DNA from: a virus
Length of the DNA: 64,000 nt
IMG/VR virus record: IMGVR_UViG_3300042311_001316
Span: 32,046-96,045 of that record
Reading direction: 5' to 3' (one strand)
The first letter of the stretch is position 1. Each line of letters opens with the position of its first letter. This document shows positions 1-64,000 of the stretch, piece after piece. A model generated the notes under the pieces. The model was not told the origin of the DNA. It worked only from the letters and a program-made list of their open reading frames with translations, and did no database searches. The position numbers and the translations under genes were made by a program.

Positions 1-304
1 TTATATCGTGCAGATAATTAACTTTAAAATCTTTATTAATAGTGTTAATAAATTGTTTTCTATCTTCTTTAGTTAAAAACCAAAAACAAAAAGAAAAACC
101 GCCGCCTAGATATGGCGTATTATTAAATGCCATTTGTTTAACGCTTTCATATGCGGAATTTACTTGTATTTTTATATCAGTATTTTCTATAAAATTGCAA
201 ATATTTTGCCACCATAAAAAATGTTCTTTTTCATAAAATGAGGGTCTTCCAATATCTATTGTAAACATATTTTCTTTTTGTTCGGTTGTAAATTCGTATT
301 TCAT
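1..304 (-). CDS. Hypothetical protein, 3' end off the window
   Basis: An open frame starts at the ATG at 304 (MKYEFTTEQKENMFTIDIG) and is still open at base 1, so about 101 residues are visible. It has aromatic-rich segments (HFLWWQN, then GGGFSFCFWFL) and no motif I recognise. It lies 13 bp downstream of the GNAT-like gene on the same strand and is probably the next gene of that leftward operon. No function is proposed. Confidence 0.6.
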   Translation of the reverse strand, partial: MKYEFTTEQKENMFTIDIGRPSFYEKEHFLWWQNICNFIENTDIKIQVNSAYESVKQMAFNNTPYLGGGFSFCFWFLTKEDRKQFINTINKDFKVNYLHDI

Positions 305-317
305 TTTTTATTTCTTT

Positions 318-872
318 CTAAGGTAATTTTTTTCCTACAACATAAAACCATCTTTGGATTTTATCGTGACTAATATCTTTTTCAGGCAATGTTATTATAG
401 AACCATCTAATCCTTTAGTGCCTATTTGATTAAAATCATAAACTGCCATAGTTTTCTTGTCAAAAATTTTCGCAGGATATTTAGTAATTAATTTTTTCCA
501 TATACGTTCTGATTCAATTGTTAAACTGTAATCATTATACAACATCCAATTTTTACTGATTAAATAATCGTAAAAGAAACTACCAATTCCATTTTTTCGA
601 TAATTTGGATCGACGTGGACGTTTCTTACTTGAGCTAATCCCGGCGTGGTATAATCAAATTCAAAACCAGCAATCATATCGTCACCATCAAATAAAATAT
701 ATGTATGATTCAATGATGGGTCGGTGAATTCATAAAGTTCATAATTTTTGTTATTAATTTTTACTTTTTGAATAAAATTGAGATTTTGTTTTACATATTC
801 ATTTGGTAAGCCACCGTCAAAAATAAACATATAATATTCTTTTAAAAAAACCCATTGTTTTATTTCTCTCAT
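318..872 (-). CDS. GNAT-family N-acetyltransferase
   Basis: This 184-residue protein carries the GNAT acetyl-CoA-binding motif A: a strand ending VRNVHVDP followed by the pyrophosphate loop RKNGIG and a helix (SFFYDYLI). The preceding DGDDMIAGFEFDY segment fits the strand pair before that loop. The family transfers an acetyl group from acetyl-CoA to an amine; the substrate cannot be inferred. Its start overlaps the stop of the upstream gene (869..1303) by 4 bp, so the two are translationally coupled. Confidence 0.75.
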   Translation of the reverse strand: MREIKQWVFLKEYYMFIFDGGLPNEYVKQNLNFIQKVKINNKNYELYEFTDPSLNHTYILFDGDDMIAGFEFDYTTPGLAQVRNVHVDPNYRKNGIGSFFYDYLISKNWMLYNDYSLTIESERIWKKLITKYPAKIFDKKTMAVYDFNQIGTKGLDGSIITLPEKDISHDKIQRWFYVVGKKLP

Positions 873-1303
873 TTATTTCGCTCCATAAATCTAAAAATAT
901 TTGTATCCGGTCTTATAAAACTACTATAATATAAATTATATTTTGGTTTTAATATAATGTTTTCTTTATTAATGAAAAAAGTTAAATTATTATTAATTTT
1001 ATAATATGGAAATATTCTCATTATTTCATTTTTATTTAAAATTGCCTTTTTAAATTGATAAAATAATCGAAAATATATAATATACGCTTGATAGAAACAA
1101 CTATTAAAACTTAAATCATTTTCATAAATAATTAATTTATTATACTTAAATTTCATTTTTAATATTAGTTTATCTTTTTTATAAAAACAGTATTCTTCAT
1201 TTTCATAATATAAAGTTAACTTTTTATAAGGTACATCAAATTTTTTCTTATTTAAAAAAGAATTTTTATTTTCTGGAATTTTAAAATTTTTTAGATTACT
1301 CAA
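869..1303 (-). CDS. Hypothetical protein, tandem paralog A
   Basis: 144 residues, very rich in Lys, Asn, Phe and Tyr. It is clearly homologous to the next gene upstream (1321..1743): both begin MSNL, share FLNKKKF, then a near-identical block (NEEYCFYKK, KLILKMKFKYNKLI, YENDLSFN, CFYQAY), and differ only toward the C-terminus. It is therefore one half of a recent tandem duplication. No known domain is recognised. Confidence 0.7.
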   Translation of the reverse strand: MSNLKNFKIPENKNSFLNKKKFDVPYKKLTLYYENEEYCFYKKDKLILKMKFKYNKLIIYENDLSFNSCFYQAYIIYFRLFYQFKKAILNKNEIMRIFPYYKINNNLTFFINKENIILKPKYNLYYSSFIRPDTNIFRFMERNK

Positions 1304-1320
1304 TTTAATACCCTCAATAA

Positions 1321-1743
1321 CTAATTAATAATAAGAAAAATATGCATATTTGGTCCGAAAAATTTAGAATATTCTCTTGTAAATTTCGCTTTTATATTAA
1401 TCTTATTATTTTTGATAATATAATTGGTATTTATTTTATAATGGGGATAAATTCTCATTATTTCGTTTTTATTTAAAATTGTTTTTTTAAATTGGTAAAA
1501 TAATCTAACATAAATTACATATGCTTGATAAAAACAAAGATTAAAACTTAAATCATTTTCGTAAACAATTAATTTATTATACTTAAATTTCATTTTTAAT
1601 ATTAATTTATTTTTCTTATAAAAACAATATTCTTCATTATTATAATGTAAAATTAAACCACGATAATCAATAGTAAATTTTTTCTTATTTAAAAAAGGGT
1701 GATTGGGTGGATGAGGTAAACCAAAATGCCGTAAATTACTCAT
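1321..1743 (-). CDS. Hypothetical protein, tandem paralog B
   Basis: 140-residue paralog of 869..1303, with an N-terminal variation (RHFGLPHPPNHPFLNKKKF) and a diverged C-terminus. Its ATG overlaps the stop of the gp15-like gene in an ATGA arrangement, so it is co-transcribed with tail genes. The shared central block is conserved at the nucleotide level too, which suggests recent duplication. Function unknown. Confidence 0.7.
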   Translation of the reverse strand: MSNLRHFGLPHPPNHPFLNKKKFTIDYRGLILHYNNEEYCFYKKNKLILKMKFKYNKLIVYENDLSFNLCFYQAYVIYVRLFYQFKKTILNKNEIMRIYPHYKINTNYIIKNNKINIKAKFTREYSKFFGPNMHIFLIIN

Positions 1744-3113
1744 ATTCTAATTCTCCAAAAACCAACATCATAAATTCCATCTATTGCATACACCCATTCT
1801 TTACCAGTAAATTTTAATTGTTTATTGTCATAAAGATTTGTAACATATTGAATTCTATATTCATTTTTACTATCAAAACTAACAATCCAATTGGTGCCAT
1901 TAAATTCTATAATATCATTTGTATTGGCTTTAAATCCCCAAATTGCATTTTCTGAAATATCTTCTAATATCATAAATCGATCACCAGAAGAAAAATTAAA
2001 TTTTCCATCGCCTGGAAATGTTTTTAATGGATCAATAATTGCAGTAATATTTTGTAATGTGTTATCTGGCAAAGTAGCTAATCTTGGAACCCATAATAAT
2101 TTATTTTTTTCATTTGGATGATAATCAATTATACCAATTATATCACTATCCCAAATATTAACATCAGAAGTTGTTTTAATTCTAATATTACTATATGGTG
2201 GCTGAATATTTCCATAAAAAGCAATTAATTTTTCCCATTCATAAATATTACCATTTTCATCTTTATCTAAACCAGTTGGCCCTAATAGTTTTAATTCATT
2301 TCCTTCAACAGAAATTCTGTGCATACCAGGACTTACAAACTGTTGATACATTTCTTGTGAACCAATAATTTCATCCATGTCAAAATTCATATCAGGATCA
2401 CTTGGATTATGATTTATTTCACTTGCTTGATTTATATTATTATTAACTTGATGAACAATTTGTTGATTGAGTTTTTTAACTGGTGGCTGAATCCACATTG
2501 GTAATAAAAAGGTTAACGTTAAAATATCAATTTCATCGGCTGTTCCTAAAGGAAAAGTTCTTGAACTCCAATTTATATCTTGCAAAGTTGCTAAAGTTAA
2601 AGCAGTCCAATCTAAAGGATTATCGGAATTTTGTATATCAAATCCAACATTAAACAAAGAATAAATTTGTTCAAAAATTTGATGTTTTTGTAATTCATTG
2701 CTTGTCCAAATATTAATTGTAAAAGTAAGATTTAATGGATGCGCCATTGGTTTTAAAACACTATAACTTAATCCTTGTTCAGTTGAATACGTTCCAGTTG
2801 TTTTATCAATCAAACGTTCACTAACATCATCTTGTTTAATTAAAGAAGGAACTTGAGTATTGGCACGAATTGGCTTTACATCTTGAACTTCAACGGTAAT
2901 TTGAGGAATTGTTAATACAACATTTTCACTATTTTTTCTTAAAATATGTGCAACTTGACGATCTTTAGTAGCCAAATAACAAGGAATTAAAGGTTGTTCT
3001 TTAATTCCTTCTCGATATCCAGTTTCATAAACTAATCCAGAAAATCCTTTACAAATTTGATTTAAAAAACGGCGAATTTGGCCTGAATAAAAGTAATCGT
3101 ATTTTTTTTCCAT
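1740..3113 (-). CDS. 15: T4 gp15-like proximal tail terminator / sheath stabiliser
   Basis: The N-terminus YDYFYSGQIRRFLNQICKGFSG matches the T4 gp15 signature, in which an aromatic-rich YFY segment is followed by RR and an F-S motif. It is followed by the expected alternation of strands (PLIPCYLATKDR, LTIPQITVEVQDV) and the NLTFTINIWTSNELQKHQIFEQIYSLFNVGFD and FLLPMWIQPPVKK segments typical of this family. T4 gp15 caps the tail tube and sheath and forms the interface to the neck. At 457 residues it is much longer than T4 gp15 (272); the extra C-terminal part from about residue 240 (FYGNIQPPY and two GFK/GKEW segments) may be an added decoration domain. It lies near the gp14-like gene. Confidence 0.75.
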   Translation of the reverse strand: MEKKYDYFYSGQIRRFLNQICKGFSGLVYETGYREGIKEQPLIPCYLATKDRQVAHILRKNSENVVLTIPQITVEVQDVKPIRANTQVPSLIKQDDVSERLIDKTTGTYSTEQGLSYSVLKPMAHPLNLTFTINIWTSNELQKHQIFEQIYSLFNVGFDIQNSDNPLDWTALTLATLQDINWSSRTFPLGTADEIDILTLTFLLPMWIQPPVKKLNQQIVHQVNNNINQASEINHNPSDPDMNFDMDEIIGSQEMYQQFVSPGMHRISVEGNELKLLGPTGLDKDENGNIYEWEKLIAFYGNIQPPYSNIRIKTTSDVNIWDSDIIGIIDYHPNEKNKLLWVPRLATLPDNTLQNITAIIDPLKTFPGDGKFNFSSGDRFMILEDISENAIWGFKANTNDIIEFNGTNWIVSFDSKNEYRIQYVTNLYDNKQLKFTGKEWVYAIDGIYDVGFWRIRI

Positions 3114-3128
3114 TATATTATTTCCATA

Positions 3129-3860
3129 TTAAACTTCATTTAGAACTTTGCCTTTTAAAGAATTAAATTTTTTAAATAATAAATCATTCATTTCTTTTAC
3201 GTTTTTTAAAATTATCTCATTATCTGTATTTGCTTTAATTTCACCTTTAATTAAATAAAGCGCAATTAATTCTATGCCTAATTCACCTGTATTTCTTAAT
3301 GAGAATTTATCTTTTTTCCAAGAACGAAAAGAAAATAAATCATCAAAACTATTATCTTTATAAAATATCGTGTTTTTACTTTTTAAAATCGTATTAATAC
3401 ATGACATAACTTTATCAGTAAAAGAATTAATATCATATACATCGTCAACAATAGAATGACCAATTTTATGCGCTAATATCCAAGGAGTCATTGGTAATCG
3501 GTCATTGGGTGATAAATTTCCCAATGAAACAAACGTAATAACTCCCGGTTTACCGTTTATTTTATTTTTATTAAAGTTAACACTTTTAGTGAATTTTTTA
3601 TCTGGAATAAAATCTCCTATATCCGCATTATCTTTTTTAGAACTAGCATCAAAATTATCATGATAAAGAAAAACTATGTCAAAAACAAAAGGTGTATTTT
3701 TAAATGCATCTTTTATTCGTTTTTGATATTTTTCTGTTTGCAACATTTTAATTTCACCAGGAGTAAAATTAGTTGCTGTTGAAACATTTCCGACATGCGA
3801 AATATCTTCAATTGGGGCTTCTTTTATAAAATCTAAATATTCTTTTAATAATTTATTCAT
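3129..3860 (-). CDS. Hypothetical protein with HKIGH (HxxxH) motif
   Basis: 243 residues. The centre reads MTPWILAHKIGHSIVDDVYD, which resembles a zinc-peptidase HExxH helix but with Lys in place of the catalytic Glu. Some metal-binding phage proteins share such an HxxxH helix, so it may bind metal without being a protease. The N-terminus (MNKLLKEYLDFIKEAP) looks like a short amphipathic tag. It sits between the gp15-like and lysozyme genes; its ATG overlaps the lysozyme stop. A structural or head-tail role is possible but unproven. Confidence 0.65.
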   Translation of the reverse strand: MNKLLKEYLDFIKEAPIEDISHVGNVSTATNFTPGEIKMLQTEKYQKRIKDAFKNTPFVFDIVFLYHDNFDASSKKDNADIGDFIPDKKFTKSVNFNKNKINGKPGVITFVSLGNLSPNDRLPMTPWILAHKIGHSIVDDVYDINSFTDKVMSCINTILKSKNTIFYKDNSFDDLFSFRSWKKDKFSLRNTGELGIELIALYLIKGEIKANTDNEIILKNVKEMNDLLFKKFNSLKGKVLNEV

Positions 3861-4300
3861 TATGAAACCTTTAAAAATAATTCGCGTTCATCTAAACGAC
3901 GATTTGTTAACCCTTGTAAAATTTTTCCACCAGCACGATTCCATTTAGGAAATTCTTCTGCTGCCCCACGATAATTTCCTTGATTTAATAAACGCAATAA
4001 AGTACAAGAATTTTCATTAAATTTTCCAGTACCAATATTATATAAAAATGAACAAAGTGCATCAAACTGATTTTGAGTAATAGTAACTTTTACTCTTGAA
4101 CGAATTGCAGTTTCTACACCTTGAATATGAATTTTTAACATATCAATAGCTTCACTTTCTGTTATTTTAGAATTAGGTCCAATATTTGCGCCTGTTGAAC
4201 CATAACCAACCGTCCAAATTCCAACAGAATCTTGATAAGCTTTGCTTTTAAAGCCTTCCCATTTTTTAATTAAATTAATACCATTTTCGCTTATGTTCAT
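3860..4300 (-). CDS. Phage lysozyme (glycoside hydrolase family 24)
   Basis: 146-residue endolysin that cleaves the MurNAc-GlcNAc bond of peptidoglycan. The GH24 catalytic triad is visible with T4-lysozyme spacing: Glu15 in KKWEGF, Asp24 in AYQDSVG, Thr30 in IWTVGYGS. The later FDALCSFLYNIG and LTNRRLDERELF segments are also typical. There is no signal peptide, so release needs a holin or it acts as a virion-associated enzyme; its place among neck and tail genes keeps the second option open. A GAGG ribosome-binding site precedes the ATG. Confidence 0.9.
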   Translation of the reverse strand: MNISENGINLIKKWEGFKSKAYQDSVGIWTVGYGSTGANIGPNSKITESEAIDMLKIHIQGVETAIRSRVKVTITQNQFDALCSFLYNIGTGKFNENSCTLLRLLNQGNYRGAAEEFPKWNRAGGKILQGLTNRRLDERELFLKVS

Positions 4301-4315
4301 GTTTTGTTCCTCAAT

Positions 4316-5407
4316 TTAAAAATTAGCTCGCGGTTTAATTGCATTGTTTAAAGCAACTTTTTGTTCAAATTTTGTACCATCAGGTGCGGTTTCAATTTCA
4401 TCGTTATTTATAAAACTATCTCTTATTTGATTAGCAATTTTCCATTCTTTGCCACGATGATCAACTTCTTGTGGTCGCCAAACACCGTCTTTGAATTGAA
4501 ATAAAACTCCTTTTGGTGGCTGATAATCAGTTCTAAAAAAATAATCACCATTTGTAGGATTAAAAGGCCAACTTGTACCACTTCCTAATAATGTTGCACC
4601 ATTTGGTGGAATACCATCGCCACAAAATATCCAAGGATAAGATTCATCTGCCCCTGGAACAAACCAAAATTGACGGGTATCAAAATATCTACCATTTACA
4701 TCTTCATTTGCTTGTTTTGTTAAATCAGTATTAATTTTATCAATGGCTTTTCCATTTCCTAAAATTTCTTCTAATGTAAAACCAGTTGGGTTAAAATCTG
4801 CATCTACAATTTCTCTTTGTAAAATATCTTTAAATTCTTGTGAAACTGTCATAGGTTCAACTTTTACACGTATTACATAAGAACGCCAAGTGCTTCCAAA
4901 TCCACCAGCAGCTCGATTAACATCTTTTACAACATACCATTTATTAATAGCAGGATCATTTTTATCTAATAATAAATCATCACGTAAATGTGGTAATTCT
5001 AATACATCTCCTGGCATAATTTTTCTACCAATACTATCAACCACGCTGTCAGTATGAAATTCTAAAAACAAACTATCATTTGTTAAAAATAATCCTTGAG
5101 CGCGTAAATCAAATTCATTGTCTTGAACATTATAACATGCGCGTAATTCATATGTTTCTTGTGAATACTTTCTATCTCTATTTTCTAAAAATAAAATATC
5201 TTGAATTGTTGTTTCATCGGGATTTGGATTATCAGTAATAGTTGCATCTTTTTCATCGCCCAACATTCCGCCTTGTGCATGTGGACCCAAATATTTTGCT
5301 AAGTAAACACAAGTTCCGCTAATAAAGAAATATTCTCGATTATGTTTATTAATAAAATTATGGTCATTGGCTTTGCGACCACTATTCCAAAGAGAAAGTT
5401 TAGGCAT
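4316..5407 (-). CDS. 14: T4 gp14-like neck protein
   Basis: 363 residues with features of the T4-superfamily gp14 neck protein: ILFLENRDRKYSQETYELRACYNV near residue 70, a FDLRAQGLFLTND strand, the GDVLELPHLRDD turn and a following KWYVVKDVNRA. gp14 joins the head portal ring to the tail. The C-terminal half (about 210-363; WFVPGADESYPWIFCGDG, FRTDYQPPKGVLFQF) is longer than in T4 and may be an extra domain. It is the first gene of the neck/tail block and starts directly after a TAAATATTT element with no clear ribosome-binding site. Confidence 0.6.
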   Translation of the reverse strand: MPKLSLWNSGRKANDHNFINKHNREYFFISGTCVYLAKYLGPHAQGGMLGDEKDATITDNPNPDETTIQDILFLENRDRKYSQETYELRACYNVQDNEFDLRAQGLFLTNDSLFLEFHTDSVVDSIGRKIMPGDVLELPHLRDDLLLDKNDPAINKWYVVKDVNRAAGGFGSTWRSYVIRVKVEPMTVSQEFKDILQREIVDADFNPTGFTLEEILGNGKAIDKINTDLTKQANEDVNGRYFDTRQFWFVPGADESYPWIFCGDGIPPNGATLLGSGTSWPFNPTNGDYFFRTDYQPPKGVLFQFKDGVWRPQEVDHRGKEWKIANQIRDSFINNDEIETAPDGTKFEQKVALNNAIKPRANF

Positions 5408-5409
5408 AT

Positions 5410-5418
5410 AAATATTTA
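5410..5418 (-). promoter_or_regulatory. Late-promoter-like element abutting the gp14 start
   Basis: On the minus strand the sequence CTTAAATATTTATATG runs straight into the gp14-like start codon. The TAAATATTT core resembles the T4 late promoter TATAAATA. Transcription starting about 6-7 bases downstream would begin at or next to the ATG. The same arrangement recurs at several genes in this window. Confidence 0.5.
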
Positions 5419-5443
5419 AGGGGGAAAGTTAACTTTCCCCCTT
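5418..5443 (-). terminator. Rho-independent terminator
   Basis: Two perfectly complementary 13-base arms (AAGGGGGAAAGTT and AACTTTCCCCCTT) lie between the stop of the 5474..5824 gene and the start of the gp14-like gene. It would end leftward transcription just before the gp14 late element. Confidence 0.75.
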
Positions 5444-5473
5444 ATTATTTTAAGTATAAATTATATTTTTAAT

Positions 5474-5824
5474 TTATGATGTTGCCCAAACTACAAAAAT
5501 TTCTGGTTCAATAGTTTGTAATTTTTTTTTAAATTCTTCGTCAATATCATTATTATTTAAAATTTCATTTAATTTATTTTCAAATTCTATTTTATGATTA
5601 TCAGTAGGAGTAATATTTAATGGTGAAATGGGTTCAATATCGCCTTCAATTAATTCAAACAATATAACACCAATAAAAAATTGATCTTCAATTTCAGCAT
5701 TTTCACAATAATAGTTTTCTATCAAACCTTCATAATTATCATAATAATTATTTTCAATATTAAATTTATTAAAGTTTGGAGTATTTAAATTAATACCATA
5801 AACAATTGTTGCTTGAGAATACAG
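5474..5824 (-). CDS. Hypothetical protein, apparent CTG start; paralog of 5846..6169
   Basis: From 5824 the frame reads (CTG)YSQATIVYGINLN and continues to a 116-residue product ending PEIFVVWATS. This aligns along its length with the neighbouring 107-residue protein, which begins MSDTLATIVYGINLN and ends PDIFIVWSS. The CTG sits exactly where the paralog has ATG and has AAAGGA about eight bases upstream, so a CTG start (or a recently mutated ATG) is the best reading. A shorter TTG-started form (83 aa, from 5725) would lose the conserved N-terminus. Function unknown. Confidence 0.55.
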   Translation of the reverse strand: MYSQATIVYGINLNTPNFNKFNIENNYYDNYEGLIENYYCENAEIEDQFFIGVILFELIEGDIEPISPLNITPTDNHKIEFENKLNEILNNNDIDEEFKKKLQTIEPEIFVVWATS

Positions 5825-5845
5825 TTTAAATATCCTTTATTTTTA

Positions 5846-6169
5846 TCAAGACGACCAAACAATAAAAATATCTGGTTTTTCTTTTCCAATTAGTTTTTTA
5901 AATTCTTTATCTACTTCAACATAATTTGAAATTTGTTCAAGTTGTTTATCTAATTTTAATTTATCTTCTTCTGAAGGCGTTAATTTCAATTTAAATAAAG
6001 AAACAATTTTACCTGCATGTAAATTAGTTAATTCAACACCAATCCAAAATTGATCTAAATCATTACAAGTATAACTCTTTAGTAAATAGTCATATTTTTG
6101 TGTAAATTCGGAAAATTTTTCATGGTTTAAATTAATACCATAAACAATAGTTGCTAATGTATCTGACAT
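5846..6169 (-). CDS. Hypothetical protein, paralog of 5474..5824
   Basis: 107 residues from the ATG at 6169 (MSDTLATIVYGINLNHEKF). A longer frame to 6229 exists, but its extra part crosses the terminator hairpin at 6194-6220, so the internal ATG with an AAGGAAATT site upstream is preferred. The C-terminal block (LTPSEEDKLKLDKQLEQI, EFKKLI, PDIFIVWSS) is shared with the downstream paralog. No recognised domain. Confidence 0.65.
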   Translation of the reverse strand: MSDTLATIVYGINLNHEKFSEFTQKYDYLLKSYTCNDLDQFWIGVELTNLHAGKIVSLFKLKLTPSEEDKLKLDKQLEQISNYVEVDKEFKKLIGKEKPDIFIVWSS

Positions 6170-6193
6170 TTTAATTTCCTTTATTAAAAAAAC

Positions 6194-6220
6194 AAGAGGG
6201 ATAGACGATCCATCCCTCTT
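6194..6220 (-). terminator. Rho-independent terminator
   Basis: Nine-base arms AAGAGGGAT and ATCCCTCTT surround a nine-base loop. On the minus strand the hairpin is followed by TTGTTTTTTT, so it would terminate transcription of the 6230..6508 gene. Confidence 0.75.
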
Positions 6221-6229
6221 ATAATTCAA

Positions 6230-6508
6230 TTATTGACGATACCGTGAATAAACAATACCTTCACGCGCATCCCATTCAACAATAACATTATTACGCTTAA
6301 TATTCTTACCAAGAATTTCTTGTGTTGCTTCGCGCACAAATTCAAGAATTTTATTGAATTCGTTATCGCTAAGACCAACCATCATAAAAGGTTGATAAAA
6401 ATCAACTGTCATAATTGCGTTTAGATGATTTACGCCATTTACATGAATTTTACTTGGAATATTATGCTTTTTAAGGTTGTTAAGATAAGTGTTAAGACGT
6501 TTTGACAT
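6230..6508 (-). CDS. Hypothetical small protein
   Basis: 92 residues with a basic N-terminal helix (MSKRLNTYLNNLKKHNIP), a VNGVNHLNAIMTVDFYQPFMMVGL strand region and a C-terminus reading EWDAREGIVYSRYRQ. A good AAAAGGAAAAT ribosome-binding region precedes the ATG. It is followed by a strong terminator, so it ends its transcript. No known domain is recognised. Confidence 0.65.
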   Translation of the reverse strand: MSKRLNTYLNNLKKHNIPSKIHVNGVNHLNAIMTVDFYQPFMMVGLSDNEFNKILEFVREATQEILGKNIKRNNVIVEWDAREGIVYSRYRQ

Positions 6509-6605
6509 TTATTTTCCTTTTTAGGAAAAGGAGCATTTAAAATAGGTTGCCCCTCGAAACCTCTAATCTCATTTATTAAGTTCTAAAAATTATAATCTAA
6601 TTTTT

Positions 6606-6689
6606 TTACATTGGAACCTCCATGAGTAATCCATAAATTAAAATCATAAAGGCAAAAGTTACAACGATCAATTCAAAAAGTTTAATCAT
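6606..6689 (-). CDS. 27-residue single-pass membrane microprotein
   Basis: An ATG at 6689 opens a 27-codon frame, MIKLFELIVVTFAFMILIYG then LLMEVPM, almost entirely one transmembrane segment. It has a leader with AAGG about ten bases upstream and a TTGAC-type promoter at 6725-6752, with no other ORF in the transcript. The uninterrupted hydrophobic composition behind a dedicated promoter argues that it is real. A small holin-like or host-membrane effector role is possible, but nothing specific supports it. Confidence 0.5.
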   Translation of the reverse strand: MIKLFELIVVTFAFMILIYGLLMEVPM

Positions 6690-6724
6690 TTGTTTTTTAC
6701 CTTGTTTATCGTTTCAACAAAATC

Positions 6725-6752
6725 ACTTTAGCATAATTTTGGTTAAGGTCAA
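6725..6752 (-). promoter_or_regulatory. Sigma70-type promoter
   Basis: On the minus strand TTGACC is followed after 16 bases by TAAAGT. It points to the 27-residue membrane ORF at 6606..6689 and belongs to the class of TTGAC promoters found before other small leftward genes here. Confidence 0.5.
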
Positions 6753-6791
6753 GATGTTTTTTGTTAGGAGTTTTATCAATTTATTTTAAGA

Positions 6792-6885
6792 TTTTTGTTA
6801 AGTTGCAGTTATAGGAACTCATTTAAAATCTCTATATTTTCTGCGGCTCTCCATGAATAGAAAATTTATTAGATAGATCAAATTA
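6792..6885 (-). repeat. Intergenic element R1, copy 1
   Basis: About 94 bp, sharing two conserved blocks with 33892..33985 and 46941..47036. On the minus strand these are a TTTTCT...AGAAAA arm pair around ATTCAyGrAGAGCCGC, and an AGTT-N5-AACT hairpin followed by GCAACTTAACAAAAAT. The loop of the second hairpin varies while its stem is kept, which suggests a structured RNA. It lies just 3' of the family gene at 6883..7188. Confidence 0.65.
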
Positions 6886-7188
6886 TGTGTATTTTAACAA
6901 CATTTCTACCTGAAAGGTATTTGTTTGATTTGGGTGATCTTTCAACCAATCATGAATGTTTTTATATTTTTTCCAGTTTAACCAATATTCCAGATAACCA
7001 TCAGGCCAAATAATTGCTGGACCCGTTAAACGATGGCGAAAATAGCGTTTTTTACACCAAACTTTATAACCAGTTAATATATATTCAACTGCCGGTTTAT
7101 TTTCATTTGGTGAAGAAACTTTATGCCAAGGAATATCTTCTTCGTCATCAGTTGTATATTTTTTTCTATTAACATAATAAATGAACAT
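6883..7188 (-). CDS. HRLTGPA-family protein, copy 1 (short tail)
   Basis: 101 residues, one of 20 copies of a family with the layout YYIDGxKxTT, ISSPxExxPA, KxWCxK, HRLTGPAxI, DGxxxYxLNxKxY, WLKDHPN and a variable tail. This copy has YYVNRKKYTT, the full FRHRLTGPAIIWPDG core and the short QVEMLLKYT tail. The HRLTGPA-strand-DG-strand pattern resembles a single unit of the MORN/YwqK-like repeats seen in other phage proteins (inference). It lies between R1 and copy 2. Confidence 0.8.
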   Translation of the reverse strand: MFIYYVNRKKYTTDDEEDIPWHKVSSPNENKPAVEYILTGYKVWCKKRYFRHRLTGPAIIWPDGYLEYWLNWKKYKNIHDWLKDHPNQTNTFQVEMLLKYT

Positions 7189-7253
7189 TTATATTGCTTT
7201 CTAATAATACAGGAGTTTTAATTTGTTAGTAATTTTTCAAGTGACAAATAACT

Positions 7254-7565
7254 TTATATGTATTTTAGTAACATTTCAACTTGAAAGGCATTGTCTTGTT
7301 TTGGATGATCTTTTAACCAATCATGAATATTATTAAAATAATTTTTATCATTTAACCAAAAAGAATAACTTCTATCAGAATAAATTCTTGCAGGTCCAGT
7401 TAATCGATGTAAAATTCTTCCTTTTTCGCACCAAACTTTATGTTCAGAATTTAAATCTTGTAAAGCGGGTGTATTTTCATCGGGTGATGAAACATGATAC
7501 CGAGGAATATCAAAATAGTTATCAGTGGTAAATTTTTCATTATCAATATAATAAATATAAGTCAT
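7254..7565 (-). CDS. HRLTGPA-family protein, copy 2 (short tail)
   Basis: 103 residues (MTYIYYIDNEKFTTDNY). It retains VWCEKGRILHRLTGPARI, WLKDHPKQDNAFQVEMLLKYI and has one extra residue before IHDWLK compared with other copies. The gene follows R2 copy 1 and has a GAAAGA ribosome-binding site contributed by the end of that element. Confidence 0.8.
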   Translation of the reverse strand: MTYIYYIDNEKFTTDNYFDIPRYHVSSPDENTPALQDLNSEHKVWCEKGRILHRLTGPARIYSDRSYSFWLNDKNYFNNIHDWLKDHPKQDNAFQVEMLLKYI

Positions 7566-7683
7566 TTATCTTTCTTTCAAATAGCGGTTTAAAGGCGATT
7601 AGAGGCACATTACAGAGGTTTTAGATTGATTTAGGTATTTGGGTTAGTTAATTAAATTTAATCGGCTTTAAATCGCTTTAAAA
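7566..7683 (-). repeat. Intergenic element R2, copy 1
   Basis: 118 bp exactly filling the space between a long-tail family gene (7684..8037) and a short-tail one (7254..7565). On the transcribed strand it begins TTTTAAAGCGATTTAAAGCC, contains CTCTGTAATGTGCCTCTAA and ends CCGCTATTTGAAAGAAA, which supplies the next gene's ribosome-binding site. Very similar copies lie at 34290, 47725 and 58811, always in the same context. Confidence 0.75.
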
Positions 7684-8037
7684 CTAATTTTGTAAAAACC
7701 ATAAGACTTTATCGGTTTCTGTAAAAACGCCAATATTATGAAAATAAAGATCGGGGTTTGGATGATCATTAATCCATTCTTTTATGGTTTTATAATATTT
7801 TCCATTTAACCAAAATTCTTCTCTTCCATCAGAAAGAATTCTTGCTGGTCCAGTTAATCGATGCCATATGTGTGATTTTTTACACCAAAGTTTTTTTAAA
7901 AATAATTTATTATTTTTATTTGATAAATTTTCAAATGCTGGAATTTCTTCATTTGGTGAAGATATAAAAGCATACGGAACATAAAATTTTTCATTAGTTG
8001 TAAATTTTTTTCCATCGATATAATAAATAATAGTCAT
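7684..8037 (-). CDS. HRLTGPA-family protein, copy 3 (long tail)
   Basis: 117 residues. It has the family core (HIWHRLTGPARILSDGREEFWLNGKYY) with a roughly ten-residue Asn/Lys-rich insertion before KLWCKK. The tail is the long type: HPNPDLYFHNIGVFTETDKVLWFLQN, in which a short strand-turn-helix replaces QVEMLLKY. The first gene of cassette 1 (long gene, R2, short genes, R1). Confidence 0.8.
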   Translation of the reverse strand: MTIIYYIDGKKFTTNEKFYVPYAFISSPNEEIPAFENLSNKNNKLFLKKLWCKKSHIWHRLTGPARILSDGREEFWLNGKYYKTIKEWINDHPNPDLYFHNIGVFTETDKVLWFLQN

Positions 8038-8083
8038 TTTTCTTTATTACATCATTTTATTGGATTGATCAACAAGAAAATTT

Positions 8084-8614
8084 TTAAATTAAATTTTGAT
8101 TTTTAGATAATTTTACAAGTAGATTTAATTTTCGATCATAATTTAATCCCCAAGTTTTTAAACTTTTAATCCATAAGAATAATTGTTTAATCCAATTTGG
8201 AATTATAGATTCTTCGATAGGTTTAACTTTTAAACTTGGCGATACAATTGTCGTACTGGTGTATTTTTCTTTTATTTCAGTTAATTTTGTTAATAATTCA
8301 GGAGTTAAATGTTCAGTTAATTCATCTAATACTTTAGCATAAGCTACGGTATTTCTTGGTGCTGGATTTTTACTTAATGTAAAAGTAAAAGAAACTGTTT
8401 TAACTATTCTAGTTTTTGTTATATCTTCTGCTTCATCGAAAAGATCGGCTACAAGTTCTTTTGTTTCTTGTTTTGTAATTTCTTTTAGCTCATCCAACTC
8501 TTTGGATAATTCAGAAATTTTTAATAAATTTTTAGCTAATTTAGTATATTTTGCGCTATCATAGCTTTTCAATTCAGCAACGCACTTATCAATTAATCTG
8601 GTAATGCTAATCAT
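8084..8614 (-). CDS. Hypothetical protein with coiled-coil N-terminus
   Basis: 176 residues. Residues 1-70 are helical and charge-patterned (KNLLKISELSKELDELKEITKQETKEL), suggesting a coiled coil. The middle FTFTLSKNPAPRNTVAYAKVLDELTEHL and C-terminal WIKQLFLWIKSLKTWGLNYDRK are not recognised. It is divergent from the HUH-like gene at 8646, whose upstream region overlaps its start. Confidence 0.6.
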   Translation of the reverse strand: MISITRLIDKCVAELKSYDSAKYTKLAKNLLKISELSKELDELKEITKQETKELVADLFDEAEDITKTRIVKTVSFTFTLSKNPAPRNTVAYAKVLDELTEHLTPELLTKLTEIKEKYTSTTIVSPSLKVKPIEESIIPNWIKQLFLWIKSLKTWGLNYDRKLNLLVKLSKNQNLI

Positions 8615-8645
8615 TTTGTTATCCTTAAAGGTATTTTTAATATTT

Positions 8646-9188
8646 ATGAAAAAGAAAATTTTTAATAGAAATTACACAATAAATCCAAGCGTAAGATTAT
8701 TACGTTGTTTAGAAAGTCGTAGGCATAGTTTATGTAACAATGAGTTTTGTGAGTATTGTGGTAAAGAAAAACGAAGTTCAATGAGCAATCAAATAGTAAA
8801 TCGATTTTCAATGAGTAATCAGAGATTATGGGCAGTAACTTTATTAGACCCAAACAATAGTGAATTAGAAAATATAAAAAAATATCATGCTGATAATTTA
8901 TTAACTGGTATTTGGGTTCCTGAGATTGTTTTTAAAAGAAAAAATGTTTCAAATTGGTTTGAAAATAATATTGTATTTCATTATCATGCTGTGGTAGTTA
9001 GTAATGATAATCCTGCTGAAACAATGAGAACAATATGGAATAAGTATCGTCAATTACACGTTCAAGAGATTTACAATTTATCTGGATGGGCAAATTATAT
9101 GTGCAAAATGTTCGTTGATCCAAAAGATAAAAAGCAAACTAAATTTTTAGACAATCGATTAATAGAAAAAAAGTTAATAATATTTTAA
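8646..9188 (+). CDS. Possible HUH-type (Rep-like) endonuclease
   Basis: 180 residues from the ATG at 8646; an earlier in-frame start at 8604 would only add a hydrophobic stretch from the intergenic region. After a Cys-rich segment (Cys30, Cys35, Cys38) the order of motifs matches rolling-circle Rep proteins: a motif-I-like strand LWAVTLLD (61-68), an HUH motif FHYHAVV (His112, His114) and a YxxK motif WANYMCKMF (Tyr151, Lys154). HUH enzymes nick single-stranded DNA through the Tyr. Spacing is about right, but overall similarity was not tested, and the motifs could be coincidental. Confidence 0.4.
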   Translation: MKKKIFNRNYTINPSVRLLRCLESRRHSLCNNEFCEYCGKEKRSSMSNQIVNRFSMSNQRLWAVTLLDPNNSELENIKKYHADNLLTGIWVPEIVFKRKNVSNWFENNIVFHYHAVVVSNDNPAETMRTIWNKYRQLHVQEIYNLSGWANYMCKMFVDPKDKKQTKFLDNRLIEKKLIIF

Positions 9189-9197
9189 AGGAATAAA

Positions 9198-9788
9198 ATG
9201 AATACTATTAGTATAAAAGGTAAATTTGTTATTTTTGATAATTTTTATTTTTATGGCTGCCCACATGATACAGTTGAATTTATAGATGAAAATAATAAAA
9301 TCCATTTAGTTCGATTAAATTTAACCACAAGAGTTTCAAAGAATTCCAGTAAAGTTTTTGGTAATTATTTCCAAGTTAGACAACTTGATGTAAAAAACAA
9401 TTGGAAAAATGTTGATACACTTTTGGATTTTATTGAAAGTAGAAAAATCATTGGCTACAATCCAACACATTTAATGTTAAATTATCATATTAGAAAAACA
9501 GCTAGTAGACAAAAAACAGTTAAAAAAGAAAAAAAGCAATTAGATTATTATCAAGATTACATGGGTAACAAGGTTGAAATTGGCAATTATGTTTTATTTT
9601 CAGTTTATAATGAAAAATTTTTATTAGGAAAAATTATTAATTTTGATGCAAAAAGATTGGTTGTGTTACGAGAAGACAATCAAAAAGAATATCGTTTAAA
9701 TCAAACATCGGTTTTATTAATGTTTGATGAAGGAAAAAATATCGAAAAATTAAAAACTTCGGTTGTTTTACATTTATTAAAGAAATAA
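9198..9788 (+). CDS. Hypothetical protein
   Basis: 196 residues, preceded by AAGGAATAAA. The N-terminal half is strand-rich (ISIKGKFVIFDNFYFYG, DTVEFIDENNKIHLVRLNL). The C-terminal part (GNKVEIGNYVLFSVYNEKFLLGKIINFDAKRLVVLRED) looks like a small SH3/KOW-type barrel, joined by a Lys-rich linker (QKTVKKEKKQ). It is co-directional with the HUH-like gene, nine bases downstream. Nucleic-acid binding is plausible only by analogy. Confidence 0.6.
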   Translation: MNTISIKGKFVIFDNFYFYGCPHDTVEFIDENNKIHLVRLNLTTRVSKNSSKVFGNYFQVRQLDVKNNWKNVDTLLDFIESRKIIGYNPTHLMLNYHIRKTASRQKTVKKEKKQLDYYQDYMGNKVEIGNYVLFSVYNEKFLLGKIINFDAKRLVVLREDNQKEYRLNQTSVLLMFDEGKNIEKLKTSVVLHLLKK

Positions 9789-9815
9789 AAAAGGGAGAAT
9801 TAATTCTCCCTTTTT
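9788..9815. terminator. Bidirectional rho-independent terminator
   Basis: Perfect 14-base arms (AAAAAGGGAGAATT-type) with T-runs on both strands. It ends the rightward 9198..9788 gene and also the short leftward unit starting near 9885. Confidence 0.75.
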
Positions 9816-9885
9816 CCGTATTTTCATTTGGTGGATGATCTTTTTAACTAAGTAATAACTATTCTGACATTTTATTTCTCCGTAT
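9816..9885 (-). ncRNA. Candidate short transcript with a family-gene remnant
   Basis: Between a leftward promoter (9891-9919) and the terminator at 9788-9815 there is no ORF beyond a three-codon ATG TCA GAA TAG preceded by GGAGAAATAAA. The plus-strand stretch at about 9829-9855 (TTTGGTGGATGATCTTTTTA) looks like a decayed piece of the WLKDHPN region of the HRLTGPA family. It is either a degraded family copy that kept its promoter and terminator, or a small RNA of about 95 nt. Confidence 0.3.
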
Positions 9886-9890
9886 CGTTG

Positions 9891-9919
9891 ATAAAACCAA
9901 TATAAAAAATTTTTGTCAA
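9891..9919 (-). promoter_or_regulatory. Sigma70-type promoter, leftward
   Basis: Minus strand TTGACA, 17-base spacer, TTTTAT. The -10 is weaker than in other members of the class. The only thing downstream before a terminator is the remnant/short transcript at 9816..9885. Confidence 0.45.
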
Positions 9920-9945
9920 GTATTTATTTATTAAAAAATATATTC

Positions 9946-9973
9946 TTGCAAAAATTATAATGTATGATAGTAT
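9946..9973 (+). promoter_or_regulatory. Possible promoter for the RNA ligase gene
   Basis: TTGCAA followed after 16 bases by TAGTAT, about 25 bases before the RNA ligase start codon and its AAGGAG ribosome-binding site. The match is only moderate. Confidence 0.35.
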
Positions 9974-9997
9974 CAATATACAAATAAGGAGATTATT

Positions 9998-11101
9998 ATG
10001 ATCACACGCGCTGAAGCCAAATCAATCGTTGAAAATAACGCTTGTTTCTTTTGTATTGAAGAAACTGTTGATGGTTATCCAGTTGAAATTTACAATTATG
10101 GATTGGCTGGATTGATGGATTTTGAAAACCCTTTAAAGCAAGATGTTGTTAATATCAACGCTTGGGATATGCGTAGCCTTTGTTTTGTTAAAATTGAAGA
10201 TAATTGGCAACGTTGGTTTAGCTTGCCTAAATTTTTCTCATTAAATCAAACTCGTGGATATATGTTAAATGATTTGAAAAATATTCCAGTTGTTGGAGTT
10301 TATGAAAAATTCGATGGTTCGTTGATTACTGCAATTGTAATCGATAATAAAGTTTATTGTCGTAGTAAAAATTCTTTTTATTCGTCGCAAGCTGTTAAAG
10401 CTAATCAATTAATTGAACAAAATATTGAATTGAAAGATTATATCATTGCTCAATCTAAGTTGGATAACGTTTGTATTTTTGAATTGATTGGTGTTGATCG
10501 AGTTGTTGTTGAATATGATAAAATTGAATTGCGTGGATTATTTTTACGCAATAATTCAACTGGTGTTTTAACTGCATGGGAAAACGATGGTCCTGAAAAT
10601 TTTATTTCTCAATACCCAACTATTGAAAGTTTGGTTAATATTGATAAAAAGAATTTTGAAGGTGTTGTTGCGTTATTGGCCGATGGGCGATTAGTTAAGT
10701 CAAAAACCAATTGGTATGAAACCATGCACGATGTTACTGTTGAAAAAACTGATAATTTAAATCGCATTATTGCTTTAGTTTTGGCTGGACATTCGGATGA
10801 TGCTATTGCATCTTTACAAAACGAAGAACGTAAAGAAATTATTCGTGAAGTTGAAACTGTTGTATTTTCGGCATATAAAGAAATTATGAAAAACGTAAAA
10901 GAAGTTTTTTCTCGTTTACAAACGGAAGATCGTAAAACTTTAGCTCAAGAAATTTCTGATAAGGGAATTTTTGGTATGGCTTGTCGGCTATTAAAACAAG
11001 AAAATATTGATTGGGATAAAGAAATTCGTCAATATATTAGTGGTTCAACTAATAGCCGTATTAAAGCTGAAGAATGGTTTAAAAAATGGAAAAATATGTA
11101 A
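9998..11101 (+). CDS. rnlA: T4 RnlA-like RNA ligase 1
   Basis: 367 residues, close to T4 RNA ligase 1 (374). The nucleotidyltransferase motif I is YEKFDGSLI with Lys104 as the adenylated lysine; the downstream CRSKNSF, FELIGVDRVVV and later KSKTNWYE segments correspond to motifs III, IV and V. The enzyme seals 5'-phosphate and 3'-OH RNA ends with ATP; in T4 it repairs tRNA cut by host anticodon nucleases. Base composition is less AT-extreme than its neighbours. A cREC-like receiver-domain gene lies two genes downstream, suggesting an RNA-repair set. A strong AAGGAG precedes the ATG. Confidence 0.9.
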   Translation: MITRAEAKSIVENNACFFCIEETVDGYPVEIYNYGLAGLMDFENPLKQDVVNINAWDMRSLCFVKIEDNWQRWFSLPKFFSLNQTRGYMLNDLKNIPVVGVYEKFDGSLITAIVIDNKVYCRSKNSFYSSQAVKANQLIEQNIELKDYIIAQSKLDNVCIFELIGVDRVVVEYDKIELRGLFLRNNSTGVLTAWENDGPENFISQYPTIESLVNIDKKNFEGVVALLADGRLVKSKTNWYETMHDVTVEKTDNLNRIIALVLAGHSDDAIASLQNEERKEIIREVETVVFSAYKEIMKNVKEVFSRLQTEDRKTLAQEISDKGIFGMACRLLKQENIDWDKEIRQYISGSTNSRIKAEEWFKKWKNM

Positions 11102-11400
11102 TTGATCAAAGTTTTAATTTAGTTAAAATGCAAGAGTTCAATCTTGCATTTGCAACAGCATCTATTCATTCAAGTAATTTAAATTTATATTTAGAAAAGA
11201 AAATTTCAGATATAGATTTTATAAATTCATTAATAGAACATTTAGACCCAATTAAAAAAGAAAAATTATATAATATTTTAAAATATACTAATGTTGAAAT
11301 AAAATTAAGTCGATTTGAATTAAGTTTATATGAAAATATTTTATTAATTTTAACATTTAAATCTTATGCTGATGAAATTTTATATTTTTTAGGATCATAA
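11086..11400 (+). CDS. Hypothetical protein
   Basis: 104 residues, starting inside the last codons of the RNA ligase gene (16-bp overlap), so translation is probably coupled. Helical middle (LNLYLEKKISDIDFINSLIEHLDPIKKEKLYNIL) and a C-terminus ADEILYFLGS that matches the strand-helix tail found on many small proteins here. No recognised domain. Confidence 0.6.
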   Translation: MEKYVIDQSFNLVKMQEFNLAFATASIHSSNLNLYLEKKISDIDFINSLIEHLDPIKKEKLYNILKYTNVEIKLSRFELSLYENILLILTFKSYADEILYFLGS

Positions 11401-11402
11401 TT

Positions 11403-11735
11403 TTGAGATTTATTTATTACATTGATGGTGAAAAATTCACAACTGAAGATAAATTCAGTAATAGTCTTTGGAAAAAAATATCATCACCTGATGATAATAC
11501 GCCTGCATTCGAAACTTCTAATGGTTATAAATTTTATTGCCATTTAGATGAACAAATATATCGATTAAATGGGCCTGCCGAAATTACTTCTGATGGAAGA
11601 GAAGATTTTTATTTAAATGGAAAAAGATATGAAACCATAAAAGAATGGATTAATGATCATCCAAATCCTGATCTTTATTTTGATGCAATTGGTTTAAATG
11701 AAACCGAACGAGTTTTATGGTTTTTAAAAAAATAA
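11403..11735 (+). CDS. HRLTGPA-family protein, copy 4 (long tail, TTG start)
   Basis: 110 residues. It begins at TTG (TTG AGA TTT ATT TAT TAC), immediately before the conserved IYYIDGEKFTT block; no ATG lies nearby, so TTG initiation is inferred. The core is diverged: YRLNGPAEI instead of HRLTGPA and YCHLD instead of WCxK. The tail is HPNPDLYFDAIGLNETERVLWFLKK. Confidence 0.7.
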   Translation: MRFIYYIDGEKFTTEDKFSNSLWKKISSPDDNTPAFETSNGYKFYCHLDEQIYRLNGPAEITSDGREDFYLNGKRYETIKEWINDHPNPDLYFDAIGLNETERVLWFLKK

Positions 11736-11745
11736 AGGAATTAAA

Positions 11746-12132
11746 ATGTATAATTTGATTATTGATGATGAATTGGTTCATAATAACTCTTATCGTCATC
11801 CAAATAAAATCCCCAATCTTTGTAATATTTCAGATCAATTTTTGATTAACAAGTATTTTAATGAAGAATGGATTTTTGCGGCTACTTTTCAAGAAGCTAT
11901 TGCTATTATTGAACAAAAAGGTTGTCCAAAATTTATCAGTTTTGACAATGATTTGGGCAATAGCAGCAATGGTGATGGTATTGATGTTGCTAAATGGCTG
12001 GTAGTAAAAGATTTGGATAACAATGGCAAATTTATTCTACCTGAATTTGGTTATTTTGTTCATAGCCAAAACCCAATTGCTGCTGAACAAATTAGCGGAT
12101 TATTGTATAATTATCTTTGTACTAAATGCTAA
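11746..12132 (+). CDS. cREC-like receiver-domain protein (possible RNA-end processing)
   Basis: 128 residues with the pattern of the cyclic-phosphate-processing receiver domain (cREC): ISFDNDLG (acidic pocket), DGIDVAKWLV, then a FGYFVHSQNPIAAEQISGLL segment where receiver proteins have the conserved strand and helix. Comparative genomics links this domain to RNA repair, proposing that it handles cyclic-phosphate ends. Position two genes after RNA ligase fits that. Family assignment rests on reading the motif by eye. Confidence 0.65.
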   Translation: MYNLIIDDELVHNNSYRHPNKIPNLCNISDQFLINKYFNEEWIFAATFQEAIAIIEQKGCPKFISFDNDLGNSSNGDGIDVAKWLVVKDLDNNGKFILPEFGYFVHSQNPIAAEQISGLLYNYLCTKC

Positions 12133-12151
12133 AAAAGTAATTCTTCTTCTT

Positions 12152-12160
12152 TAAATATTT
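12152..12160 (+). promoter_or_regulatory. Late-promoter-like element abutting start of 12163
   Basis: CTTTAAATATTTTTATG runs directly into the ATG at 12163; no purine-rich ribosome-binding site is present. Same element type as at 5410, 13538, 16933, 23888 and 26290. Confidence 0.45.
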
Positions 12161-12162
12161 TT

Positions 12163-12600
12163 ATGTTTAATCATATTAAATTTTTAGAAATATTAGAACA
12201 ACAAATTGACATTAAAAAACCATCTTTAAAATTTATGCTAGTTGGGGATTTAAGCACCAAATTAAATACGTTATTTTGTAATTTACGTGGAACAGAAAAT
12301 TACAAAGGTAAAAGATTAACTGAACAAGGAAGAATTTTATGTTCAAGTATTTTTGAAAGTTATCAAGTAAATTATTCAAAAGATCATCGCATAACAAACA
12401 GTGATTTAATTTGGCTTGATAATAATACTAAAATGCCTTATTGGTTAAGTCCTGATGAATTGGTTTTATACGAAAAAAAATTAGGCGTGCTTATGTGCTT
12501 AAATGATGGCGATATAACACAAATGATAAATCAACAAGTAAATTCTGATAAACAAAATAATATTTCAAATTGGCGAGAAAGCGTAGGAAAATATAAATGA
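12163..12600 (+). CDS. Hypothetical protein
   Basis: 145 residues: NHIKFLEILEQQ, a KFMLVGDLSTKLNTLFCNLRG strand region, a basic segment (YKGKRLTEQGRILCSSIFESYQ) and an aromatic ITNSDLIWLDNNTKMPYWLSPDELVLYEKKLGVLM. No family recognised. Starts behind a TAAATATTT element and overlaps the next gene by ATGA. Confidence 0.6.
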   Translation: MFNHIKFLEILEQQIDIKKPSLKFMLVGDLSTKLNTLFCNLRGTENYKGKRLTEQGRILCSSIFESYQVNYSKDHRITNSDLIWLDNNTKMPYWLSPDELVLYEKKLGVLMCLNDGDITQMINQQVNSDKQNNISNWRESVGKYK

Positions 12601-12905
12601 GATACGTTTATTACGTTGATGGTGAGAAATATACAACTGATAATTATTATGAAATTAATTTTTATGGTATTTCATCATTTGATGAAAATACCCCCGCGTT
12701 TGAAGATTTATCAACCGGTGAAAAAGGATGGTGTAAAAAAGGATATATTATTCATCGTTTAACTGGACCAGCCCGAATTCTTTCTGACGATATCGAATAT
12801 TTTTATTTAAACAATAAACGTTACAAAAAAGTAAACGAATGGTTAAACCATCATCCAAATCAAGATAATTCTTTTCAAGTTGAAATGCTTTTAAAATACA
12901 GTTAA
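12597..12905 (+). CDS. HRLTGPA-family protein, copy 5 (short tail)
   Basis: 102 residues (MRYVYYVDGEKYTTDNYY). Full core IIHRLTGPARILSDD and tail WLNHHPNQDNSFQVEMLLKYS; GWCKKGY replaces the usual VWCEK. It overlaps the upstream gene by ATGA and its stop overlaps the convergent methyltransferase gene by 4 bp. Confidence 0.8.
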   Translation: MRYVYYVDGEKYTTDNYYEINFYGISSFDENTPAFEDLSTGEKGWCKKGYIIHRLTGPARILSDDIEYFYLNNKRYKKVNEWLNHHPNQDNSFQVEMLLKYS

Positions 12906-13534
12906 CGATAACCAATTTTCATAAATCTAATATAATTTTCTGTTTTCATTTCATTTAAAAATAAAGTTTTTTCGCAAGAATACATTCGATCAAATTCTTC
13001 TAAATCTTTATTACAATTTACGTGTTCAGGATATTGAAATGCATCATTTGATTGGATTATAAATGCAGTATTTTTTTCTAAATTGTTCCACCATTTTTTT
13101 CCATCAAGGTGTTCACAAATTGTATTAATAATTAAGGTTGGTTTTTCAGTTAATTCAACTTCAGTATTATCGTTTCTTAAAACCTTAAAATTAATATAAG
13201 CACCTGTAATATTCATTATATCAATTTTAGAACTTTGAAATTTCCAATTGTTGGAAAGAAATCTTCGATTTAAATCTTTTGCTATTTCATTTGATTGATT
13301 GTCTAAATCAAAACTTCTAATTTTTTTCACTAAATTTTCATTTAATAACAACCAAGATAAAATTCCTACCCATCCACCTAAAACAAAAACTGTTTCAGTA
13401 TTAAATTCTTTTGGGAAGTTATCTATAATCCATTGTTTACTCTGTAATTGGCCTCTTGATAAAGCATCTTCCCAAGAAAAATTAGGATGTTTTTCTTGTG
13501 TTTTTATTAAGTCGGCTAAAAATTCATAATTCAT
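12902..13534 (-). CDS. Class I SAM-dependent methyltransferase-like protein
   Basis: 210 residues. ETVFVLGGWVGILSWLLL looks like the SAM-binding glycine-rich loop after strand 1; IRSFDLDNQSNEIA gives the acidic ribose-binding residue after strand 2; TLIINTICEHLDGKKWW is the strand 4 region. The C-terminal IQSNDAFQYPEHVNCNKDLEEF and NEMKTENYIRFMKIGYR segments are distinctive and look like a conserved phage/bacterial subfamily. Substrate unknown. It starts behind a TAAATATTT element and runs convergent to copy 5. Confidence 0.65.
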   Translation of the reverse strand: MNYEFLADLIKTQEKHPNFSWEDALSRGQLQSKQWIIDNFPKEFNTETVFVLGGWVGILSWLLLNENLVKKIRSFDLDNQSNEIAKDLNRRFLSNNWKFQSSKIDIMNITGAYINFKVLRNDNTEVELTEKPTLIINTICEHLDGKKWWNNLEKNTAFIIQSNDAFQYPEHVNCNKDLEEFDRMYSCEKTLFLNEMKTENYIRFMKIGYR

Positions 13535-13537
13535 TTT

Positions 13538-13546
13538 AAATATTTA
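13538..13546 (-). promoter_or_regulatory. Late-promoter-like element before the methyltransferase
   Basis: On the minus strand TTTTAAATATTTAAAATG leads into the ATG at 13534 with no ribosome-binding site. Confidence 0.45.
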
Positions 13547-13566
13547 AAACAATCAAGGAAACAATT

Positions 13567-13914
13567 ATGAAATTAAAAGAATATTTAATTGACAAACAAG
13601 AAGAATTGGCGCAAACTATTGATGATGGAATAAGATCAATTGTTGAAATTAAACAAACATGTGATGATGTACCATTTTCACAAATGGAAGTTCAAGATAT
13701 TTTAAGAACAATTGCTGGGATGGCAAGAAATCAAAAAATTTTTGGAAAAGATGCAAATGGTAGATATATTTTTAATCCAAAAGAAACAGTAGAAAAAATT
13801 TACATTTCTTGGCTTGATAATAATGTTGAAACTTGTGAACAATTTCAAAAATTAACAGATCGTTTAATTTTAATATTAGAAAAAATAAACAATAAATTAA
13901 GAGGAAAAGAATGA
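13567..13914 (+). CDS. Hypothetical protein
   Basis: 115 residues (MKLKEYLIDKQEELAQTIDDG). Mostly helical; a segment VEIKQTCDDVPFSQMEVQDILRTIAGMARNQKIFGKDANGRYIFNP has the look of a winged-helix fold, with the wing at GKDANGRYIF. AAGGAAACA precedes the ATG. It starts a rightward operon of tightly overlapping small genes. Confidence 0.6.
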   Translation: MKLKEYLIDKQEELAQTIDDGIRSIVEIKQTCDDVPFSQMEVQDILRTIAGMARNQKIFGKDANGRYIFNPKETVEKIYISWLDNNVETCEQFQKLTDRLILILEKINNKLRGKE

Positions 13915-14198
13915 TTGCTGAATTAGAAATTTTTAATGGAACAAAATTATATAAAACATATGATTTAAAAGAACTCGATGTTGTCATTGATAATTTTGAT
14001 TTACTAAAATTGTTAAAATGTGATTTTATTTGTCAATTACAACGCATTTATTTTCCTTGTACTTTTAGTGAAGAACATGGCGCTTATTTAGAAGTGGCTA
14101 AATTGGCTGGTAAGCAATTTATTATTCAATGTAAAAACAAAGAAGAAGTTGAAAAAATTAACACTCAAATAGTTTTATATTCTTTACAGAAAGATTAA
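13911..14198 (+). CDS. Small tandem paralog 1
   Basis: 95 residues, ATGA overlap with the gene before. First of four consecutive small proteins with the same plan: N-terminal strands, a middle helix, then a strand plus CKNKEE-helix and a C-terminal hydrophobic strand (here FIIQCKNKEEVEKINTQIVLYSLQKD). Confidence 0.65.
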   Translation: MIAELEIFNGTKLYKTYDLKELDVVIDNFDLLKLLKCDFICQLQRIYFPCTFSEEHGAYLEVAKLAGKQFIIQCKNKEEVEKINTQIVLYSLQKD

Positions 14199-14199
14199 T

Positions 14200-14430
14200 A
14201 TGAGATTTTATTTTGATTATCCAGATTTTATTGATTGTGACAAAAATAAAGTTTATTACGAAGAAAATAAACAAATATTAGAATTTAATAAAGTAATTGA
14301 AACTATAGATATTTGGCGACTAATGATGGGTATTGATATAGAAAAAAAGTATTTTGTTGAATGTAAAAATCAAGAAGAATACGATAAAATATATTTAGAT
14401 TATACTTTGTTTTTATTAGGAAAAAATTAA
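14200..14430 (+). CDS. Small tandem paralog 2
   Basis: 76 residues: MRFYFDYPDFIDC start shared with paralog 4; FVECKNQEEYDKIYLDYTLFLLGKN tail. One base separates it from the previous stop. Confidence 0.65.
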   Translation: MRFYFDYPDFIDCDKNKVYYEENKQILEFNKVIETIDIWRLMMGIDIEKKYFVECKNQEEYDKIYLDYTLFLLGKN

Positions 14431-14681
14431 TGTTTAAAGATAAACAACCTGAATATATATTTAAATTTGATAATAAACAATTTATTTTTGAATTTTCTGA
14501 TAAACAAATTTTTTATTATTTGTTTAAAGAAAAATGGCATAAATTTGTAAAAACTGATTGTACTTTATTGGACAAAGCAAAAATATCAATTTGTCCCATA
14601 GTTGCTATCTATTGTAAAAACAAAGAAGAATTTGAACAATATCAAACCGATTATACTTTATTTTTATTAAAGGGCGAATAA
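14430..14681 (+). CDS. Small tandem paralog 3
   Basis: 83 residues; TAATG overlap with the previous gene. Tail IYCKNKEEFEQYQTDYTLFLLKGE matches paralogs 2 and 4. The N-terminus is more diverged (MFKDKQPEYIFKFDNKQFIFEF). Confidence 0.65.
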   Translation: MFKDKQPEYIFKFDNKQFIFEFSDKQIFYYLFKEKWHKFVKTDCTLLDKAKISICPIVAIYCKNKEEFEQYQTDYTLFLLKGE

Positions 14682-14932
14682 TGAGATTTTATTTTGAAGA
14701 TATTGAATTTATAGATTATACTCTAAAAGTTTGTTACTTAGATTTCGGAGATAGTTTTGAAATTTTTGATGAACAACTTTTGATAAGGAAATTAGCAGAG
14801 AATATTTATAATATTTTTACTAATATAAATGCTAAATGGACAGATACTCGAATGTTTATTTTTTGTGATAATCAAAAAGAATATGATCAATTAAATTCAG
14901 AATATACTTTATTCTTATTACAGAAAAATTAA
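14681..14932 (+). CDS. Small tandem paralog 4
   Basis: 83 residues; TAATG overlap. Begins MRFYFEDIEFIDY like paralog 2 and ends FIFCDNQKEYDQLNSEYTLFLLQKN. Strong evidence for serial tandem duplication of this unit. No function is known. Confidence 0.65.
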   Translation: MRFYFEDIEFIDYTLKVCYLDFGDSFEIFDEQLLIRKLAENIYNIFTNINAKWTDTRMFIFCDNQKEYDQLNSEYTLFLLQKN

Positions 14933-14968
14933 ATTTGTATTCTTCTTTAAAATTAAATATAATTAATA

Positions 14969-15679
14969 ATGATCGATTATCCTCTCTTAGAACGCCATAC
15001 CGACGAAATCGGTAACAGAAAATACATTATACCAAATGGTAAAAGATTACCATCGGTAACAACAATCCTTTCAAATTCTGGTGATAAAACATTTTTAGAA
15101 AATTGGAAAAATTGGGTTGGACATGATAAAGCCGAAGATATTAGAAATGAAGCTGGAAAAATCGGTACGTTAATGCATGAGCATTTAGAAGCGTATATTG
15201 AACAAAGAGAACGACCAACAGCGAATACCTATGCTCGTAAATTAGTAAAAAATATGAGTGAACAAATTATTGCAAATGGGTTAAGCAAAGTTGATGAAGT
15301 TTGGGGTATTGAAAAAGCATTATATTCATCATTAGGATGGGCAGGAACAGCCGATTTAATTGGTACTTATCAAGGCATCCCAAGTATAATGGATTATAAA
15401 AATACTAGAAAATTAAAAACTAAATCAGATGAATTAATAACACCAGAAAATAAATTAGGTGAATATTATTGTCAATTAACTGCTTATATAATTTCACATA
15501 ATGAAATGTTTCCTGATAAAAAAATTCGTCAAGGCGTTATTTTCATGGTTGATCGTGAATTAAATTTTGAAACTTATGTATTAAGAGAAGATTTATTAGA
15601 ATTTTGGAATGATGTTTGGTTAACACGAGTGGCAGAATATTATTCAAAAAATCCAGAATTAATTGAATTGTTAGATTGA
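14969..15679 (+). CDS. PD-(D/E)XK nuclease (RecB/MGME1-like exonuclease)
   Basis: 236 residues. The fold elements appear in order: GTLMHEHLEAYIEQ helix near residue 65, then WGIEKALYSSLGWAGTADLIG with the first catalytic Asp, and SIMDYKNTRK holding the D-x-K pair, followed by a YYCQLTAYIISHN helix with the Q-x3-Y motif of RecB-type nucleases. These enzymes degrade or trim DNA ends with metal ions. After its TGA the same frame stays open for 22 further codons (LTDQNYSISANDMNAYEKVENN, stop at 15746), so a readthrough or recently shortened form is possible. Confidence 0.75.
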   Translation: MIDYPLLERHTDEIGNRKYIIPNGKRLPSVTTILSNSGDKTFLENWKNWVGHDKAEDIRNEAGKIGTLMHEHLEAYIEQRERPTANTYARKLVKNMSEQIIANGLSKVDEVWGIEKALYSSLGWAGTADLIGTYQGIPSIMDYKNTRKLKTKSDELITPENKLGEYYCQLTAYIISHNEMFPDKKIRQGVIFMVDRELNFETYVLREDLLEFWNDVWLTRVAEYYSKNPELIELLD

Positions 15680-15730
15680 CTAACTGATCAAAATTATTCT
15701 ATTTCTGCAAATGATATGAATGCTTATGAA

Positions 15731-15762
15731 AAAGTAGAAAACAATTAATTGTTTTCTACTTT
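15731..15762. terminator. Bidirectional terminator between convergent genes
   Basis: Perfect 16-base arms (AAAGTAGAAAACAATT and its complement) with no loop spacer; the left arm follows the nuclease gene and the right arm contains the stop codon of the leftward radical SAM gene. Confidence 0.7.
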
Positions 15763-16928
15763 GATTTAGGAATTTTAGAATCAGCACTTGAAACACAACT
15801 TTTACTTATGCATTTTGTTGGTTGATCAAATATTTTAAATCCATTTACTAAATCTCCTAATGGTTGATCAGCACAACTATAGCCGCGTTTAACAATTCCA
15901 TTTGGTTCACGAATAATAATACTTTGATAACCAGAATTACAATTCCAATTTTCAAAATTATTAAAATTAAAACTGTTCATACGTTCAGCTTGATCAAGAT
16001 ACCATTTTTTGTTTTCTTCATCGGTTAATTCTACTTGCATTATTTGTGGAATTTTTTCTTGATTTTCTAAAACATCTTGTAATTTTTTATATTTTGGACG
16101 GGTTGGAATTTTATTATTTTTATCTAATGCTTGTTGTGTAAAGTCTCGTTGTGGCATACCATTATAAAGACGATTTAACATGTCTTGTGAATATCCATCA
16201 ACAATCTTTGTAGCATTATAATTGCTTTGTGGTTTTAATGTTGTATTAATCCCCAATTCATGAAAATAAAGTGCATTTTCCCAATCGAATTCAAATAAAT
16301 CAGGACGCATAACCATATTAATTGTTACTTGTATATCATTTTCTTGACAATATAATAATTTTTCAATAAATTTTTCTTTTTTAGCAAATTCAGAATGAAA
16401 ACTAGCTGTAATACTTACACGATGTAAATTTTTAGTTACTTCAACATATTCTTTTAACCATTTTAAATTTTTACTCATATTAGTTGTCATATGCACACTT
16501 TGATAATTTGTTTTTTCCAAATGAGTTGTATAATGATTTAAAATTTTTAAATAATCTGGATGTGCAGTAGGTTCACCACCAGAAAAACTAAAATGAAATG
16601 AATTAAAATTGTTTTCATTAGCTTGATAGATAATTTCATCAATTGTTTTTGTAATTACATCTAATGGTCGAAAATCTTTAATGTGTGTACTGGCGTAGCC
16701 CCAGCAGTAGGAGCAATGGGCATTTTCATATTTTTTCCCATTTACTTCAATAATTTTTTTAGATTTTTCATCAGGTTTTTTTAAAAAATTAAAATTGCAA
16801 TATCTTTGCAAAATCCAACTGACATTGAATAGATCACGCTCTAACATAGTGCGTTGACCAAATGATTTTATCTTATCAAAGGGAATTTTAGTAAAGTCAT
16901 ATTGTGACCATTTTAAATTATCGTTCAT
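15756..16928 (-). CDS. Radical SAM enzyme with split cluster motif
   Basis: 390 residues. The [4Fe-4S] ligands appear to be Cys44 in WILQRYCNF and Cys72/Cys75 in HCSYCWGYA. They would read CNFxCSYC but for an insertion of about 25 residues (Lys-rich, then a VNGKKY hairpin) between the first and second Cys. FSFSGGEPTAHPDYL is the SAM-binding GGEP motif. The C-terminal part has further Cys (NWNCNSG, YSCAD, CISKSC) that could bind an auxiliary cluster. It is not of the N-twitch type of its three neighbours. It starts after its own TAAATATT element, 15 bp from the next gene. Confidence 0.8.
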   Translation of the reverse strand: MNDNLKWSQYDFTKIPFDKIKSFGQRTMLERDLFNVSWILQRYCNFNFLKKPDEKSKKIIEVNGKKYENAHCSYCWGYASTHIKDFRPLDVITKTIDEIIYQANENNFNSFHFSFSGGEPTAHPDYLKILNHYTTHLEKTNYQSVHMTTNMSKNLKWLKEYVEVTKNLHRVSITASFHSEFAKKEKFIEKLLYCQENDIQVTINMVMRPDLFEFDWENALYFHELGINTTLKPQSNYNATKIVDGYSQDMLNRLYNGMPQRDFTQQALDKNNKIPTRPKYKKLQDVLENQEKIPQIMQVELTDEENKKWYLDQAERMNSFNFNNFENWNCNSGYQSIIIREPNGIVKRGYSCADQPLGDLVNGFKIFDQPTKCISKSCVSSADSKIPKSK

Positions 16929-16932
16929 AAAT

Positions 16933-16940
16933 AATATTTA
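16933..16940 (-). promoter_or_regulatory. Late-promoter-like element before 15756..16928
   Basis: Minus strand ACTAAATATTATTTATG precedes the radical SAM start, without a ribosome-binding site; it lies between two co-directional radical SAM genes and would give the last one its own late transcript. Confidence 0.45.
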
Positions 16941-16942
16941 GT

Positions 16943-18004
16943 TTAACTTTTAAATAATTTTGTCAATTTAAAAAAGTCTTGTTTTCTCAATTGATCTAAT
17001 TTATTGTTGTTTTCTAAAAAATTATTCCAATTTCCTTCTTTGATATTCAACAAATATTTTTTTATTTTATCAAATTGATTTTCAGAATAATAATCAATTA
17101 AATATTGTTTTTTATCAAATGAAATATGTTTTAAGTTTAAATAATCAGGATGTTCTAAAATATTCCAATAAATTTCACGATCACACCAATTATCTAATTC
17201 TTTTAAAAATTCGATATTGGTTATTTGAACTGTGCAGTGAATTTTTATTTCAGCTTTAAGTTGTTTTATAGTTTCATAATTTTTTAAAAATTGATTCCAT
17301 TTTGCAGGATAACGAATATACTCATAAACATTTTCAATTCCATCAACCGACAAATGTAATTTTAAATTAGAAAATTTTTCCCATAATTTTAAAACTTTAT
17401 CAGGTAATACAGTTAAATTTGTATTGTACTTTAATTCTATATTAGTTTTGTTATTATCGATCAACCATTGTAATATATCAATATGATGAGGGTTCAATAA
17501 AGGTTCTCCACCTGTAAAATAAATTGCTTCAATAAATTGTAAATTATTTTTTAATTGAACAAAAAATTCTTGGTTTTTATCCCAATTGTAAAGTTTAGTT
17601 TGTTCATTCCACATTTTTTGATGATCTTCTTGCCAAGCAGAACTAGAATAGCCATTACACATTCTACAACGTAAATTACAACTATTACCTAATCTTAAAT
17701 CTAAATAAACAATTTCTGTTTTTTCATTGTTTTTTATTTTTTTTAAATGAACAGAAAATTTTTCATTATAAGCTAATCTTGCACTTTTTAAACCAAAACT
17801 TTCTTCATTAAAACATCGTTTACAAACTGTTGGTTTTTTATTTTCCAACATTTCATTTTTAATTGATTTAAGGTAATTTTCTTTGTATTCTTCTATTTGA
17901 TCAAAGCGATAATTTGAAGATGATTGTGCATTACAGCAAACACGTAATTTTCCTGTTGGAGTAGTTGCTAAATGAATCCAAGGTAAAACACATAAATTAT
18001 TCAT
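16943..18004 (-). CDS. N-terminal-twitch radical SAM protein 1
   Basis: 353 residues. The N-terminus (CVLPWIHLATTPTGKLRVCC, then CKRC at 61-64) is a cysteine-rich region like the N-terminal twitch seen in a subfamily of radical SAM proteins. It is followed by the radical SAM core with CNLRCRMC (Cys109, Cys113, Cys116), FTGGEPLL (165-168) and LHLSVDGIENVYEYIRYPAKW. It shares this whole layout with the proteins at 17997 and 20664. Substrate unknown. Its start overlaps the upstream gene by 8 bp. Confidence 0.8.
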   Translation of the reverse strand: MNNLCVLPWIHLATTPTGKLRVCCNAQSSSNYRFDQIEEYKENYLKSIKNEMLENKKPTVCKRCFNEESFGLKSARLAYNEKFSVHLKKIKNNEKTEIVYLDLRLGNSCNLRCRMCNGYSSSAWQEDHQKMWNEQTKLYNWDKNQEFFVQLKNNLQFIEAIYFTGGEPLLNPHHIDILQWLIDNNKTNIELKYNTNLTVLPDKVLKLWEKFSNLKLHLSVDGIENVYEYIRYPAKWNQFLKNYETIKQLKAEIKIHCTVQITNIEFLKELDNWCDREIYWNILEHPDYLNLKHISFDKKQYLIDYYSENQFDKIKKYLLNIKEGNWNNFLENNNKLDQLRKQDFFKLTKLFKS

Positions 18005-19067
18005 CGATCCAACCTACTATTTCTTTGTCGATAACATCTTTATAATTTAAATTTCTAGTTGTATTAAAATAGTTTAAAGCAAATTTTAATTGTTCTTTAT
18101 CAAATTTATTTTCTTGTTGAATAAAATTAACTAATTCATCGTATTGATTGTGATTTTTTAATAATTGTAATTTGTTTAAAATGTATTCTTTTTTATCAGT
18201 TATATTGGCTTGGAAATATTCAGGCTTTCTTAATATCTCAAAATTTATTGGGATATTAAAATATTCATTTATTTTACCTAATTCACAAATATTAAAAAGC
18301 TGTACTGTACAATTAATCAATTGTTTTATATGTTGAAATTGTTGTAATTTAATTAAATTTTCTTCTATAATAGAAAATTTCAAAGGATAACGAATATATT
18401 TAAAAACATTATCTAAACCATCAATTGAGATTTTTATTTTGGCTTTGAGTTTATCAGTTAAATCAAAAAATTCTTCATCCCAAACAGATAAATTTGTTAC
18501 AATATTTAATTGTGGGCTTAAATTATTTTCAACTAAATGTTGTAATACTTTTTTATTATTAATATCTAATAAAGGTTCGCCACCTCGCAAATTAATTCTT
18601 TTTGCATTTTTTAAAAAAGGTTTAACTATATCAAAATTTAATTCTGATTTTAAATTTTTGCCTTTATAATGAATTGGTACATTTTTATTTTTAACCTCTG
18701 ATGCTATTGCCGAAGAACAACGTGGCGTACACATAATACATTTACTGTTACAAATATTAGAAAAATTTAAATCTAAAATTTCTGCTTGATCAAAAAATTC
18801 AGTTAATTTGTTTGGTAAAATAAATTGTTCATTTACAGTTAATCTTAAAGATTTTTTTCCTAATTCTTCATCTTTTTCACAACGCAAACAATTTTTTGGA
18901 AATTTATTATTAATAAAATCATTTCTAATTTGTTTCATAATTTCAGAATTATGGCGATTTTCAATGGGAATATTTTCAAAAGGCATATTTATTACAAAAC
19001 CACACGGTACAAACGTGCCATCTGAATGAAAACCATAACTTTTCCAAGGCATTACACATTTAACCAT
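17997..19067 (-). CDS. N-terminal-twitch radical SAM protein 2
   Basis: 356 residues from the ATG at 19067 (MVKCVMPWKSYGF). N-terminal Cys pattern (CVMPW, PCGF, CLRC), cluster motif CNSKCIMC (Cys106, Cys110, Cys113), LRGGEPLLD, and IKISIDGLDNVFKYIRYPLKF, parallel to the other two paralogs. The start lies inside the end of the sulfotransferase gene. The three paralogs are diverged from each other, so each may act on a different substrate or step. Confidence 0.8.
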   Translation of the reverse strand: MVKCVMPWKSYGFHSDGTFVPCGFVINMPFENIPIENRHNSEIMKQIRNDFINNKFPKNCLRCEKDEELGKKSLRLTVNEQFILPNKLTEFFDQAEILDLNFSNICNSKCIMCTPRCSSAIASEVKNKNVPIHYKGKNLKSELNFDIVKPFLKNAKRINLRGGEPLLDINNKKVLQHLVENNLSPQLNIVTNLSVWDEEFFDLTDKLKAKIKISIDGLDNVFKYIRYPLKFSIIEENLIKLQQFQHIKQLINCTVQLFNICELGKINEYFNIPINFEILRKPEYFQANITDKKEYILNKLQLLKNHNQYDELVNFIQQENKFDKEQLKFALNYFNTTRNLNYKDVIDKEIVGWIDE

Positions 19068-19845
19068 TATCAATCCAATCTAAAACTTCATTCCAATTTA
19101 AAATTATTTTATTTACATTATCAAAAGAGTAAGGATTTTTTCTTACAAAACCTTCATGATTAAAAGAACTTTTTTCAAAAATTGTTTCACCAATTTCATG
19201 TGGTAATTTATTTACAATTGAATTATATTCAATATTTTTATAAATTGAAAATTTATCTTTTGTTTGAATAAAAATTTCATATCGTTTTTTTATTTTATCA
19301 ACTGTATTTTTATCTAAATTAAATGGTTCGGGTAATTGATACTCTAATCCATTTAACAAATGAGTTGGATTATTTGAAAACCAAGAAATTGCATAACTTG
19401 CTATAATTTCTTTTAAATCACGATGTAAAACAATTGCTTGATAATTTTCTTTCAAATACTCAAAATCATCATCGGGAATTAAATGATGACTTAAAATTTT
19501 TAAAAAATAATGTTGATGTTTGTATTTTTCTAAAATTGTTTTAACTTTATAATCGTTTTTTAATAAAATATGATTTTTATTTATTAAATCTTCTTGGCAA
19601 GTAATATAAACTTCATTGGGAATTTTTCTTGTTCCTGGCGAATGTCTTACTTGAACTAAATTTTCATTTGTATCAACTAACCAGGGACATTCATTTTTAT
19701 TTTGATTGAATAACTCAGTTGGAGTTACACCAAAACTACAACTTGTTTTTGTTGCTAAATTATTATAAAATAAATAAAGTTGTAAACTACGATGTAATAA
19801 AAAACTTCCACTTCTACCACAAGAATAAACAAAATACTTTTTCAT
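19060..19845 (-). CDS. Sulfotransferase-like protein
   Basis: 261 residues. The N-terminus KKYFVYSCGRSGSFLLHRSL holds the PAPS 5'-phosphosulfate loop (G-R-S-G-S, residues 10-14). VLHRDLKEIIASYAISWF is the 3'-phosphate-binding arginine/serine motif. The family moves sulfate from PAPS to a hydroxyl or amine on sugars, peptides or small molecules. It is embedded in the radical SAM/amidinotransferase operon, so its acceptor may be that pathway's product. Confidence 0.75.
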   Translation of the reverse strand: MKKYFVYSCGRSGSFLLHRSLQLYLFYNNLATKTSCSFGVTPTELFNQNKNECPWLVDTNENLVQVRHSPGTRKIPNEVYITCQEDLINKNHILLKNDYKVKTILEKYKHQHYFLKILSHHLIPDDDFEYLKENYQAIVLHRDLKEIIASYAISWFSNNPTHLLNGLEYQLPEPFNLDKNTVDKIKKRYEIFIQTKDKFSIYKNIEYNSIVNKLPHEIGETIFEKSSFNHEGFVRKNPYSFDNVNKIILNWNEVLDWIDNG

Positions 19846-19852
19846 TATCTAT

Positions 19853-20686
19853 TTACTTTTTCAAATAAGTCAATAAAGCTCTAGTACCAATTAGTTTATT
19901 TTCAAAAATTGCACTATGAATACAATTTGTTTTTGTTAAATTAAAATCAAAACAAAGTTTTTCATATTCTTCTCGATAATAGTTCCATAAAAAATTATCA
20001 CCTAATGTTTCTATATAATGTAATGCCATAGCAGAATTAGTTTTATCAATCATATCATAAGCGTTCATTATACCAATACTTGTATTAGTTAAATCATTTT
20101 TAGATAAAATAACTCCAATTCTATTATTCATCATATCAAAAGATTTACTTAAACTAAAACCAATTTGTTTTATTTGACAATGACTTAAATCTAAAGTTAA
20201 TTGTTCGCTACAACCCAACCAACAAGCATCAATATAAATATCAATATTTCTTTCCGAACATATTTGTGAAATATCATTCCAATTATTGGGTAAAGATGAT
20301 GTGCATGTATTTGGTATGCTAATTATTAAAGGTATATTATTTTTTAGTTCTAATAATCCAACAGAATTATTGCCTAATTTTTGATGATATGAATATTCAC
20401 CATGTAAAACTTGTATTTTATTTGATTGATAACAATTATTAATAAAACCAGTACAGCCATTGGTTAAGTAATTATAATTAAAATTTTCTAATCCATATAT
20501 ATTATTATTTTTTGTAACATATTCGATAATTTTACTTTTTATTATTGATTGAAATTTTTTATCAGTTATTATTGATCGATATTTTTTTATGTCAAAAGAA
20601 AAATACGTATCATAAAAAATCTTATTCCAAATTGGTTTTGGGGTTGGTAATAAAAATTCTTTATTATAATATGGTGCAGTTTTCAT
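19853..20686 (-). CDS. Small PLP-dependent aminotransferase-like enzyme A
   Basis: 277 residues from the ATG at 20686, which has AAGGA at proper spacing; an ATG two codons upstream is also possible. Fold-type I features: YLTNGCTGFINNCYQ (cofactor phosphate loop), IDIYIDACWLG with the Asp that pairs with the PLP ring nitrogen, and GFSLSKSFDMMNNRIGVIL with Lys181 as the Schiff-base lysine and the conserved Arg. It is about 120 residues shorter than usual aminotransferases, lacking most of the C-terminal domain. Paralog of 23919..24689. Confidence 0.65.
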   Translation of the reverse strand: MKTAPYYNKEFLLPTPKPIWNKIFYDTYFSFDIKKYRSIITDKKFQSIIKSKIIEYVTKNNNIYGLENFNYNYLTNGCTGFINNCYQSNKIQVLHGEYSYHQKLGNNSVGLLELKNNIPLIISIPNTCTSSLPNNWNDISQICSERNIDIYIDACWLGCSEQLTLDLSHCQIKQIGFSLSKSFDMMNNRIGVILSKNDLTNTSIGIMNAYDMIDKTNSAMALHYIETLGDNFLWNYYREEYEKLCFDFNLTKTNCIHSAIFENKLIGTRALLTYLKK

Positions 20687-21710
20687 TAGCATTCCTTAAA
20701 ATATTATCAATTGCAATTGGACTTATATCTTTAAATTTTTTTCCTGTTTTAGTAAACCATAAATTTTCATAAACTATTAATTGTTTTTTATCAATATCAG
20801 AGATATTGATGTTATCAATTAATAAATTGTCGATTATTATTTTTGTTTTTTCTGGTAAATCAATTTCATTTAAAATATCTTTTGTTAATAAATTACAATT
20901 TAAAAAATTAGGATTTCTTAATATATGAAAGTACCAAGGTATATTTAAATTTAAAAAATAATCTTCAATTGATTTTAAATGCTCTAAATTTAACCATTGA
21001 ACAGTTGTTTGAGTTCTTACGTCTGATATTTTTTTAAATTCTTGTAAGTTTTTTTCTAAGGTTTTCCAATCAGTTCCTAATCGAATATATTCTGCAATAT
21101 GTCCTATTCCATCCACACTAACATTTATTTTTATATTTGAAAATTTTGATAATATTTGCCATATTTTTTTATTAAAAACACTTCCATTGGTTAAAAATTC
21201 TATTTCACAGGATAAATTATCGATTGATATTAATTTTTCTAAAATATCAATAACTTTATTTTCTAAAAATGGTTCACCTCCTGCAAAACTAATAAATTTA
21301 GCATCGTGTAAATTATTCAAATAATCATAATTTTTAATAACTTTATTATGTTTTTGTTTTAATTCCTTTTCCCATTTATTACTTGCGCTTGGCCCACACA
21401 TAATGCATTGAAAATTACAATGATTAGATAATTTAAAATCAAACGTTTGATAAATTTTATGATCTTTTTTAGCATCTTCAAATGAATATAAATTTCTGTT
21501 TAATTCTAAAATTCTTCTTGATTTTTTTCCTATTTTTTCATCATTATAACATCTTTTACATTCTGCGCTTTGCAAGTCATTTAACATATTATTTTTTATT
21601 TTTTTTAAAACATCATCATTGACGATTGCATCAGAATGGGCGCATAATCTTTGAGTATTATCAGTTTGGATATAAAAATGATTCCAAGGAACAGGACAAA
21701 AAGTTTTCAT
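20664..21710 (-). CDS. N-terminal-twitch radical SAM protein 3
   Basis: 348 residues. CPVPWNHFYIQTDNTQRLC and CKRC form the N-terminal Cys-rich region; cluster motif CNFQCIMC (Cys98, Cys102, Cys105); FAGGEPFLE; IKINVSVDGIGHIAEYIRLG. Starts with an ATGA overlap from 21707 and overlaps the next gene by 23 bp. With 16943 and 17997 it forms a divergent trio in one operon. Confidence 0.8.
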   Translation of the reverse strand: MKTFCPVPWNHFYIQTDNTQRLCAHSDAIVNDDVLKKIKNNMLNDLQSAECKRCYNDEKIGKKSRRILELNRNLYSFEDAKKDHKIYQTFDFKLSNHCNFQCIMCGPSASNKWEKELKQKHNKVIKNYDYLNNLHDAKFISFAGGEPFLENKVIDILEKLISIDNLSCEIEFLTNGSVFNKKIWQILSKFSNIKINVSVDGIGHIAEYIRLGTDWKTLEKNLQEFKKISDVRTQTTVQWLNLEHLKSIEDYFLNLNIPWYFHILRNPNFLNCNLLTKDILNEIDLPEKTKIIIDNLLIDNINISDIDKKQLIVYENLWFTKTGKKFKDISPIAIDNILRNANENCTIL

Positions 21711-22108
21711 TTTTTCATTATTTCATTAAAGTAATTTTCGGGCCAATTGTTATAATAAACTGTTTTTTTTAATATATTTCTTTTAATTTCCATATCTTTT
21801 CTGTTTTGTATAAAAATACAATTGGTAAAATTTTTAACAAAAAGTCCAGATGTTGGTGTTGATTTTAAAACGATCCAATCATCATTAAATTTTAAAGTTA
21901 AAAATGTTAATAAAATATTATCAATTTTATTATCACACCAAACGACATAAATTTTATCATTATCTGTAAAATTAAAATTATCAGTTGGTAATAAAAAATC
22001 AATTTTATTATTTATTCTAGCTGATTGGGCATAAGGACAAATATTTTTCTTTTCGATATTTGCTATTGACCATTCAATAAATTGTTTTTTAAATTCATCA
22101 AATTTCAT
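21707..22108 (-). CDS. Hypothetical protein of the biosynthetic island
   Basis: 133 residues, coupled by ATGA on both sides. FIEWSIANIEKKNICPYAQSAR near the start has a conserved-looking Cys-Pro-aromatic-Ala pattern faintly like a small bacterial family of unknown function (DUF1415-type); the rest (DKIYVVWCDNKIDNILLTFL, FIQNRKDMEIKRN) is not recognised. Because it is fully overlapped with its neighbours, it is probably a partner of the amidinotransferase or radical SAM enzyme. Confidence 0.55.
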   Translation of the reverse strand: MKFDEFKKQFIEWSIANIEKKNICPYAQSARINNKIDFLLPTDNFNFTDNDKIYVVWCDNKIDNILLTFLTLKFNDDWIVLKSTPTSGLFVKNFTNCIFIQNRKDMEIKRNILKKTVYYNNWPENYFNEIMKK

Positions 22109-23118
22109 AAATAATTTTCCATTTCACCAACTCTAGCAATATCTTGAGTACAACAATGAATGCCGCCATCCCAAAAATATTGATGTTTAAAATTCCATAT
22201 TATAGGATTTACTTTAAATTTTTCTAATTGATCAAATACTTTTTTATTAAAATGCGTAAAAATAATATTATTTTCATCAATACTTAAAGCATTAACATCA
22301 AAAACAGTTTCATCCACATAACCAACCCAATCTTTTAACCATTTTTGAATAAAATCACCATAAAAATGTTGTTTTCTTAATGATAAAAATTCATTTGGTA
22401 ATGGATTAAATTCTTCAATTAAAATAACATCCCAATTTTTTAATTGTTCAGGAATCCAATCTTTATTCCAAGTAATCAATAATCCTGGTTTAACTAAACA
22501 AATTTTTCCATCAATATGTCCGCCAATAGGAAAATCAACAAATTCACAATCGTAAAATTTGGGTAATATGTTTTTAATCCATTCTTTTCCTTTTAAATTT
22601 CCTTTGCCATTTTTTTCATCTTCTTCTATTGATTGGGATATTAAAATATGTTTACCTAGTTTAATCATATTAGCAGCATCAAAATATAATTCTACATTTT
22701 TATTTTTTTCTATTTTAGGTTGTGGCATAGATAAATTAACAAAATCATCGATCCAATTTTTTTTATAACTTAAATGTTCAAATTGACGATTATCATGTTT
22801 AGTAAACATATCAATTGCTAAATTACCATAAACAAATAAAACATCTCTTGGCATCAAAGGTGGACTCATAAACTTATAATCATTCCAAGGTAAAGAAATA
22901 TTTTCTTCAAAATTATCTACTAAAATATCAGGGCGAATAACTTCAATATCAAATGTTTTTAGTAATTTTTCTAATTCATTTAATTGTTCATTTGTTTCAT
23001 GTAATATAATTTGTATGCTATTTTTAAATTCTTGATTTTTATGATAATCAAAAATCTTTTGGTCATATGTTTTACCTACAATAATTTTTTTTAATTTTTG
23101 AAACTCAGTAAAAGTCAT
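22105..23118 (-). CDS. Amidinotransferase-like enzyme A
   Basis: 337 residues with the order of motifs seen in arginine:glycine and arginine:inosamine amidinotransferases: MPRDVLFVYGN, YFDAANMIKLGKHILIS, DFPIGGHIDGKICLVKPGLLITW with the catalytic His-x-Asp, and WDGGIHCCTQDIAR near the C-terminus with the nucleophile Cys322. The family moves the amidino group of arginine to an amine to give a guanidino product. Starts by ATGA overlap from a 2OG oxygenase. Paralog of 24686..25699. Confidence 0.8.
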   Translation of the reverse strand: MTFTEFQKLKKIIVGKTYDQKIFDYHKNQEFKNSIQIILHETNEQLNELEKLLKTFDIEVIRPDILVDNFEENISLPWNDYKFMSPPLMPRDVLFVYGNLAIDMFTKHDNRQFEHLSYKKNWIDDFVNLSMPQPKIEKNKNVELYFDAANMIKLGKHILISQSIEEDEKNGKGNLKGKEWIKNILPKFYDCEFVDFPIGGHIDGKICLVKPGLLITWNKDWIPEQLKNWDVILIEEFNPLPNEFLSLRKQHFYGDFIQKWLKDWVGYVDETVFDVNALSIDENNIIFTHFNKKVFDQLEKFKVNPIIWNFKHQYFWDGGIHCCTQDIARVGEMENYL

Positions 23119-23885
23119 TCGATTTCCTCATAAAGAGTAAACGCCAATCCACATTTTGTTTTAGTATTATTTTTTCTATGATCAGCACTACAATGAATTT
23201 GTGTTGGATCAATAACCATAATTGAACCAATTTTCCAAGGCAATATTTTTTCTATATGTAAATCAGTTAAATTTTCTTTTGGAAGAAATGAAAGATATTC
23301 ATCGTATATTTTTTGATCTTGCCAATTATTTTCTTTATTATATTTTCTTGATCCTTTTTCTAAATCATAAAATTCTATATCATCATGAGAATAAACATCT
23401 TTCCAATAACCTTTTACGCTATCTTTTTTAAATCCTTGACAAAAAATAGTACCATAATTTAAAACTCGTTCACGAAAGCAAATTAATCCAGAATGTAAGT
23501 CTTCATTTTTACTTGGGGTTACAAATAAAGGTATGACAAAATGTTTTAAAGGTATTAATTTATGATCAAATATTGATGATTCTTCTTCGCTCATACTGTC
23601 TGCGTGTAAAGCATAAGGATGTAAAGTTAAATAAAAATTTCCACCATAATGTTTTTTTGAGAAATCTTTATTTATTAATCTTTTAAACCTATCAGAAAAT
23701 TTATCAGCAATAATAGTATGTTTATTTTTAATTTTAAACAACATTGTGCCACTTTCTTTTATTGTTGTTGATGAATGCTCTCGCCACATAAAATCAATCA
23801 TCCAAGAAATTTCTTCTTTAGAGAAAAAATCATCAACTTGAAAACATTCACTTAAATTTGTTTTCCATTTATCAAAATTAGTCAT
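23115..23885 (-). CDS. 2OG-Fe(II) oxygenase-like protein A
   Basis: 256 residues. The iron ligands are probably His94-x-Asp96 in YALHADSM and His231 in PTQIHCSADHRKNNTKTKCGLAFT, with a basic residue nearby for 2-oxoglutarate. PLKHFVIPLFVT and WKIGSIMVIDP are typical jelly-roll strands. It is the first gene of the main leftward island operon and starts after a TAAATATTT element. Confidence 0.65.
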   Translation of the reverse strand: MTNFDKWKTNLSECFQVDDFFSKEEISWMIDFMWREHSSTTIKESGTMLFKIKNKHTIIADKFSDRFKRLINKDFSKKHYGGNFYLTLHPYALHADSMSEEESSIFDHKLIPLKHFVIPLFVTPSKNEDLHSGLICFRERVLNYGTIFCQGFKKDSVKGYWKDVYSHDDIEFYDLEKGSRKYNKENNWQDQKIYDEYLSFLPKENLTDLHIEKILPWKIGSIMVIDPTQIHCSADHRKNNTKTKCGLAFTLYEEIE

Positions 23886-23887
23886 GT

Positions 23888-23896
23888 AAATATTTA
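23888..23896 (-). promoter_or_regulatory. Late-promoter-like element heading the main island operon
   Basis: Minus strand ATTTAAATATTTACATG precedes the oxygenase start codon at 23885. It would drive at least 23885 to 16943, whose genes overlap or nearly abut. Confidence 0.5.
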
Positions 23897-23918
23897 AATG
23901 AAAACCGATTTAATGATT

Positions 23919-24689
23919 TTAGTATAAACTAGATAAACAAATTCTTGAATATTCGTTTCCACGATTAAATTGTTTAAACTTACCAAAGCTGTATCCTAAA
24001 ATAACACTATCACTTGGTATTATTTTTAATTTATCACAAATAGAAATTTGTTTAATTCTATATTTTTCATATAACGTATCTATATTATTATGTATAATAT
24101 AATTATAAGCTATATTCATTCCTAGAAACGGTAAATGATTATTTTGATTTAATAATTCAATAGGATCATCATCATATTTTTTAGTAAATCTAATACCACA
24201 TCTATATTGAAAAACCGGAATTATTTTATGCATAGAATGCGCTATAACATCAATACAATTGTTATTTGGTATTTTTATCTTTTTTGTTGTGCCATAATAA
24301 GCCAAATCTAAAAAAACTTTAATATCGTTTACATCACAATAATTTAATATTTCATCAATATTTTGAAAGCATCCGTTATCACAAAACGGAAAACTAATAG
24401 CTAAAATTCCTTCTTTTATTTCTTTAAAATTTTTTATAAAATTAATATTCATATTTAAAAATTTTGCCACATTTTGATAATATGAATATTCACCAACAAA
24501 TAAATTCAAGGTTTTTGTTTTATTTTTCATTAACCAAACATCAATTGATTGTGTTATTCCTGTTGTTATATTAATTTGATCAAAATCATTTATACCTAAA
24601 AATTTTTGATATTTTAATTTATAATCATTTGATAATATAAATGAATTAGTTATTTTATTAAAAATTGGTTTTATTTGTTTTAAACTCAT
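23919..24689 (-). CDS. Small PLP-dependent aminotransferase-like enzyme B
   Basis: 256 residues from the ATG at 24689, which overlaps the amidinotransferase stop as ATGA (a longer start at 24716 is less likely). INITTGITQSIDVWL, VGEYSYYQ, IKVFLDLAYYGTT (Asp128) and IDVIAHSMHKIIPVFQYRCGIRF (Lys155, then Arg) align with the protein at 19853. It too lacks the usual C-terminal domain. Together with the two genes before it, it forms a second copy of the oxygenase-amidinotransferase-PLP module. Confidence 0.65.
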   Translation of the reverse strand: MSLKQIKPIFNKITNSFILSNDYKLKYQKFLGINDFDQINITTGITQSIDVWLMKNKTKTLNLFVGEYSYYQNVAKFLNMNINFIKNFKEIKEGILAISFPFCDNGCFQNIDEILNYCDVNDIKVFLDLAYYGTTKKIKIPNNNCIDVIAHSMHKIIPVFQYRCGIRFTKKYDDDPIELLNQNNHLPFLGMNIAYNYIIHNNIDTLYEKYRIKQISICDKLKIIPSDSVILGYSFGKFKQFNRGNEYSRICLSSLY

Positions 24690-25699
24690 TTTCTTTTTAA
24701 ATCCAAAGTAATACAATGTGGACCACCACCCAATGTCCTACAATGTGTTAGTTTAATTGGTATGCAATCAAAATTGTGGTTTTTTAATAATTTCATTAAA
24801 GGTTTTTGTGTTTCTTCTACTATAATAGTTCGTTCATCAATACTTAATATATTCATAGCCATCCAAATACTACTATTACCAAAGTCTTGATGTATTTGAG
24901 TAGGGATCGGTTCATCGAAATAAATACAATTCCAATTTTTGAAAAATTCCGGCAGGTTATGTTTATTAACTCTTGAAGAATTTAATAAAATTGTATTATC
25001 ATTTAATGGAACAAAAGTTGTATCAACATGCATGTAAGAATAAAAATTTTCTAAAATATGTAGTTTATAATTTTTTGGTATATTTCTTTTTAACCATTCT
25101 GCGCCTTTTAAATTTCCAGTATTGCTTACTAAATAAAATATATTATTATCTACTTTAAAAATATTTGCGGCATCAAATAAAATTTCTTCATTTGTTAATG
25201 TTGGTATTTTTAAATCATTTAATTGATAATTTTTATCTAATAATTTTTGCTTTGGGGCGCTGATCCAGTTAAACCCTTCTTGAAATTTTTCTTCAAAAAT
25301 TTCAAATAAAGAGAAATTCTCAAAATATCTTGATCGTAACACATTTGGTGATTCAATTATAGTATTTTCTATTACTAATGCTGTGTCTCTTGGGCAATAA
25401 GAAAAATATTGTTCAGTTTTCCAAAAGCTATTACTAATTTTATTTTTATTAATTGGTTTACTTCTATATGTTTTTATATTATGCGACCTTAATAATTCTT
25501 CAAATTTTTCTAAATCATCGAATGTTTCATCAATAATATTTTTAGGATATTGACCTAATTTCAATTTTTTAAATTCATTATTTGATAAATTAGCATATTC
25601 GATACTATGCATAGATTTATCTTTTGTATTAGGTTTAATAGCATTTATAATATTACCTATTATAACTTCTTGTAATGTTGAATATTCGTTTTTAATCAT
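24686..25699 (-). CDS. Amidinotransferase-like enzyme B
   Basis: 337 residues, the same length as paralog A. YCPRDTALVIENTIIES, ILFDAANIFKVDNNIFYLVS, YSYMHVDTTFVPLNDNTILL (catalytic His-x-Asp) and TLGGGPHCITLDLKRK with nucleophile Cys329. The GGGPHC end is closer to the glycine amidinotransferase pattern than paralog A is. ATGA overlaps join it to the genes on both sides. Confidence 0.8.
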   Translation of the reverse strand: MIKNEYSTLQEVIIGNIINAIKPNTKDKSMHSIEYANLSNNEFKKLKLGQYPKNIIDETFDDLEKFEELLRSHNIKTYRSKPINKNKISNSFWKTEQYFSYCPRDTALVIENTIIESPNVLRSRYFENFSLFEIFEEKFQEGFNWISAPKQKLLDKNYQLNDLKIPTLTNEEILFDAANIFKVDNNIFYLVSNTGNLKGAEWLKRNIPKNYKLHILENFYSYMHVDTTFVPLNDNTILLNSSRVNKHNLPEFFKNWNCIYFDEPIPTQIHQDFGNSSIWMAMNILSIDERTIIVEETQKPLMKLLKNHNFDCIPIKLTHCRTLGGGPHCITLDLKRK

Positions 25700-26289
25700 T
25701 TATAGATGCTCTTTCTTGGTATTACATTTTCAGTATCAGACGTATAATATATAAATCTCAATGCTTCTGCATTATTAGAATTTTTACTAACTGAATGCCA
25801 AGAATTTTCAGTATTTTCAAATATAACAAAATTATTTTTAATCCAATCGTATGTAACTTTATTATTATCATTTTCTAAAATTAATTGACAATCGCTATTA
25901 TTTAAAAAATAAATTCCAGTTAAAAATCTTTTTAAACCTAGATAGCTATTAATTGTATAATCTATATGTGCTTCAACCATATGATTTTCAGGTATTCGCA
26001 TAAAACCCCCGCCCCAAAAATTCATATCAACAATTATTCCTTTTTTATTAAAATAATTTTCTAATTTTTTTATAAATTTATGATTATAAAAATAATTTAC
26101 GGGTATATTAGTAATATTTTCATCTAAATCATAAATCCAAGTATACTCGTGTAATAATGTGTTTTTATTTTGATAAATTTTGCATTCTTTTTCTGTTAAT
26201 TTATTAAAATAAATTTCTAATGTATTTGTAATTTCATTAGAAAAAACATTTGTTAATAATAAATGATTATAAGGTTTATTTTTAAACAT
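25696..26289 (-). CDS. 2OG-Fe(II) oxygenase-like protein B
   Basis: 197 residues. VEAHIDYT gives His108-x-Asp110; ENSWHSVSKNSNNAEALRFIYYTS gives His165 and Arg178, the full facial triad and 2OG-binding Arg. LKRFLTGIYFLNN is a core strand. Smaller than paralog A and not closely similar. First gene of a short leftward operon from the bidirectional element at 26290. Confidence 0.75.
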   Translation of the reverse strand: MFKNKPYNHLLLTNVFSNEITNTLEIYFNKLTEKECKIYQNKNTLLHEYTWIYDLDENITNIPVNYFYNHKFIKKLENYFNKKGIIVDMNFWGGGFMRIPENHMVEAHIDYTINSYLGLKRFLTGIYFLNNSDCQLILENDNNKVTYDWIKNNFVIFENTENSWHSVSKNSNNAEALRFIYYTSDTENVIPRKSIYK

Positions 26290-26301
26290 ATAAATATTTA
26301 T
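26290..26301. promoter_or_regulatory. Palindromic bidirectional late-promoter-like element
   Basis: ATAAATATTTAT is a perfect 12-base palindrome and fills the entire gap between divergent start codons at 26289 (leftward oxygenase) and 26302 (rightward sulfotransferase). Neither gene has room for a ribosome-binding site, so transcripts from this element would be nearly leaderless. Confidence 0.5.
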
Positions 26302-26943
26302 ATGAAAATATTATTATTATCTTCTGAAAGAAGTGGAAGTACCGCATTTCAAGAATTTTTAGCTAATAAAAATAATATTAAAAATTATTTAGAACCTTTT
26401 GAAAATACTCAAAATAAAAGATTTACAAAAAGTAATGAATATTCAATAATTAATGCTATAAATATATTATGTAACGATAATAATTATATTATAAAAATAC
26501 AAATGAATCAAATGAATGATAATAAAATAAAATTTATAATTAATGAGTTACAAATTGATAATATAATAGTATTATTGAGAAAAAATTTTATTGAACAATG
26601 TTTAAGTAATCAATTATCAAATTATACGGATAAATGGCACAATTCAGATTTAAAACCAAAAGATAACATAATACATCATGAAATGATAAAAAATAAAACA
26701 TTTAAGGCAAATGAAAAATATTTTATAAATCAAGAAACTTACAATAAAAGATTATTAAATTGGGGGTTAAAAAATCCTATTTATTTTCATGAAGATAATA
26801 TTGTTAATTTTAATTGTACACGTTATAAAAAATTAAATAACAATATTATCACTAATTTTACTAATCAAAATGAAATATTTCATTTTAATACTAATTATAA
26901 TGTTAGTTTGAGAAAATATTTAAATGAAAATTTATATTATTAA
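26302..26943 (+). CDS. Sulfotransferase-like protein, diverged
   Basis: 213 residues from the ATG at 26302; a frame extending upstream to 26263 would overlap the divergent gene and is rejected. MKILLLSSERSGSTAFQEFL carries the PAPS loop; IIVLLRKNFIEQCLSNQLS corresponds to the 3'-phosphate motif. It is shorter than the sulfotransferase-like protein at 19060. Overlaps the next gene by 20 bp. Confidence 0.65.
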   Translation: MKILLLSSERSGSTAFQEFLANKNNIKNYLEPFENTQNKRFTKSNEYSIINAINILCNDNNYIIKIQMNQMNDNKIKFIINELQIDNIIVLLRKNFIEQCLSNQLSNYTDKWHNSDLKPKDNIIHHEMIKNKTFKANEKYFINQETYNKRLLNWGLKNPIYFHEDNIVNFNCTRYKKLNNNIITNFTNQNEIFHFNTNYNVSLRKYLNENLYY

Positions 26944-27091
26944 AGAACCAACAGAAAATGATTTTTTTTATATAGAAGATTTAATTTCTTATTTTAATTT
27001 AGAAATAGTCGAAGATATTAAACAAGCAGATATTTTGTTTTTTCAACCTTATTATGATTATGGTAATTATAATAATGCACATACGATTTAA
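26924..27091 (+). CDS. 5' part of an interrupted glycosyltransferase-like gene
   Basis: 55 codons (MKIYIIKEPTENDFFYIEDL, then DIKQADILFFQPYYDYG) ending in a TAA inside the loop of a perfect 21-bp inverted repeat. The same frame continues past the stop into 27098..27964. The region corresponds to the N-terminus of the paralog at 27951 (MKIFDPN..., IEQADFVWIENSP), so the two parts together make one normal gene. Confidence 0.5.
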   Translation: MKIYIIKEPTENDFFYIEDLISYFNLEIVEDIKQADILFFQPYYDYGNYNNAHTI

Positions 27092-27111
27092 TCGTATGTG
27101 CATTATTATAA
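27067..27111. repeat. Perfect 21-bp palindrome inside a coding region
   Basis: Arms 27067-27087 and 27091-27111 are exact reverse complements, separated by TTA. The in-frame TAA at 27089-27091 is in the loop. It is neither a terminator (no T-run) nor intergenic. Possible origins are a templated insertion, a recoding/bypass structure or an assembly artefact. Confidence 0.85.
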
Positions 27112-27964
27112 ACCTATTGTTTATTTTGATATTTGTGATTATAGCCCATTATATGAAAATAAAGAACTATTTAATTTTTTAAAAGAAAACAATATAAAAT
27201 TAGTAACCTTTGATAAAGAAAATATTAAAATTATAAATGATGAATTTATAATGAATTATTGGGAATTAAAAAGTTATCTAACAACATTAACAATAAAAAA
27301 TGAAATTAATAAAAGATTTTTATGTTTAAATCGCAGGATTCATGAATTTAGAAATACATTAATTGGTGAATTATATAATCAAAATTTATTAGATAATTTT
27401 TTATTAGGTTTTGGGCGCGAACGATCAGGTAAAAAACAACATTTTGATTATAATAATTTAAAATATATAACAAATAACAATTATAAAAATTTTGAAAAAC
27501 AATTACCAATTATATTACAAAACAAAGTTAACAATTTAACTGTTGAAGATATATTTTTATTAAAACAAGATTTGTTCTCTAAAACCCAAATGAGTATAGT
27601 AACAGAAACAAACTTTAATTTTCCCATTTTAACAGAAAAAACATATTTAGAATTAAGTAATAATCGACCTTTTATAATAGCTGGCGGCGCTTATTCATTA
27701 AAAAAATTACACAATAAAGGTTTCAAAACTTTTTCTTTATTATGGGATGAAAATTATGATTTAATAGAAGATCATACAAAAAGGTTAAATGCTATCGTAG
27801 AAGTAATTAGATTTCTAAATAATTTAGATAGTAAAGAGTTTAATAATATTATTGAGAAATCAAAAATAATATCAGAATATAATAAACAAATATGTAATGA
27901 AATTTTACAAAAAACTAAAAATAACTTTAATCAATATATTAGGAATATAAATGAAAATATTTGA
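27098..27964 (+). CDS. 3' part of an interrupted glycosyltransferase-like gene
   Basis: 288 residues in the same frame as 26924 (174 bases apart). KPIVYFDICDYSPLY follows, then RFLCLNRRIHEFRN and a C-terminal block MSIVTETNFNFPILTEKTYLELSNNRPFIIAGG, FSLLWDENYDLIEDHTKR that aligns with the next gene. The E-T...E-K...E-L...G-P-F-I pattern resembles the C-terminal donor-binding half of fucosyltransferase/exostosin-type GT-B enzymes. Without the upstream 55 codons it has no ribosome-binding site, and its ATG-like start would be a CTG/GTG/ATG inside the palindrome arm. Confidence 0.6.
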   Translation: MHYYKPIVYFDICDYSPLYENKELFNFLKENNIKLVTFDKENIKIINDEFIMNYWELKSYLTTLTIKNEINKRFLCLNRRIHEFRNTLIGELYNQNLLDNFLLGFGRERSGKKQHFDYNNLKYITNNNYKNFEKQLPIILQNKVNNLTVEDIFLLKQDLFSKTQMSIVTETNFNFPILTEKTYLELSNNRPFIIAGGAYSLKKLHNKGFKTFSLLWDENYDLIEDHTKRLNAIVEVIRFLNNLDSKEFNNIIEKSKIISEYNKQICNEILQKTKNNFNQYIRNINENI

Positions 27965-28931
27965 TCCAAACTATAAAAATAATATTGAAATAAAAAATAA
28001 TTGGAATTGGTATGGATTACTTGGTTTAAAAAGATTAATTCCTGAAATAGAAATAACTGAAAATATCGAACAAGCAGATTTTGTTTGGATTGAAAACTCA
28101 CCTAATAAAAGAGTTAGTAAAAGAAAAGATTTTCCTGTTTATTCAAATAAAACACATATTTTAAATGCAGGTTTAGAATATGAAAATACTAAATATGATT
28201 TACCAAAAAATTATATTGTGTTTGATTGTAATGAAAAAAACAATCAAATAGATTTTAACTTATGTAAATTAACAAGTTGGTTAGATGGTCAATTAGTCAC
28301 AGGAAATAAAGAAATAAAATTTAATTTTGGATTTCGTCGCCCTGATATTCATAGAAACTCATTGGAAAAATTAATAAATAATTTTTCTGTTTATCATTAT
28401 CGTTGTGAAATTCCCGAAAAAATAAACGATGATATTTTTTTAAATTCAAAATATGCCGATTTATTTCAAGAAAATATATCGGATAATATCTTTACAGATA
28501 TTGCTGGTGTTCACAATCAAGTTCCTGAATCTTTTGTTAACATGTATAAAGAAACAAATATATCAATTGTAATGGAAACAATGTTTTGGCATGATTTATG
28601 CTTTGATAGTGAAAAAGTTCATCGAGAGTTAGCTTGTGGAATGATACCAATTATTTTTGGACCTATTGGTATTGTTGAAAAATTAAAAAATCAAGGATTT
28701 ATTTTTCCTGAACATTTATGGGATCATAGTTATGATAAGATTATTGATCCATTAAAACGATTTGATTTTCTCGTTGACCAATTATTTGAAATAGAAAAAA
28801 CATCTAATAGAGAATTTGATTTATGGAAAAAAGAATTTGAAATAATTGGTTTTAAAAATCATCAAACAGCTAAACGGAATTTAAAAAATGATATTGATAA
28901 TCTTAGAAAAATTTTTCATAATTTTCTGTAA
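27951..28931 (+). CDS. Glycosyltransferase-like protein (fucosyltransferase/exostosin-like C-terminus)
   Basis: 326 residues, intact paralog of the interrupted gene. HRNSLEKLINNFSVYHYRCEIPE precedes ISIVMETMFWHDLCFDSEKVHRELACGMIPIIFGPIG and FPEHLWDHSYDKIIDP. The E-K-x-x-R-E-L-A-x-G-x-x-P-I-x-x-G pattern is typical of GT-B enzymes that recognise nucleotide sugars. It overlaps the previous gene by 14 bp and converges on 28903..29280. Glycosylation of the island's product or of virion proteins is possible. Confidence 0.6.
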   Translation: MKIFDPNYKNNIEIKNNWNWYGLLGLKRLIPEIEITENIEQADFVWIENSPNKRVSKRKDFPVYSNKTHILNAGLEYENTKYDLPKNYIVFDCNEKNNQIDFNLCKLTSWLDGQLVTGNKEIKFNFGFRRPDIHRNSLEKLINNFSVYHYRCEIPEKINDDIFLNSKYADLFQENISDNIFTDIAGVHNQVPESFVNMYKETNISIVMETMFWHDLCFDSEKVHRELACGMIPIIFGPIGIVEKLKNQGFIFPEHLWDHSYDKIIDPLKRFDFLVDQLFEIEKTSNREFDLWKKEFEIIGFKNHQTAKRNLKNDIDNLRKIFHNFL

Positions 28932-29280
28932 TATCGTTTTTTAACAAAAATAAAACTTCATCTGTTTCATTAAAAAAGCTAAATGATAAGTAGAATGTAT
29001 ATATTATTTTACCATCTTCACAATCATCAATTATATTTGTATGTTCTATGTGATAGTTTACGTTCATGTGCCCAATTAACGAATTAATATCAATTAAAAA
29101 TTTATTAATTAATTTATTATTTAATATTGGGAGTTTGTTGTTGAGTTGATAAAAACCGTGATTGGAATTAATAACTATTGAGCATAAACCTGATCCATCT
29201 TTATCTAATTTTCCCATAGCCGAAACGGGATAAATTTTTTCATCACCGATAAAGAATTTTAATCTTGTTTGAGAAACCAC
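28903..29280 (-). CDS. Hypothetical protein with DEVLFLLK tail
   Basis: 125 residues: KFFIGDEKIYPVSAMGKLDKDGSGLCSIVINSNHGFYQL and a C-terminal TFYLSFSFFNETDEVLFLLKND. One of three consecutive small leftward genes sharing this strand-helix ending. Overlaps the convergent GT-like gene by 29 bp. Confidence 0.65.
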   Translation of the reverse strand: MVSQTRLKFFIGDEKIYPVSAMGKLDKDGSGLCSIVINSNHGFYQLNNKLPILNNKLINKFLIDINSLIGHMNVNYHIEHTNIIDDCEDGKIIYTFYLSFSFFNETDEVLFLLKNDITENYEKFF

Positions 29281-29537
29281 AATATTTCATCCAAATTGTT
29301 TTTAAATTCGATTGTTATTCTTATTTTATTAAACCATTCATTATCATAATTTATTGTACCATATTTTTCAATGTTAATATTGATATTTTCCGGCAAAGTA
29401 TCAATATCATCAACAATTATTTGATTTATTTCTTTATCTGTATGATAAATTGGTAACATATAAGCTAATTGGTTTAATTTTTTGTCTGAAGTTAAGATTA
29501 ATTCTGGATAACATTCAATTATGTAATATTTTGTCAT
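29259..29537 (-). CDS. Hypothetical protein with DEILWFLK tail
   Basis: 92 residues from the ATG at 29537 (MTKYYIIECYPELILTSDKK). A start at 29576 would reach deep into the upstream gene. The ending IRITIEFKNNLDEILWFLKQD matches its neighbours. Overlaps both adjacent genes by about 20 bp. Confidence 0.65.
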   Translation of the reverse strand: MTKYYIIECYPELILTSDKKLNQLAYMLPIYHTDKEINQIIVDDIDTLPENININIEKYGTINYDNEWFNKIRITIEFKNNLDEILWFLKQD

Positions 29538-29817
29538 TATAAATTCTTTCATTTTGTAATAGCCATAATATTTCATCTACTTCATTATTAAATTTAAAAG
29601 AAATACTAATAAATTTCAAAGAAATACAGTCATATTCTATTTTTAATAGACTATATATTATATTTTTAGGATAATTAATTTTAAAAATATGGTTAAGTTT
29701 TTTTATATGATCTTGATCACTTGTATTATCATTTAACTCAATGAAATACCCAAAAGCATATTCTTTGTTTTTTGTAAAAGTTACAGGGTTTATAGAATAT
29801 ATAAAATATTCATTCAT
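29515..29817 (-). CDS. Hypothetical protein with DEILWLLQ tail
   Basis: 100 residues; LKFISISFKFNNEVDEILWLLQNE near the C-terminus followed by ten further residues. Shares one base with the stop of the dNMP kinase gene, so it is read from the same mRNA. Confidence 0.65.
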   Translation of the reverse strand: MNEYFIYSINPVTFTKNKEYAFGYFIELNDNTSDQDHIKKLNHIFKINYPKNIIYSLLKIEYDCISLKFISISFKFNNEVDEILWLLQNERIYNDKILHN

Positions 29818-30437
29818 CAGTTATTCCATAATTTCACTAAATTTTCAACTTGGCTTTCTAATTGATCGATTGATCCATTATTATAAATGATATGGTCAAA
29901 CGCGCAGTTCAACCAATTCCATTCTGAAATATGTATTTTAAGCTCGTTTAAGCGTTCTACAGCAATTTTGTCGCCTCTTGCGGCTTTCACCCCATCTAAT
30001 ATCCAAGAGGGTTCTGGATCGCGCCTAATCCAGATTGTAGGGTACTTATTTTTCTTTAACCAATCAAATTCATTTGGGAATCTACAGTCGGTTACAACAA
30101 CATCCTTGCCATCAAATTTTTTAGCTAAACTTAACAACCAAATGTCAGGATGAAAATGTTCACGCATAACATCAGTTCCGATAAATTGCAAAGCAAAACG
30201 TGGAGTAAAATTATTAATACCCAATCGGTTACTCCACCAAACATCAATAGTTTCTCTCCAAACTCTACTTTCAGTTGTTTTGCCTTCTAATAATTCTCTA
30301 TCCCAAGAAAAAATATTAGCACAAGCATCTTTTAACGTGCCAGCAAAACTGGCTTTTTCAAAATGATAATTTTCAATTAAGATACTTCCTAGCGTATCTT
30401 TTCCTGCGCCAGCAAATCCACCTATTCCTACAATCAT
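29817..30437 (-). CDS. 1: Deoxynucleoside monophosphate kinase (T4 gp1-like)
   Basis: 206 residues. P-loop GFAGAGKDT at 7-15, then SFAGTLKDACANIFSW, the substrate-binding TPRFALQFIGTDVMREHFHPDIWLL and a VVVTDCRFPNEFDWL segment, all typical of phage dNMP kinases. The T4 enzyme phosphorylates dTMP, dGMP and hydroxymethyl-dCMP for DNA synthesis. No modified-base gene is seen in this window to refine the substrate. Confidence 0.88.
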   Translation of the reverse strand: MIVGIGGFAGAGKDTLGSILIENYHFEKASFAGTLKDACANIFSWDRELLEGKTTESRVWRETIDVWWSNRLGINNFTPRFALQFIGTDVMREHFHPDIWLLSLAKKFDGKDVVVTDCRFPNEFDWLKKNKYPTIWIRRDPEPSWILDGVKAARGDKIAVERLNELKIHISEWNWLNCAFDHIIYNNGSIDQLESQVENLVKLWNN

Positions 30438-30438
30438 A

Positions 30439-30747
30439 TTAGCTCCATTTTAAAATCATTTCTACTTGAAAAGCGTTATCTTGAATTGGGTGATCTTTTA
30501 ACCAATCATGGACATTATCATATATTTTGTTATTTAAACAAAAAGAATATTTCTCATTGGGCCAAATAACTGCTGGTCCAGTTAATCGATGCCAAATATA
30601 ATCTTTTTCACACCAAACTTTATGACTGCTTTCTAAATCTTCAAAAGCAGGTGTATTTTCATCAGGTGAAGAAATTTCATATAATGGCATATCATTAGGA
30701 TCATCAGTAGTAAATTTTTCACCATTTACATAATAACGGTATGTCAT
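30439..30747 (-). CDS. HRLTGPA-family protein, copy 6 (short tail)
   Basis: 102 residues (MTYRYYVNGEKFTTDDPND). Full core YIWHRLTGPAVIWPNEKYSFCLNNKIY (the usual DG is NE here) and WLKDHPIQDNAFQVEMILKWS tail. ATGA overlap with the Pth2-like gene upstream; stands alone rather than in a cassette. Confidence 0.8.
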   Translation of the reverse strand: MTYRYYVNGEKFTTDDPNDMPLYEISSPDENTPAFEDLESSHKVWCEKDYIWHRLTGPAVIWPNEKYSFCLNNKIYDNVHDWLKDHPIQDNAFQVEMILKWS

Positions 30748-31211
30748 CTCATTAAATCAAATTGAGAAAATAATGGTCCGATTTCATCTTTATTACCAAA
30801 ATAATAAAATACAGTCATTTCTTCACGCAAACAAAGACGAACGATTTTTCCACTTTCAATTTTAAAATTTTCTGTAACTGTAATATCATTATCTAAACAT
30901 TTTACAATTTCTTCATCAGCCCAAAATGGATAAGTTGGATCGATAACAACATCTTTAAAAAATGTATAATTTTTATTAAAATCTTCAATTTGTTTATAAG
31001 ATGCAGTTAAAGCAATTGTTGTACCAAATCCATTGCCTGAACGAATCCAAAGATCAAATAATTCATTATTGATTAAACTTGATGGATTGGTAAGATAATC
31101 ATAAACAAATTTTGTCCCAGCATGATTTGCTTGAGCACAGGCTTTACCAGGATTCATACTATATAAATCACTTGGGATTAAAAGATAAAGAATAGGGGTT
31201 GTTGTAGTCAT
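30744..31211 (-). CDS. Peptidyl-tRNA hydrolase Pth2-like protein
   Basis: 155 residues. YLLIPSDLYSMNPGKACAQANHAGTKFVYDYL matches the Pth2 signature, where strand 1 with an Asp is followed by GKxxAQxxHA. TTIALTASYKQIEDF, KDVVIDPTYPFW and a C-terminal LCLREEMTVFYYFGNKDEI follow. Pth2 releases peptides from peptidyl-tRNA. Its own TTGACT/TATAAT promoter lies immediately upstream. It may protect translation late in infection, and adds to a tRNA-related set with TilS. Confidence 0.7.
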   Translation of the reverse strand: MTTTTPILYLLIPSDLYSMNPGKACAQANHAGTKFVYDYLTNPSSLINNELFDLWIRSGNGFGTTIALTASYKQIEDFNKNYTFFKDVVIDPTYPFWADEEIVKCLDNDITVTENFKIESGKIVRLCLREEMTVFYYFGNKDEIGPLFSQFDLMR

Positions 31212-31235
31212 TAATTTTTCCTCTTAAATTTTTAT

Positions 31236-31264
31236 CATTATAAATTAATATCAATTATTAGTCA
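31236..31264 (-). promoter_or_regulatory. Sigma70-type promoter
   Basis: Minus strand TTGACT, 17-base spacer, TATAAT (consensus -10). It drives the Pth2-like gene and copy 6, starting directly after a terminator. Confidence 0.75.
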
Positions 31265-31268
31265 AGAA

Positions 31269-31294
31269 AAAAGGGGAAATTTAAATTTCCCCTT
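31269..31294 (-). terminator. Rho-independent terminator
   Basis: Arms AAAGGGGAAATTT and its complement (13 bp) followed on the minus strand by a T-run; ends the 31313..31768 transcript just before the next promoter. Confidence 0.75.
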
Positions 31295-31312
31295 TACACA
31301 TTTATATGTAAT

Positions 31313-31768
31313 TTAAAATAATTGTTTTAGTAACTTAATTTGTTCTAATGTAATATTTTCCCAATCAACAACATTATTATCAATTGTAATTTTAAGAATT
31401 TCTTTTTTAGAAAATGGTTCGTTAAAATTAATAGTTACTTTATGGGGAATTTGTTCAGTTTTTCGTTTAGTTGGTATAAGAATTTCCCAAGGGTCTTTTC
31501 CCCTATTATCATTTGGTACTTCAATATTTTTATATGTATAAACAGTTCCAGAAATATTTTTATGCGTAACATCTTCAACATCCAAATAGTTTACATTTGG
31601 ATATTTATCAGCATTACCATTGATTTGATTTAAAACCATTAGTGCTTGTTTATATTCATATAATTTATGATATTTATAAAATAGATGTTTGTTTGAATTA
31701 TAAAGAATTTTTTCTTCTTTATTATTTTCTATAAAATCATTTATTGCCATATGTAATGTTGTTTTCAT
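31313..31768 (-). CDS. Hypothetical protein
   Basis: 151 residues. Helical N-terminal half (MAINDFIENNKEEKILYNSNKHLFYKYHKLYEYKQAL), then VNYLDVEDVTHKN and a strand-rich end (HKVTINFNEPFSKKEILKITIDN). A TTTTTCCT-flanked AAGGAAAAAT ribosome-binding site precedes the ATG. No family recognised. Confidence 0.6.
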   Translation of the reverse strand: MKTTLHMAINDFIENNKEEKILYNSNKHLFYKYHKLYEYKQALMVLNQINGNADKYPNVNYLDVEDVTHKNISGTVYTYKNIEVPNDNRGKDPWEILIPTKRKTEQIPHKVTINFNEPFSKKEILKITIDNNVVDWENITLEQIKLLKQLF

Positions 31769-31778
31769 AATTTTTCCT

Positions 31779-32084
31779 TTATGAATATTTTAATAACATT
31801 TCTACTTGAAATGCATTAACTTGATTTGGGTGTTCTTTCAACCAATTATGAATATTTTCATAAAATTTACCAATTAACCAAAAATATTCTTTTCCATCAT
31901 TGTCAATAAACGCAGGGCCAGTTAATCGATGCCAACAATTTTTTTCTTTACACCAAAGTTTTTCGCCTGTTATCAAATCTTCCCAAGCTGGTGTTTCTTC
32001 ATTTAATGAACAAATTTTATCATGTGGAATTTTATAATAATCTTTAGTTGTAAATTTCTTACCATCAATATAATAAACAATCAT
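31779..32084 (-). CDS. HRLTGPA-family protein, copy 7 (short tail)
   Basis: 101 residues (MIVYYIDGKKFTTKDYYKIP). Variant ICSLNEETPAWEDL in place of ISSPDENTPA; CWHRLTGPAFIDNDG core; WLKEHPNQVNAFQVEMLLKYS tail. Confidence 0.8.
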   Translation of the reverse strand: MIVYYIDGKKFTTKDYYKIPHDKICSLNEETPAWEDLITGEKLWCKEKNCWHRLTGPAFIDNDGKEYFWLIGKFYENIHNWLKEHPNQVNAFQVEMLLKYS

Positions 32085-32086
32085 TT

Positions 32087-32389
32087 TTATTCTCGTAATT
32101 TAAAAATAGTCAAATTTGCACTATTAAGTTCTTGTTCAAAATGATCAAAAACATCTTCATAATGAACAAATAGATGAACTTCTTTTTCAGCAGCAAATTT
32201 CATAATTACAGGAAGATTATCTTCTTTTCCAATAGTTAATTGATAAGCAGTAATTTTTTCTTGAAAATCTTTTGGATATTGAGGAAAAGCTAACGTATCC
32301 AAGGCGCGCATAACAGCATCTTCAATTTTAAAAATAATAACATAACCTTGCCCACCAACCCATTTATCTGTAAAAGCATATTTATTCAT
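32087..32389 (-). CDS. Hypothetical protein
   Basis: 100 residues from the ATG at 32389, which has GGAG at correct spacing; the longer start at 32464 would lie inside TilS. KYAFTDKWVGGQGYVIIFKIEDAVMRALDTL, then VIMKFAAEKEVHLFVHYEDVFDHFEQELNSANLTIF. Coupled to TilS by an 8-bp overlap. No recognised domain. Confidence 0.6.
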   Translation of the reverse strand: MNKYAFTDKWVGGQGYVIIFKIEDAVMRALDTLAFPQYPKDFQEKITAYQLTIGKEDNLPVIMKFAAEKEVHLFVHYEDVFDHFEQELNSANLTIFKLRE

Positions 32390-33245
32390 AACTAATCTCC
32401 AATTTTGTTTTGTTTTGTTTAAAAGAATATTTTCCAAACTTAAATGAAATTTTTGTATTTTCATTTTTTAAGTTTAGTTGTTTTAAGTATGTTTCAACTG
32501 AACGATATTTGACATTTTGAATATTATTTCTATTAAGAAATCCCATCCAAGCATTTTTTTGTCGAACGAAGGATAATTGAAACATTGCAGTTAAGTCAAT
32601 AACATTATTTTGAAAAAATTTATTCCAATCTTCTAACGCCAATTCATCAATTAATTGTTCTTGTTCACTTAAAACATTAACTGTTTGTGAAACAATTTGT
32701 TTCACATCTTTATAATGTGTTTCAATGTTTGGAATTAAAGTATTTCTAATAAAAACACGATTTCTATTATTGTCAAAATTAGTTGGATCATTGATCCAAT
32801 CAAGAAAATTTTCTCGGCAATAATTTAAAATATCTTTTTTAAAAAGATTTAGCAATGGTCGATAAATTGTAAAATTTTCAAATTCAACAATTTCTTTAAT
32901 TCCAGTTAATCCACGCAAGCCTGATCCACGAAACAATCTTAGAAAAAATGTTTCGATATTATCATCTTTATGATGCCCAACTAAAATTTTATCACCATGT
33001 TTTGCTAAAGCAGAATATCGTTGATTTCTTGCTGTGTTTTCAAAATTACCCTTTTTACAAAAAACATTTTCTACAATTAAATGAAAATTGTGTTTTTTAG
33101 CAAAATTTTTACAAAATTCTTCTTCAAGTTTATCTTGATTGGATTGGTTATGATTTACATAAACAATTTTAGGATTTAAATGTTGTGTTTTATGCCAAAG
33201 ACAAACCGAATCTGCCCCGCCCGAAAATCCTAAAACCCAATTCAT
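32382..33245 (-). CDS. tilS: tRNA(Ile)-lysidine synthase TilS
   Basis: 287 residues. SGGADS at 9-14 is the PP-loop that binds ATP; IVYVNHNQ, then KILVGHHKDDNIETFFLRLFRGSGLRGLTGI is the highly characteristic TilS segment; DILNYCRENFLDWINDPTNFDNNRNRVFIRNTLIP follows. TilS converts the wobble C34 of the CAU-anticodon tRNA-Ile to lysidine, allowing AUA decoding. AUA codons are frequent in this genome, so a phage copy could support its own translation. It lacks much of the usual C-terminal domain. The substrate tRNA is not found in this window. Confidence 0.9.
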   Translation of the reverse strand: MNWVLGFSGGADSVCLWHKTQHLNPKIVYVNHNQSNQDKLEEEFCKNFAKKHNFHLIVENVFCKKGNFENTARNQRYSALAKHGDKILVGHHKDDNIETFFLRLFRGSGLRGLTGIKEIVEFENFTIYRPLLNLFKKDILNYCRENFLDWINDPTNFDNNRNRVFIRNTLIPNIETHYKDVKQIVSQTVNVLSEQEQLIDELALEDWNKFFQNNVIDLTAMFQLSFVRQKNAWMGFLNRNNIQNVKYRSVETYLKQLNLKNENTKISFKFGKYSFKQNKTKLEISYE

Positions 33246-33257
33246 AATAATCTCCTT

Positions 33258-33476
33258 TTATTTTAATTTACATTGAATTAATTCATTATCTTTTTCTTTT
33301 CTTTCTGTACGTCTATCAAAGTCTCTAGTTTGTCCATAATAAACATAACGGTTTTCAATAATAAATTGTCTTGCCGCCATACATGTATCGTATGAAGAAA
33401 ATTCTTGCATACTAACATTATTAGCTGGTCCTGATAAATTACCAATAACAATTAAAACATATGCAATATTATTCAT
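33258..33476 (-). CDS. Small exported or membrane-anchored protein
   Basis: 72 residues. The hydrophobic N-terminus (MNNIAYVLIVIGNLSGPANN) could be a signal peptide or anchor; EFSSYDTCMAARQFIIENRYVY and a charged RDFDRRTERKEKDNE end contain two Cys. It follows a TTGACA/TAATAT promoter. Confidence 0.6.
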   Translation of the reverse strand: MNNIAYVLIVIGNLSGPANNVSMQEFSSYDTCMAARQFIIENRYVYYGQTRDFDRRTERKEKDNELIQCKLK

Positions 33477-33509
33477 AATTTCTTCCTTATCTTATAAAAA
33501 TCGATTAAT

Positions 33510-33538
33510 ATATTAGAAAATTTTTTATTATTTGTCAA
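33510..33538 (-). promoter_or_regulatory. Sigma70-type promoter
   Basis: Minus strand TTGACA, 17-base spacer ending TTTTC, TAATAT. It drives the 33258..33476 gene and probably TilS. The -35 overlaps the stop region of the small gene upstream. Confidence 0.75.
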
Positions 33539-33686
33539 GATAATTTACTTCAAGATTTATTAAATCCCAATAACATCCAACAATAAAACCTATTGCAAAT
33601 AAATGATGTACATAAAAAGTTAAAAAAGCGCTTGCACATAATACAAGTATAATTAAATTTTCTAAATTAAAAATCGTCTTAATCAT
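33528..33686 (-). CDS. 52-residue two-helix membrane protein
   Basis: ATG at 33686 gives MIKTIFNLENLIILVLCASA, then FLTFYVHHLFAIGFIVGCYWDLINLEVNYLDK. Two hydrophobic helices are separated by a His pair. The start overlaps the end of 33679..33873, implying coupling. Function unknown. Confidence 0.55.
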   Translation of the reverse strand: MIKTIFNLENLIILVLCASAFLTFYVHHLFAIGFIVGCYWDLINLEVNYLDK

Positions 33687-33873
33687 CATTTTTGTAAAAT
33701 CCTATAATAGAAATTGCATTTTCCATAAATTCCATACCTTGTTCAATTAAAGAATCATTTTGATAACAATCTTCTTCACATGAAATTTTATTTTCATCTC
33801 TAAACTCTTTAACCATTTCGTAAAGTTTAATCATTTTTTCTTGTTCGTCAATAGAATATTTTTTAAATTTCAT
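33679..33873 (-). CDS. Hypothetical small acidic/helical protein
   Basis: 64 residues, predicted helical (EEQKMIKLYEMVKEFRDENK-like, then CEEDCYQNDSLIEQGMEFMENA). AAAGGAGTAAATT precedes the ATG. No domain recognised. Confidence 0.6.
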   Translation of the reverse strand: MKFKKYSIDEQEKMIKLYEMVKEFRDENKISCEEDCYQNDSLIEQGMEFMENAISIIGFYKNDD

Positions 33874-33891
33874 AATTTACTCCTTTTGTAA

Positions 33892-33985
33892 TTTTTGTTA
33901 AGTTGCAGTTGTATGAACTAGTCGGAAATAGTGAGGTTTTCTGCGGCTCTTCATGAATAGAAAATTTATTAGAAATGATAAAATT
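33892..33985 (-). repeat. Intergenic element R1, copy 2
   Basis: Shares with copies 1 and 3 the GTTAAGTTGCAGTT segment and TTTTCTGCGGCTCTTCATGA followed by ATAGAAAATTTATT (plus strand). Lies directly downstream of family copy 8. The AGTT-N5-AACT stem is preserved with a different loop. Confidence 0.65.
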
Positions 33986-34289
33986 ATGTGTATTTTAACA
34001 ACATTTCCACTTGAAAGGCATTGTCTTTATTAGGATGATGTTTTAACCAATCATTTACATTTTCATATTTTTTTCCATTTAACCAATATTCCAAATATCC
34101 ATCAGGCCAAATTGATGATGGTCCAGTTAATCGATGATTAATATCTCCTTTTTTACACCAAAATTTATATCCTGATTCTAAATTTTCATAAGCAGGCGTA
34201 TTTTCATTGGGTGAAGAAATTTTATATATAGGAATATTTTCATATTTTTTAGCTATATATTTTTCACCATCGATATAATAAATAATCAT
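33984..34289 (-). CDS. HRLTGPA-family protein, copy 8 (short tail)
   Basis: 101 residues from the ATG at 34289 (MIIYYIDGEKYIAKKYENIP), where GAAAGAAAT gives a ribosome-binding site; a start at 34304 would add five residues. Core HRLTGPSSIWPDG; tail WLKHHPNKDNAFQVEMLLKYT. Second gene of cassette 2. Confidence 0.8.
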   Translation of the reverse strand: MIIYYIDGEKYIAKKYENIPIYKISSPNENTPAYENLESGYKFWCKKGDINHRLTGPSSIWPDGYLEYWLNGKKYENVNDWLKHHPNKDNAFQVEMLLKYT

Positions 34290-34405
34290 TTTAATTTCTT
34301 TCAAATAACGGTTTAATCGCGTTTAGAAGCATGTTACAGGGGTTTTGAATTGATTTGTGTAATTGAGTAAGTAATTAGCTTAAACGGCTTTAAATCGCTT
34401 TAAAA
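34290..34405 (-). repeat. Intergenic element R2, copy 2
   Basis: 116 bp between long-tail copy 9 and short-tail copy 8. Begins TTTTAAAGCGATTTAAAGCC on the transcribed strand and ends AAACCGTTATTTGAAAGAAA. The centre is more diverged than the ends. Confidence 0.75.
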
Positions 34406-34738
34406 TTAATTTTGCAAATACCAAAGAATTTTATCTGTTTCAGTAAAAATACCAATGGCATCAAAATACAGATCGGGATTTGGATGATCTTTAAGCCAAT
34501 CATGAATATTTTCATAATATTTTCCATTAAGATAAAATTCTTTTGTTCCATCTGACCAAATTCTAGCTGGTCCCGTTAATCTATGATAATTTATTTCTTT
34601 TTCACACCAAAATTTAAAACCATCAGCTAAACCTTCAATTGCTGGCGTTTGTTCATTTAAAGATGATACATTAATAAATAGAATTTTTGAATAATATTTC
34701 GTTTTAAACTTTTCACCATCAATATAATAAACATACAT
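34406..34738 (-). CDS. HRLTGPA-family protein, copy 9 (long tail)
   Basis: 110 residues from the ATG at 34738 (MYVYYIDGEKFKTKYYSKIL), with AAGGAATAAA upstream; a longer frame to 34822 runs back through a terminator and the AAA+ gene. Core YHRLTGPARIWSDGTKEFYLNG; tail HPNPDLYFDAIGIFTETDKILWYLQN. Confidence 0.8.
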   Translation of the reverse strand: MYVYYIDGEKFKTKYYSKILFINVSSLNEQTPAIEGLADGFKFWCEKEINYHRLTGPARIWSDGTKEFYLNGKYYENIHDWLKDHPNPDLYFDAIGIFTETDKILWYLQN

Positions 34739-34757
34739 TATTTTATTCCTTATAAAA

Positions 34758-34783
34758 GATTTGCAGCTAATTAGCTGCAAATC
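34758..34783 (-). terminator. Rho-independent terminator of the AAA+ gene
   Basis: 13-base perfect arms (GATTTGCAGCTAA and complement) containing the AAA+ stop codon, followed on the minus strand by TTTTATAAGG. Confidence 0.65.
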
Positions 34784-36878
34784 CAAATTGTTTAGTAAAT
34801 TCTTTTTTATTTTCCGATTCAATTTTCAAAAGAATTTCTGGTGTTTCTGTTGCACCAAAATCAATAAATTCTTTTACTGTTTCAAAATCGCCAGGAGCTA
34901 AAACATATTGATCATTAAGAATAAATTCATCGGGTTCTCGATCCCAATACATTTTAAACATTTTTAATTTTTGATCTTTGTTCATATAATTAAATTTAAT
35001 CTTAATTTGAAACCGTCTTAAAAATGCTTGTTCTAAAGATTTTTCATAATTGGTTGTAATTGCAAAATCGCATTTACGCAATTGTGTTTGAACTAAAAAT
35101 TCATTTGCAATACTTTTCATATATTCGGCGCTTTTACCTTCTTTATTTGTTAAGAAAGTTTCAGCTTCATCAATTAATAAAATTGAATCTTCTTGATAAG
35201 CTTGTTCAAAACTTTCGGCAATATTTTGTTCAGTTTCTCCATAATAAGCAGAAATTAAGTCACTTGGTTTTTTAACCAAAACATTTTTGTTAAATTTTTC
35301 ACCTAAATAATGAACTAATTGACTTTTACCTGTTCCACTTGGGCCTGATAAAAGCATATTCCATTTTTTATCAACTGATTTTAATTGATCAACAATTGAA
35401 TTAACATTAACGTTTGTATTCAATAAACTAAGATCATAAACTTTTGAAGCTTCGGTTAATTTAAATTCTCGTTTACGCCCCCAACGATTCATACGGTCGA
35501 TTTGTTGAACAACATCAATTACGTTTTCTTTTGGGTTTAAAGCGATAATTTCACAAACTCGTTGAATATCCCAAGGAGTAATGTCGAATGTTTTTGCAAA
35601 TTGTTTCTTTTGTGTTTCATTAAAGATTTTTTCACCGTATTTATTCCAAGTTTTAATGCGTGTTTTTGCACTATGAACTTTAAATTCGGCTGTATATTTC
35701 ATTCTTCTTAAAAATGAAGTTTCCATATAAACATGATTGGCAGTAAAGATTGTTGGGATTGTTGCTTTTTCTAATAAATTATTAACAAACAATTTACTAA
35801 ATTCTTTATCTTCTCTTGTTAAATCTTCTAATTCATCAAAAAGCAAAATAGTATTTTTTTTATTTTTAAAGAATTTTTGAGCTAACACAAAATCACCCAA
35901 GCGCTGATCTCTTTTCTTTTCACCCAATGAACTTTCGCCAACTCGAATTAATTTATATCCAAGAGAGTTTGCTAATGCGCCTGCATATTCGGTTTTACCT
36001 GTTCCTGGTTTTCCCCATAATAAAAAGTTTGTTCCGCGATCATTTTTCTTAATTAAATTTTTAAAAATATTATGAGGAATTGTATCATCATAATCATCTA
36101 AACTTAATACTGATTTTTGATCAGTTGGGAAGAAAATATTTTCAATATCTTTTTTATTGATTTCAGGTGTATCTAAAATTTGTTTTAAACGGTCATCAAA
36201 TTCAAATGATAAACAACTAAACATCATATCAGATTGTTGATAAGTTTTTTTGAAAAACCCAAAACGAAACAAATCAGTATTGCCTAAAAGAATATTTTTT
36301 ATTTTTTGTTGATCAACTTCAAGAACAATTGATAATGCGCGATAATCGCTACCAATTTTCTTAATAAAATAATCAAGATATTCTTTTACGTACCAAAGAG
36401 TTGTTTGTTCATTTTCATACATTAAATAAAGTATTTTCATTTCTAATTGGTCAAGTGAAATACTTTTACCAAATTTTTTAATATTTTTTGGTAATTTAAA
36501 GTTTTCAACAAGCCAATTGTCTTTAATTGTATTAACATAAAATTCTAAATCGAAATTTTGAATAAATTGTTCATTTCTACTTTTAATAAAAATATTTTTT
36601 TGTTTACCTTCGCGCTCGCCAACTGGATTTTCTTTTTCATGTTTCATTAATTCATCTTGAAAATTTTGAAACGCTGTTTGTCCTAAAAGTTTTTCATCTC
36701 CATGTTCGAATATAAATTCTCTAATAGCAAATGGTTGTTGAACATAAAGATGATCGAATAATTTATAAAAAATATTTTTTAATAATGTGGATACAATATT
36801 CACGTCTGGTTGTCCTTTACCTAAAATTAATTGTCTTATCCTGTGACCATGTAATTCTTCTATTCGCATTACTTGCAT
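34767..36878 (-). CDS. Tandem AAA+ ATPase (two ATPase domains)
   Basis: Up to 703 residues (a start at 36869 is equally possible). The first ATPase domain has Walker A WGKPGTGKTEY, Walker B ILLFDELEDL and TIFTANHVYMETSFLRR; the second has SGPSGTGKSQL, ILLIDEAETFL and ITTNYEKSLEQAFLRRFQ. Both carry candidate sensor and arginine-finger residues, as in Cdc48/ClpA-type unfoldases and remodellers. The N-terminal 270 residues are unlike known domains and may bind substrate. No peptidase-docking loop is visible, so pairing with the phage ClpP is speculative. Its start overlaps the next gene by up to 62 bp. Confidence 0.75.
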   Translation of the reverse strand: MQVMRIEELHGHRIRQLILGKGQPDVNIVSTLLKNIFYKLFDHLYVQQPFAIREFIFEHGDEKLLGQTAFQNFQDELMKHEKENPVGEREGKQKNIFIKSRNEQFIQNFDLEFYVNTIKDNWLVENFKLPKNIKKFGKSISLDQLEMKILYLMYENEQTTLWYVKEYLDYFIKKIGSDYRALSIVLEVDQQKIKNILLGNTDLFRFGFFKKTYQQSDMMFSCLSFEFDDRLKQILDTPEINKKDIENIFFPTDQKSVLSLDDYDDTIPHNIFKNLIKKNDRGTNFLLWGKPGTGKTEYAGALANSLGYKLIRVGESSLGEKKRDQRLGDFVLAQKFFKNKKNTILLFDELEDLTREDKEFSKLFVNNLLEKATIPTIFTANHVYMETSFLRRMKYTAEFKVHSAKTRIKTWNKYGEKIFNETQKKQFAKTFDITPWDIQRVCEIIALNPKENVIDVVQQIDRMNRWGRKREFKLTEASKVYDLSLLNTNVNVNSIVDQLKSVDKKWNMLLSGPSGTGKSQLVHYLGEKFNKNVLVKKPSDLISAYYGETEQNIAESFEQAYQEDSILLIDEAETFLTNKEGKSAEYMKSIANEFLVQTQLRKCDFAITTNYEKSLEQAFLRRFQIKIKFNYMNKDQKLKMFKMYWDREPDEFILNDQYVLAPGDFETVKEFIDFGATETPEILLKIESENKKEFTKQFGFAAN

Positions 36879-37224
36879 CTAAATTTTTAAACCTTTCATA
36901 ATCTTCACCACTATCAATTAAAATATAACACCATGCTTTATTAGCATGTTTATTATCTAAAATGTTGATTTCTTCTCTTTGGTAAAATTTACCATTACTT
37001 TCCAAATAATCTAAATCTTCTAAAGTTAATATATCAACTTGATAAATTTCTCCTTCAACTGAATTATTTCCTTTAATCATACCAGGAAAACTTCCTAAGT
37101 TAATTAAATCAAAATTAAATTCAGTTCTTGCATTTCCTAAAAATTTATTATTTGGATTATTAATAATTAAATCATTATTATGAAAATTTTTCTTTAAACT
37201 TCCATAAACAAAAACATTATACAT
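36817..37224 (-). CDS. Gamma-glutamylcyclotransferase-like protein
   Basis: 135 residues from the ATG at 37224 (MYNVFVYGSLKKNFHNNDLI); the frame extends upstream through the promoter, so the internal ATG is chosen. VYGSLKK and VEGEIYQVDILTLEDLDYLE are the hallmark GGCT/YtfP strand-turn and catalytic-Glu region. Such proteins cut gamma-glutamyl amine bonds; phage members have unknown substrates. Cotranscribed with the AAA+ ATPase. Confidence 0.75.
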   Translation of the reverse strand: MYNVFVYGSLKKNFHNNDLIINNPNNKFLGNARTEFNFDLINLGSFPGMIKGNNSVEGEIYQVDILTLEDLDYLESNGKFYQREEINILDNKHANKAWCYILIDSGEDYERFKNLDASNANRRITWSQDKTINFR

Positions 37225-37244
37225 ATTTTTACTCCTTTTAACAA

Positions 37245-37272
37245 AGATTAACTTATTTTTTGGTTTTGTCAA
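37245..37272 (-). promoter_or_regulatory. Sigma70-type promoter
   Basis: Minus strand TTGACA, 16-base spacer, TAATCT. Precedes the GGCT-like and AAA+ genes; this is the strongest reason to choose the start at 37224. Confidence 0.55.
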
Positions 37273-37360
37273 GCTAAACATTTTAAAGAATTTTATATTC
37301 TAAAAAATTAACAATTTCTTTTAAATAATTAAAATATCTATGTTTTCTGAGGATTTTTAA

Positions 37361-40168
37361 ATGCCAGTTGTATCAAATGCAAGAATTACGCCATTAACCG
37401 GAGAAGTAACATTTTTACCTGATGATCCAAATCAAGCAGCAAGTGGTAATTCAAATGCTGATGCTGGTGCAACCGCGCCTATTTATGTAAAAACCGTTCA
37501 AGGAGAAAATCTTGGTAGTGGTGAAGAATTATTTAAATCTTCATTAGGTAGTCAAGATATTGTTTTTACTTTTAAAACATTAAAAGCCGGTACTGGTGTT
37601 GTTTTACAATCTGATGGTGAAGAAATTACAATTAATAATACTGGAACCAGTAGTTTTATTGGATTATCAGATGGTCCTGGTTCTATTGTTTCAAATGGTA
37701 TTTTAGTTGGTAATCAAAGTGCTGATCAATTAGTTTATATTACTCCACCTGCACAATCAAATTTATTTTTATCATTTAATGGAACAGATTTTGTTTGGGA
37801 TACAATACCTGTTAATGTTGGTGAAATTAATACAGGTAATAATTTAGGTTCAATTGGTGAAGGTGTTTATGCTAGTAAAACTGGAACAGTATTAAACTTT
37901 AAAAAAATTCGTGCTGGTTCTGGAATTACAGTAACTTCATCATTAAATGATATAACAATTACTGGTTCTGGTGAAGCAAATAGTGGAAGTAATTTAGGAA
38001 GTGGATTAAGCGTTTATGCTGGAAAATCAGGAACAACTTTAAATTTTAAAACCTTAAAGGTAACAGGTGATTTAACTTCAAATTTTACAGCAAATGATAT
38101 AACAATTAATTCCAATTTACAAGCAGAAAATATTGGTTTAACTGGAACTGGTTTGTTTGCACAAAAAAATAATAATTTTTTGCAATTTAAAAAATTATTA
38201 AGTGGTGGCAATATTACAATTTCAGAAACAGCAGAAAATGTAACATTAACTGTTCCTGCCGGTGAAATTGCAGAAATGACAAATTTAGGTGTAGGTGGTG
38301 CAGGAACAGGACAAATTTTCCGTGATAAAACTGCATCAACATTTAATATGCGTCGTTTAGTTGCTGGTTCAAACGTTTCTATTGTTCAAACAGGCAATGA
38401 TATTACTATAAATTCAACTACAGGTGGTGGAACAGTAACAAGTGTTACAGCAGTTGGAGCAAATGGAATTGTTGTTACAGGTGGACCAATTACAACATCT
38501 GGTTCATTAACTGTTGGTTTAAATCCAAGTGGTGCTTCGGCTGGTTCTTATGTAAATCCAACATTAACAGTAAATGATCGTGGATTAATTACATCAATTA
38601 CAAGCAATCCTAGTGGTGGTGAAGCTAATACCGCAAGTAATTTGGGTGTAGTTGGACCAGGAACCGCACAAATTTTTTCTAATAAAACAGGTGTTGATTT
38701 ACAATTTAGACGTTTGGTTGCTGGTGCTGGTATTAATTTATCTCAAAACTCAACTGACATACAAATTTCAAATAGTACATTAGGAACCGTAACATCAGTT
38801 GGTTTAACCGGCTCAAGTAGTATTTCAATAACTGGCGCATCACCTATTACTTCTTCTGGAACATTTGCTTTAGATTTAACTAATACAGGTGTTGCTGCTG
38901 GAACTTATTCTTATCCAACAATGCAAATTGATGCAAAAGGAAGAATTTTAGCAATTAGTAACAATATAGTTTCAGGTGGAACTGTAACAAGTGTTACTTT
39001 AAATCCATTAAGTAATAAAATTTCAATTTCAGGAAGTCCAATTACAACATCTGGAACTATCAATTTAGATGTAAATGAAAATAATTTAAACATTGCTAAT
39101 ATGACTGGTACTTTAAGTTATACTCGTGGTGGTACTGGATTAACAACAACAACATTAGGAAGTTTATTAGTTCAAACTGCAACTGGTTATAATTCATTAC
39201 CAATAGGTACACAAGATCAAGTATTAACCGTTGATAGTGGAAACATTATTTGGTCAACTATTTCTGCAATGACCGATCCAACAACTACGGCAGGTGATTT
39301 AATTTATCGCAATACAAGTAATGCGATTGATCGTTTACCCGTTGGTTCAAACAATCAAGTATTAACAGTAGTTTCAGGAACATTACAATGGGCGAATAGT
39401 CCAAGTGGTTTTGCTGATCCAATGACAACAAGTGGTGATATTATCATTCGTAATAATTCAAATATTACAAGCAGATTACCAGTTGGAACAAATAATCAAA
39501 TTTTAACTGTTATTGGTGGGAATGTTGTTTGGAGCAATCCTGCTTTTACAAATCCATTAACAACTGCTGGCGATTTAATGTATCAAAATTCTTCAGCAAC
39601 GAGATTACCAATTGGTACCAATGGTCAAGTATTAACTGTTGATGCTGGATTACCTAAATGGATGAACAATGCAAGTGGTTTTTCTGATCCAATGACCAAT
39701 GCAGGCGATATTATTATTAGAAATGGTTCAAATACAACTACAAGATTACCAATTGGTACAACTAATCAAGTATTATCTGTAGGTGTATCAGGTGTTCCAG
39801 AATGGGCAACTACCACAGCCGCACAAACCACTTATACGTTTAAAGTAAATTTTGATGGTTCAGGAAACATTGATATAACAACACCATTTTCTGATGTTCC
39901 TGTTGGTTGGTCAATTAGTCGAGATAATACCAATCAATTTACAGTAACACACAATTTAGGTAATGGTGCAACACCAAAAACAGCGTTGATTGGTTATGCT
40001 TTACATACAACTTATGGTTTTATTCAAAAAATTGTAACAGGTAATCCACCTACTCAATATTCTTGCACATTTAGTCCTACTAATAAAACATTTACTGTTT
40101 ATAGTGCAAGTTTATCAAATGCACAAGTAAGTATTAATTCATACATTTTATATAAAATAACTTTCTGA
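37361..40168 (+). CDS. Repetitive tail-fibre/structural protein 1
   Basis: 935 residues, rich in Gly, Ser, Thr, Asn. Residues about 150-480 contain repeats of the form NLGxxGxG..K.G..L.F..L.AGSGI....DI.I; residues about 600-830 contain at least five repeats of LPIGTxxQVLTVxxGxxxW, each preceded by DPxTTAGDLIxRNxSN. Such beta-strand repeats form trimeric fibre shafts. The C-terminal about 110 residues (TYTFKVNFDGSGNIDIT onward) are a distinct, probably receptor-binding or capping domain. GAGGA precedes the ATG. First of three rightward fibre genes. Confidence 0.7.
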   Translation: MPVVSNARITPLTGEVTFLPDDPNQAASGNSNADAGATAPIYVKTVQGENLGSGEELFKSSLGSQDIVFTFKTLKAGTGVVLQSDGEEITINNTGTSSFIGLSDGPGSIVSNGILVGNQSADQLVYITPPAQSNLFLSFNGTDFVWDTIPVNVGEINTGNNLGSIGEGVYASKTGTVLNFKKIRAGSGITVTSSLNDITITGSGEANSGSNLGSGLSVYAGKSGTTLNFKTLKVTGDLTSNFTANDITINSNLQAENIGLTGTGLFAQKNNNFLQFKKLLSGGNITISETAENVTLTVPAGEIAEMTNLGVGGAGTGQIFRDKTASTFNMRRLVAGSNVSIVQTGNDITINSTTGGGTVTSVTAVGANGIVVTGGPITTSGSLTVGLNPSGASAGSYVNPTLTVNDRGLITSITSNPSGGEANTASNLGVVGPGTAQIFSNKTGVDLQFRRLVAGAGINLSQNSTDIQISNSTLGTVTSVGLTGSSSISITGASPITSSGTFALDLTNTGVAAGTYSYPTMQIDAKGRILAISNNIVSGGTVTSVTLNPLSNKISISGSPITTSGTINLDVNENNLNIANMTGTLSYTRGGTGLTTTTLGSLLVQTATGYNSLPIGTQDQVLTVDSGNIIWSTISAMTDPTTTAGDLIYRNTSNAIDRLPVGSNNQVLTVVSGTLQWANSPSGFADPMTTSGDIIIRNNSNITSRLPVGTNNQILTVIGGNVVWSNPAFTNPLTTAGDLMYQNSSATRLPIGTNGQVLTVDAGLPKWMNNASGFSDPMTNAGDIIIRNGSNTTTRLPIGTTNQVLSVGVSGVPEWATTTAAQTTYTFKVNFDGSGNIDITTPFSDVPVGWSISRDNTNQFTVTHNLGNGATPKTALIGYALHTTYGFIQKIVTGNPPTQYSCTFSPTNKTFTVYSASLSNAQVSINSYILYKITF

Positions 40169-40177
40169 GGTAATTAA

Positions 40178-41542
40178 ATGCCAATTTTTCCTTCTAAACT
40201 ATTACCTTTGGATATTTTAACAATTGTGCCACAAGCCAATTGGATAGAAAATGATGGAACTGGTGATCCTTGGATTGGTAATCCTTATCGTTGGACTTTA
40301 ACGGCCAATGTTTCTGCACAAACCCATTCTTGTCATTTAACTCCAACTCCTTTTTTATATGACGGAAATGATATTTTTGTAGGTATGTGGTTAGCTGATA
40401 TATTAAGTGGGTTATCAGTAAAAATTGTTACTATAAATTCACAAAATGCAAATCAAATAAATTGTATTGTTGAAGATGTTGATCGTTTTAATACATTTTC
40501 TGATCCTTCACAAAACGGAATTGGAATTGGAAATACCGGAACTGGTTTTTGTTTTCAATTAGGGGAAGATGGTTTACCAGTTTTAGGAAATATGACTTCA
40601 AGTGGCCCAATTTTAAAACAAAATCCAGCTTGGCAAGAAGATTTAGTTGGTAGATTTCGTTCAAGAAACTTTACAAAAGATTATATTAATGTTTTACAAC
40701 CTTCACACGGTTTACAACCCGACGATTTAATTAGATTAAATGGTTCTGGTAATTTTGTTAAAGCGCAAGCAACAAGTTTATTGGCTGCAAACGTAATTGG
40801 TAAAGTAGTTGATGTTGGAATTCCCGGTATTAATTATTTTAGTTATAAACCATTTGGTGATATTCGTTCAACTTCTACTGTATTACCTGGAACACCTGGA
40901 AATTTATTATATTTAAATCCAACTACTCCTGGAACATTTACTTTATCTAAGCCTTCTATTTGGAGTAAATCAGTTGCAATTAAAATGTCAGATACAAAAG
41001 CAATGTTTTTTGCTAGTAATTTTGATGCTATTACAAGTGCAGGATATACAAATAATGCTTATCAAGTTAACACTATTGCAGAACGTGATGCTTTAATTGG
41101 GGTTAATATTGGTGATCAAGTACGAGTTAATAATGTTGGAAATAATCGTTGGGGATTATACAGTTATTCAACTGGTAATGTTTGGAGTTTAATATCAACA
41201 CAAGAAGCAGTTGCAACTGATGCACAAACAATTAATTTAATTGTTAATTTTGATTCAATTTCGCCAACTCAAATAGCACAAGTATTAAGTGGAACTAAAA
41301 TTATTGAGGCAACTATTAGAGTAATTACGCCATTTAATGGAACTACACCAACAATAACAATTGGTGGTCCTTCAAGTAATGATTCAATAATGAAAATAAA
41401 TCATAGTGATTTAAAAGCAATTGGTTTTTATGAAAAATCTTCAGAATTTGTATATCCGGTTGATTCAATTGTTAATTATTATTTAAATACTTCAGGTTCT
41501 ACCGCAGGTTCACTTGAATTAACATTAACTTATGTTCGATGA
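40178..41542 (+). CDS. Structural protein 2 of the fibre block
   Basis: 454 residues, GAGG ribosome-binding site. N-terminal PRLILT-type strands are absent; instead SKLLPLDILTIVPQANWIENDGTGDPW opens the protein, and RDALIGVNIGDQVRVNNVGNNRWGLYSYSTGNVWSLI is a short domain often seen in phage fibre and baseplate proteins. The C-terminus FIVYPVDSIVNYYLNTSG-like region suggests a globular tip. Probable virion protein. Confidence 0.6.
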   Translation: MPIFPSKLLPLDILTIVPQANWIENDGTGDPWIGNPYRWTLTANVSAQTHSCHLTPTPFLYDGNDIFVGMWLADILSGLSVKIVTINSQNANQINCIVEDVDRFNTFSDPSQNGIGIGNTGTGFCFQLGEDGLPVLGNMTSSGPILKQNPAWQEDLVGRFRSRNFTKDYINVLQPSHGLQPDDLIRLNGSGNFVKAQATSLLAANVIGKVVDVGIPGINYFSYKPFGDIRSTSTVLPGTPGNLLYLNPTTPGTFTLSKPSIWSKSVAIKMSDTKAMFFASNFDAITSAGYTNNAYQVNTIAERDALIGVNIGDQVRVNNVGNNRWGLYSYSTGNVWSLISTQEAVATDAQTINLIVNFDSISPTQIAQVLSGTKIIEATIRVITPFNGTTPTITIGGPSSNDSIMKINHSDLKAIGFYEKSSEFVYPVDSIVNYYLNTSGSTAGSLELTLTYVR

Positions 41543-41552
41543 GGAAAAATAA

Positions 41553-43190
41553 ATGACTACTAAAAATTTTGGTTTAATTGGTGTAGGTTCTACACTTCAA
41601 CTTGGGAAAAATGGCGGTGTTTTTGATTTTAACACTGGCAAATTACGTGCTAGAAATGCTGCCAATTCAGCATTTATTAATTTTCAAGCAGCAAGTCCAG
41701 TAGCAAATGATGATGTAGCAACTAAACAATATGTTGATGGCTTAGTTGCAGGTGGCGTAAGATATCGTGGTACAGTTGATGCAAGTGCAGCCAACCCTGC
41801 TGCTGCTGGTGTTATTGGTATTCCCGCAAATGGCGATCAATATAAAGCAACAACAGCCGGTAATACTGCATTTGGTTTTCAATTAAATGTTGGTGATTTT
41901 GTCATTTATAATGGTACAATTTGGGATAAAATCGATGCAACTGATCCAAGTATAACTGGTACGTCAAATCGTATTACTGTAACTGCAACTGGTGATACAT
42001 CTTATCAAGTTGATATTGCTTCAACTTATGTTGGTCAAACTTCTATTACTACATTGGGTACAATTACAACTGGTACTTGGAATGGTACAGTAATTGGAAC
42101 AACTTATGGTGGTACTGGATTAGGGTCATTAGGTACAGCCAATCAACAATTACGTGTTAATGCTGGCGGAACTGCTTTAGAATATTTTACACCTACTGCA
42201 ATTGATTCAACAAGAATTACAAACTTAGGTGGCACAACTTTTGTTGATACAGATGAGGTTGCTAATACTGTTGTAGCAAACGTAAATGGTGATCGTGTAT
42301 TTGAAATTAAAAATACTGGCGGAACTGCTGATAGCATTTTTGAAATTGAAGCTGGAACCGCTGGTGAAATTTCTATTAATGTTACTTCTGGTACTGCAAC
42401 TGATAGTGATCTTCGTTTAAATCCGCTTGGTAATGGTCGTGTTATTGTTGGTGGAACAGGCGCAGCAGTAGTTCAAGCTAATACAGATGAAGATTTGCAA
42501 TTATTTGCTGGTGATGGCGTAAATGGTGGCGATTTAGTTCTTAAAGCTGGTAATGGTTCTACAACTTCAGGCACAATTCGTTTCTTAGATAATTCAGCTT
42601 CAGAAAATCTTATTTTTGAAGTTGGTGCTGGTAATGCTGCAACCAATCTTGAATTAACTTCAAGTGCAACTGGTGTAACATTGTCTGCAAAAGGTTCAGC
42701 AACTAATATCGATTTAATTCTTGGTTCAAAAACCCCAGGTAATAACGTTGGTTTAGTAAAAGCTGTTGCTGGTTATGATGCTGCTTTAACAACCAATTAT
42801 GCAACTGATTCTAATGAAACTTTTGTAACATTAGGTACAGTAAAAGCTAAATTAGCTGAAGTTGCTGCTGGTGTTGATCCAGAAGTTCGTCGTGGTTCAT
42901 TTACAACAACTGCTTCAACCAATATTGGTACAGTATTACCAACTGTTGCATATATCGGTCGTGCAATTGTAAGAGTTACAAGTGCTTATACAAGTGGTGG
43001 CACATTTACATTAAAAGCTGGTGCGACTACAATTGCCGGTGATTCTGATGTTGATTTACAAGCAACTGGTACTTATTTGATTGACATTTATGATGGTGCA
43101 AATTATGGGGCAACACAACTTGCAGTTGAAATTGGTGGTTCACCTGCTGCTGGTGCTGCAATAATTTCGGTTGAATATAAAATTGCTTAA
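41553..43190 (+). CDS. Repetitive tail-fibre protein 3
   Basis: 545 residues. DDVATKQYVDGLVAGGVRYRG near residue 55 is the common fibre-shaft start; YGGTGLGSLGTANQQLRVNAGGTALEYF resembles one unit of the QVLTV repeats in the first fibre gene. FEIKNTGGTADSIFEIEAGTAGEISINV and GLVKAVAGYDAALT follow, and the last 110 residues (RRGSFTTTASTNIGTVLPTVAYIGRAIV) look globular. Followed by a strong terminator. Confidence 0.7.
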   Translation: MTTKNFGLIGVGSTLQLGKNGGVFDFNTGKLRARNAANSAFINFQAASPVANDDVATKQYVDGLVAGGVRYRGTVDASAANPAAAGVIGIPANGDQYKATTAGNTAFGFQLNVGDFVIYNGTIWDKIDATDPSITGTSNRITVTATGDTSYQVDIASTYVGQTSITTLGTITTGTWNGTVIGTTYGGTGLGSLGTANQQLRVNAGGTALEYFTPTAIDSTRITNLGGTTFVDTDEVANTVVANVNGDRVFEIKNTGGTADSIFEIEAGTAGEISINVTSGTATDSDLRLNPLGNGRVIVGGTGAAVVQANTDEDLQLFAGDGVNGGDLVLKAGNGSTTSGTIRFLDNSASENLIFEVGAGNAATNLELTSSATGVTLSAKGSATNIDLILGSKTPGNNVGLVKAVAGYDAALTTNYATDSNETFVTLGTVKAKLAEVAAGVDPEVRRGSFTTTASTNIGTVLPTVAYIGRAIVRVTSAYTSGGTFTLKAGATTIAGDSDVDLQATGTYLIDIYDGANYGATQLAVEIGGSPAAGAAIISVEYKIA

Positions 43191-43208
43191 TAATTAAAAT
43201 ATTAAAAT

Positions 43209-43240
43209 AAAAAGGGGGAGAAATAATTCTCCCCCTTTTT
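43209..43240. terminator. Bidirectional rho-independent terminator
   Basis: AAAAAGGGGGAGAA and complementary arm with T-runs on both strands; ends the fibre operon and the leftward short transcript from 43329. Confidence 0.8.
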
Positions 43241-43322
43241 TGTTCTGATAAAAGAAACTAAACTCAGAACTAACTTGCTTTTTTTAATCTACTGTACAAT
43301 CAGGAGTGATAGGTTTCTTTAT
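43241..43322 (-). ncRNA. Candidate small structured RNA 1
   Basis: A strong leftward promoter (43329-43357) is followed by about 80 bases with no ATG, containing a perfect seven-base hairpin (GTTCTGA...TCAGAAC, plus-strand positions about 43244-43273), and then the terminator at 43209-43240. Expected transcript about 110-120 nt. The unit is complete and lacks any ORF. Confidence 0.5.
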
Positions 43323-43328
43323 ATTCTA

Positions 43329-43357
43329 AATATATCTTTTATTGATCGAATTGTCAA
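43329..43357 (-). promoter_or_regulatory. Sigma70-type promoter for the small RNA candidate
   Basis: Minus strand TTGACA, 17-base spacer, TATATT. It sits just inside the stop end of the membrane-protein gene 43367..43705. Confidence 0.65.
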
Positions 43358-43366
43358 TCTTTATTT

Positions 43367-43705
43367 TTATTCTTTTGAAATATTTTCTACATTATATTCC
43401 ATAAAATCGCTTAGAACAAAAAACAGATATACTAAAGCAGGAGCGCCGTTAAACAATAAAATCGCAAATAAAACAATAATATTTAGTTTACCACCAGAAG
43501 TATTAAGAAAGTAATCAGCAAGTGATTTGGAATTAAAAACTTTTTGTCCATACGTATTATACATTTTTTTCATATTATGCAATGAGTAAAATAGATAAGC
43601 AAAAATAAGAAAAACAATTGCAAAATAAATAATCGAACCTGTTGTAATAGCCAAAGTTGAATTTACAATTACATCTTGTGATGGGAAAAAAGTAGTAGTA
43701 GGCAT
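43367..43705 (-). CDS. Small membrane protein
   Basis: 112 residues from the ATG at 43705 with GGAGAAATCAAT upstream; a frame extending to 43780 passes through the promoter. Two transmembrane helices (SIIYFAIVFLIFAYLFYSL and IIVLFAILLFNGAPALVYLFFVL) flank a charged loop (KKMYNTYGQKVFNSKSLADYFLN). Possible holin or host-membrane effector, no specific support. Confidence 0.65.
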   Translation of the reverse strand: MPTTTFFPSQDVIVNSTLAITTGSIIYFAIVFLIFAYLFYSLHNMKKMYNTYGQKVFNSKSLADYFLNTSGGKLNIIVLFAILLFNGAPALVYLFFVLSDFMEYNVENISKE

Positions 43706-43751
43706 ATTGATTTCTCCTTGTGTTTGGCGATATTGCCGTGTTGATAAAATG

Positions 43752-43780
43752 ATATTAGTATATTTGTTATTAGTTGTCAA
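43752..43780 (-). promoter_or_regulatory. Sigma70-type promoter
   Basis: Minus strand TTGACA, 17-base spacer, TAATAT, then a leader containing GGCAATATCGCC (small hairpin) and AAGGAG before the 43705 start. Confidence 0.75.
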
Positions 43781-43798
43781 TACCTTTTTTATTATTGT

Positions 43799-44092
43799 TT
43801 AAGAAAAAATAATAAAAACCATACCGACACCAATCATAAAAATAGGTCGAAAATAGGCCATAAATTTGAAAAATTTTTTATTTATTTGTCCTTCTTTTCC
43901 GGTAAGTTTTAAAATTAAAGCATCATTTGCTTTAATCCAAGCATCCCAATTAACTTGTGTCGTTTTTAGGTCAATGTCCGCAAACCCAAGAGGAATAGTA
44001 ATTGTTTTACCATTTAAAACATAGATAAACAATCGGCGTCCATAAACAAGCATTAAAAATACACCAAAAATTTGCAATGCATACGTAATCAT
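43799..44092 (-). CDS. Small membrane protein
   Basis: 97 residues: N-terminal helix YALQIFGVFLMLVYGRRLFIYVL, a soluble middle (DLKTTQVNWDAWIKANDALILKLTGKEGQINKK) and C-terminal helix FRPIFMIGVGMVFIIFS. AAGGAGAAATCAA precedes the ATG. Own promoter at 44140-44168. Confidence 0.65.
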   Translation of the reverse strand: MITYALQIFGVFLMLVYGRRLFIYVLNGKTITIPLGFADIDLKTTQVNWDAWIKANDALILKLTGKEGQINKKFFKFMAYFRPIFMIGVGMVFIIFS

Positions 44093-44139
44093 TTGATTTC
44101 TCCTTGGTTGTGTTTTGACGTTTCCGTCTTGATGTACCG

Positions 44140-44168
44140 ATAATAGAAAATTTTCTGGTTTGTGTCAA
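44140..44168 (-). promoter_or_regulatory. Sigma70-type promoter with leader hairpin
   Basis: Minus strand TTGACA, 17-base spacer, TATTAT. The leader carries GACGGAAACGTC (GACG stem, GAAA tetraloop) followed by AAGGAG. The promoter at 46894 has the same leader hairpin. Confidence 0.8.
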
Positions 44169-44198
44169 GCATATTTTTTGAAAATGTTTTGAAAAATT

Positions 44199-44224
44199 AA
44201 AAGGCGGGAAATTTCCCGCCTTTT
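44199..44224 (-). terminator. Rho-independent terminator
   Basis: AAAAGGCGGGAAA and complementary arm, unusually GC-rich for this genome. Ends the transcript from the promoter at 44352-44380. Nearly the same hairpin is used at 46158. Confidence 0.8.
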
Positions 44225-44345
44225 ATGATAATGTTTTGTTTTCCTCACCATGAAACGCATTAACTTAACAAAGGAACAAAACTTGGTATGCTTGGTTTTA
44301 TCACGAAACCCCTGGAGGTAGTTAAGTTTTTACTACGTGCGCCAT
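44225..44345 (-). ncRNA. Candidate small RNA 2
   Basis: Between a TTGACA-17-TAATAT promoter and the terminator there is about 120 bp with no ORF longer than seven codons (an ATG GCG CAC opening a heptapeptide). On the transcribed strand it contains CTACCTCCAGGGGTTTCGTG, a locally GC-rich stretch unlike the surrounding AT-rich sequence. Expected size about 150 nt including the terminator. Confidence 0.5.
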
Positions 44346-44351
44346 AATTGA

Positions 44352-44380
44352 ATATTATTATTTTTAATGGTAGTTGTCAA
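44352..44380 (-). promoter_or_regulatory. Sigma70-type promoter for small RNA 2
   Basis: Minus strand TTGACA, 17-base spacer, TAATAT: one of the best matches in the window, with no coding gene downstream. Confidence 0.75.
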
Positions 44381-44391
44381 GAAGTTTTATT

Positions 44392-44562
44392 TTAAAGTTT
44401 AAAATATTCTGATTTAAATTCATAAGAATTAATTTGTTTCATACGAGCAAAAATTCTTGCTAAACTTTTTATAGAATATTCTTTTTGACAAACACCAGCA
44501 AACATCCAAGAAGAATTTTCTGGTTTTATGTAAACTTCATAACAATAAGAATTTTTATTCAT
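44392..44562 (-). CDS. 56-residue hypothetical protein
   Basis: ATG at 44562 gives MNKNSYCYEVYIKPENSSWM, then FAGVCQKEYSIKSLARIFARMKQINSYEFKSEYFKL. A clean frame between ClpP's terminator and the next promoter; strand-helix pattern. No family recognised, and no strong ribosome-binding site. Confidence 0.5.
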   Translation of the reverse strand: MNKNSYCYEVYIKPENSSWMFAGVCQKEYSIKSLARIFARMKQINSYEFKSEYFKL

Positions 44563-44584
44563 AGTTTATTTATTTTGAATTTTA

Positions 44585-44608
44585 TAAGAAGAGAATTAAT
44601 TCTCTTCT
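44585..44608 (-). terminator. Rho-independent terminator after clpP
   Basis: Perfect 12-base arms AAGAAGAGAATT and complement, 15 bp after the clpP stop on the minus strand. Confidence 0.7.
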
Positions 44609-44623
44609 TATTAAAAATTGCTA

Positions 44624-45232
44624 TTATCGAAGAGCGGGTGTAATTTGGTCAATTAAACCAATTTCAAGTGCCTGTTCTGGCGTCATCCAATAATCATGGC
44701 GCATTGTTTCTTTAAAATAATTATAATCTTTGCCTTTAAATCCACAATGTTTAACATATTTTTGTGTAAGAAGATCGTTTAAACGTCGCATTTCTTCAAG
44801 ATTAATTTCCATATCATTTAATTTGCCGCCGCCCCCGCCATGTTGTGCAATTTGATGAATCATTATAGTTGAATTGGGAAGTGCGTATCTGTGATTTGGC
44901 TCCCCGGACATAAGCAGGAACGATCCCATGCTGGCACACAAAGATACGCCATAGGTATAAATTGGGCTTTTGCTGGCTAAAATACAGTCGTATAATCCCA
45001 GGCCCGCCAGAACTGAGCCGCCTTGAGAATTAATATAAAAATGAATAGGTTTTGTATCATTTTCATAGTTTAAATAAAAAATTTGTGCAATCAAAGATGA
45101 TACAGCCTGATCTGTTACTTGTCCATTTAAAAAAATAGTGCGATTACGTAATAACATTGAAAAAATATCCATAGCTCGCTCTCCGCGAGAATCGCTTTCA
45201 ATTACCATAGGTACTAAACTATTCACATTCAT
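44624..45232 (-). CDS. clpP: ClpP-like serine protease
   Basis: 202 residues, normal ClpP length. Catalytic triad visible: Ser101 in LCASMGSFLL, His126 in IMIHQ, Asp180 in MRHDYWMTPEQALEIGLID. IHFYINSQGGSVLAGLGLYD is the substrate-binding glycine-rich region. A His-Gly-rich insert (QHGGGGGKLNDMEINLEE) lies at the handle. ClpP needs an unfoldase partner; no clear ClpX/ClpA is in this window, so it may borrow the host's, or process virion proteins as a prohead protease substitute (inference). Confidence 0.9.
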   Translation of the reverse strand: MNVNSLVPMVIESDSRGERAMDIFSMLLRNRTIFLNGQVTDQAVSSLIAQIFYLNYENDTKPIHFYINSQGGSVLAGLGLYDCILASKSPIYTYGVSLCASMGSFLLMSGEPNHRYALPNSTIMIHQIAQHGGGGGKLNDMEINLEEMRRLNDLLTQKYVKHCGFKGKDYNYFKETMRHDYWMTPEQALEIGLIDQITPALR

Positions 45233-45246
45233 TTATTTTGTTTCTC

Positions 45247-45540
45247 CTAAATATAAATTTTACTTTGTAATAATAACATAACTTCATCGGTTGAATCTTC
45301 CAACCAGATATAAACTTTTTCATTCCATCGTTGACAATGAAACTTTCCTTTACATTTATTGTCTAAATGTTTTTTAATTAAATTATCTAAAATATATTCT
45401 GATTGATAATCTCCTTGATAATCTATACTAATAAAATAATAATTATTTTTTACATTATCATTAAATGCTTGAAATTTGGTTTCTTCAAATGCTTGAATAG
45501 GTAATTCAATTTTTCTCAATCTATTTGCAGATTTAATCAT
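45247..45540 (-). CDS. Hypothetical protein
   Basis: 97 residues: LRKIELPIQAFEETKFQAFNDN, YYFISIDYQGDYQSEYILDNLIKKHLDNKCKGKFHCQRWNEKVYIWLEDSTDEVMLLLQSK. The ending again has the strand plus DEVMLLL helix seen elsewhere. It overlaps the Nudix gene by 8 bp and sits 14 bp before clpP. Confidence 0.6.
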   Translation of the reverse strand: MIKSANRLRKIELPIQAFEETKFQAFNDNVKNNYYFISIDYQGDYQSEYILDNLIKKHLDNKCKGKFHCQRWNEKVYIWLEDSTDEVMLLLQSKIYI

Positions 45541-46102
45541 CTAAACTCCCATTAAAAATTTTCATAATTCCAATGCTTGCAGTTGGCGCATTAAAAGTTT
45601 TACCAATCATACCAATTACATCATTTACATTGAAAATGCAAATTTCAATATCTTCATTTTCTTCAACCAAACCTTTGAATTTTGCGGTAGGCAATTGATT
45701 AATTTCAGCAACCAACAAATGTACCTTTTCAGAACATGCTCCTGCGCTTGGATAATAATAACCCAAGTTATGCATTTTTACAACATGTTCTTTTTTAATG
45801 TCAACTTCTTCGTCAAGTTCATTATATGCAGTTTGTAAAACATCATCGTTTTCAACAACGCCAGCAGGTGCATCAAGAACAAGCCCGTTGCCATGCGAAA
45901 ATTCAATTGGCACACGCATTTGTTTAACCAAAACGATTTGATTTGTTTCTTTATGCCAAGGCACAATAACAACTGCATCTTTACGCACGATAACTTCTCG
46001 TGTATATTGTAAAGTTGTTTTATTATCCAATGATTGATGCTTTACATCGACTTTGAAAATTTTAAGAAAACCATTGTAAATTTTTTCTGCATTGATTTCC
46101 AT
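45533..46102 (-). CDS. Nudix hydrolase (ADP-ribose pyrophosphatase-like)
   Basis: 189 residues. APAGVVENDDVLQTAYNELDEEVD is a Nudix box with one loop residue fewer and the Arg replaced by Asn, but with the catalytic ExxEE retained. VVIVPWHKETNQIVLVKQMRVPIE and YYYPSAGACSEKVHLLVAEI are typical of the NudF/ADP-ribose subgroup. Likely hydrolyses ADP-ribose or a related nucleotide; it may connect with the NAD synthetase gene in NAD turnover. Confidence 0.75.
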   Translation of the reverse strand: MEINAEKIYNGFLKIFKVDVKHQSLDNKTTLQYTREVIVRKDAVVIVPWHKETNQIVLVKQMRVPIEFSHGNGLVLDAPAGVVENDDVLQTAYNELDEEVDIKKEHVVKMHNLGYYYPSAGACSEKVHLLVAEINQLPTAKFKGLVEENEDIEICIFNVNDVIGMIGKTFNAPTASIGIMKIFNGSLDD

Positions 46103-46125
46103 GATTTTCTCCTTGTTAGATTTTG

Positions 46126-46154
46126 AGAATATCTTATGAATGATTTTTTGTCAA
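46126..46154 (-). promoter_or_regulatory. Sigma70-type promoter
   Basis: Minus strand TTGACA, 17-base spacer, TATTCT, then AAGGAG before the Nudix start. It follows directly after the terminator at 46158. Confidence 0.7.
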
Positions 46155-46157
46155 TAG

Positions 46158-46184
46158 AAAAAGGCGGGAAATTTCCCGCCTTTT
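46158..46184 (-). terminator. Rho-independent terminator
   Basis: AAAAAGGCGGGAAA and complement with flanking T-runs; ends family copy 10. Half of the same hairpin (TCCCGCCTTTT) remains at 46503-46520 downstream of copy 11, a trace of tandem duplication. Confidence 0.8.
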
Positions 46185-46493
46185 TTATCCCCAACGTTCA
46201 ATCATTTCTTTCTTAAAAGTTTCATCTTGATTAGGATGGTCTTTTAACCAATCTTGAATATTTTCATAAAGTTTATCATTTAACCTAAAAGAATAACTTC
46301 CATCAGGCCAAATTCTTGCAGGTCCAGTTAATCGATGAAATTGCCAACCTTTTTTGCACCAAAGCTTTTCGCCTGTTTCTAAATTTTCATAAGCAGGAAT
46401 TTCTTCATCTGGTGAAGAAATATCCAGCCAAGGAATGTCATCTTCATTATCAGTTGTGTATTTTTTACCATCAACGTAATAAATATAATTCAT
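46185..46493 (-). CDS. HRLTGPA-family protein, copy 10 (KKEMIERWG tail)
   Basis: 102 residues. Core FHRLTGPARIWPDGSYSFRLND and a third tail type, HPNQDETFKKEMIERWG. The last 70 bases and the upstream leader are nearly identical to copy 11, so the pair is a recent tandem duplicate. Confidence 0.8.
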   Translation of the reverse strand: MNYIYYVDGKKYTTDNEDDIPWLDISSPDEEIPAYENLETGEKLWCKKGWQFHRLTGPARIWPDGSYSFRLNDKLYENIQDWLKDHPNQDETFKKEMIERWG

Positions 46494-46536
46494 AATTCAT
46501 TCTCCTTTGTTCGGTTGCGTCATTCCCGCCTTTTGT

Positions 46537-46845
46537 TTATCCCCAACGTTCAATCATTTCTTTCTTAAAAGTTTCATCTTGATTAGGATGGTCTTTTAAC
46601 CAATCATGGATGTTTTGGTATTTTTTATCATTTAAATAAAAATCATAACTTCCATCGGGCCAAATAATAGCTGGTCCAGTTAATCGATGCCAAATTCTAC
46701 CTTTTTCAGTCCAAATTTTTTCACCTGATTCTAAATCTTCATAAGCAGGTGTATTTTCGTCTGGTGATGAAATTTTATCAAACGGAATTTTATAACCTTC
46801 TTTTGTTTTGTATTTTTTACCATCAACGTAATAAATATAATTCAT
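46537..46845 (-). CDS. HRLTGPA-family protein, copy 11 (KKEMIERWG tail)
   Basis: 102 residues, first of the tandem pair and directly behind the promoter at 46894. Differs from copy 10 in the N-terminal half (TKEGYKIPFDKISSPDENTPAYEDLESGEKIWTEKGRIWHRLTG, with WT in place of WC) but has the same tail. Confidence 0.8.
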   Translation of the reverse strand: MNYIYYVDGKKYKTKEGYKIPFDKISSPDENTPAYEDLESGEKIWTEKGRIWHRLTGPAIIWPDGSYDFYLNDKKYQNIHDWLKDHPNQDETFKKEMIERWG

Positions 46846-46893
46846 AATTCATTCTCCTTTGTTCGGTTGCGACGTTTCCGTCTTGATAAATTG

Positions 46894-46922
46894 ATAATAG
46901 AAAATTTTTCGTTTTCTGTCAA
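46894..46922 (-). promoter_or_regulatory. Sigma70-type promoter with leader hairpin
   Basis: Minus strand TTGACA, 17-base spacer, TATTAT, leader hairpin GACGGAAACGTC and AAGGAG. From the spacer's end to the hairpin it is almost the same sequence as the promoter at 44140. Confidence 0.8.
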
Positions 46923-46940
46923 GTGATTTTTTAAATTTAA

Positions 46941-47036
46941 TTTTTGTTAAGTTGTAGTTGTAGAAACTCATTCAAAAAACCTATATTTTCTGCGGCTCTT
47001 CGTGAATAGAAAATTTATTGATATAATCAAATTATA
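46941..47036 (-). repeat. Intergenic element R1, copy 3
   Basis: Matches copies 1 and 2 in the TTTTCTGCGGCTCTTCGTGA and ATAGAAAATTTATTGA blocks (plus strand) and in AGTT-N5-AACT, here with GTTGTAG in place of GTTGCAG. Downstream end of cassette 3. Confidence 0.65.
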
Positions 47037-47053
47037 GGTATTGGATACGTATT

Positions 47054-47425
47054 TTAGTTATTAATTTCTGATATTTCAAAATAGTTTTTATTTTTTAAAT
47101 TAAAATAATCTTTATAAACTCCCTTAACTATTTCATAAATTAATTTTGTTAATCGATAGGTTTCTTTATTAGAGATAAATTTATCATTTACAATTAATAA
47201 ATGTTCGTTCTTTTGAAAAACATGTTCGATTGCAATAGTTAATTTTAAATTTTTATCGATAAATTTATTATTAGATAAATCAACTAAGTAAACAGTAAAA
47301 TCTTTAATATAAATTGATGATATTATTTTTTTATTATTTTGCATACAATTTTGATTTATTTCAGCAATTAATTTTTTAATTTTAGAAAAATAATATTTTA
47401 TTAATAATCGATAAATTATGACCAT
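47054..47425 (-). CDS. Hypothetical protein
   Basis: 123 residues; MVIIYRLLIKYYFSKIKKLIAEINQN then SSIYIKDFTVYLVDLSNNKFIDKNLKLTIAIEHVFQ and a Lys/Tyr-rich helix. Its start overlaps the end of family copy 12 by 10 bp. It is the only non-family gene inside an R1/R2 cassette. No domain recognised. Confidence 0.55.
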   Translation of the reverse strand: MVIIYRLLIKYYFSKIKKLIAEINQNCMQNNKKIISSIYIKDFTVYLVDLSNNKFIDKNLKLTIAIEHVFQKNEHLLIVNDKFISNKETYRLTKLIYEIVKGVYKDYFNLKNKNYFEISEINN

Positions 47426-47724
47426 TTTAGTAACATTTCAATTTGAAAGGTATTATCTTGATTTGGATGAAATGATAACCAATATTTAATATCATTATAA
47501 TAACAAACGGAGTTTAAATAAAAATATTTTTTACCATCAGGAAAAATTTCTGCGGGTCCAGTTAATCGATGATAAGCTCTTAATTTTTTACACCAAATTT
47601 TTTCACCTGTTAAAGTATCTTCATACGCAGGTATTTGTTCATTTGGTGAAGAAATATAATCCCAAGGTACTTTTTTCTTTTTTGATTTTATAATTTTTTT
47701 ACCATCAATATAATAAATTTCCAT
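47416..47724 (-). CDS. HRLTGPA-family protein, copy 12 (short tail)
   Basis: 102 residues (MEIYYIDGKKIIKSKKKKVPWDYISSP). Core YHRLTGPAEIFPDGKKYFYLN; the usual WLKDHPN is WLSFHPN; tail QIEMLLKWS. Preceded by R2 copy 3. Confidence 0.8.
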   Translation of the reverse strand: MEIYYIDGKKIIKSKKKKVPWDYISSPNEQIPAYEDTLTGEKIWCKKLRAYHRLTGPAEIFPDGKKYFYLNSVCYYNDIKYWLSFHPNQDNTFQIEMLLKWS

Positions 47725-47841
47725 TTATCATTCTTTCAAATAGCGGTTTAATCGCGTTTAGAGGCACATTGCAGAGGTTTTAGATTGATTTAGGTAATTT
47801 GGATAACCAATTAAGACAATAGGCTTTAAATCGCTTTAAAA
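47725..47841 (-). repeat. Intergenic element R2, copy 3
   Basis: 117 bp between long copy 13 and short copy 12; transcribed strand begins TTTTAAAGCGATTTAAAGCC and ends AAACCGCTATTTGAAAGAA. Contains CTCTGCAATGTGCCTCTAA, one base different from copy 1. Confidence 0.75.
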
Positions 47842-48174
47842 CTAATTTTGTAAAAACCATAAAATTCTATCGGCTTCATTCATACCTAATGTATCAAAAT
47901 AAAGATCGGGATTTGGATGATCTTTAAGCCAATCATTTACATTTTCATATTTTTTTCCATTTAAATAAAATTCTTTAAATACATCAGAACAAATCCTGGC
48001 AGGACCAGTTAAACGATGTAAAACTTTATCTATTTGATACCAAAGTTTATATCCAGTTTCTAAGTTTTGACAAGCAGGCGTATTTTCATCTGGTGACGAA
48101 ATATAATACTGAGGTATTTCTTTATAATTATAAGTTTTAAATTTTTCACCATCTATATAATAAATATATTTCAT
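47842..48174 (-). CDS. HRLTGPA-family protein, copy 13 (long tail)
   Basis: 110 residues. KLWYQIDKVLHRLTGPARICSDVFKEFYLNG (WY in place of WC); tail HPNPDLYFDTLGMNEADRILWFLQN. First gene of cassette 3; 4-bp overlap with the gene before. Confidence 0.8.
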   Translation of the reverse strand: MKYIYYIDGEKFKTYNYKEIPQYYISSPDENTPACQNLETGYKLWYQIDKVLHRLTGPARICSDVFKEFYLNGKKYENVNDWLKDHPNPDLYFDTLGMNEADRILWFLQN

Positions 48175-48377
48175 TTTATTTTTCCATTATAAATTAAATT
48201 TACCATTTCAATTAATGAATACTTAGTAACTTTAGTATCAGTTAAAAATATACCAATATCGTTAATAGTTATACTAGATGTTTTTAATAAAATATAATTT
48301 TCATTATTACTGTATAACATACGGCAAGTTCCAATTAATTCTATTAGTAATTTTGTTTGTAATTTTATTTTATTCAT
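48171..48377 (-). CDS. Hypothetical small protein
   Basis: 68 residues from the ATG at 48377 (MNKIKLQTKLLIELIGTCRM). LLKTSSITINDIGIFLTDTKVTKYSLIEMVNLIYNGKIK follows. Start overlaps the previous stop within GATGAATAA. No domain recognised. Confidence 0.5.
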   Translation of the reverse strand: MNKIKLQTKLLIELIGTCRMLYSNNENYILLKTSSITINDIGIFLTDTKVTKYSLIEMVNLIYNGKIK

Positions 48378-48555
48378 CAATTAAATCATTTATTGTTTTT
48401 ACAAAAGATTCGTATTTTTGTTTTGAAACAATCAAGCCAAAAAAATTATTATATTTTTTTCTTATTTCTATTTGTAATTCAAATCTTAATTGATCACCAA
48501 TTGTATCATAAAAATTATCATATAATATTTTATTGGGTAAAAATTTTTCATACAT
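48370..48555 (-). CDS. Hypothetical small protein
   Basis: 61 residues, MYEKFLPNKILYDNFYDTIGDQLRFELQIEIRKKYNNFFGLIV then SKQKYESFVKTINDLIDE. Preceded by AAGGAAAATTT. Divergent from gp32. Function unknown. Confidence 0.55.
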   Translation of the reverse strand: MYEKFLPNKILYDNFYDTIGDQLRFELQIEIRKKYNNFFGLIVSKQKYESFVKTINDLIDE

Positions 48556-48613
48556 TTTTATAAAATTTTCCTTTATTTTTAATTTTAATTTTGAAAAAAG
48601 AGAACAAAAGCGG

Positions 48614-48729
48614 TATAAATATATTTGTAAGCGCGAAAGTTCTTACAATGTACAAATTAGCAAAGTTTAATAGAACAAATTTTACAAGCAAAGTACAAAT
48701 AACTTACAAATTATAGGACAAATAAAAAA
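48614..48729 (+). promoter_or_regulatory. gp32 leader with TATAAATA and A-rich repeats
   Basis: An exact T4 late-promoter core, TATAAATA, lies at 48614-48621, followed by a GTAAG...CTTAC hairpin and a G-poor, A-rich leader holding four or more TACAAAT/ACAAAT repeats up to the ATG. T4 gp32 represses its own mRNA by binding a leader pseudoknot next to unstructured AU-rich sequence, so this leader is a likely autogenous operator (inference). No ribosome-binding site stronger than AGGACAAAT is seen. Confidence 0.55.
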
Positions 48730-49707
48730 ATGACATTCGATCTAAACAAAATCCGTGAAGCTTTAAATCAATCAAAACCCGCTTACGAAAATCAATCAAC
48801 AGGCGATAATGCATCTTATCCTTTTTGGAATGCAAAAGAAAAAGAAACTGTATTTCTTCGTTTCTTACCTGATGGGGATACAAATAATCCTTTTTTCTGG
48901 CGTCATCGTCAAGTAATTAAATTACCTTTTGCTGGCGTAGTTGGTGAAAGTGATCAACCAGTAGAAGTACAAGTTCCTTGTATTAAAATGTGGGATGATA
49001 AAGCAGTTTGCCCAATCACACAAAAAATGAACGTTCTTTGGAAAGGTTCAGAAAGTGACCAAGCAATTGCTAGAATTTACAAACGTCATCACACTTACAT
49101 TTATCAAGGTTTCGTGATTCAATCACCAATTGAAGAAGAAACTGTTCCTGAAAATCCAATTCGTCGTTTTGTAATTAATAAAACAATTCATGATATTATT
49201 GAAAAATCACTTCATGATACTGATCTGGAATATGTTCCAATTGATTATGAAAATGGTCTTGAATTTAAAATTTCAAAAGAAAAATCTCCTGGTCAACAAT
49301 TTGCAAAATACATTTGTTCTTGGCGTCAAAAAACAACTCCATTAACTGATGAACAATTAGTTGCAATTGAAACTTTTGGATTATTCAATCTTGGAGAATT
49401 TCTTGGTCGTCGTCCAGATGCAGATGAATTAGCTGTTCAAGAAGCAATGTTAATGGATTCTCGTGCTGGTAAACAATTCGACAAAGCAAGTTATGGTCAT
49501 CTTTATCGTGCTTATCCAACTCGTTCTGGTGGTTTTGTTCCACAAACACAAGCCACAACTAATACTCCTGTTTTTAATGGTTATACACCAAATCAAGCAG
49601 CAAGTCAAGTGCCAGTTCAAGAAGCACAAGAAACTGCATCACAAAGTTCAGCAAGTGCATTGCTTCAACGTTTGAAAGCAAATCAAGCTGCACAAGCTGG
49701 CGGCTAA
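48730..49707 (+). CDS. 32: gp32-like single-stranded DNA-binding protein
   Basis: 325 residues (T4 gp32 is 301). TFDLNKIREALNQ is the basic N-terminal self-assembly region; NASYPFWNAKEKETVFLRFLPDGDTNNPFFWRHRQVIKLPF and CIKMWDDKAVCPITQKMN are the core OB-fold and zinc-region signature. RIYKRHHTYIYQGFVIQ and LEFKISKEKSPGQQFAKYICSW follow. The C-terminal tail is Gln/Ala-rich rather than strongly acidic, a difference from T4. Coats ssDNA in replication and recombination, upstream of UvsX. Confidence 0.92.
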   Translation: MTFDLNKIREALNQSKPAYENQSTGDNASYPFWNAKEKETVFLRFLPDGDTNNPFFWRHRQVIKLPFAGVVGESDQPVEVQVPCIKMWDDKAVCPITQKMNVLWKGSESDQAIARIYKRHHTYIYQGFVIQSPIEEETVPENPIRRFVINKTIHDIIEKSLHDTDLEYVPIDYENGLEFKISKEKSPGQQFAKYICSWRQKTTPLTDEQLVAIETFGLFNLGEFLGRRPDADELAVQEAMLMDSRAGKQFDKASYGHLYRAYPTRSGGFVPQTQATTNTPVFNGYTPNQAASQVPVQEAQETASQSSASALLQRLKANQAAQAGG

Positions 49708-49735
49708 AAATTGGGGAATTTAATTCCCCAATTTT
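49707..49735 (+). terminator. Rho-independent terminator after gp32
   Basis: AAAATTGGGGAATT and complementary arm followed by TTTTATC, between gp32 and uvsX; probably partial, giving more gp32 than UvsX. Confidence 0.7.
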
Positions 49736-49764
49736 ATCTTTTAATTTTAATTAAGGAAAATGTG

Positions 49765-51279
49765 ATGAAACCTTTTGATCCAAGTAAGCTTATAAAAGCT
49801 GTTAATAAATCTGTACCCAATGTTAGCATTGGTTTTAATGATCCTCAAATTTGGCTTAGTACAGGCTGTTATCTTTTAAATTATCTGATATCAGGTGATT
49901 ATAAAAAAGGTATTCCTTTAGAGGGCAAAATTACCTGTGTAGGTGGTGAAAGTGGTTGTTTACCTTCAACTGCCGAAGTTATTTTAAGATCGAATTTTAC
50001 CAATAATGAAAATTTAGATTATAAAACAATAACAGTTGGTGAATTAAAAAATATTTATTTTGAAAATAAAAGTAAACAATTGCCTACATTTATTGAAACT
50101 CCTGATGGTTCACAAACAATTGTCAATTGGTTTAACAAAGGTCAATTACCTTGTGTTAAAGTAATTACTGAAAGTGGTAAAATAACAATTTGTGCAACCA
50201 ATCATATGTTAGAAACTGCAAAGGGTTGGGTATTAGCTGAAAATTCTTTAAATGAAAATGTTATTATTCTTAATAACAATCAATCATTTGAAGATAAAGT
50301 TGTAGAAGTAATTCCTTACGATACAATTGAATGTTTTGATTTTGAAATCAATCATCAAAATCATCGTTATTGGGGTGATGGATTTAGTTCACATAATAGT
50401 GGCAAATCTTATATTGTTTCGGGCAACTTAGTAAAAGACGCACAAGAAAAAGGTATTTTCGTAGTTATGTTTGATACTGAAAATGCTTTAGATGAAGAAT
50501 GGTTGCATAATTTGGGCGTTGATACTGATCCTAGTAAATTAATGCGAATTAATGTTGCTATGATTGATGATGTTGCCAAAACTACTACTAAAATTTTAGA
50601 TGAATATAAAGAAACATTTGATGGTGTTCCTTATAATGAACAAGCTCCTATTCTTTTTATTATTGACAGTTTAGGAATGCTTATTACACCAAACAATGAA
50701 CGGCAATTCGAAGAAGGTGACATGAAAGGCGATATGGGCATTAAAGCAAAACAATTAACTGCTTTAATGCGTGGTATAAGTGCAAAAATTGCAAATAAAA
50801 GAATTGGTATGATTTGTACCAATCACGTTTACGCTGCACATGATCAATATTCACCTGATACATTAGCTGGCGGTAAAATGGTTGAGTATGCTACTAGCAT
50901 TATTATCCAAATGAATAAACTTTTATTAAAAGAAGATGAATTTGGTAATAAATTAACTGATGGCGCGGTAGCTGGTATTCGTAGTAGTGTTGTAGTTAGA
51001 AAAACACGTTATAACAAACCATTTGAAAAAATGAAAATTGAAATTCCATATGAACAAGGCATGAATCCTTATTCTGGATTATTTGATTTCTTATTTAGTA
51101 GAAATATTTTAGTTAAAGAAGGTAATCGATATTCTTATACTTCACCAGTAACAGGTGAAATTTTAAAAGATTTTCGTAAGAATTTCAAATATGAATGGTT
51201 AGATCAAATTATGGAAGAATGGTCTCATTGGACAAAACATGTTGAACAAGTAGCACCAGTTGAAATAGTAGAAGATTAA
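49765..51279 (+). CDS. uvsX: UvsX recombinase interrupted by an in-frame mini-intein
   Basis: 504-residue precursor starting at the ATG at 49765 with AAGGAAAAT upstream. An earlier frame start at 49711 lies in the gp32 terminator and is rejected. Exteins join to a 357-residue UvsX/RecA-type ATPase. The Walker A loop, GGESG...SGKSYIVSG, is restored only after removal of residues 65-211. VVMFDTENALDEEW, ILFIIDSLGMLITPNN, RGISAKIANKRIGMICTNHVYA and AGGKMVEYATSIII are the Walker B, L1/L2 and later RecA motifs. UvsX pairs homologous strands with gp32 and UvsY. Confidence 0.9.
   Translation: MKPFDPSKLIKAVNKSVPNVSIGFNDPQIWLSTGCYLLNYLISGDYKKGIPLEGKITCVGGESGCLPSTAEVILRSNFTNNENLDYKTITVGELKNIYFENKSKQLPTFIETPDGSQTIVNWFNKGQLPCVKVITESGKITICATNHMLETAKGWVLAENSLNENVIILNNNQSFEDKVVEVIPYDTIECFDFEINHQNHRYWGDGFSSHNSGKSYIVSGNLVKDAQEKGIFVVMFDTENALDEEWLHNLGVDTDPSKLMRINVAMIDDVAKTTTKILDEYKETFDGVPYNEQAPILFIIDSLGMLITPNNERQFEEGDMKGDMGIKAKQLTALMRGISAKIANKRIGMICTNHVYAAHDQYSPDTLAGGKMVEYATSIIIQMNKLLLKEDEFGNKLTDGAVAGIRSSVVVRKTRYNKPFEKMKIEIPYEQGMNPYSGLFDFLFSRNILVKEGNRYSYTSPVTGEILKDFRKNFKYEWLDQIMEEWSHWTKHVEQVAPVEIVED
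49957..50397 (+). other. Mini-intein (147 residues) in the UvsX Walker A loop
   Basis: Begins with Cys (CLPSTAEVILR, block A), has a block B-like GQLPCVKVITESGKITICATNHML with the conserved His, and ends with a block F/G FDFEINHQNHRYWGDGFSSHN and Asn, followed by Ser as +1 extein nucleophile. The usual TxxH of block B reads AxxH here. No LAGLIDADG or HNH segment is present, so it cannot home by itself. Splicing joins GGESG to SGKS, making ATP binding depend on intein removal. Confidence 0.9.
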
Positions 51280-51290
51280 TCTTCTACTAT
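51265..51290 (+). terminator. Rho-independent terminator after uvsX
   Basis: 13-base perfect arms (ATAGTAGAAGATT and complement) containing the uvsX stop codon, followed by TTTTTC. Confidence 0.7.
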
Positions 51291-51317
51291 TTTTCTTATA
51301 AAGAACTAAGGAAAAAT

Positions 51318-51611
51318 ATGTTTGATAAAAATTTAGAATTTTTAATAAAATTTATACCTAATAAATCATTTAGAGAATTTATTAATGATGAAATTATTAT
51401 TGTTAGAATACAAAACCATTCAATACAAATTTTTAATTATCCAAACGGAGAAGAAAATATAATTTTTAAATCATATATTAAAGATGATAATTTAATAAAA
51501 GAAATTAATACAAATATTGATATTGAAAAATTAATTAATGATATTACGGGTTTGCTTATAGCATCGGATTTGTCATGGTGGAAAATCTATAGCGCTTATA
51601 TAAGATTATGA
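51318..51611 (+). CDS. Hypothetical protein
   Basis: 97 residues, preceded by AAGGAAAAAT. FLIKFIPNKSFREFINDEIIIVRIQNHSIQIFNYPNGEENIIF then an amphipathic helix region and a hydrophobic GLLIASDLSWWKIYSAYIRL end. Its stop overlaps the convergent family copy 14 by 6 bp. No family recognised. Confidence 0.6.
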   Translation: MFDKNLEFLIKFIPNKSFREFINDEIIIVRIQNHSIQIFNYPNGEENIIFKSYIKDDNLIKEINTNIDIEKLINDITGLLIASDLSWWKIYSAYIRL

Positions 51612-51914
51612 ATATTTTAAAAGCATTTCAATTTGAAAGGAATTGTCTTGATTTGGATGTATTGATAACCATTTATGAATATTATCATAAAAATAATCAT
51701 CTATCCAAAATTGAATTTTTCCGTTAAAACAAATTCTTGCTGGTCCTGTTAATCGATGCCATCGCCATCCTTTTTCACACCAAAGTTTTTCACCTGTTTC
51801 TAAAACTTCATAAGCAGGTGTATTTTCATCAGGAGAGGAAATTTCATCAAAAGGAATTGTATTGTAATTATCGGTTGTAAATTTTTTATTATCAATATAA
51901 TAAATATATCTCAT
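51606..51914 (-). CDS. HRLTGPA-family protein, copy 14 (short tail)
   Basis: 102 residues (MRYIYYIDNKKFTTDNYNTIPFDEISSP). Core RWHRLTGPARICFNGKIQFWIDD (FNG in place of DG); WLSIHPNQDNSFQIEMLLKYS tail. Confidence 0.8.
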   Translation of the reverse strand: MRYIYYIDNKKFTTDNYNTIPFDEISSPDENTPAYEVLETGEKLWCEKGWRWHRLTGPARICFNGKIQFWIDDYFYDNIHKWLSIHPNQDNSFQIEMLLKYS

Positions 51915-51986
51915 AACATTTTATCCTTTTTTATTGTAATTGTTTGTTAAATAGATTAAATTTAATTTTTAAAGAGGAAAGAAAAA

Positions 51987-52220
51987 ATGACACCAGAAAG
52001 TATTTTAATTGAAGAATTGTGGGAAACCATTAAAGGTTTTACGCCTGCAAAACAAAAAACAGAAGTTCTTTATCAATTATTTCGTTTATTACAAGAATAT
52101 GGAATTGAACAAGAAGATTTTGAAGATTTATTAGACCATGATGACCTTGCATTAAAAAAAGCATTTATTCATGTTTATGAATTAGATTTAGATGAAAAGG
52201 ATGATGAAGAGGAAGATTAA
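51987..52220 (+). CDS. Hypothetical small acidic protein
   Basis: 77 residues with GAGGAAAGAAAA upstream. Helical TPAKQKTEVLYQLFRLLQEYGIEQEDFEDLLDHDDLALKKAFIHVYEL and a strongly acidic end (DLDEKDDEEED). The stop lies in a terminator. Acidic tails can mimic DNA or bind basic partners, but there is no specific evidence. Confidence 0.6.
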   Translation: MTPESILIEELWETIKGFTPAKQKTEVLYQLFRLLQEYGIEQEDFEDLLDHDDLALKKAFIHVYELDLDEKDDEEED

Positions 52221-52228
52221 TCTTCCTC
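52205..52228 (+). terminator. Rho-independent terminator
   Basis: 12-base perfect arms (AAGAGGAAGATT and complement) plus T-run; the left arm encodes the last residues of the acidic protein. Confidence 0.75.
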
Positions 52229-52233
52229 TTTTT

Positions 52234-52542
52234 TTATGTGTATTTTAACAGCATTTCCACTTGAAAGGCGTTATCTTGATTTGGGTGATCTTTTAACCAA
52301 TCATGTACGTTTTTATAAGCGTTATCATTTAGCCAAAAGTGTTCTTGTCCATCAGAATTAATTACTGCGGGTCCAGTTAAGCGATGCAAAATTAATCCTT
52401 TATTACACCAATATTTTTTACCTGTTGATAAATTTTCCCAAGCAGGTGTATTTTCATCGGGTGATGAAATTTTTGACAAAGGGATTTCATGAGTTTTATC
52501 AGTTGTAAATTTTTCACCATCAACATAGTAAACATATGTCAT
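52234..52542 (-). CDS. HRLTGPA-family protein, copy 15 (short tail)
   Basis: 102 residues (MTYVYYVDGEKFTTDKTHEIP). KYWCNKGLILHRLTGPAVINSDGQEHFWLNDNAY; tail QDNAFQVEMLLKYT. Followed by the terminator at 52205, and 19 bp downstream of copy 16. Confidence 0.8.
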   Translation of the reverse strand: MTYVYYVDGEKFTTDKTHEIPLSKISSPDENTPAWENLSTGKKYWCNKGLILHRLTGPAVINSDGQEHFWLNDNAYKNVHDWLKDHPNQDNAFQVEMLLKYT

Positions 52543-52561
52543 ATTATTTTTCTTTCATATT

Positions 52562-52867
52562 TTATGTGTATTTTAATATCATTTCTACCTGAAAGGCATT
52601 GTCTTGATTTGGGTGTACTTTTAACCAATCATTTACATTGTCATATCTTTTATCATTTAAATAAAATCGTACTCTTCCATCATCCCAAATAAAAGCAGGT
52701 CCGGTTAATCGATGATGAATACCGCCATTTAAACACCAAAATTTAAATCCTGATTCTAAATTTTCAAAAGCGGGTGTTCGTTCATTAGGTGAAGAAATTT
52801 CTAACAAAGGAATTACACTATTATCTTCAGTTAGAAATTTTTCACCATCAATATAATAAATAATCAT
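52562..52867 (-). CDS. HRLTGPA-family protein, copy 16 (short tail)
   Basis: 101 residues (MIIYYIDGEKFLTEDNSVIP). FWCLNGGIHHRLTGPAFIWDDGRVRFYLND; WLKVHPNQDNAFQVEMILKYT. Lies directly after the NAD synthetase gene, so copies 15 and 16 are read from its transcript. Confidence 0.8.
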   Translation of the reverse strand: MIIYYIDGEKFLTEDNSVIPLLEISSPNERTPAFENLESGFKFWCLNGGIHHRLTGPAFIWDDGRVRFYLNDKRYDNVNDWLKVHPNQDNAFQVEMILKYT

Positions 52868-52869
52868 TT

Positions 52870-54534
52870 TTATTCCTTGAATTTGTTAGTTACTGGAAAA
52901 CGTCTATCTAAGCCAAATTGCAAACCAGTAATTTTTGGTCCAACTGATTTACAAAATTGTCGTTTGTATTCATTATTCATTACTTTTTTTGCAATATCAC
53001 GATACAATTCAACCGTACATTTTTCAGCAATTTCAACAGGAACATTTTTTAAACACTCTTTTTGATTTAATTCAAAAAAACTAGCAGAAATGTTTTGATT
53101 GATAATTAAATCAAGTAACTGATCTAATACTGGATATTCAGGAAGTGATTGGTTGTCTTGTTGATCTTCACGTAATTCAGCACTAGGCGGTTTAACAATG
53201 ATATTTGTTGGTATTGCATTATTTTTATGTTGATTAATCCAATGGCATAATTCAAAAACTTTTGTTTTAGGAATGTTAGATAAAACATTAATACCATTCG
53301 CACTATCACCAAAAATTGTACAGTACCCAACTGATAATTCACTTTTATTGCCGGTTCCTAAAACCACATGACCAAATTGATTGCTTAATGCCATAAGCAC
53401 AATCATTCTTGCACGACTTTGAACATTTTCATCTGCTACACCAGTTAAAGAAACAATTGGAGAAATTTGACCACGAATTGCATTAACAATAGGTTCAATT
53501 TCAACAGTTGATAAATTAATTTTTAAATTTTTTGCTAATTGTTCGGCATCGCTTAAACTATGACTGCTGCTAAATTTACTTGGTAATCGAACAGCAAAAA
53601 CATTTTCTGTTCCTAAAGCTTCGGCTGCAATAACTGCAACCAATGCACTATCAACGCCGCCACTTAATCCTAAAACAGCAGTTTTGAAATTTTGTTTTTT
53701 AAAATAATCACGCAAGTTTACAACCATTGCATTATACATTTGCCAATTTTCATTGTATTCAGGTAAAATAAAACCTGTAAATTTTTTAATCATATCAAAA
53801 TTAACATAACGAATTGGATTTGGGTTACAATCAAAAATTTCAAATGGGCGTTCATGCATCGTGTCAAAACTTCCACCATCAAAAACAAGATCATCTTGTG
53901 CAGATGTTCCAATATTAACATAAAATGCATGTTTAATATTTTTTGCAAATTTCAAATGAGTTTCAACGATTTGCATACGAATTTGTTGTTTATTAATTTC
54001 AAAAGGACTGCCATTAATTGCAATTAACAATTCGGCACCTAAATTATCAAGATGAGTTACAACATTGTCTTTCCAAATATCTTCACAAATTGCAAAACCA
54101 ATTTTTACATTATCAATTAAAATTGGGTGAATTTTTTTAATATTTCCTGGAACAAAATTGCGTTTTTCATCAAACACGCCATAATTGGGTAGATGAATTT
54201 TATTTTGTTCATAAACGACTTTGCCGTTTTTAACAACTTTTAACGTGTTGTAAATGTTACGTTTTTCAAAATTTTCAACTGTAACTGTGCCATAAACGAT
54301 AAAAGCAGAAATTGTTTTAGAAAATTCTAAAATACGATTTTCTTCTAAGGTTGCTTTTTCAATAAAACCTTTACGTTCAATTAAATCTCCTAAAGGATAG
54401 CCAACTGTTGAACATTCAGGAAACACAATAATTTGTGTATTACTATCTACGTCTTTCATTCGTTCAATCATTTTTGAAATATTATTTTCAATATCTCCAA
54501 CAGTAGGGTTGAATTCAATTCCAGCTACTAACAT
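52870..54534 (-). CDS. nadE: Glutamine-dependent NAD+ synthetase
   Basis: 554 residues, the full two-domain enzyme. The N-terminal nitrilase-like glutaminase domain shows FPECSTVGYPLGD (catalytic Glu), YEQNKIHLPNYGVFDEKR with Lys, and KIGFAICEDIWKD with the nucleophile Cys. The C-terminal synthetase has VLGLSGGVDSALVAVIAAEALG (PP-loop), VVLGTGNKSELSVGYCTIFGDSANGINVL and PSAELREDQQDNQSLPEYP. It amidates nicotinate adenine dinucleotide to NAD+. With the Nudix hydrolase it suggests phage control of NAD, possibly against NAD-depleting defences. Confidence 0.93.
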   Translation of the reverse strand: MLVAGIEFNPTVGDIENNISKMIERMKDVDSNTQIIVFPECSTVGYPLGDLIERKGFIEKATLEENRILEFSKTISAFIVYGTVTVENFEKRNIYNTLKVVKNGKVVYEQNKIHLPNYGVFDEKRNFVPGNIKKIHPILIDNVKIGFAICEDIWKDNVVTHLDNLGAELLIAINGSPFEINKQQIRMQIVETHLKFAKNIKHAFYVNIGTSAQDDLVFDGGSFDTMHERPFEIFDCNPNPIRYVNFDMIKKFTGFILPEYNENWQMYNAMVVNLRDYFKKQNFKTAVLGLSGGVDSALVAVIAAEALGTENVFAVRLPSKFSSSHSLSDAEQLAKNLKINLSTVEIEPIVNAIRGQISPIVSLTGVADENVQSRARMIVLMALSNQFGHVVLGTGNKSELSVGYCTIFGDSANGINVLSNIPKTKVFELCHWINQHKNNAIPTNIIVKPPSAELREDQQDNQSLPEYPVLDQLLDLIINQNISASFFELNQKECLKNVPVEIAEKCTVELYRDIAKKVMNNEYKRQFCKSVGPKITGLQFGLDRRFPVTNKFKE

Positions 54535-54558
54535 TTTATTCTCCTAAAAATTTATTAA

Positions 54559-54587
54559 TTGACATTTTGAATATATTTGCATAAATA
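54559..54587 (+). promoter_or_regulatory. Sigma70-type promoter for the SleB-like gene
   Basis: TTGACA, 17-base spacer, TAAATA, with the start codon 25 bp beyond the -10 and GAGG ribosome-binding site. It overlaps the leftward promoter at 54573. Confidence 0.6.
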
Positions 54588-54601
54588 CCTTCTTTTGTCA
54601 A
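54573..54601 (-). promoter_or_regulatory. Sigma70-type promoter for NAD synthetase
   Basis: Minus strand TTGACA, 17-base spacer, AAATAT, then TAGGAG before the nadE start. It is interleaved with the opposing promoter at 54559, so the two may exclude each other. Confidence 0.55.
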
Positions 54602-54611
54602 AGAGGAAATT

Positions 54612-55142
54612 ATGAAAAATATTTTATTAATTTTAATGGTTGTGTGTTTTGCATCAACGGCCAATGCTCAAATTTCCCACTGGAAAAACAAAGTTGAATT
54701 TGAAGAAAATTTAATTTCTGCCAGTTCAAACGTAAAAGATTTTAAATGTTTATCGGTTGCATTATATATAGAATGTCGTGCATGTTCAGGAAAAGAAATT
54801 CATACATTAGCTCAAACATTTATCAACCGAAAATCCAATGAAAATTTTCCTGATTCAATTTGTAAAATTTTAGATCAAAAAGATCGTTTTAAAAATAAAT
54901 TGGTTAAACAATTTCCTTGGGTTTATAACAAACGAATTTTAACCAAATTTTCTATTAAAGAGGAAAATAATTGGGAAACTGTTCAAAAATACGCTTATAT
55001 GGTTTTAGAAAGCACAGATTCTATCGACATTTCAAATGGTGGAATTTATTTTACGCTTCCTCATGAAGTTCAAAGTTGGACTAAAAAATTAGAAATGGTT
55101 GTAAAATTGCCTTACCATAATGTTTACAAAAACAGAGAATAG
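54612..55142 (+). CDS. Exported SleB-like cell-wall hydrolase
   Basis: 176 residues. Residues 1-19 are a signal peptide (MKNILLILMVVCFASTANA). CLSVALYIECRACSGKEIHTLAQTFINRKS matches the Hydrolase_2/SleB core, where the Glu after the aromatic position is catalytic, and GGIYFTLPHEVQSW follows. SleB-type enzymes are peptidoglycan lytic transglycosylases. With export to the periplasm it may act as a spanin-independent lysis or superinfection-exclusion enzyme. Confidence 0.7.
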   Translation: MKNILLILMVVCFASTANAQISHWKNKVEFEENLISASSNVKDFKCLSVALYIECRACSGKEIHTLAQTFINRKSNENFPDSICKILDQKDRFKNKLVKQFPWVYNKRILTKFSIKEENNWETVQKYAYMVLESTDSIDISNGGIYFTLPHEVQSWTKKLEMVVKLPYHNVYKNRE

Positions 55143-55257
55143 AAAATTTTCCATATTTATCTTGCCAAAAAGCACTTTTAGGAATAGCTTGTGTTTGTCG
55201 CTGAAAACAAATCGGCAAAATTCAAAAAATCAAGTTAAAAAGGATTGAAATTTAAAA

Positions 55258-55350
55258 ATGCTAAAAACTAATCGTAAACATCAAAAGGATGATAACAATC
55301 AATTAACAGTTTTTAAGTGGGCTAAACCGGGTTTCGGTTTTAAAAGTTAA
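55258..55350 (+). CDS. Possible 30-residue basic peptide
   Basis: ATG at 55258 gives MLKTNRKHQKDDNNQLTVFK, then WAKPGFGFKS; AAGGATTG is upstream. The end codes across a small hairpin (AAACCG...CGGTTT). It fills most of the 55143-55388 gap upstream of the MoxR gene. Could equally be a leader without coding function. Confidence 0.35.
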   Translation: MLKTNRKHQKDDNNQLTVFKWAKPGFGFKS

Positions 55351-55388
55351 TAAAATCTTTACACAATTTACAGGAGAAAGTATTTAAT

Positions 55389-56570
55389 ATGGCTAAAAAA
55401 ACATCAATGAGCGCTACATCACTAACACAAGTTAAACCAAGTCAACTTGTAAAATTTTTACAAAATCAGCGCCGTTCAAAAACTACAGTTATGATTTGGG
55501 GTGCCCCAGGCATTGGTAAAAGTTCACTTGTACGTGATTATGCTGATTCAATTTATGGTATTCGTAACGGCAAACAAGTACAATATCGATTAGTTGATAT
55601 TCGCCTTGCACAAATGGAACCTACCGATCTTCGTGGTATTCCAATTCCAGTTACCATTAGTGATCCTGATCTTGCTAAAATGGCTGGTGTTAAAGAAGGC
55701 ACTACTGTTATGGTTAAATGGGCTTCACCTGAAATGTGGCCTACTGAAAACGACGCACCAACAGTTATTTTCTTGGATGAAATGAATTCTGCACAGCAAA
55801 CAATTCAAGCTGCTGCTTATCAAATTCTTCTTGATCGTGGGATTGGTGAACTTCGTTTCCCTGAAGATACTATCATCGTCGCTGCTGGTAATCGTGAAAC
55901 TGACCGTGGCGTAACATTCTCTCTTCCAACTCCGGTTCGTAATCGTGTTGCTCACGTTGAATTAATTTTTGACTTTGAAGAATGGCGTACAATTGCAACT
56001 AATAAGAATTATCATGCTCTTGTAATTGGTTATCTTTCAAAGTTTACCGATGCAACCGATGAGTTTGACCCTACTTCTTCAGAAAACGCATTTGCTACGC
56101 CCCGTACATGGCAATTCGTTTCTGATTCATTAAATGCAAATCCTGATTTGCTTGATGATCCAATTAGTTTAGGAATTGACGTTGCTTCAAAAGTTGGCAC
56201 TAAACACGCTATTCCTTTCGTTGCACACGTAAAAGATGCAAATCGAATTCCTGCACCAGAAGATATTTTCACTGGTAAAATTAAGAAAATTGGTGAAAAA
56301 CTCGACGTGGGCATTCAATGGACTCTTGTTACCATGCTTATTCAAGCATTGCGTAAAATTCCTGATAATGAAAAAATTGATGCAAAAACAAAAAACAAAT
56401 ACGGGGAAAATTTCCTACAATTTGTTACAGTTAATTTCTCTAAAGAATACAACATTTTAGTTGCACGTACTGCAATGAAAGACAAAATTATTGCAGACGG
56501 CTTTGTTTGGCGTGATATGCAAATCATGACTGATTGGGCGAATGAATACGGTCCTTACATTCGTGGTTAA
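55389..56570 (+). CDS. MoxR-type AAA+ ATPase
   Basis: 393 residues, CAGGAG ribosome-binding site. Walker A WGAPGIGKSSL, then YRLVDIRLAQMEPTDLRGIP, Walker B TVIFLDEMNSAQQTIQAAAYQILLDRGIGEL, sensor 1 IIVAAGNRETDRG and RVAHVEL. MoxR ATPases act as chaperones or activators with a VWA-domain partner, which is encoded two genes downstream. The C-terminal region (DIFTGKIKKI to the end) is duplicated in the next gene. Less AT-rich codon use than the flanking small genes. Confidence 0.85.
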   Translation: MAKKTSMSATSLTQVKPSQLVKFLQNQRRSKTTVMIWGAPGIGKSSLVRDYADSIYGIRNGKQVQYRLVDIRLAQMEPTDLRGIPIPVTISDPDLAKMAGVKEGTTVMVKWASPEMWPTENDAPTVIFLDEMNSAQQTIQAAAYQILLDRGIGELRFPEDTIIVAAGNRETDRGVTFSLPTPVRNRVAHVELIFDFEEWRTIATNKNYHALVIGYLSKFTDATDEFDPTSSENAFATPRTWQFVSDSLNANPDLLDDPISLGIDVASKVGTKHAIPFVAHVKDANRIPAPEDIFTGKIKKIGEKLDVGIQWTLVTMLIQALRKIPDNEKIDAKTKNKYGENFLQFVTVNFSKEYNILVARTAMKDKIIADGFVWRDMQIMTDWANEYGPYIRG

Positions 56571-56601
56571 AAATTAGGAGAGATTTAATCTCTCCTAATT
56601 T
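56571..56601 (+). terminator. Rho-independent terminator after the MoxR gene
   Basis: 15-base arms AAATTAGGAGAGATT and complement around one T, followed by an AT-rich run. Confidence 0.7.
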
Positions 56602-56618
56602 ATTCATAGGAGTTTTTA

Positions 56619-57170
56619 ATGGAAGAAATGTTATTAAAAATTAAAACATCGATTATTTTATTTAAAAATCCAGAATATAGATTTTTTGTTTCTAATTTAA
56701 AAAATGTTGGTAATTCTATGGTTGATAATTTTAAAATTGAAAATAATATTTTGTTTTATAATCAAAATATTAAACAAAAATCATTTTCTGAATTAATCGA
56801 TTTATTATTAGAAGAAATTAAAATTAAATTTGTTGAACCAGATTTAACTTTAAAAGATAGTATCTCAGCAATTGATGTATTTTCTGGTAATATTAAAAAT
56901 TTTAATTCAAAAAATCCTTTAGGATTAATTTCATTTCTTCTTAAAGAATTTGAAACAATTATTCAAAATAATGAAATTGACAAACAAGTGAAACAAGAAT
57001 ATGCTAATAATTATTTAGAATTTATTATGAATAATTTTTCTTATGAACATAATATATTAAATTCGCGTTTAATAATGTCAAATAAAACATTATGTTATGG
57101 CGTTGATTATAGGGATTTAACTTCTATGAAAAAACTTGCAGAAAAAGTTGGAAAATATTTACGTAATTAA
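56619..57170 (+). CDS. Chimeric protein: VWA-partner N-terminus fused to MoxR C-terminus
   Basis: 183 residues. Residues 1-70 (LLKIKTSIILFKNPEYRFFVSNL, NNILFYNQNIKQKSFSELIDLLLEE) align with the N-terminus of the VWA protein (IMKAKSFIMMHNPFMAPLIASL, LRLYYNRDFVLKRPIGELIFICAHE) but lose its HExxH. Residues about 85-183 (DVFSGNIKN, YANNYLEFIMNNFSYEHNILNSRLIM, YRDLTSMKKLAEKVGKYLRN) align with the MoxR C-terminus (DIFTGKIKK, YGENFLQFVTVNFSKEYNILVARTAM, WRDMQIMTDWANEYGPYIRG). No ATPase or MIDAS motif remains. AGGAG is upstream. Confidence 0.75.
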   Translation: MEEMLLKIKTSIILFKNPEYRFFVSNLKNVGNSMVDNFKIENNILFYNQNIKQKSFSELIDLLLEEIKIKFVEPDLTLKDSISAIDVFSGNIKNFNSKNPLGLISFLLKEFETIIQNNEIDKQVKQEYANNYLEFIMNNFSYEHNILNSRLIMSNKTLCYGVDYRDLTSMKKLAEKVGKYLRN

Positions 57171-57197
57171 ATTTAAAAAAGAAAAGAGGTAATTTAT

Positions 57198-58442
57198 ATG
57201 GCAAATGATCCAGTTGAAGTTATGATTATGAAAGCTAAAAGCTTTATCATGATGCATAACCCTTTTATGGCCCCACTTATTGCTAGTTTAATTTCTGTTG
57301 ATGCTTCTACTTGGCTTCAAACGATGGCAACCGATGGTTTAAGATTATATTACAATCGAGACTTTGTTTTAAAACGTCCAATTGGCGAATTGATCTTTAT
57401 TTGTGCTCATGAAGTTTTACATTGTGCATATGATCACATTGGGCGCGGGTATGGTAGTTATGATCGTAATATTATGAATATGGCGATGGATTATCGTATC
57501 AATTACGATATTGTTGCATGGAATGAAAAACTCAGTAAAGACAAAGTATTAGGAGTTTGTCCTAAAGATGCACTTTACGATAAAAAATACGATGAAGATT
57601 GGGTTTCTGAAGCAATTTATCATGACCTTATGAAAAATTCAGTTTCATTTAAAGTTGGTTTTGATGAACACCTTGATTTAGAAGGTGGTGAAGGTGAAGA
57701 TGAAAACGATGGTGATGGTAAAGAAGGCGCAACCGTTACAGTTTTGGGGAAAAATGGTCCACCAAAATTAAGTGCAGAAGAAATTGAAAAAATGCGACAA
57801 GAAGTTCGTAATCGTGTTATTTCTGCTGCTGTTGCCGCTGGTGCAGGCAATGTTCCTGCTGGTATCCAACGAGCATTAGGTGAATTACTTGATCCTAAAT
57901 TAGATTGGCGTAGCTTACTTGAATGCTTTGTAAAATCAATGCTAAAAAGCGACTATACATTTACACGCCCAAATCGCCGTAGTTGGAGTATGCCCGGTGG
58001 TATTATTTTACCAGGACAAAAAAACGATACTACAGTAAAAGTGCATTGTTGCATTGATACATCTGGTTCTATGACTGATGAAATGCTTCGTGAATTTTTA
58101 TCAGAAGTAAAAGGCATTATGACGCAGTTTAAAGATTTTGAACTTTATCTTTGGACTTTCGACACTCGTGTTTATAACTTCCAAAAATTCACTATGGCAA
58201 ATGCTAATGATATTGATTCATATGTTCCTGGTGGCGGCGGTGGTACAAGTTTTGAAGTTAATTTTGATTTTATGAAAGAAAATCAAATTGTTCCTGATCG
58301 ATTTGTAATGTTTACTGATGGTTATCCAAATGATAGCTGGGGTGATCCAAATTATTGCGATAGCTTGTTTATTGTTTATGGACAAGGGGCACCAAAATCA
58401 CCATATGGACAAACTGTTCCTTATGAACGTTTAGGGAAATAA
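57198..58442 (+). CDS. VWA-domain protein with HExxH metallopeptidase-like N-terminus
   Basis: 414 residues. FICAHEVLHCAYDHIGRG (His71, Glu72, His75) is a zinc-peptidase-like helix, and AMDYRINYDIV follows, typical of the DUF2201 N-terminal domain. A Gly/Asp/Glu-rich linker (about 150-180) leads to the VWA domain with MIDAS motif CIDTSGSMTDE and later VMFTDGYPNDSWGD. Such proteins pair with MoxR ATPases; target unknown. GAGG-type ribosome-binding site. Followed by a terminator. Confidence 0.8.
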   Translation: MANDPVEVMIMKAKSFIMMHNPFMAPLIASLISVDASTWLQTMATDGLRLYYNRDFVLKRPIGELIFICAHEVLHCAYDHIGRGYGSYDRNIMNMAMDYRINYDIVAWNEKLSKDKVLGVCPKDALYDKKYDEDWVSEAIYHDLMKNSVSFKVGFDEHLDLEGGEGEDENDGDGKEGATVTVLGKNGPPKLSAEEIEKMRQEVRNRVISAAVAAGAGNVPAGIQRALGELLDPKLDWRSLLECFVKSMLKSDYTFTRPNRRSWSMPGGIILPGQKNDTTVKVHCCIDTSGSMTDEMLREFLSEVKGIMTQFKDFELYLWTFDTRVYNFQKFTMANANDIDSYVPGGGGGTSFEVNFDFMKENQIVPDRFVMFTDGYPNDSWGDPNYCDSLFIVYGQGAPKSPYGQTVPYERLGK

Positions 58443-58464
58443 AATGGGGAGAAATCCCCATTTT
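58441..58464 (+). terminator. Rho-independent terminator after the VWA gene
   Basis: AAAATGGGGA and complement around GAAA, followed by a T-run. Confidence 0.75.
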
Positions 58465-58472
58465 TTATTGAT

Positions 58473-58810
58473 ATGAGTTACGTTTATTACATTGATGGTA
58501 AAAAACATCTAAGTGAAAATAGAAATGAAAAAAATTCCTTGGCTTAGAATTTCTTCACCAGATGACAATACGCCAGCATTAGAAGACTTATCTGATGGAT
58601 ATAAGTTTTGGTGTTTAAAAGGATATGTTTGGCATCGCTTAACTGGTCCTGCTGAAATTTATCCAAACGGAAATTTATTATATGGTTTGAATGGAAGAAT
58701 ATTTAGAAACATAAAAGGGTGGATTAAAAAATCATCCAAATCCAGAACTTTATTTTGATGCAATTGATTTGAATGAAACCGATAGAGTTCTTTGGTATTT
58801 GAAAAATTAG
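58473..58810 (+). pseudogene. Broken HRLTGPA-family gene, copy 17 (long tail)
   Basis: Starts ATG AGT TAC GTT TAT TAC ATT GAT GGT (MSYVYYIDGKK) but shifts frame at an A7 run near 58530 and back at an A6 run near 58730. The middle frame reads KIPWLRISSPDDNTPALEDL, WHRLTGPAEIYPNG; the last frame reads HPNPELYFDAIDLNETDRVLWYLKN. Deleting one A from each run restores the whole 112-residue protein, so either replication slippage or a homopolymer sequencing error is responsible. Confidence 0.75.
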
Positions 58811-58927
58811 TTTTAAAGCGATTTAAAGCCTATTAAGTTAATTAAGCACCCAACTACCTAACTCAATCCAACCCCCTCTGTAATGTGCCTCTAATCGCAT
58901 TTAAACAGCTATTTGAAAGAAAACTAA
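58811..58927 (+). repeat. Intergenic element R2, copy 4
   Basis: 117 bp in the opposite orientation to the other three, still read with its flanking genes: starts TTTTAAAGCGATTTAAAGCC right after the stop of copy 17 and ends CAGCTATTTGAAAGAAAACTA before copy 18's ATG. Contains CTCTGTAATGTGCCTCTAA exactly as in copy 1. Confidence 0.75.
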
Positions 58928-59260
58928 ATGACACATGTTTATTATATTGATGGAAAGAAATTTACAACAAATAATTATGGTGATATTCCTCGGTATGAAA
59001 TTTCATCACCAAATGAAGAAACACCAGCTTATGAAGACACAATTGCTGGTTATAAAGAATGGCACGAAAAAGATTGGATTATTCATAGATTAACCGGACC
59101 TGCGAGAATTTGGCCTGATGGAAAAGAAGATTTTTATTTAAATGATAAAAGATATGAAAATGTAAAAGAATGGTTAAAGGATCATCCAAATCCCGATTTG
59201 TATTTTGATGCCTTGGGTATGAATGAAACTGATAAGGTTCTTTGGTATTTGAAAAATTAA
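58928..59260 (+). CDS. HRLTGPA-family protein, copy 18 (long tail)
   Basis: 110 residues (MTHVYYIDGKKFTTNNYGDIP). KEWHEKDWIIHRLTGPARIWPDGKEDFYLND (WH for WC); tail HPNPDLYFDALGMNETDKVLWYLKN. The only R2-linked copy where the downstream gene has a long tail. Confidence 0.8.
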   Translation: MTHVYYIDGKKFTTNNYGDIPRYEISSPNEETPAYEDTIAGYKEWHEKDWIIHRLTGPARIWPDGKEDFYLNDKRYENVKEWLKDHPNPDLYFDALGMNETDKVLWYLKN

Positions 59261-59289
59261 AAAGAGGGAAAGTTAACTTTCCCTCTTTT
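59260..59289. terminator. Bidirectional terminator between convergent genes
   Basis: Perfect 15-base arms (AAAAGAGGGAAAGTT and complement) separate copy 18 from the leftward 59293..59601 gene. Confidence 0.75.
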
Positions 59290-59292
59290 CTT

Positions 59293-59601
59293 TTAGATAA
59301 TAAATTTATTTGGATTTGTTATAATCCCACTAAATTGTTCCAAGTAAGGTTGTGATAATTCAGCATCAGCTAAAATAGGTCCAAAAAGAATATTGGAATA
59401 CCCAATTGGAACTAATGGTTTTTTTTCTTTAGTAATTATAACAGGCATAAATCCCATTTGAGTTTCAGTAACCGCTAACATTTGTGGATTTTCCATTACT
59501 AATTTTTGATTTTCCACATAGTCGTGACATTTACCAATAATCATTTGCCCATTGCTCATAACTACTTGAATAATTTTATCTTTTAAATTTGATTGTAACA
59601 T
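59293..59601 (-). CDS. Possible Sm-like fold protein
   Basis: 102 residues. IIQVVMSNGQMIIGKCHDYVENQKLVMENPQMLAV follows the Sm1 strand-turn-strand pattern (hydrophobic, NG, G, D, then an L-x-M-x-N strand), as in Hfq/LSm proteins. VIITKEKKPLVPIGYSNILFGPI could be the Sm2 strand. Family assignment is tentative; RNA-binding is not shown. AGGAAAAAAC precedes the ATG. Confidence 0.5.
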   Translation of the reverse strand: MLQSNLKDKIIQVVMSNGQMIIGKCHDYVENQKLVMENPQMLAVTETQMGFMPVIITKEKKPLVPIGYSNILFGPILADAELSQPYLEQFSGIITNPNKFII

Positions 59602-59654
59602 TGTTTTTTCCTCTATTTTTTATAGAATAGATAAAAGTTTAATAAAATTCAATA

Positions 59655-60266
59655 TTAAAAAGATATTTTTTTATTTCTTAAAAAATGATTATAATATTCA
59701 TTTATATCATGATTTTTTTGATTATCATTATAATTTAATAACCATTTGATTATATTAGGTTTTTTTAATTTTTCATTTTGTAAATTAAAAATATCTGTTT
59801 TAAAAAACGGTAATATTGTTTTACAATCATCTTCATGTGAAAAATATTCTACAAAATCTTTTTTAATAATAGGCATACTTCCGTATGCTCTAATTTTCAC
59901 ATTAAAACCAATAGAGTTTAATCTTTCAGCTAATAAGATAGCTAAAATAATACTATTGCCCCAACAAACAATAGTAAATTCTTTATAAGATAATTTTGTT
60001 AACTCATTAAAGATTTTATTTATTTCTTTATCTTTGTTTGTGTTTTTTGGTAATTTTAAAAAATGTTTTTTAACAATTGAAATTATATTATCTTTATTTG
60101 TGAAATTTTCACTTATAGCCAAAACCGAATCAGCTTGGGTAAACATTGATATTTTTAAGTTATCATAAATGTGAAAAGGTATTACACGAATTTCTTGTTC
60201 ATAAAACAAGTTCGTATAATACCCAAATGGTAAACTTAAAGAGTGTAAAAATAATAAATCGTTCAC
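59655..60266 (-). CDS. Hypothetical protein, faint alpha/beta-hydrolase-like pattern
   Basis: 203 residues. FTIVCWGNSIILAILLAERLNSIGFNVKIRAYGSMPII looks like a strand, a G-x-S-type elbow (GNS) and a helix, as in alpha/beta hydrolases, but no clear Asp or His partner can be placed. LEADSVLAISENF-type N-terminal segments are not recognised. AT-rich. Possibly a degraded or non-catalytic member. Confidence 0.5.
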   Translation of the reverse strand: MNDLLFLHSLSLPFGYYTNLFYEQEIRVIPFHIYDNLKISMFTQADSVLAISENFTNKDNIISIVKKHFLKLPKNTNKDKEINKIFNELTKLSYKEFTIVCWGNSIILAILLAERLNSIGFNVKIRAYGSMPIIKKDFVEYFSHEDDCKTILPFFKTDIFNLQNEKLKKPNIIKWLLNYNDNQKNHDINEYYNHFLRNKKISF

Positions 60267-60274
60267 ATGACTAT

Positions 60275-60520
60275 TTAAAAACTATAGGAATAATTCCACT
60301 TTTCCCAAATTTGTTCGTATTTTGGATAAGCATAAACGCAGCGTAAAGTCCAATCTTGATTAAGATTGTCAATTTCTTTTGATTTATTATCCATTTGTTT
60401 CATACAATGATCAGAAGAAATTTCAACTGAAACAATTTCATGTGAAAGATTCTTATTGCTAAGTGCATTGCCAGGAACAGTGGCAAAACTTGCAAGAAGA
60501 AACCAAACGCCAATTTCCAT
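60275..60520 (-). CDS. Small secreted protein with signal peptide
   Basis: 81 residues; MEIGVWFLLASFATVPGNALS is a probable signal peptide with cleavage after Ala-Leu-Ser or nearby. The mature part is short and polar with two Cys (DHCMKQMDNKSKEIDNL, LRCVYAYPKYEQIWEKW), suggesting a periplasmic disulfide protein. AAGGAGAAAAATT upstream. Function unknown. Confidence 0.6.
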   Translation of the reverse strand: MEIGVWFLLASFATVPGNALSNKNLSHEIVSVEISSDHCMKQMDNKSKEIDNLNQDWTLRCVYAYPKYEQIWEKWNYSYSF

Positions 60521-60595
60521 AATTTTTCTCCTTTTGTTAGATTATTAAAATAATAGATTTTGCATTTTTGTCAATGTTTTTGTTAAGATAAATTT

Positions 60596-60928
60596 ATGAG
60601 ATACATTTATTACATTGATGGTGAAAAATTTACAACCGATAGAGAAGATATTCCTTGGGAAGATATATATTCACCTAATGATAATACATCCGCTTTTGAA
60701 AATTTATTAACTGGTCATAAAATTTGGTGTAAAAGAGGATTTATTCGTCATTGTTTAATCGGACCAGCAACAATTTGGCCTGATGGATCAGAATATTTTT
60801 TTATAAATGGTGAACCATATGAAAATATTCATGATTGGTTAAAAGATCACCCAAATCCAACATTATATTTTCATAAAATTGGAGTTTTTACAGAAACCGA
60901 TAAAGTTCTTTGGTACTTACAAAATTAA
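60596..60928 (+). CDS. HRLTGPA-family protein, copy 19 (long tail, altered core)
   Basis: 110 residues (MRYIYYIDGEKFTTDREDIP). The core is HCLIGPATIWPDG, with HRLTGPA changed at two positions; tail HPNPTLYFHKIGVFTETDKVLWYLQN. Lies just upstream of the UvsY-like gene. Confidence 0.8.
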   Translation: MRYIYYIDGEKFTTDREDIPWEDIYSPNDNTSAFENLLTGHKIWCKRGFIRHCLIGPATIWPDGSEYFFINGEPYENIHDWLKDHPNPTLYFHKIGVFTETDKVLWYLQN

Positions 60929-60945
60929 AAAGAGGAAATTAAAAA

Positions 60946-61410
60946 ATGTTTTATTATAAAATTACAACAGAAGAAAATGGTTTAAGTGTTATAGCCGATG
61001 CTATTGAATTTTATGAAAAGGAAATTCAAGACGCTAAAACAACATTAAATTTAAAAAATAAAAATTTAAAAGATGTTTCACGAGATTTAGGAAGTTGGAC
61101 AGAATATTATTATGGACAATTCCAAGATTTAGAAATGATAATTAAATGGTTAGAACTTCAACTTGAACGCGCAAGAAGCAATCATTATAGAAATTATACT
61201 AATTTGAAAAATCGTGCTTATACCGACCGTCAAATTGAAAAATTAATTGATGGTGAACAAGATGTTTATGATTTTAATTTATTAGTTAATCAAGTTGCAT
61301 TGACAAGAAATAAATTGTCTGGTATAATGAAAGCGTTAGAAGCGATGAATTATCAACTTAGTAACATAACAAAACTTATAACCGCTGGTATGGAAGATGC
61401 GAGGCTTTAA
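60946..61410 (+). CDS. uvsY: UvsY-like recombination mediator candidate
   Basis: 154 residues (T4 UvsY 137), AGAGGAAATT upstream. Helical throughout. LELQLERARSNHYRNYTNLKNRAYTDRQIEKLIDGEQDVYDFNLLVNQVALTRNKLSGIMKAL and NYQLSNITKLI resemble the central and C-terminal helices of UvsY, where a short segment with a tyrosine, a K-x-x-D-x-D/E turn and a final IK/NI helix are conserved. In T4 uvsY lies next to uvsW, and the UvsW gene is one gene away here. UvsY loads UvsX on gp32-coated DNA. Assignment depends on weak similarity plus context. Confidence 0.5.
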   Translation: MFYYKITTEENGLSVIADAIEFYEKEIQDAKTTLNLKNKNLKDVSRDLGSWTEYYYGQFQDLEMIIKWLELQLERARSNHYRNYTNLKNRAYTDRQIEKLIDGEQDVYDFNLLVNQVALTRNKLSGIMKALEAMNYQLSNITKLITAGMEDARL

Positions 61411-62489
61411 TGCAAAATTTTAATTCAATGACTGATTTAGCCATTTTAGTTAATTACATTATTACAAATGGTATTTATTGGGATAAAACGAATTTTGATG
61501 AAAACCAAATTTTAAAAAACTTTAATTCTTTAGGAACTTGGGATAGTAATTTTCTTAAAGATCGGTTAAAAAATTTTCATCAATCAACGATGTTAACCGA
61601 TAAACAAATCGCTAATTTAACTAGAATTTTAAATAATCTTTTAAATGATCAATCTTGTTTTCAATCAATTCTTAATAAAAATGAATGGGAAAATCCTGTT
61701 TATGAAAGTAAACCAATTGAATTAAAGGCAAGATTTGAAAATAATTCTATTATTTTTCAATGTAAACCTTATCAAGCAAAAACAATTGCTGAACAAGTTT
61801 TAGTTTATCAATTACAAGATAATCTTTTTATGATGCCTTTAAATTCAAGAAATGTTGAATTAGTTGATAAAATTTTTATGAATAGCTTTGAGTTTGAAGT
61901 TTCTCAAGAATTAATTGATTATGTAGAAAACATTCCTAATCCAAATGAAATAAGATTTTACATTAAAAACGATAATTTATTTGGATATGAAACTGATTTA
62001 AGGTTAAATCATGGATGGTTTGAAAATGCTAATATTTATTTAAGAACTAATTTTTTAAGAAATGAAATTAAAAAATATGATATAGTTACAAACATAAATG
62101 ATTTTTCAGATTATTTTATTGATCCTTTTGAAAAAGCAAAAAATCGTTTTGATAAAATGAAATATATTATCATTAATTATGATGATTCACATTCGAGAAA
62201 ATTGGTTGATTTTATTGAAAATTTAAATGAAAATGAATACATTTGTTATGATGATGAAATTTACAATGCACTAAAACCAAATTTAATTAATATGATTGAA
62301 TGGAATAAGAAAAGTGATCGTTGGAATTTTGCAGATTATCATAAGCGTTCTTTTATAACCAAAGGTTATTATGATAATTCATTTAGAATGCTTCATGGGA
62401 TTATTGGTAAATTAACAACCAGTACAATTGTTTTACGCCCATTTAATAATTTTACTGAAACTCAGCGATTTGCACAATGTTCAATATAA
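61410..62489 (+). CDS. Hypothetical protein between uvsY-like and uvsW
   Basis: 359 residues, sharing one base with the preceding stop. Early TWDSNFLKDRLKNFHQSTMLTDKQIANLTRILNNLL resembles a short motif (LTDKQ followed by a helix) found in some phage DNA-metabolism proteins. Middle FYIKNDNLFGYETDLRLNHGWFENANIYL and later DKMKYIIINYDDSHSRKLVDFIENL are not recognised. No ATPase or nuclease motif. Probably related to recombination or replication by position only. Confidence 0.6.
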   Translation: MQNFNSMTDLAILVNYIITNGIYWDKTNFDENQILKNFNSLGTWDSNFLKDRLKNFHQSTMLTDKQIANLTRILNNLLNDQSCFQSILNKNEWENPVYESKPIELKARFENNSIIFQCKPYQAKTIAEQVLVYQLQDNLFMMPLNSRNVELVDKIFMNSFEFEVSQELIDYVENIPNPNEIRFYIKNDNLFGYETDLRLNHGWFENANIYLRTNFLRNEIKKYDIVTNINDFSDYFIDPFEKAKNRFDKMKYIIINYDDSHSRKLVDFIENLNENEYICYDDEIYNALKPNLINMIEWNKKSDRWNFADYHKRSFITKGYYDNSFRMLHGIIGKLTTSTIVLRPFNNFTETQRFAQCSI

Positions 62490-62515
62490 AAGGGGAAAAT
62501 TAATTTTCCCCTTTT
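62488..62515 (+). terminator. Rho-independent terminator
   Basis: 14-base perfect arms (AAAAGGGGAAAATT and complement) and T-run; ends the rightward 60596-62489 operon and, on the other strand, copy 20. Confidence 0.75.
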
Positions 62516-62518
62516 CTT

Positions 62519-62821
62519 TTAGTTCCAAAGTTTAAGCATTTCTTTCTTGAAAGCTTCGTCTTGATTTGGATGGTATTTTAGCCATTCATCAACATTTTCA
62601 TATGGTTGATCATTTAACCAAAATTCTTTCCCATCTGACCAAATAATGGCAGGTCCAGTTAATCGATGCCAAATATTTCCTTTTTCACACCATCGTTTAT
62701 AACCAGTTTCTAAATTTTCAAATGCTGGCGTATTTTCATCGAGTGATGAAATATCATGTCTAGGAATATTATTAAAATCATCGGTTAAAAATTCTTTTCC
62801 ATCAATATAAAATTTATACAT
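62519..62821 (-). CDS. HRLTGPA-family protein, copy 20 (KKEM tail)
   Basis: 100 residues from the ATG at 62821 with AAGGAGAAATAAC upstream; a start at 62845 would overlap the ribosome-binding site. MYKFYIDGKEFLTDDFNNIP, IWHRLTGPAIIWSDGKEFWLND, tail HPNQDEAFKKEMLKLWN, related to copies 10 and 11. Confidence 0.8.
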   Translation of the reverse strand: MYKFYIDGKEFLTDDFNNIPRHDISSLDENTPAFENLETGYKRWCEKGNIWHRLTGPAIIWSDGKEFWLNDQPYENVDEWLKYHPNQDEAFKKEMLKLWN

Positions 62822-62848
62822 GTTATTTCTCCTTGTTAAAAACAATCA

Positions 62849-62877
62849 AGAATAAAATGAAATAATAAAAAAGTCAA
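62849..62877 (-). promoter_or_regulatory. Sigma70-type promoter
   Basis: Minus strand TTGACT, 17-base spacer, TATTCT, directly before copy 20's AAGGAG and start. Confidence 0.65.
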
Positions 62878-62944
62878 ACAATTAAAATTTAAATTTTGTA
62901 TTTTTATTCATTAACTGTTATTTTTAAAAAATAAGAGGTAACAA

Positions 62945-64000
62945 ATGAATAAAACAACTTTAATAATAAAAGATCAAGTAAACATAAGATTTACCGATTT
63001 AGACCCTGCAACAAGAAGACAATTAAACGCAGCAGTAAAATATTTTATTCCATCAGCTAAACATGCTATGAGTTATAAACTTGGTCATTGGGATGGAGCT
63101 ACTAGCTATTGTGATATTGCAGGCAATAGCTTTCTTAATTTACTTCCTAAATTACTTCCAATTGTAGAACAAAACAAGTACGAAGTTATTTTAGATGATC
63201 GCCGTAGAACAATTCCAGAACTAACAAAAAGAGTGGATGAAAATTATCTTTCTCATTTAACTTGGCCTATTGGTCATCCAGCAGAAAATCAACCTATTAT
63301 TTTACGTTCTCATCAAGTAGAAATTATCAATGGTATGCTTTCAACTCCACAAGGTATTTTTCTTGCTGCAACAGGGGCAGGAAAAACATTATGTTTAGCA
63401 ACTTTATGTTCAATAGTTGAAACTTATGGAAAAACATTAACCATCGTTCCTAACAGAGATTTGGTTACACAAACTGAAGAAGATTTTAAACTTCTTGGTT
63501 TAGATGTTGGCGTTTATTATGGCGGAAGAAAAGAAGTAGGTCATCAACATACTGTTGCAACTTGGCAAAGCTTTAGTAAATTAAGCAAAAAGAAAAAAGA
63601 CATTGATTTTCCAATTGAAACTTATGCTGAAGAATTAGCAGCAGTAATTGTTGATGAAACACATCTTGGTAAGTCAAATGAAATCAAAACTTTATTAACT
63701 GATTATTTAAGTGATGTTCCTTTACGTTGGGGATTAACAGGTACATTACCAAAAGAAGAAATAGATCAAGTTTCTTTATTATGCAGTATTGGTGATGTTA
63801 TCGGGCAAGTAACAGCCAAACAATTACAAGATACAAAAGTATTAAGCACTTGTGAAATAAAAATTATTGAAACAAAAGAAAATAATAAATTTACTGATTA
63901 TCATGAAGAATATAAATTTGCTACAACTGATAAAGCAAGATTAAATAAAGTATCAAAAATTATTAATGATGAAATTATTAATAATGGAAATACATTGATA
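62945..64000 (+). CDS. uvsW: UvsW-like DNA/RNA helicase, 3' end off the window
   Basis: 352 codons are visible and the frame is open to base 64000; T4 UvsW has 503 residues. AAGAGG precedes the ATG. The N-terminal domain shows DPATRRQLNAAVKYFIPSAKHAMSYKLGHWDGATSY. The helicase core has LRSHQVEIINGML (Q-motif-like), GIFLAATGAGKTLCLATLC (Walker A), TLTIVPNRDLVTQTEEDF, AVIVDETHLGKSNEI (DExH box) and RWGLTGTLP (motif III). UvsW unwinds recombination intermediates and R-loops and turns off origin-dependent replication late. Confidence 0.92.
   Translation, partial: MNKTTLIIKDQVNIRFTDLDPATRRQLNAAVKYFIPSAKHAMSYKLGHWDGATSYCDIAGNSFLNLLPKLLPIVEQNKYEVILDDRRRTIPELTKRVDENYLSHLTWPIGHPAENQPIILRSHQVEIINGMLSTPQGIFLAATGAGKTLCLATLCSIVETYGKTLTIVPNRDLVTQTEEDFKLLGLDVGVYYGGRKEVGHQHTVATWQSFSKLSKKKKDIDFPIETYAEELAAVIVDETHLGKSNEIKTLLTDYLSDVPLRWGLTGTLPKEEIDQVSLLCSIGDVIGQVTAKQLQDTKVLSTCEIKIIETKENNKFTDYHEEYKFATTDKARLNKVSKIINDEIINNGNTLI

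Follow-up and report, generated by a model that had tools for sequence, protein, structure and literature searches.

A phage island of radical SAM enzymes, aminotransferases and amidinotransferases as a candidate guanidino-forming tailoring pathway

What would a T4-type phage build with four radical SAM proteins, two amidinotransferases, two short PLP enzymes and several oxygenase- and sulfotransferase-like proteins encoded side by side? The question is raised by the window analysed here, a 64,000-nt stretch of IMG/VR record IMGVR_UViG_3300042311_001316, whose island consists of 12 closely packed genes on the minus strand (26289 to 15756) and three on the plus strand, all 15 of the initially annotated ORFs being present where they had been placed. 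A second, independent 146-kb IMG/VR assembly contains the region too, with four differences in 64 kb; a near-DNA search of 50,697 phage records gave no match, and single-sequence scans of viral contigs recovered the same virus alone. The island and its flanks read:

12902..13534, minus strand: SAMMT (SAMMT family), 210 aa, 2.2 kb from the operon here; a relative heads many marine radical SAM islands
15731..15762, no strand: perfect palindrome with 16-bp arms at the operon 3' end, a probable bidirectional terminator
15756..16928, minus strand: rSAM1, radical SAM, 390 aa, split CxxxCxxC plus C-terminal Cys, last operon gene (PF04055, 43.6 bits)
16943..18004, minus strand: rSAM2, N-twitch radical SAM, 353 aa
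17997..19073, minus strand: rSAM3, N-twitch radical SAM, 358 aa
19060..19845, minus strand: ST1, sulfotransferase-like, 261 aa (CGRSGS P-loop only)
19853..20692, minus strand: PLP1, short fold-type-I aminotransferase, 279 aa (D155, SLSK180-183)
20664..21710, minus strand: rSAM4, N-twitch radical SAM, 348 aa (C98-C102-C105; N-terminal C5/C23/C51/C54)
21707..22108, minus strand: H133, conserved small protein, 133 aa, CPxA...YYxxW (18-member family adjoining AmtA)
22105..23118, minus strand: AmtA, amidinotransferase of a mostly viral subfamily, 337 aa (phrog_25854, E 8.8e-27; D147/H201/C322)
23115..23885, minus strand: OX1, 2OG oxygenase-like, 256 aa (H94xD96...H231; without Pfam match)
23919..24716, minus strand: PLP2, short aminotransferase, 265 aa (PLP1 family, A4/A8; D137, SMHK161-164)
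24686..25699, minus strand: AmtB, arginine:X amidinotransferase, StrB1-like, 337 aa (D176/H224/C329)
25696..26289, minus strand: OX2, 2OG-Fe(II) oxygenase-like, 197 aa, first gene of the minus-strand operon (PF13640, E 1.4e-5; HxD at 108)
26263..26943, plus strand: ST2, sulfotransferase-like, start possibly 26302 (RSGS P-loop only)
27098..27964, plus strand: GTa, 288 aa, recurring beside phage amidinotransferases (family within 7 kb in 27 of 83 amidinotransferase locus groups)
27951..28931, plus strand: GTb, GTa relative, 326 aa (29% identity to GTa in A9)

Palindromes of the same style as that at 15731..15762 occur at about ten other gene junctions. Late-type start elements had also been proposed for the island; TATAAATA, however, occurs 9 times against 21.7 expected, that is, more rarely than expected, and the pair at 26289-26302 lies inside an AT palindrome, with both start codons 5 nt away, and is thus poor evidence for late promoters. 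Late, virion-directed expression is backed by no result.

Both amidinotransferases of the initial annotation are borne out. Neither AmtA nor AmtB reaches a Pfam cut-off; full pentein-domain homology and a complete Asp-His-Cys triad in each identify them as arginine:X amidinotransferases (AGAT/StrB1), and DAAN, HxD and GGxHC are found in both alike. Among solved structures the inosamine-phosphate amidinotransferase StrB1 is nearest to AmtB (1bwd, E 8.7e-72), followed by SxtG (5.4e-50) and HsvA (1.4e-47), while AmtA matches HsvA (5wpi), SxtG and AGAT at E 5.5e-16 or weaker. The tree places AmtB with phage genes adjoining UDPG/GDP-Man dehydrogenase, and AmtA among phages with radical SAM-plus-PLP islands. 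The two PLP enzymes stand as well. PLP1 and PLP2 have no Pfam match, PF01041 (DegT/DnrJ/StrS sugar aminotransferases) included, and D, S..K and G are invariant across their 45-sequence family. Since the family profile matches the PDB weakly by sequence (E 0.0043), structure comparison was used instead, and in Foldseek the AF2 model of PLP1 (pLDDT 93.4) matches HisC, kynurenine and prephenate aminotransferases at E ~4e-9. With the fold, the PLP lysine and the pyridine-binding Asp all present, PLP1 and PLP2 are firmly predicted to be short fold-type-I aminotransferases.

All four proteins called radical SAM enzymes exceed the PF04055 cut-off, and rSAM2, rSAM4 and rSAM3 (320, 223 and 209 bits) also exceed the curated 170-bit cut-off of N_Twi_rSAM (NF033640), each with CxxxCxxC and four N-terminal cysteines. 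The claimed motif is not intact in rSAM1, however, where a 24-aa insertion, missing from relatives 57-58% identical, parts C44 from C72-x-x-C75. As rSAM1 falls under the NF033640 cut-off (a 26-bit partial match at G000:C1:48443-48793), we assign it to PF04055 only. A 72-nt translational bypass was also weighed for rSAM1 and dropped, there being no stop codon and nothing else in its support. Cysteines C5/C23/C61/C64 are invariant in the family alignment, and profile columns 6-78 match the BtrN twitch domain (4m7s/4m7t) weakly, at E 4e-4 to 7e-4. By profile comparison, the core finds closer matches in SkfB (peptide), viperin and others than in the BtrN core; it also matches anSME, and N_Twi_rSAM resembles many peptide maturases. 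In multi-enzyme phage islands, N-twitch radical SAM matches number from 5 to 23 in each record. In the fetched loci these genes are no closer to amidinotransferase genes than other genes are (3.72 vs 3.51 genes); because they fill whole islands, adjacency alone proves nothing for them.

The remaining assignments held in part or fell away. OX1 and OX2 are candidate 2OG oxygenases, with moderate support from their sequences: OX2 scores 26.4 bits against PF13640, just below the cut-off of 27, and OX1 is recognised by its HxD...H triad alone, invariant in nine relatives. Both presumed sulfotransferases have the RSGS P-loop, but neither ST1 nor ST2 matches a Pfam or PHROG sulfotransferase family, and ST1 has no such match in NCBIfam. 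For GTa and GTb, described as glycosyltransferase-like, no Pfam, PHROG or PDB profile gives support, and no result speaks for glycosylation by them. H133 is modelled by AF2 at pLDDT 89, with neither a sequence nor a fold match in the PDB.

Conservation in relatives had been set as the check on the island, with assignment to unrelated housekeeping families as the adverse outcome; the gene set is indeed conserved, and that outcome did not appear. Related sets occur in more than 80 non-redundant virus loci, many from uncultured aquatic phages. The closest relatives keep the order AmtA-rSAM-PLP-OX1-H133-rSAM-rSAM1, and gene order persists at 24-58% identity in distantly related marine viruses. PLP and H133 genes lie closer to amidinotransferase genes than in any of 300 shuffles, and the conserved core comprises an amidinotransferase, a short PLP enzyme, OX1, H133 and rSAM1. 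In marine islands L023/L025-L027 (135-257 kb contigs) and L149/L031, AmtA is 41-45% and rSAM1 57-58% identical to the window's; in L023/L149 rSAM1 relatives likewise end the operon and OX1 holds the same position. These islands differ in lacking AmtB, in having a single PLP gene and up to 11 radical SAM genes, and in the SAMMT and 75-aa genes at their head, L023 adding a B12-binding radical SAM gene. The 75-aa gene suits neither of two roles considered for it, carrier protein and RiPP precursor. The literature searched, with partial coverage, yielded no description of this marine class. SAMMT relatives occur in L023/L149 and others and in a Bdellovibrionia chromosome, which holds a homologous island. 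In Bdellovibrionota chromosomes the commonest Pfam among radical SAM neighbours is glycosyltransferase family 2 (7 of 81), and epimerases lie upstream in one such locus; the islands of these predatory-type bacteria often adjoin glycosyltransferase genes. Genes for UDPG/GDP-Man dehydrogenase, an epimerase, a DegT/StrS aminotransferase and a NodU carbamoyltransferase occur in relatives.

Overall, the multi-step guanidino-forming tailoring pathway first suggested for the island remains the best reading of its enzymes, and we tentatively believe, at a little under an even chance, that it acts on a sugar or glycan and that its product most likely decorates a host-surface glycan or the virion. The chemistry of each enzyme is well founded; the order of the steps, the substrate, the product and where it goes, be it virion, host surface or DNA, are what we infer. 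The N-twitch radical SAM enzymes would introduce carbonyls by oxidation into a sugar-like substrate, whether a glycan, a nucleotide-sugar or a cyclitol, the short aminotransferases would convert these carbonyls to amines, and AmtA and AmtB would transfer the amidino group of arginine to the amines to give guanidino groups. The 2OG oxygenases may then hydroxylate the product, and the putative sulfotransferases may sulfate it. That aminotransferases and amidinotransferases both come in pairs suggests two rounds of amine-to-guanidine conversion, as in streptidine, and radical oxidation, transamination and amidination would each occur at least twice. The aminotransferase fold and the conservation of the gene set speak for the pathway; in favour of a glycan are the proximity of AmtB to StrB1, the BtrN-like twitch domain, the sugar enzymes near relatives and the family 2 glycosyltransferases beside bacterial radical SAM genes. 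At the same time, the radical SAM core is nearer SkfB and viperin, the BtrN match is weak, the PLP enzymes lie outside DegT/StrS, the rSAM1 motif is split, and the window's own island has no sugar-specific enzyme, GTa and GTb being unproven. A broader proposal is possible, though we hold it more doubtfully: aquatic phages and Bdellovibrionota may share a large undescribed class of radical SAM-plus-PLP islands for unusual guanidino- and amino-sugars of cell or virion surfaces, the window being a hybrid of the AmtA (radical SAM/PLP island) and AmtB (nucleotide-sugar island) lineages that makes a bis-guanidino sugar.

The same enzymes could instead modify a peptide or protein, RiPP-like or in the tail fibre, with radical SAM enzymes acting on residues, and side chains being the targets of the amidinotransferases and 2OG oxygenases. 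The SkfB, anSME and peptide-maturase resemblances point that way, as does a related island abutting tail fibre genes in Pelagibacter phage Mosig, but we consider it unlikely: no precursor peptide or RRE-like gene is found among island ORFs of at least 80 aa, the relatives' conserved ~75-aa protein is uniform along its length and missing here, and StrB1/AGAT enzymes use small amines as acceptors. A diffusible small molecule with guanidino groups, produced in infection and resembling an antibiotic, siderophore or osmolyte, would account for tools shared with natural-product clusters (the amidinotransferases HsvA, SxtG and StrB1) and for NodU near several relatives; it seems less probable still, as neither a carrier protein nor an NRPS/PKS, exporter or self-resistance gene is seen in the island, and secreting a product would presumably bring a lytic phage little benefit.

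Hypermodification of phage DNA bases is suggested by a QueD-like gene in the CP220 neighbourhood, and phage base-modification pathways likewise employ radical SAM and PLP enzymes. Nonetheless, neither (incomplete) record of this phage has a PF00303 thymidylate synthase or hydroxymethylase, ThyX only, PF00303 occurs in just 3 of 11 radical SAM-rich records (incomplete), and bacterial chromosomes hold homologous islands, which makes this reading very improbable. We give equally little credence to a degraded, hitch-hiking hypervariable island with no coherent pathway: the rSAM1 motif is broken and contents vary widely among relatives, yet the ORFs are all intact and overlapping, catalytic residues are kept, and the order is conserved across the identities given above.

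The statement that no phage system has this set proves too strong, given marine contigs with an almost identical operon and the interchangeable module of five radical SAM genes and one amidinotransferase reported in 2010 in Campylobacter phages CP220/CPt10 (Firehammervirus; PMC2853527). Like that module, the window's island belongs to a T4-type phage and clusters radical SAM genes with an amidinotransferase. CP220/CPt10 differ in that their one amidinotransferase is 25-32% identical to AmtB, model searches find no member of the window's PLP family or of H133, and they carry annotated nucleotide-sugar transferase genes, of which none is seen here; phage WX1 additionally carries one gene with an aminotransferase annotation and another distantly related to rSAM1. 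Mosig EXVC030M (MT647606), an isolated marine T4-type phage, combines in one block a PLP homologue, MoaA-like genes, NodU and DegT genes and Asp/Arg hydroxylases, with no amidinotransferase annotated. With a conserved core, two kinds of isolated phage and a bacterial counterpart, the question is now testable; were the product a guanidino-glycan, phages would bring an entire sugar-tailoring pathway into infection. In BtrN, the twitch radical SAM sugar (cyclitol) dehydrogenase of butirosin, the auxiliary cluster bound by four Cys is proposed to accept the electrons of a two-electron alcohol oxidation (PMC9012708). The window's N-twitch radical SAM proteins have a similar four-Cys domain, N-terminal here and C-terminal in BtrN, and their core is not specifically BtrN-like. 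The streptidine branch of streptomycin biosynthesis, which we take to use the amidinotransferases StrB1/StrB2 and the aminotransferases StsC/StsA, differs in its PLP family, and no gene for a streptidine-type inositol-phosphate acceptor, StrS-type aminotransferase or kinase is found in the window's island. Nonetheless, the two share a pair of amidinotransferases, one of them StrB1-like here, and a pair of aminotransferases, and radical SAM enzymes would replace the NAD-type dehydrogenases of that branch.

The island of radical SAM genes lies in a virus that, judged by its marker genes (tail sheath, UvsX-like recombinase and T4-type RNA ligase/tail fibre attachment gene), is a T4-type myovirus. 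The source IMG/VR record, of which the window is part, measures 96 kb, and a second record of the same virus (146 kb) overlaps the window with 4 differences in 64 kb. GC content is 18-34%, and the island is laid out as follows.

14969-15679: exonuclease gene, flank on the low-coordinate side
15731-15762: perfect palindrome at the operon end
26289 down to 15756, minus strand: operon of 12 genes, mostly overlapping
26263-28931, plus strand: three island genes
29817-30437: dNMP-kinase gene, flank on the high-coordinate side, beyond three small ORFs

About 10 other gene junctions of this phage bear palindromes of the operon-end kind, so in its punctuation the island operon does not stand apart from the rest of the genome. 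A perfect 18-bp AT palindrome, CATATAAATATTTATATG (26287-26304), has divergent start codons at both ends and carries TATAAATA on both strands; the latter occurs 9 times in the whole window against 21.7 expected, rarer than chance (100 of 100 shuffles have at least 9). A perfect inverted repeat at 27067-27111 (22-bp arms, 1-base centre) overlaps the GTG start of GTa, one of two genes initially annotated as glycosyltransferase-like. The window also holds a full-length NAD synthetase gene (52870-54534; phrog_36784, E 1e-125) and, at 30439-30747, a member of a ~102-aa protein family (YYVNGEKFTT...HRLTGPA...WLKxHP; also in loci L246-L253) whose paralogue expansion is extreme: of 40 members counted in the 146-kb record, the window contains 20.

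Family searches bore out the four radical SAM proteins of the initial annotation, three of the four being of N-twitch type above the curated cut-off (NF033640). C5, C23, C61 and C64 are invariant ahead of CxxxCxxC in 29 relatives, and profile columns 1-78 match the auxiliary-cluster domain of BtrN, the twitch radical SAM dehydrogenase of butirosin; on this match, the N-terminal domain is a twitch domain at the opposite protein end from BtrN's. Relatives of rSAM1 (57-58% identity) read CNYRCSYC at the cluster motif, and in the window 24 residues absent from them are inserted immediately before the second Cys (72 nt, in frame, between first and second Cys; 16640-16830, minus strand), so the rSAM1 cluster may be altered or lost. 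Both amidinotransferases, AmtA and AmtB, likewise held up by homology, and each retains the catalytic Asp, His and Cys. The two predicted PLP enzymes, PLP1 and PLP2, share a family that no Pfam model covers, and the predicted structure of PLP1 (pLDDT 93) agrees with the annotation, having a shortened class I/II aminotransferase fold. OX1 and OX2 are probable 2OG oxygenases. The sulfotransferase assignment of ST1 and ST2 retains its P-loop motif but nothing beyond it, and GTa and GTb found no support as glycosyltransferases. H133, a small conserved protein, gave no match in fold comparison.

In BtrN, which turns a cyclitol alcohol into a ketone, a four-Cys auxiliary cluster is the probable electron acceptor (PMC9012708). 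Given that mechanism and the equal number of Cys in the N-twitch domain, two-electron oxidation is the likeliest reaction of the N-twitch proteins. The radical SAM enzymes would oxidize a substrate to a ketone, the PLP enzymes would convert ketone to amine and the amidinotransferases amine to guanidine, with the oxygenases and possible sulfotransferases finishing the product. The streptidine branch of streptomycin biosynthesis follows this logic of ketone, amine and guanidine in two rounds, and the two PLP and two amidinotransferase genes suggest two such rounds here. That the scaffold is a glycan we rate slightly below an even chance; candidates are glycans of the host surface or of the virion, or another type of molecule.

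Viral contigs were scanned twice by alignment with the amidinotransferases as queries, and one scan confirmed at least 582 relatives. Among the matches listed, 81-83 non-redundant locus groups were mapped; within 7 kb of the amidinotransferase, 51 of 83 have one or more radical SAM genes matched by the model, 28 at least three, 21 the PLP family, and 16 the PLP family with at least two radical SAM genes. By tblastn, 50,697 phage records yielded AmtA in 15, rSAM2 in 41 and the PLP family in 1, a rough baseline only, its sensitivity being unlike that of the contig scans. PLP and H133 genes lie close to the amidinotransferase, at distances so short that none of 300 within-locus shuffles reached them (2.5 versus 6.1 and 2.4 versus 7.3 genes, respectively), and the closest loci among the matches listed retain the single-strand order AmtA-rSAM-PLP-OX1-H133-rSAM-rSAM-rSAM1. 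Loci found from the PLP family (79, not dereplicated) contain N-twitch genes in 76 cases and an amidinotransferase in 17; islands combining radical SAM and PLP genes thus form the larger group, with amidination as an optional component. In each of eleven records examined, N-twitch matches number 5 to 23, some below cut-off.

In marine islands, a uniformly conserved ~75-aa protein (L023:2157-2384 and relatives) lies between SAMMT, the gene heading many of them, and the first radical SAM gene; considered as a carrier protein, it was rejected as not carrier-protein-like. One phage group encodes 538-1456-aa proteins adjoining GTa/AmtA (L064:4883-7732 and relatives), of which the L064 protein, the one examined over its full length, consists of repeated units WxPDPxDPPYxYVFGNQW...PGATExKYxD, and a small protein matching the arginyl-tRNA-protein transferase C-terminus (PF04377; L084:9203-9649) recurs near AmtA.

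A tree of 119 amidinotransferases places AmtA with genes from islands of the radical SAM and PLP type. AmtB belongs to the other half of the tree, to a group in which UDPG/GDP-mannose dehydrogenase and GTa genes are frequent neighbours of the phage members; support is weak (0.31) for the node uniting AmtB with the sequence closest to it. The window operon is likewise adjoined by GTa and GTb, and with its two amidinotransferases in separate halves of the tree, the window appears to be two phage modules combined.

AmtA patterns searched against ~85,000 species genomes gave five confirmed loci. One, an island on a 917-kb Bdellovibrionia MAG contig, spans 30 kb and combines 13 N-twitch genes above cut-off with PLP, amidinotransferase and SAMMT genes; its flanking genes, for a UDPGP-type uridylyltransferase, a protein kinase and a sigma-70 factor, argue that it is chromosomal, provided the MAG bin is sound. 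N-twitch genes above cut-off occur in 94 of 291 Bdellovibrionota genomes, versus 1 of 289 in the class of another AmtA-pattern match; carriers, about a third of the Bdellovibrionota sample, often have several each. SAMMT, rSAM and PLP recur in twelve 20-kb stretches from seven Bdellovibrionota genomes with N-twitch genes, where family-2 glycosyltransferases (7) are the commonest Pfam among 81 other neighbours. Much of the rest being ordinary genes, these neighbours hint at surface polysaccharide but do not prove it.

This kind of island was already described in 2010 in the Campylobacter phages CPt10 and CP220, whose clusters of 10 and 12 genes, respectively, include five radical SAM proteins and a putative glycine amidinotransferase, and were regarded as interchangeable, 'highly unusual' and probably non-essential, with no function given (Timms et al. 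2010, PMC2853527). Our searches now place it as widespread in uncultured viruses and present in Bdellovibrionota as well. What the window has beyond the CP220/CPt10 module is an amidinotransferase of a second lineage, two aminotransferases and oxygenases.

What the first reader, a model, noticed from the sequence alone, without database searches (positions are those of the whole stretch)
19853..26289. Duplicated 2OG-oxygenase / amidinotransferase / small-PLP-enzyme module
The order oxygenase (25696), amidinotransferase (24686), PLP enzyme (23919) is repeated as oxygenase (23115), amidinotransferase (22105), then after two inserted genes PLP enzyme (19853). The amidinotransferases have equal length (337) and both PLP proteins are unusually short (256 and 277 residues). 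This suggests a core reaction unit copied once, with the second copy gaining radical SAM and other genes.
Basis: partly seen in the sequence, partly recalled or inferred. Interest (0 to 1): 0.75.

Follow-up and report, generated by a model that had tools for sequence, protein, structure and literature searches.

The report
Phage operon with two guanidine modules
A large phage carries, side by side in one operon, two separately inherited enzyme sets that look built to put guanidine groups on a small molecule or surface sugar; they are not a fresh duplication, and each set turns up on its own in other phages.

Summary
The genes are there as described, in one tightly packed 12-gene run of a phage. 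The "copied once" reading fails. The two amidinotransferases (27% identical) fall in two separate clades, each up to 46-48% identical to enzymes of other phages; an AU test rejects them as sisters (p = 2e-6). The two oxygenases share no detectable sequence similarity. The two short PLP proteins are homologous but too divergent to place.

What is there instead: two guanidinylation modules with separate histories. Module A (2OG oxygenase, StrB-like amidinotransferase, miniature class-I aminotransferase) and module B (amidinotransferase B, 2OG-type oxygenase, miniature aminotransferase, DUF6875-like protein, radical SAM enzymes) each recur in other phages. Amidinotransferase and mini-PLP distances correlate (Mantel r = 0.80). 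Beside other viral A-type amidinotransferases the mini-PLP's place is taken by a sugar aminotransferase (DegT) or a nucleotide-sugar dehydrogenase: 9, 5 and 5 of 23 clusters, with no overlap within 4 kb.

Best reading: each module builds an amine and guanidinylates it with host arginine, probably on a sugar-like unit for a surface glycan. Step order, donor and product are inferred. New variant of a known kind (phage glycan/secondary-metabolite islands).

The parts
25696..26289 (-). Oxygenase A (OXA), 2OG-Fe(II) oxygenase, 197 aa; first gene of the run, overlaps the next gene by 4 nt
   Evidence: PF13640 26.4 bits, just under the 27 cut-off; a relative beside an A-type amidinotransferase in another phage (L244) scores 49.4; HxD, distal His and Arg invariant in 7 of 7 aligned
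24686..25699 (-). Amidinotransferase A (AT-A), StrB-like, 337 aa
   Evidence: phmmer to StrB 1bwd E 8.7e-72; D176, H224, D226, C329 fall in the conserved FDAAN, HxD and HC motifs (catalytic roles recalled)
23919..24716 (-). Mini-PLP enzyme A (class-I aminotransferase fold), 265 aa from TTG, 256 aa from an ATG that overlaps AT-A by 4 nt
   Evidence: AlphaFold2 pLDDT 86.7, pTM 0.84; best PDB matches are fold-type I aminotransferases and relatives; D137, S161, K164, R172, R258 invariant in 45 of 45
23115..23885 (-). Oxygenase B (OXB), 2OG-type, 256 aa
   Evidence: HxD...H...K invariant in 8 of 8; no 2OG Pfam family among 8 relatives; low-confidence model (pLDDT 59.6) matches 2OG-type enzymes
22105..23118 (-). 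Amidinotransferase B (AT-B), divergent AGAT-family enzyme, 337 aa
   Evidence: HsvA 5wpi E 5.5e-16; FDAAN, HID and HC motifs kept; separate clade from AT-A
21707..22108 (-). Small partner gene of AT-B, 133 aa, DUF6875-like
   Evidence: DUF6875 in 4 of 10 relatives, best E 9e-4, none for the window protein itself; in 18 of 46 viral AT-B clusters within 4 kb
20664..21710 (-). Radical SAM protein rSAM4 (N_Twi_rSAM)
   Evidence: NF033640 223 bits, cut-off 170
19853..20692 (-). Mini-PLP enzyme B, 279 aa (277 from second ATG)
   Evidence: 25% to mini-PLP A, E 3e-10; same invariant residues; very long branch
19060..19845 (-). P-loop protein, sulfotransferase-like by recalled motif only
   Evidence: no Pfam match
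17997..19073 (-). Radical SAM protein rSAM3 (N_Twi_rSAM)
   Evidence: NF033640 209 bits
16943..18004 (-). Radical SAM protein rSAM2 (N_Twi_rSAM)
   Evidence: NF033640 320 bits
15756..16928 (-). Radical SAM protein rSAM1, last gene of the run
   Evidence: PF04055 43.6 bits; relative in L126 at E 1.1e-141
26263..26943 (+). Divergent flanking gene, sulfotransferase-like by recalled motif only
   Evidence: no Pfam match
27098..27964 (+). Flanking gene GT1, glycosyltransferase-like by recalled motif
   Evidence: no Pfam match, no PDB match for its family profile; its domain is fused to a DegT aminotransferase in L040 and to an NDP-sugar epimerase in L037
27951..28931 (+). Flanking gene GT2, related to GT1
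   Evidence: 30% to GT1 over 127 aa

Best explanation
The operon-like run (15756-26289) holds two guanidinylation modules of separate descent. In each, a 2OG oxygenase oxidises a building block, a miniature aminotransferase puts an amine on it, and an AGAT/StrB-type amidinotransferase moves the amidino group of host arginine onto that amine. Radical SAM enzymes and flanking glycosyltransferase-like genes then finish and attach the unit, most likely to a surface glycan. Shown: families, conserved catalytic motifs, gene layout, separate ancestry of the two amidinotransferases, repeated partnership of amidinotransferase and mini-PLP, and the presence of a DegT sugar aminotransferase, instead of the mini-PLP, next to the nearest relatives of amidinotransferase A. 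Inferred: the order of steps, arginine as donor, a sugar-like acceptor, and the glycan target.
For: AT-A matches StrB at E 8.7e-72. Mini-PLP keeps D, K, R, R in 45 of 45 sequences and folds like class-I aminotransferases. PLP tree of 50 representatives: 28 of 28 near AT-A on one side of a branch (support 85/76), 13 of 15 near AT-B in one clade (100/99). Mantel r, AT vs PLP: 0.80 over 43 pairs, 0.68 within A (28), 0.83 within B (15). Of 23 viral AT-A clusters (80% identity), within 4 kb: mini-PLP 9, DegT 5, nucleotide-sugar dehydrogenase 5, none 4, never two of the three (chance of no overlap of PLP with the other ten 0.0009, a figure worked out after seeing the pattern). The three groups that form a clade with AT-A (L034, L037, L040) all have DegT, in L034 on the opposite strand. 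In the phage of L126 the order is nucleotide-sugar dehydrogenase, OXA, DegT, AT-A (44% to the window's), with an NDP-sugar epimerase some 5 kb upstream of the dehydrogenase. The 146-kb near-identical record has no DegT and no nucleotide-sugar dehydrogenase match. DegT and epimerase are fused to the GT1-like domain in L040 and L037.
Against: The exclusion is local and not complete: of 16 records with mini-PLP searched whole, 5 hold a DegT match somewhere, 3 of them records with an AT-A-linked PLP (L091, L092, L111); and L126's phage, outside the 23 clusters, has DegT and dehydrogenase together. The DegT and dehydrogenase queries came from L244 and L245, so distant members may be missed. Module B has no sugar gene of its own in the window. 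The window's PLP B does not join the B clade in the tree and lowers the B correlation (0.94 without it). Glycosyltransferase and sulfotransferase labels rest on recalled motifs and fusions. Co-variation is partly expected from shared phage descent. A promoter scan was at chance (109 sites, 110.7 expected). No product, substrate or expression data.
Confidence: 0.5

Rival explanations
1. Guanidino amino acid route: the amidinotransferase first makes a non-standard guanidino amino acid, the 2OG oxygenase hydroxylates it, and the PLP enzyme cyclises or transaminates it, as in capreomycidine (VioC/VioD) or enduracididine (GntC) chemistry, giving a small secondary metabolite.
For: GntC (8fft) is among the tied structural matches of mini-PLP A (Z 19.1, best row 20.2); the Lys and Lys+8 Arg spacing is that of K219 and R227 named for GntC in PMC10367076 (passages); AT-A also matches SxtG and HsvA; OXB's matches include amino acid hydroxylases such as GriE.
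Against: Z values within about 1 are ties, so GntC is not singled out; the aligned range starts at GntC residue 43, past Glu9, Ser25 and Ser26 which that paper names; the swap with DegT and nucleotide-sugar dehydrogenase points to sugars.
Confidence: 0.2
2. Post-translational modification: the radical SAM enzymes and P4H-like oxygenase modify virion peptides, and the amidinotransferase guanidinylates side chains of tail fibre proteins.
For: Four radical SAM genes, three of the N_Twi_rSAM family; a tail fibre gene (37361-40168) lies about 11 kb from the run; OXB's first structural match is a prolyl-4-hydroxylase.
Against: I did not look for a precursor peptide; relatives of AT-A sit with sugar genes; the P4H match is one of many similar-scoring 2OG folds.
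Confidence: 0.12
3. DNA base hypermodification, as with 7-deazaguanine or modified pyrimidines in other phages.
For: Campylobacter phage CP220 has a QueD-like gene about 11 kb from its amidinotransferase; phages use PLP and radical SAM enzymes for base modification (recalled).
Against: In the 146-kb near-identical record no QueD or thymidylate synthase match, and one QueC match under the family cut-off, in a 557-aa frame that by size and position is the NAD synthetase. The record may be incomplete.
Confidence: 0.07
4. Tandem duplication of one module within this phage lineage.
For: Same gene order; PLP pair not rejected as sisters (p-AU 0.23).
Against: AT pair rejected as sisters; oxygenases without similarity; each module found apart elsewhere; PLP precedes AT in 6 of 8 other A clusters, the reverse of the window.
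Confidence: 0.03
5. Auxiliary host metabolism: plain glycine amidinotransferase feeding creatine-type metabolism during infection.
For: An ocean virus survey reports guanidinoacetate N-methyltransferase enriched in viruses (PMC11360552, passages); some phage records name relatives 'glycine amidinotransferase'.
Against: Does not explain PLP, oxygenase and radical SAM partners; among solved structures AT-A scores best with StrB, not AGAT.
Confidence: 0.05

Closest known systems
Streptidine branch of streptomycin biosynthesis (StrB1, StsC; pathway recalled)
   Same: StrB-type amidinotransferase acting after an aminotransferase; two guanidino groups put on in two rounds; AT-A lies in a 20-row group with a Streptomyces hygroscopicus enzyme and four other bacterial ones
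   Different: Window uses mini class-I PLP proteins, not DegT; 2OG oxygenases; virus-encoded; the second amidinotransferase is of a distant clade
Radical SAM / amidinotransferase cluster of Campylobacter phages CP220 and CPt10 (PMC2853527, start of abstract and passages)
   Same: Amidinotransferase in a cluster with five radical SAM genes (12 and 10 genes), called an interchangeable module
   Different: No match to either PLP protein in the CP220 and CC_R7 stretches held (L006, L009; blastp E <= 0.01); CP220's enzyme falls on the A side, CC_R7's on a long branch of its own
Host recognition cluster of pelagimyophages, and the Mosig EXVC030M island (PMC7029224 passages)
   Same: Hypervariable island by tail fibre genes with glycosyltransferases and radical SAM cassettes; Mosig has a mini-PLP relative (25%)
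   Different: No amidinotransferase match in the Mosig stretch held; the window phage's sheath protein is nearest two Rhizobiaceae jumbo phages (37%)
Cyanophage amino acid and sugar secondary-metabolite cluster (PMC7824862, passages)
   Same: Phage island with 2OG enzymes and natural-product type genes, proposed to decorate polysaccharide or make a metabolite
   Different: Built on carbamoyltransferases and a halogenase; the words amidino-, aminotransferase and PLP do not occur in the text held

Membership tests
AGAT/StrB amidinotransferase family | Catalytic Cys, His, Asp motifs and overall homology | tested here: met
   AT-A E 8.7e-72 to StrB, AT-B E 5.5e-16 to HsvA; motifs FDAAN, HxD, HC present in both
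AGAT/StrB amidinotransferase family | Transfer of amidine from arginine | not testable with these tools
   needs enzyme assay
2OG-Fe(II) oxygenase superfamily (OXA) | HxD...H metal triad and basic 2OG ligand | tested here: met
   HxD/H/R in 7 of 7; PF13640 26.4 bits against a 27 cut-off
2OG-Fe(II) oxygenase superfamily (OXB) | HxD...H triad, basic ligand, DSBH fold | tested here: inconclusive
   HxD/H/K in 8 of 8; fold match from a pLDDT 59.6 model; no 2OG Pfam match
Class-I/II PLP aminotransferases | Fold, PLP Asp, Schiff-base Lys, Lys+8 Arg, C-terminal Arg | tested here: met
   45 of 45 keep D137, K164, R172, R258
Class-I/II PLP aminotransferases | Profile match to a class-I Pfam family | tested here: not met
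   No Pfam match for either PLP protein; the 46-row profile reaches class-I chains weakly, best 2o1b at E 2.4e-5
DegT/DnrJ/EryC1 sugar aminotransferases | PF01041 match | tested here: not met
   None for the PLP proteins; none in the 146-kb record
GntC/VioD-type arginine cyclases | N-terminal Glu and Ser-Ser residues | tested here: inconclusive
   Alignment to 8fft begins at its residue 43; ranges give ends only
Recent tandem duplication | Copies are sisters in their trees | tested here: not met
   AT p-AU 2e-6; oxygenases no similarity; PLP undecided
Pelagimyophage host recognition cluster | Island between VrlC and gp14 with tail fibres | tested here: inconclusive
   Tail fibre gene at 37361; VrlC and gp14 not looked for

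The most novel reading that the evidence does not exclude
Phages own an autonomous guanidine-installing pathway whose amine-forming step is done by virus-specific miniature aminotransferases, some 50-150 residues shorter than the cellular enzymes they match, which have displaced sugar aminotransferases next to StrB-type enzymes. This phage stacks two such modules of separate origin in one run and so makes a doubly guanidinylated, streptidine-like unit displayed on a glycan, to change surface charge or recognition.
Probability: 0.25. Interest if true: 0.8.

Novelty: new variant of a known kind. Interest (0 to 1): 0.6.

Why it matters
If right, phages carry a recurring kit for making guanidinylated molecules, a chemistry known from antibiotics and other natural products; none of the papers listed by my searches was seen to describe it as a phage module with a PLP partner. 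It would give a concrete, testable function to phage islands of radical SAM, oxygenase and amidinotransferase genes, noted in Campylobacter phages in 2010, and offers a compact aminotransferase fold (261-342 aa as read from ORFs) to enzymologists.

Tried and rejected

Rejected: tandem duplication (AT trees, oxygenases); DNA modification (no QueD, no thymidylate synthase in the record held); the database name 'glycine amidinotransferase' taken as a function.

Cluster counts depend on 80-90% identity cuts. Rows dropped: 4 of 90 amidinotransferase clusters for length before the tree. The bacterial scan used A-type patterns: none of its 52 loci held a mini-PLP, and bacterial B-type enzymes may exist unseen. 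In 15 phage records the same profile gave 13 matches in 12 records at 233 bits or more, but most of these sequences are in the profile.


Full report
Setting. The window is part of a 96-kb viral record; a 146-kb record, IMGVR_UViG_3300042330_000875, carries the four genes searched at 100% identity and the same gene order. Nearby genes are a tail sheath, a tail fibre gene, an RNA ligase/tail fibre attachment protein, a UvsX-like recombinase and a single-strand DNA binding protein, so this is most likely a myovirus. The sheath is nearest Sinorhizobium phage Phosso and Agrobacterium phage Atu_ph07 (37%). The host is not known.

Anatomy. Twelve genes on the minus strand run from 26289 to 15756 with gaps of -31 to +33 nt. 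Oxygenase A and amidinotransferase A, oxygenase B and amidinotransferase B, amidinotransferase B and the small gene, and the small gene and rSAM4 each overlap by 4 nt; so do amidinotransferase A and PLP A if PLP A starts at its ATG, the tenth codon of the frame. That it is one operon is inferred from this packing.

What the proteins are. Amidinotransferase A is close to StrB (E 8.7e-72) and scores lower with SxtG, HsvA and AGAT. Amidinotransferase B matches the same family weakly (best E 5.5e-16) with the catalytic motifs kept. Oxygenase A has HxD, His and Arg invariant in 7 of 7. Oxygenase B has HxD, His and Lys invariant in 8 of 8, no 2OG Pfam match among 8 relatives, and a model of low confidence (pLDDT 59.6) whose 45 matches at E <= 0.001 all read as 2OG-type enzymes. 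PLP A gives a good model (pLDDT 86.7, pTM 0.84) that matches threonine-phosphate decarboxylase, histidinol-phosphate and aspartate aminotransferases. The PLP Asp, Schiff-base Lys, Lys+8 Arg and C-terminal Arg (roles recalled) are invariant in 45 of 45 sequences. The family runs 261-342 aa as read from ORFs (114 sequences), against 309-419 for the chains listed as matches.

Is it a duplication? Amidinotransferases: 27% to each other, but up to 46-48% (A) and 46% (B) to other phage enzymes. In a tree of 86 representatives (quick search, SH-aLRT only) A lies in a group with bacterial StrB-type enzymes, and B among viral sequences only; the bacterial sequences were fetched with A-type patterns, so bacterial B-type enzymes could be missing. 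The AU test on 39 of these rows rejects sisterhood (p 2e-6). Oxygenases: no similarity. PLP proteins: 25%; sisterhood not rejected (p 0.23), nor PLP B with the 13 other B-linked proteins (p 0.28), as both have end branches of 2.5-3.2 changes per site. DNA: apart from itself, amidinotransferase B finds only three stretches of 45 bases or less in the record.

Two modules elsewhere. Searches by amidinotransferase alone brought 80 A-type and 80 B-type loci, the near-identical record included. Module A appears as oxygenase A, an Asp_Arg_Hydrox-like oxygenase (21.8 bits, cut-off 22.6), PLP, amidinotransferase, radical SAM and GT1-like gene in L070 and many like it, or as a PLP-amidinotransferase pair alone on its strand in L092. 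Module B appears as amidinotransferase B, radical SAM, PLP, oxygenase B, small gene, radical SAM genes, rSAM1 in L126, L128-L130, L134 and L135. By 80% clusters within 4 kb: viral A 23 (PLP 9, oxygenase A 5, oxygenase B 3, radical SAM 9, Asp_Arg_Hydrox-like 14, GT-like 15); viral B 46 (PLP 8, small gene 18, radical SAM 22, oxygenase B 4, GT-like 8); bacterial A 39 (PLP 0, DegT 1). So most B-type and more than half of A-type clusters have no mini-PLP nearby. Order of PLP and amidinotransferase on one strand, window left out: A, PLP first in 6 of 8; B, amidinotransferase first in 6 of 7. The window's A module has the less common order, so the repeated order looks like local reshuffling.

Co-inheritance. 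In the PLP tree (50 representatives) the 28 A-linked proteins, the window's PLP A among them, lie on one side of a branch (85/76); 13 of 15 B-linked form a clade (100/99), and 7 without an amidinotransferase form another (99/93). The two B-linked exceptions are the window's PLP B and L143. AT and PLP distances correlate: r 0.80 over 43 pairs, 0.68 in A, 0.83 in B (0.94 without the window), each p 0.0002. Common phage descent alone would give some of this.

The swap. The three groups that form a clade with amidinotransferase A (L034, L037, L040) have no mini-PLP within 4 kb but a short DegT-family aminotransferase (196 aa, 226 aa, and a domain of a 605-aa protein; in L034 on the other strand). 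In the phage of L126 a nucleotide-sugar dehydrogenase, oxygenase A, DegT (240 aa) and amidinotransferase A (44%) follow one another, with an NDP-sugar epimerase further upstream. That phage has amidinotransferase A with DegT, and amidinotransferase B with the record's only mini-PLP, about 14 kb away. Over the 23 viral A clusters mini-PLP (9), DegT (5) and nucleotide-sugar dehydrogenase (5) never share a 4-kb neighbourhood and 4 have none; the chance figure of 0.0009 was computed after the pattern was seen. It is not a strict rule: L126's phage, not among the 23, has DegT and dehydrogenase together; and over whole records 5 of 16 with mini-PLP also hold DegT, against 3 of 4 in whose locus no mini-PLP was found. 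The 146-kb record has neither DegT nor the dehydrogenase. This is my main ground for reading mini-PLP as the amine-forming step and the substrate as sugar-like. DegT is fused to the GT1-like domain in L040 and an epimerase to it in L037.

How far the mini-PLP is viral. None of 52 bacterial A-type loci holds one. Other phyla were not searched.

Literature. CP220 and CPt10 were described in 2010 with an interchangeable cluster of five radical SAM genes and an amidinotransferase (PMC2853527, start of abstract and passages). Pelagimyophage islands with glycosyltransferases and radical SAM cassettes (PMC7029224, passages) and a cyanophage amino acid/sugar metabolite cluster (PMC7824862, passages) are the nearest concepts. 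Searches for amidinotransferase with phage or virus terms listed no paper whose title, listed abstract or passages I saw describe an amidinotransferase-PLP phage module; the library holds open-licence papers only, and most listed papers were not opened.

Verdict. Ordinary duplication: no. A real, recurrent and apparently undescribed pairing of viral amidinotransferases with miniature aminotransferases, present twice here, with amidinotransferases from two lineages: yes. Function is a reasoned inference at about even odds.

Noticed in passing
27067-27111: Perfect 20-bp inverted repeat with a 5-base loop overlapping the start of the GT-like gene at 27098.
   Followed up: no
28903-29817: Three small tandem genes (125, 105, 100 aa) resemble one another (31-48% over 31-85 aa, E 1e-5 to 9e-5); a small local gene family of unknown role.
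   Followed up: partly
52870-54534: Phage NAD synthetase gene (phrog_36784, E 1e-125).
   Followed up: no
34767-36878: 703-aa protein with two AAA ATPase stretches.
   Followed up: no
L014 and L015-L033 (Mosig-type islands): Mini-PLP relatives without amidinotransferase nearby; in Mosig (L014) the island has proteins annotated as FA_desaturase, FMN reductase, peroxiredoxin, Asp_Arg_Hydrox, taurine dioxygenase and acetyltransferase beside tail fibre genes, and similar-looking neighbours appear in the loci printed.
   Followed up: partly
L034, L035, L036: Two A-type amidinotransferases plus relatives of both oxygenase A and B in one locus, with a short DegT protein; no mini-PLP in the records of L034 and L036.
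   Followed up: partly
L040 9695-11509: Short DegT aminotransferase fused to a GT1-like domain in one 605-aa protein.
   Followed up: partly
L185, L187, L190, PQ898602.1, record of L126: Other phages carrying both A-type and B-type amidinotransferases, so the pairing recurs.
   Followed up: partly
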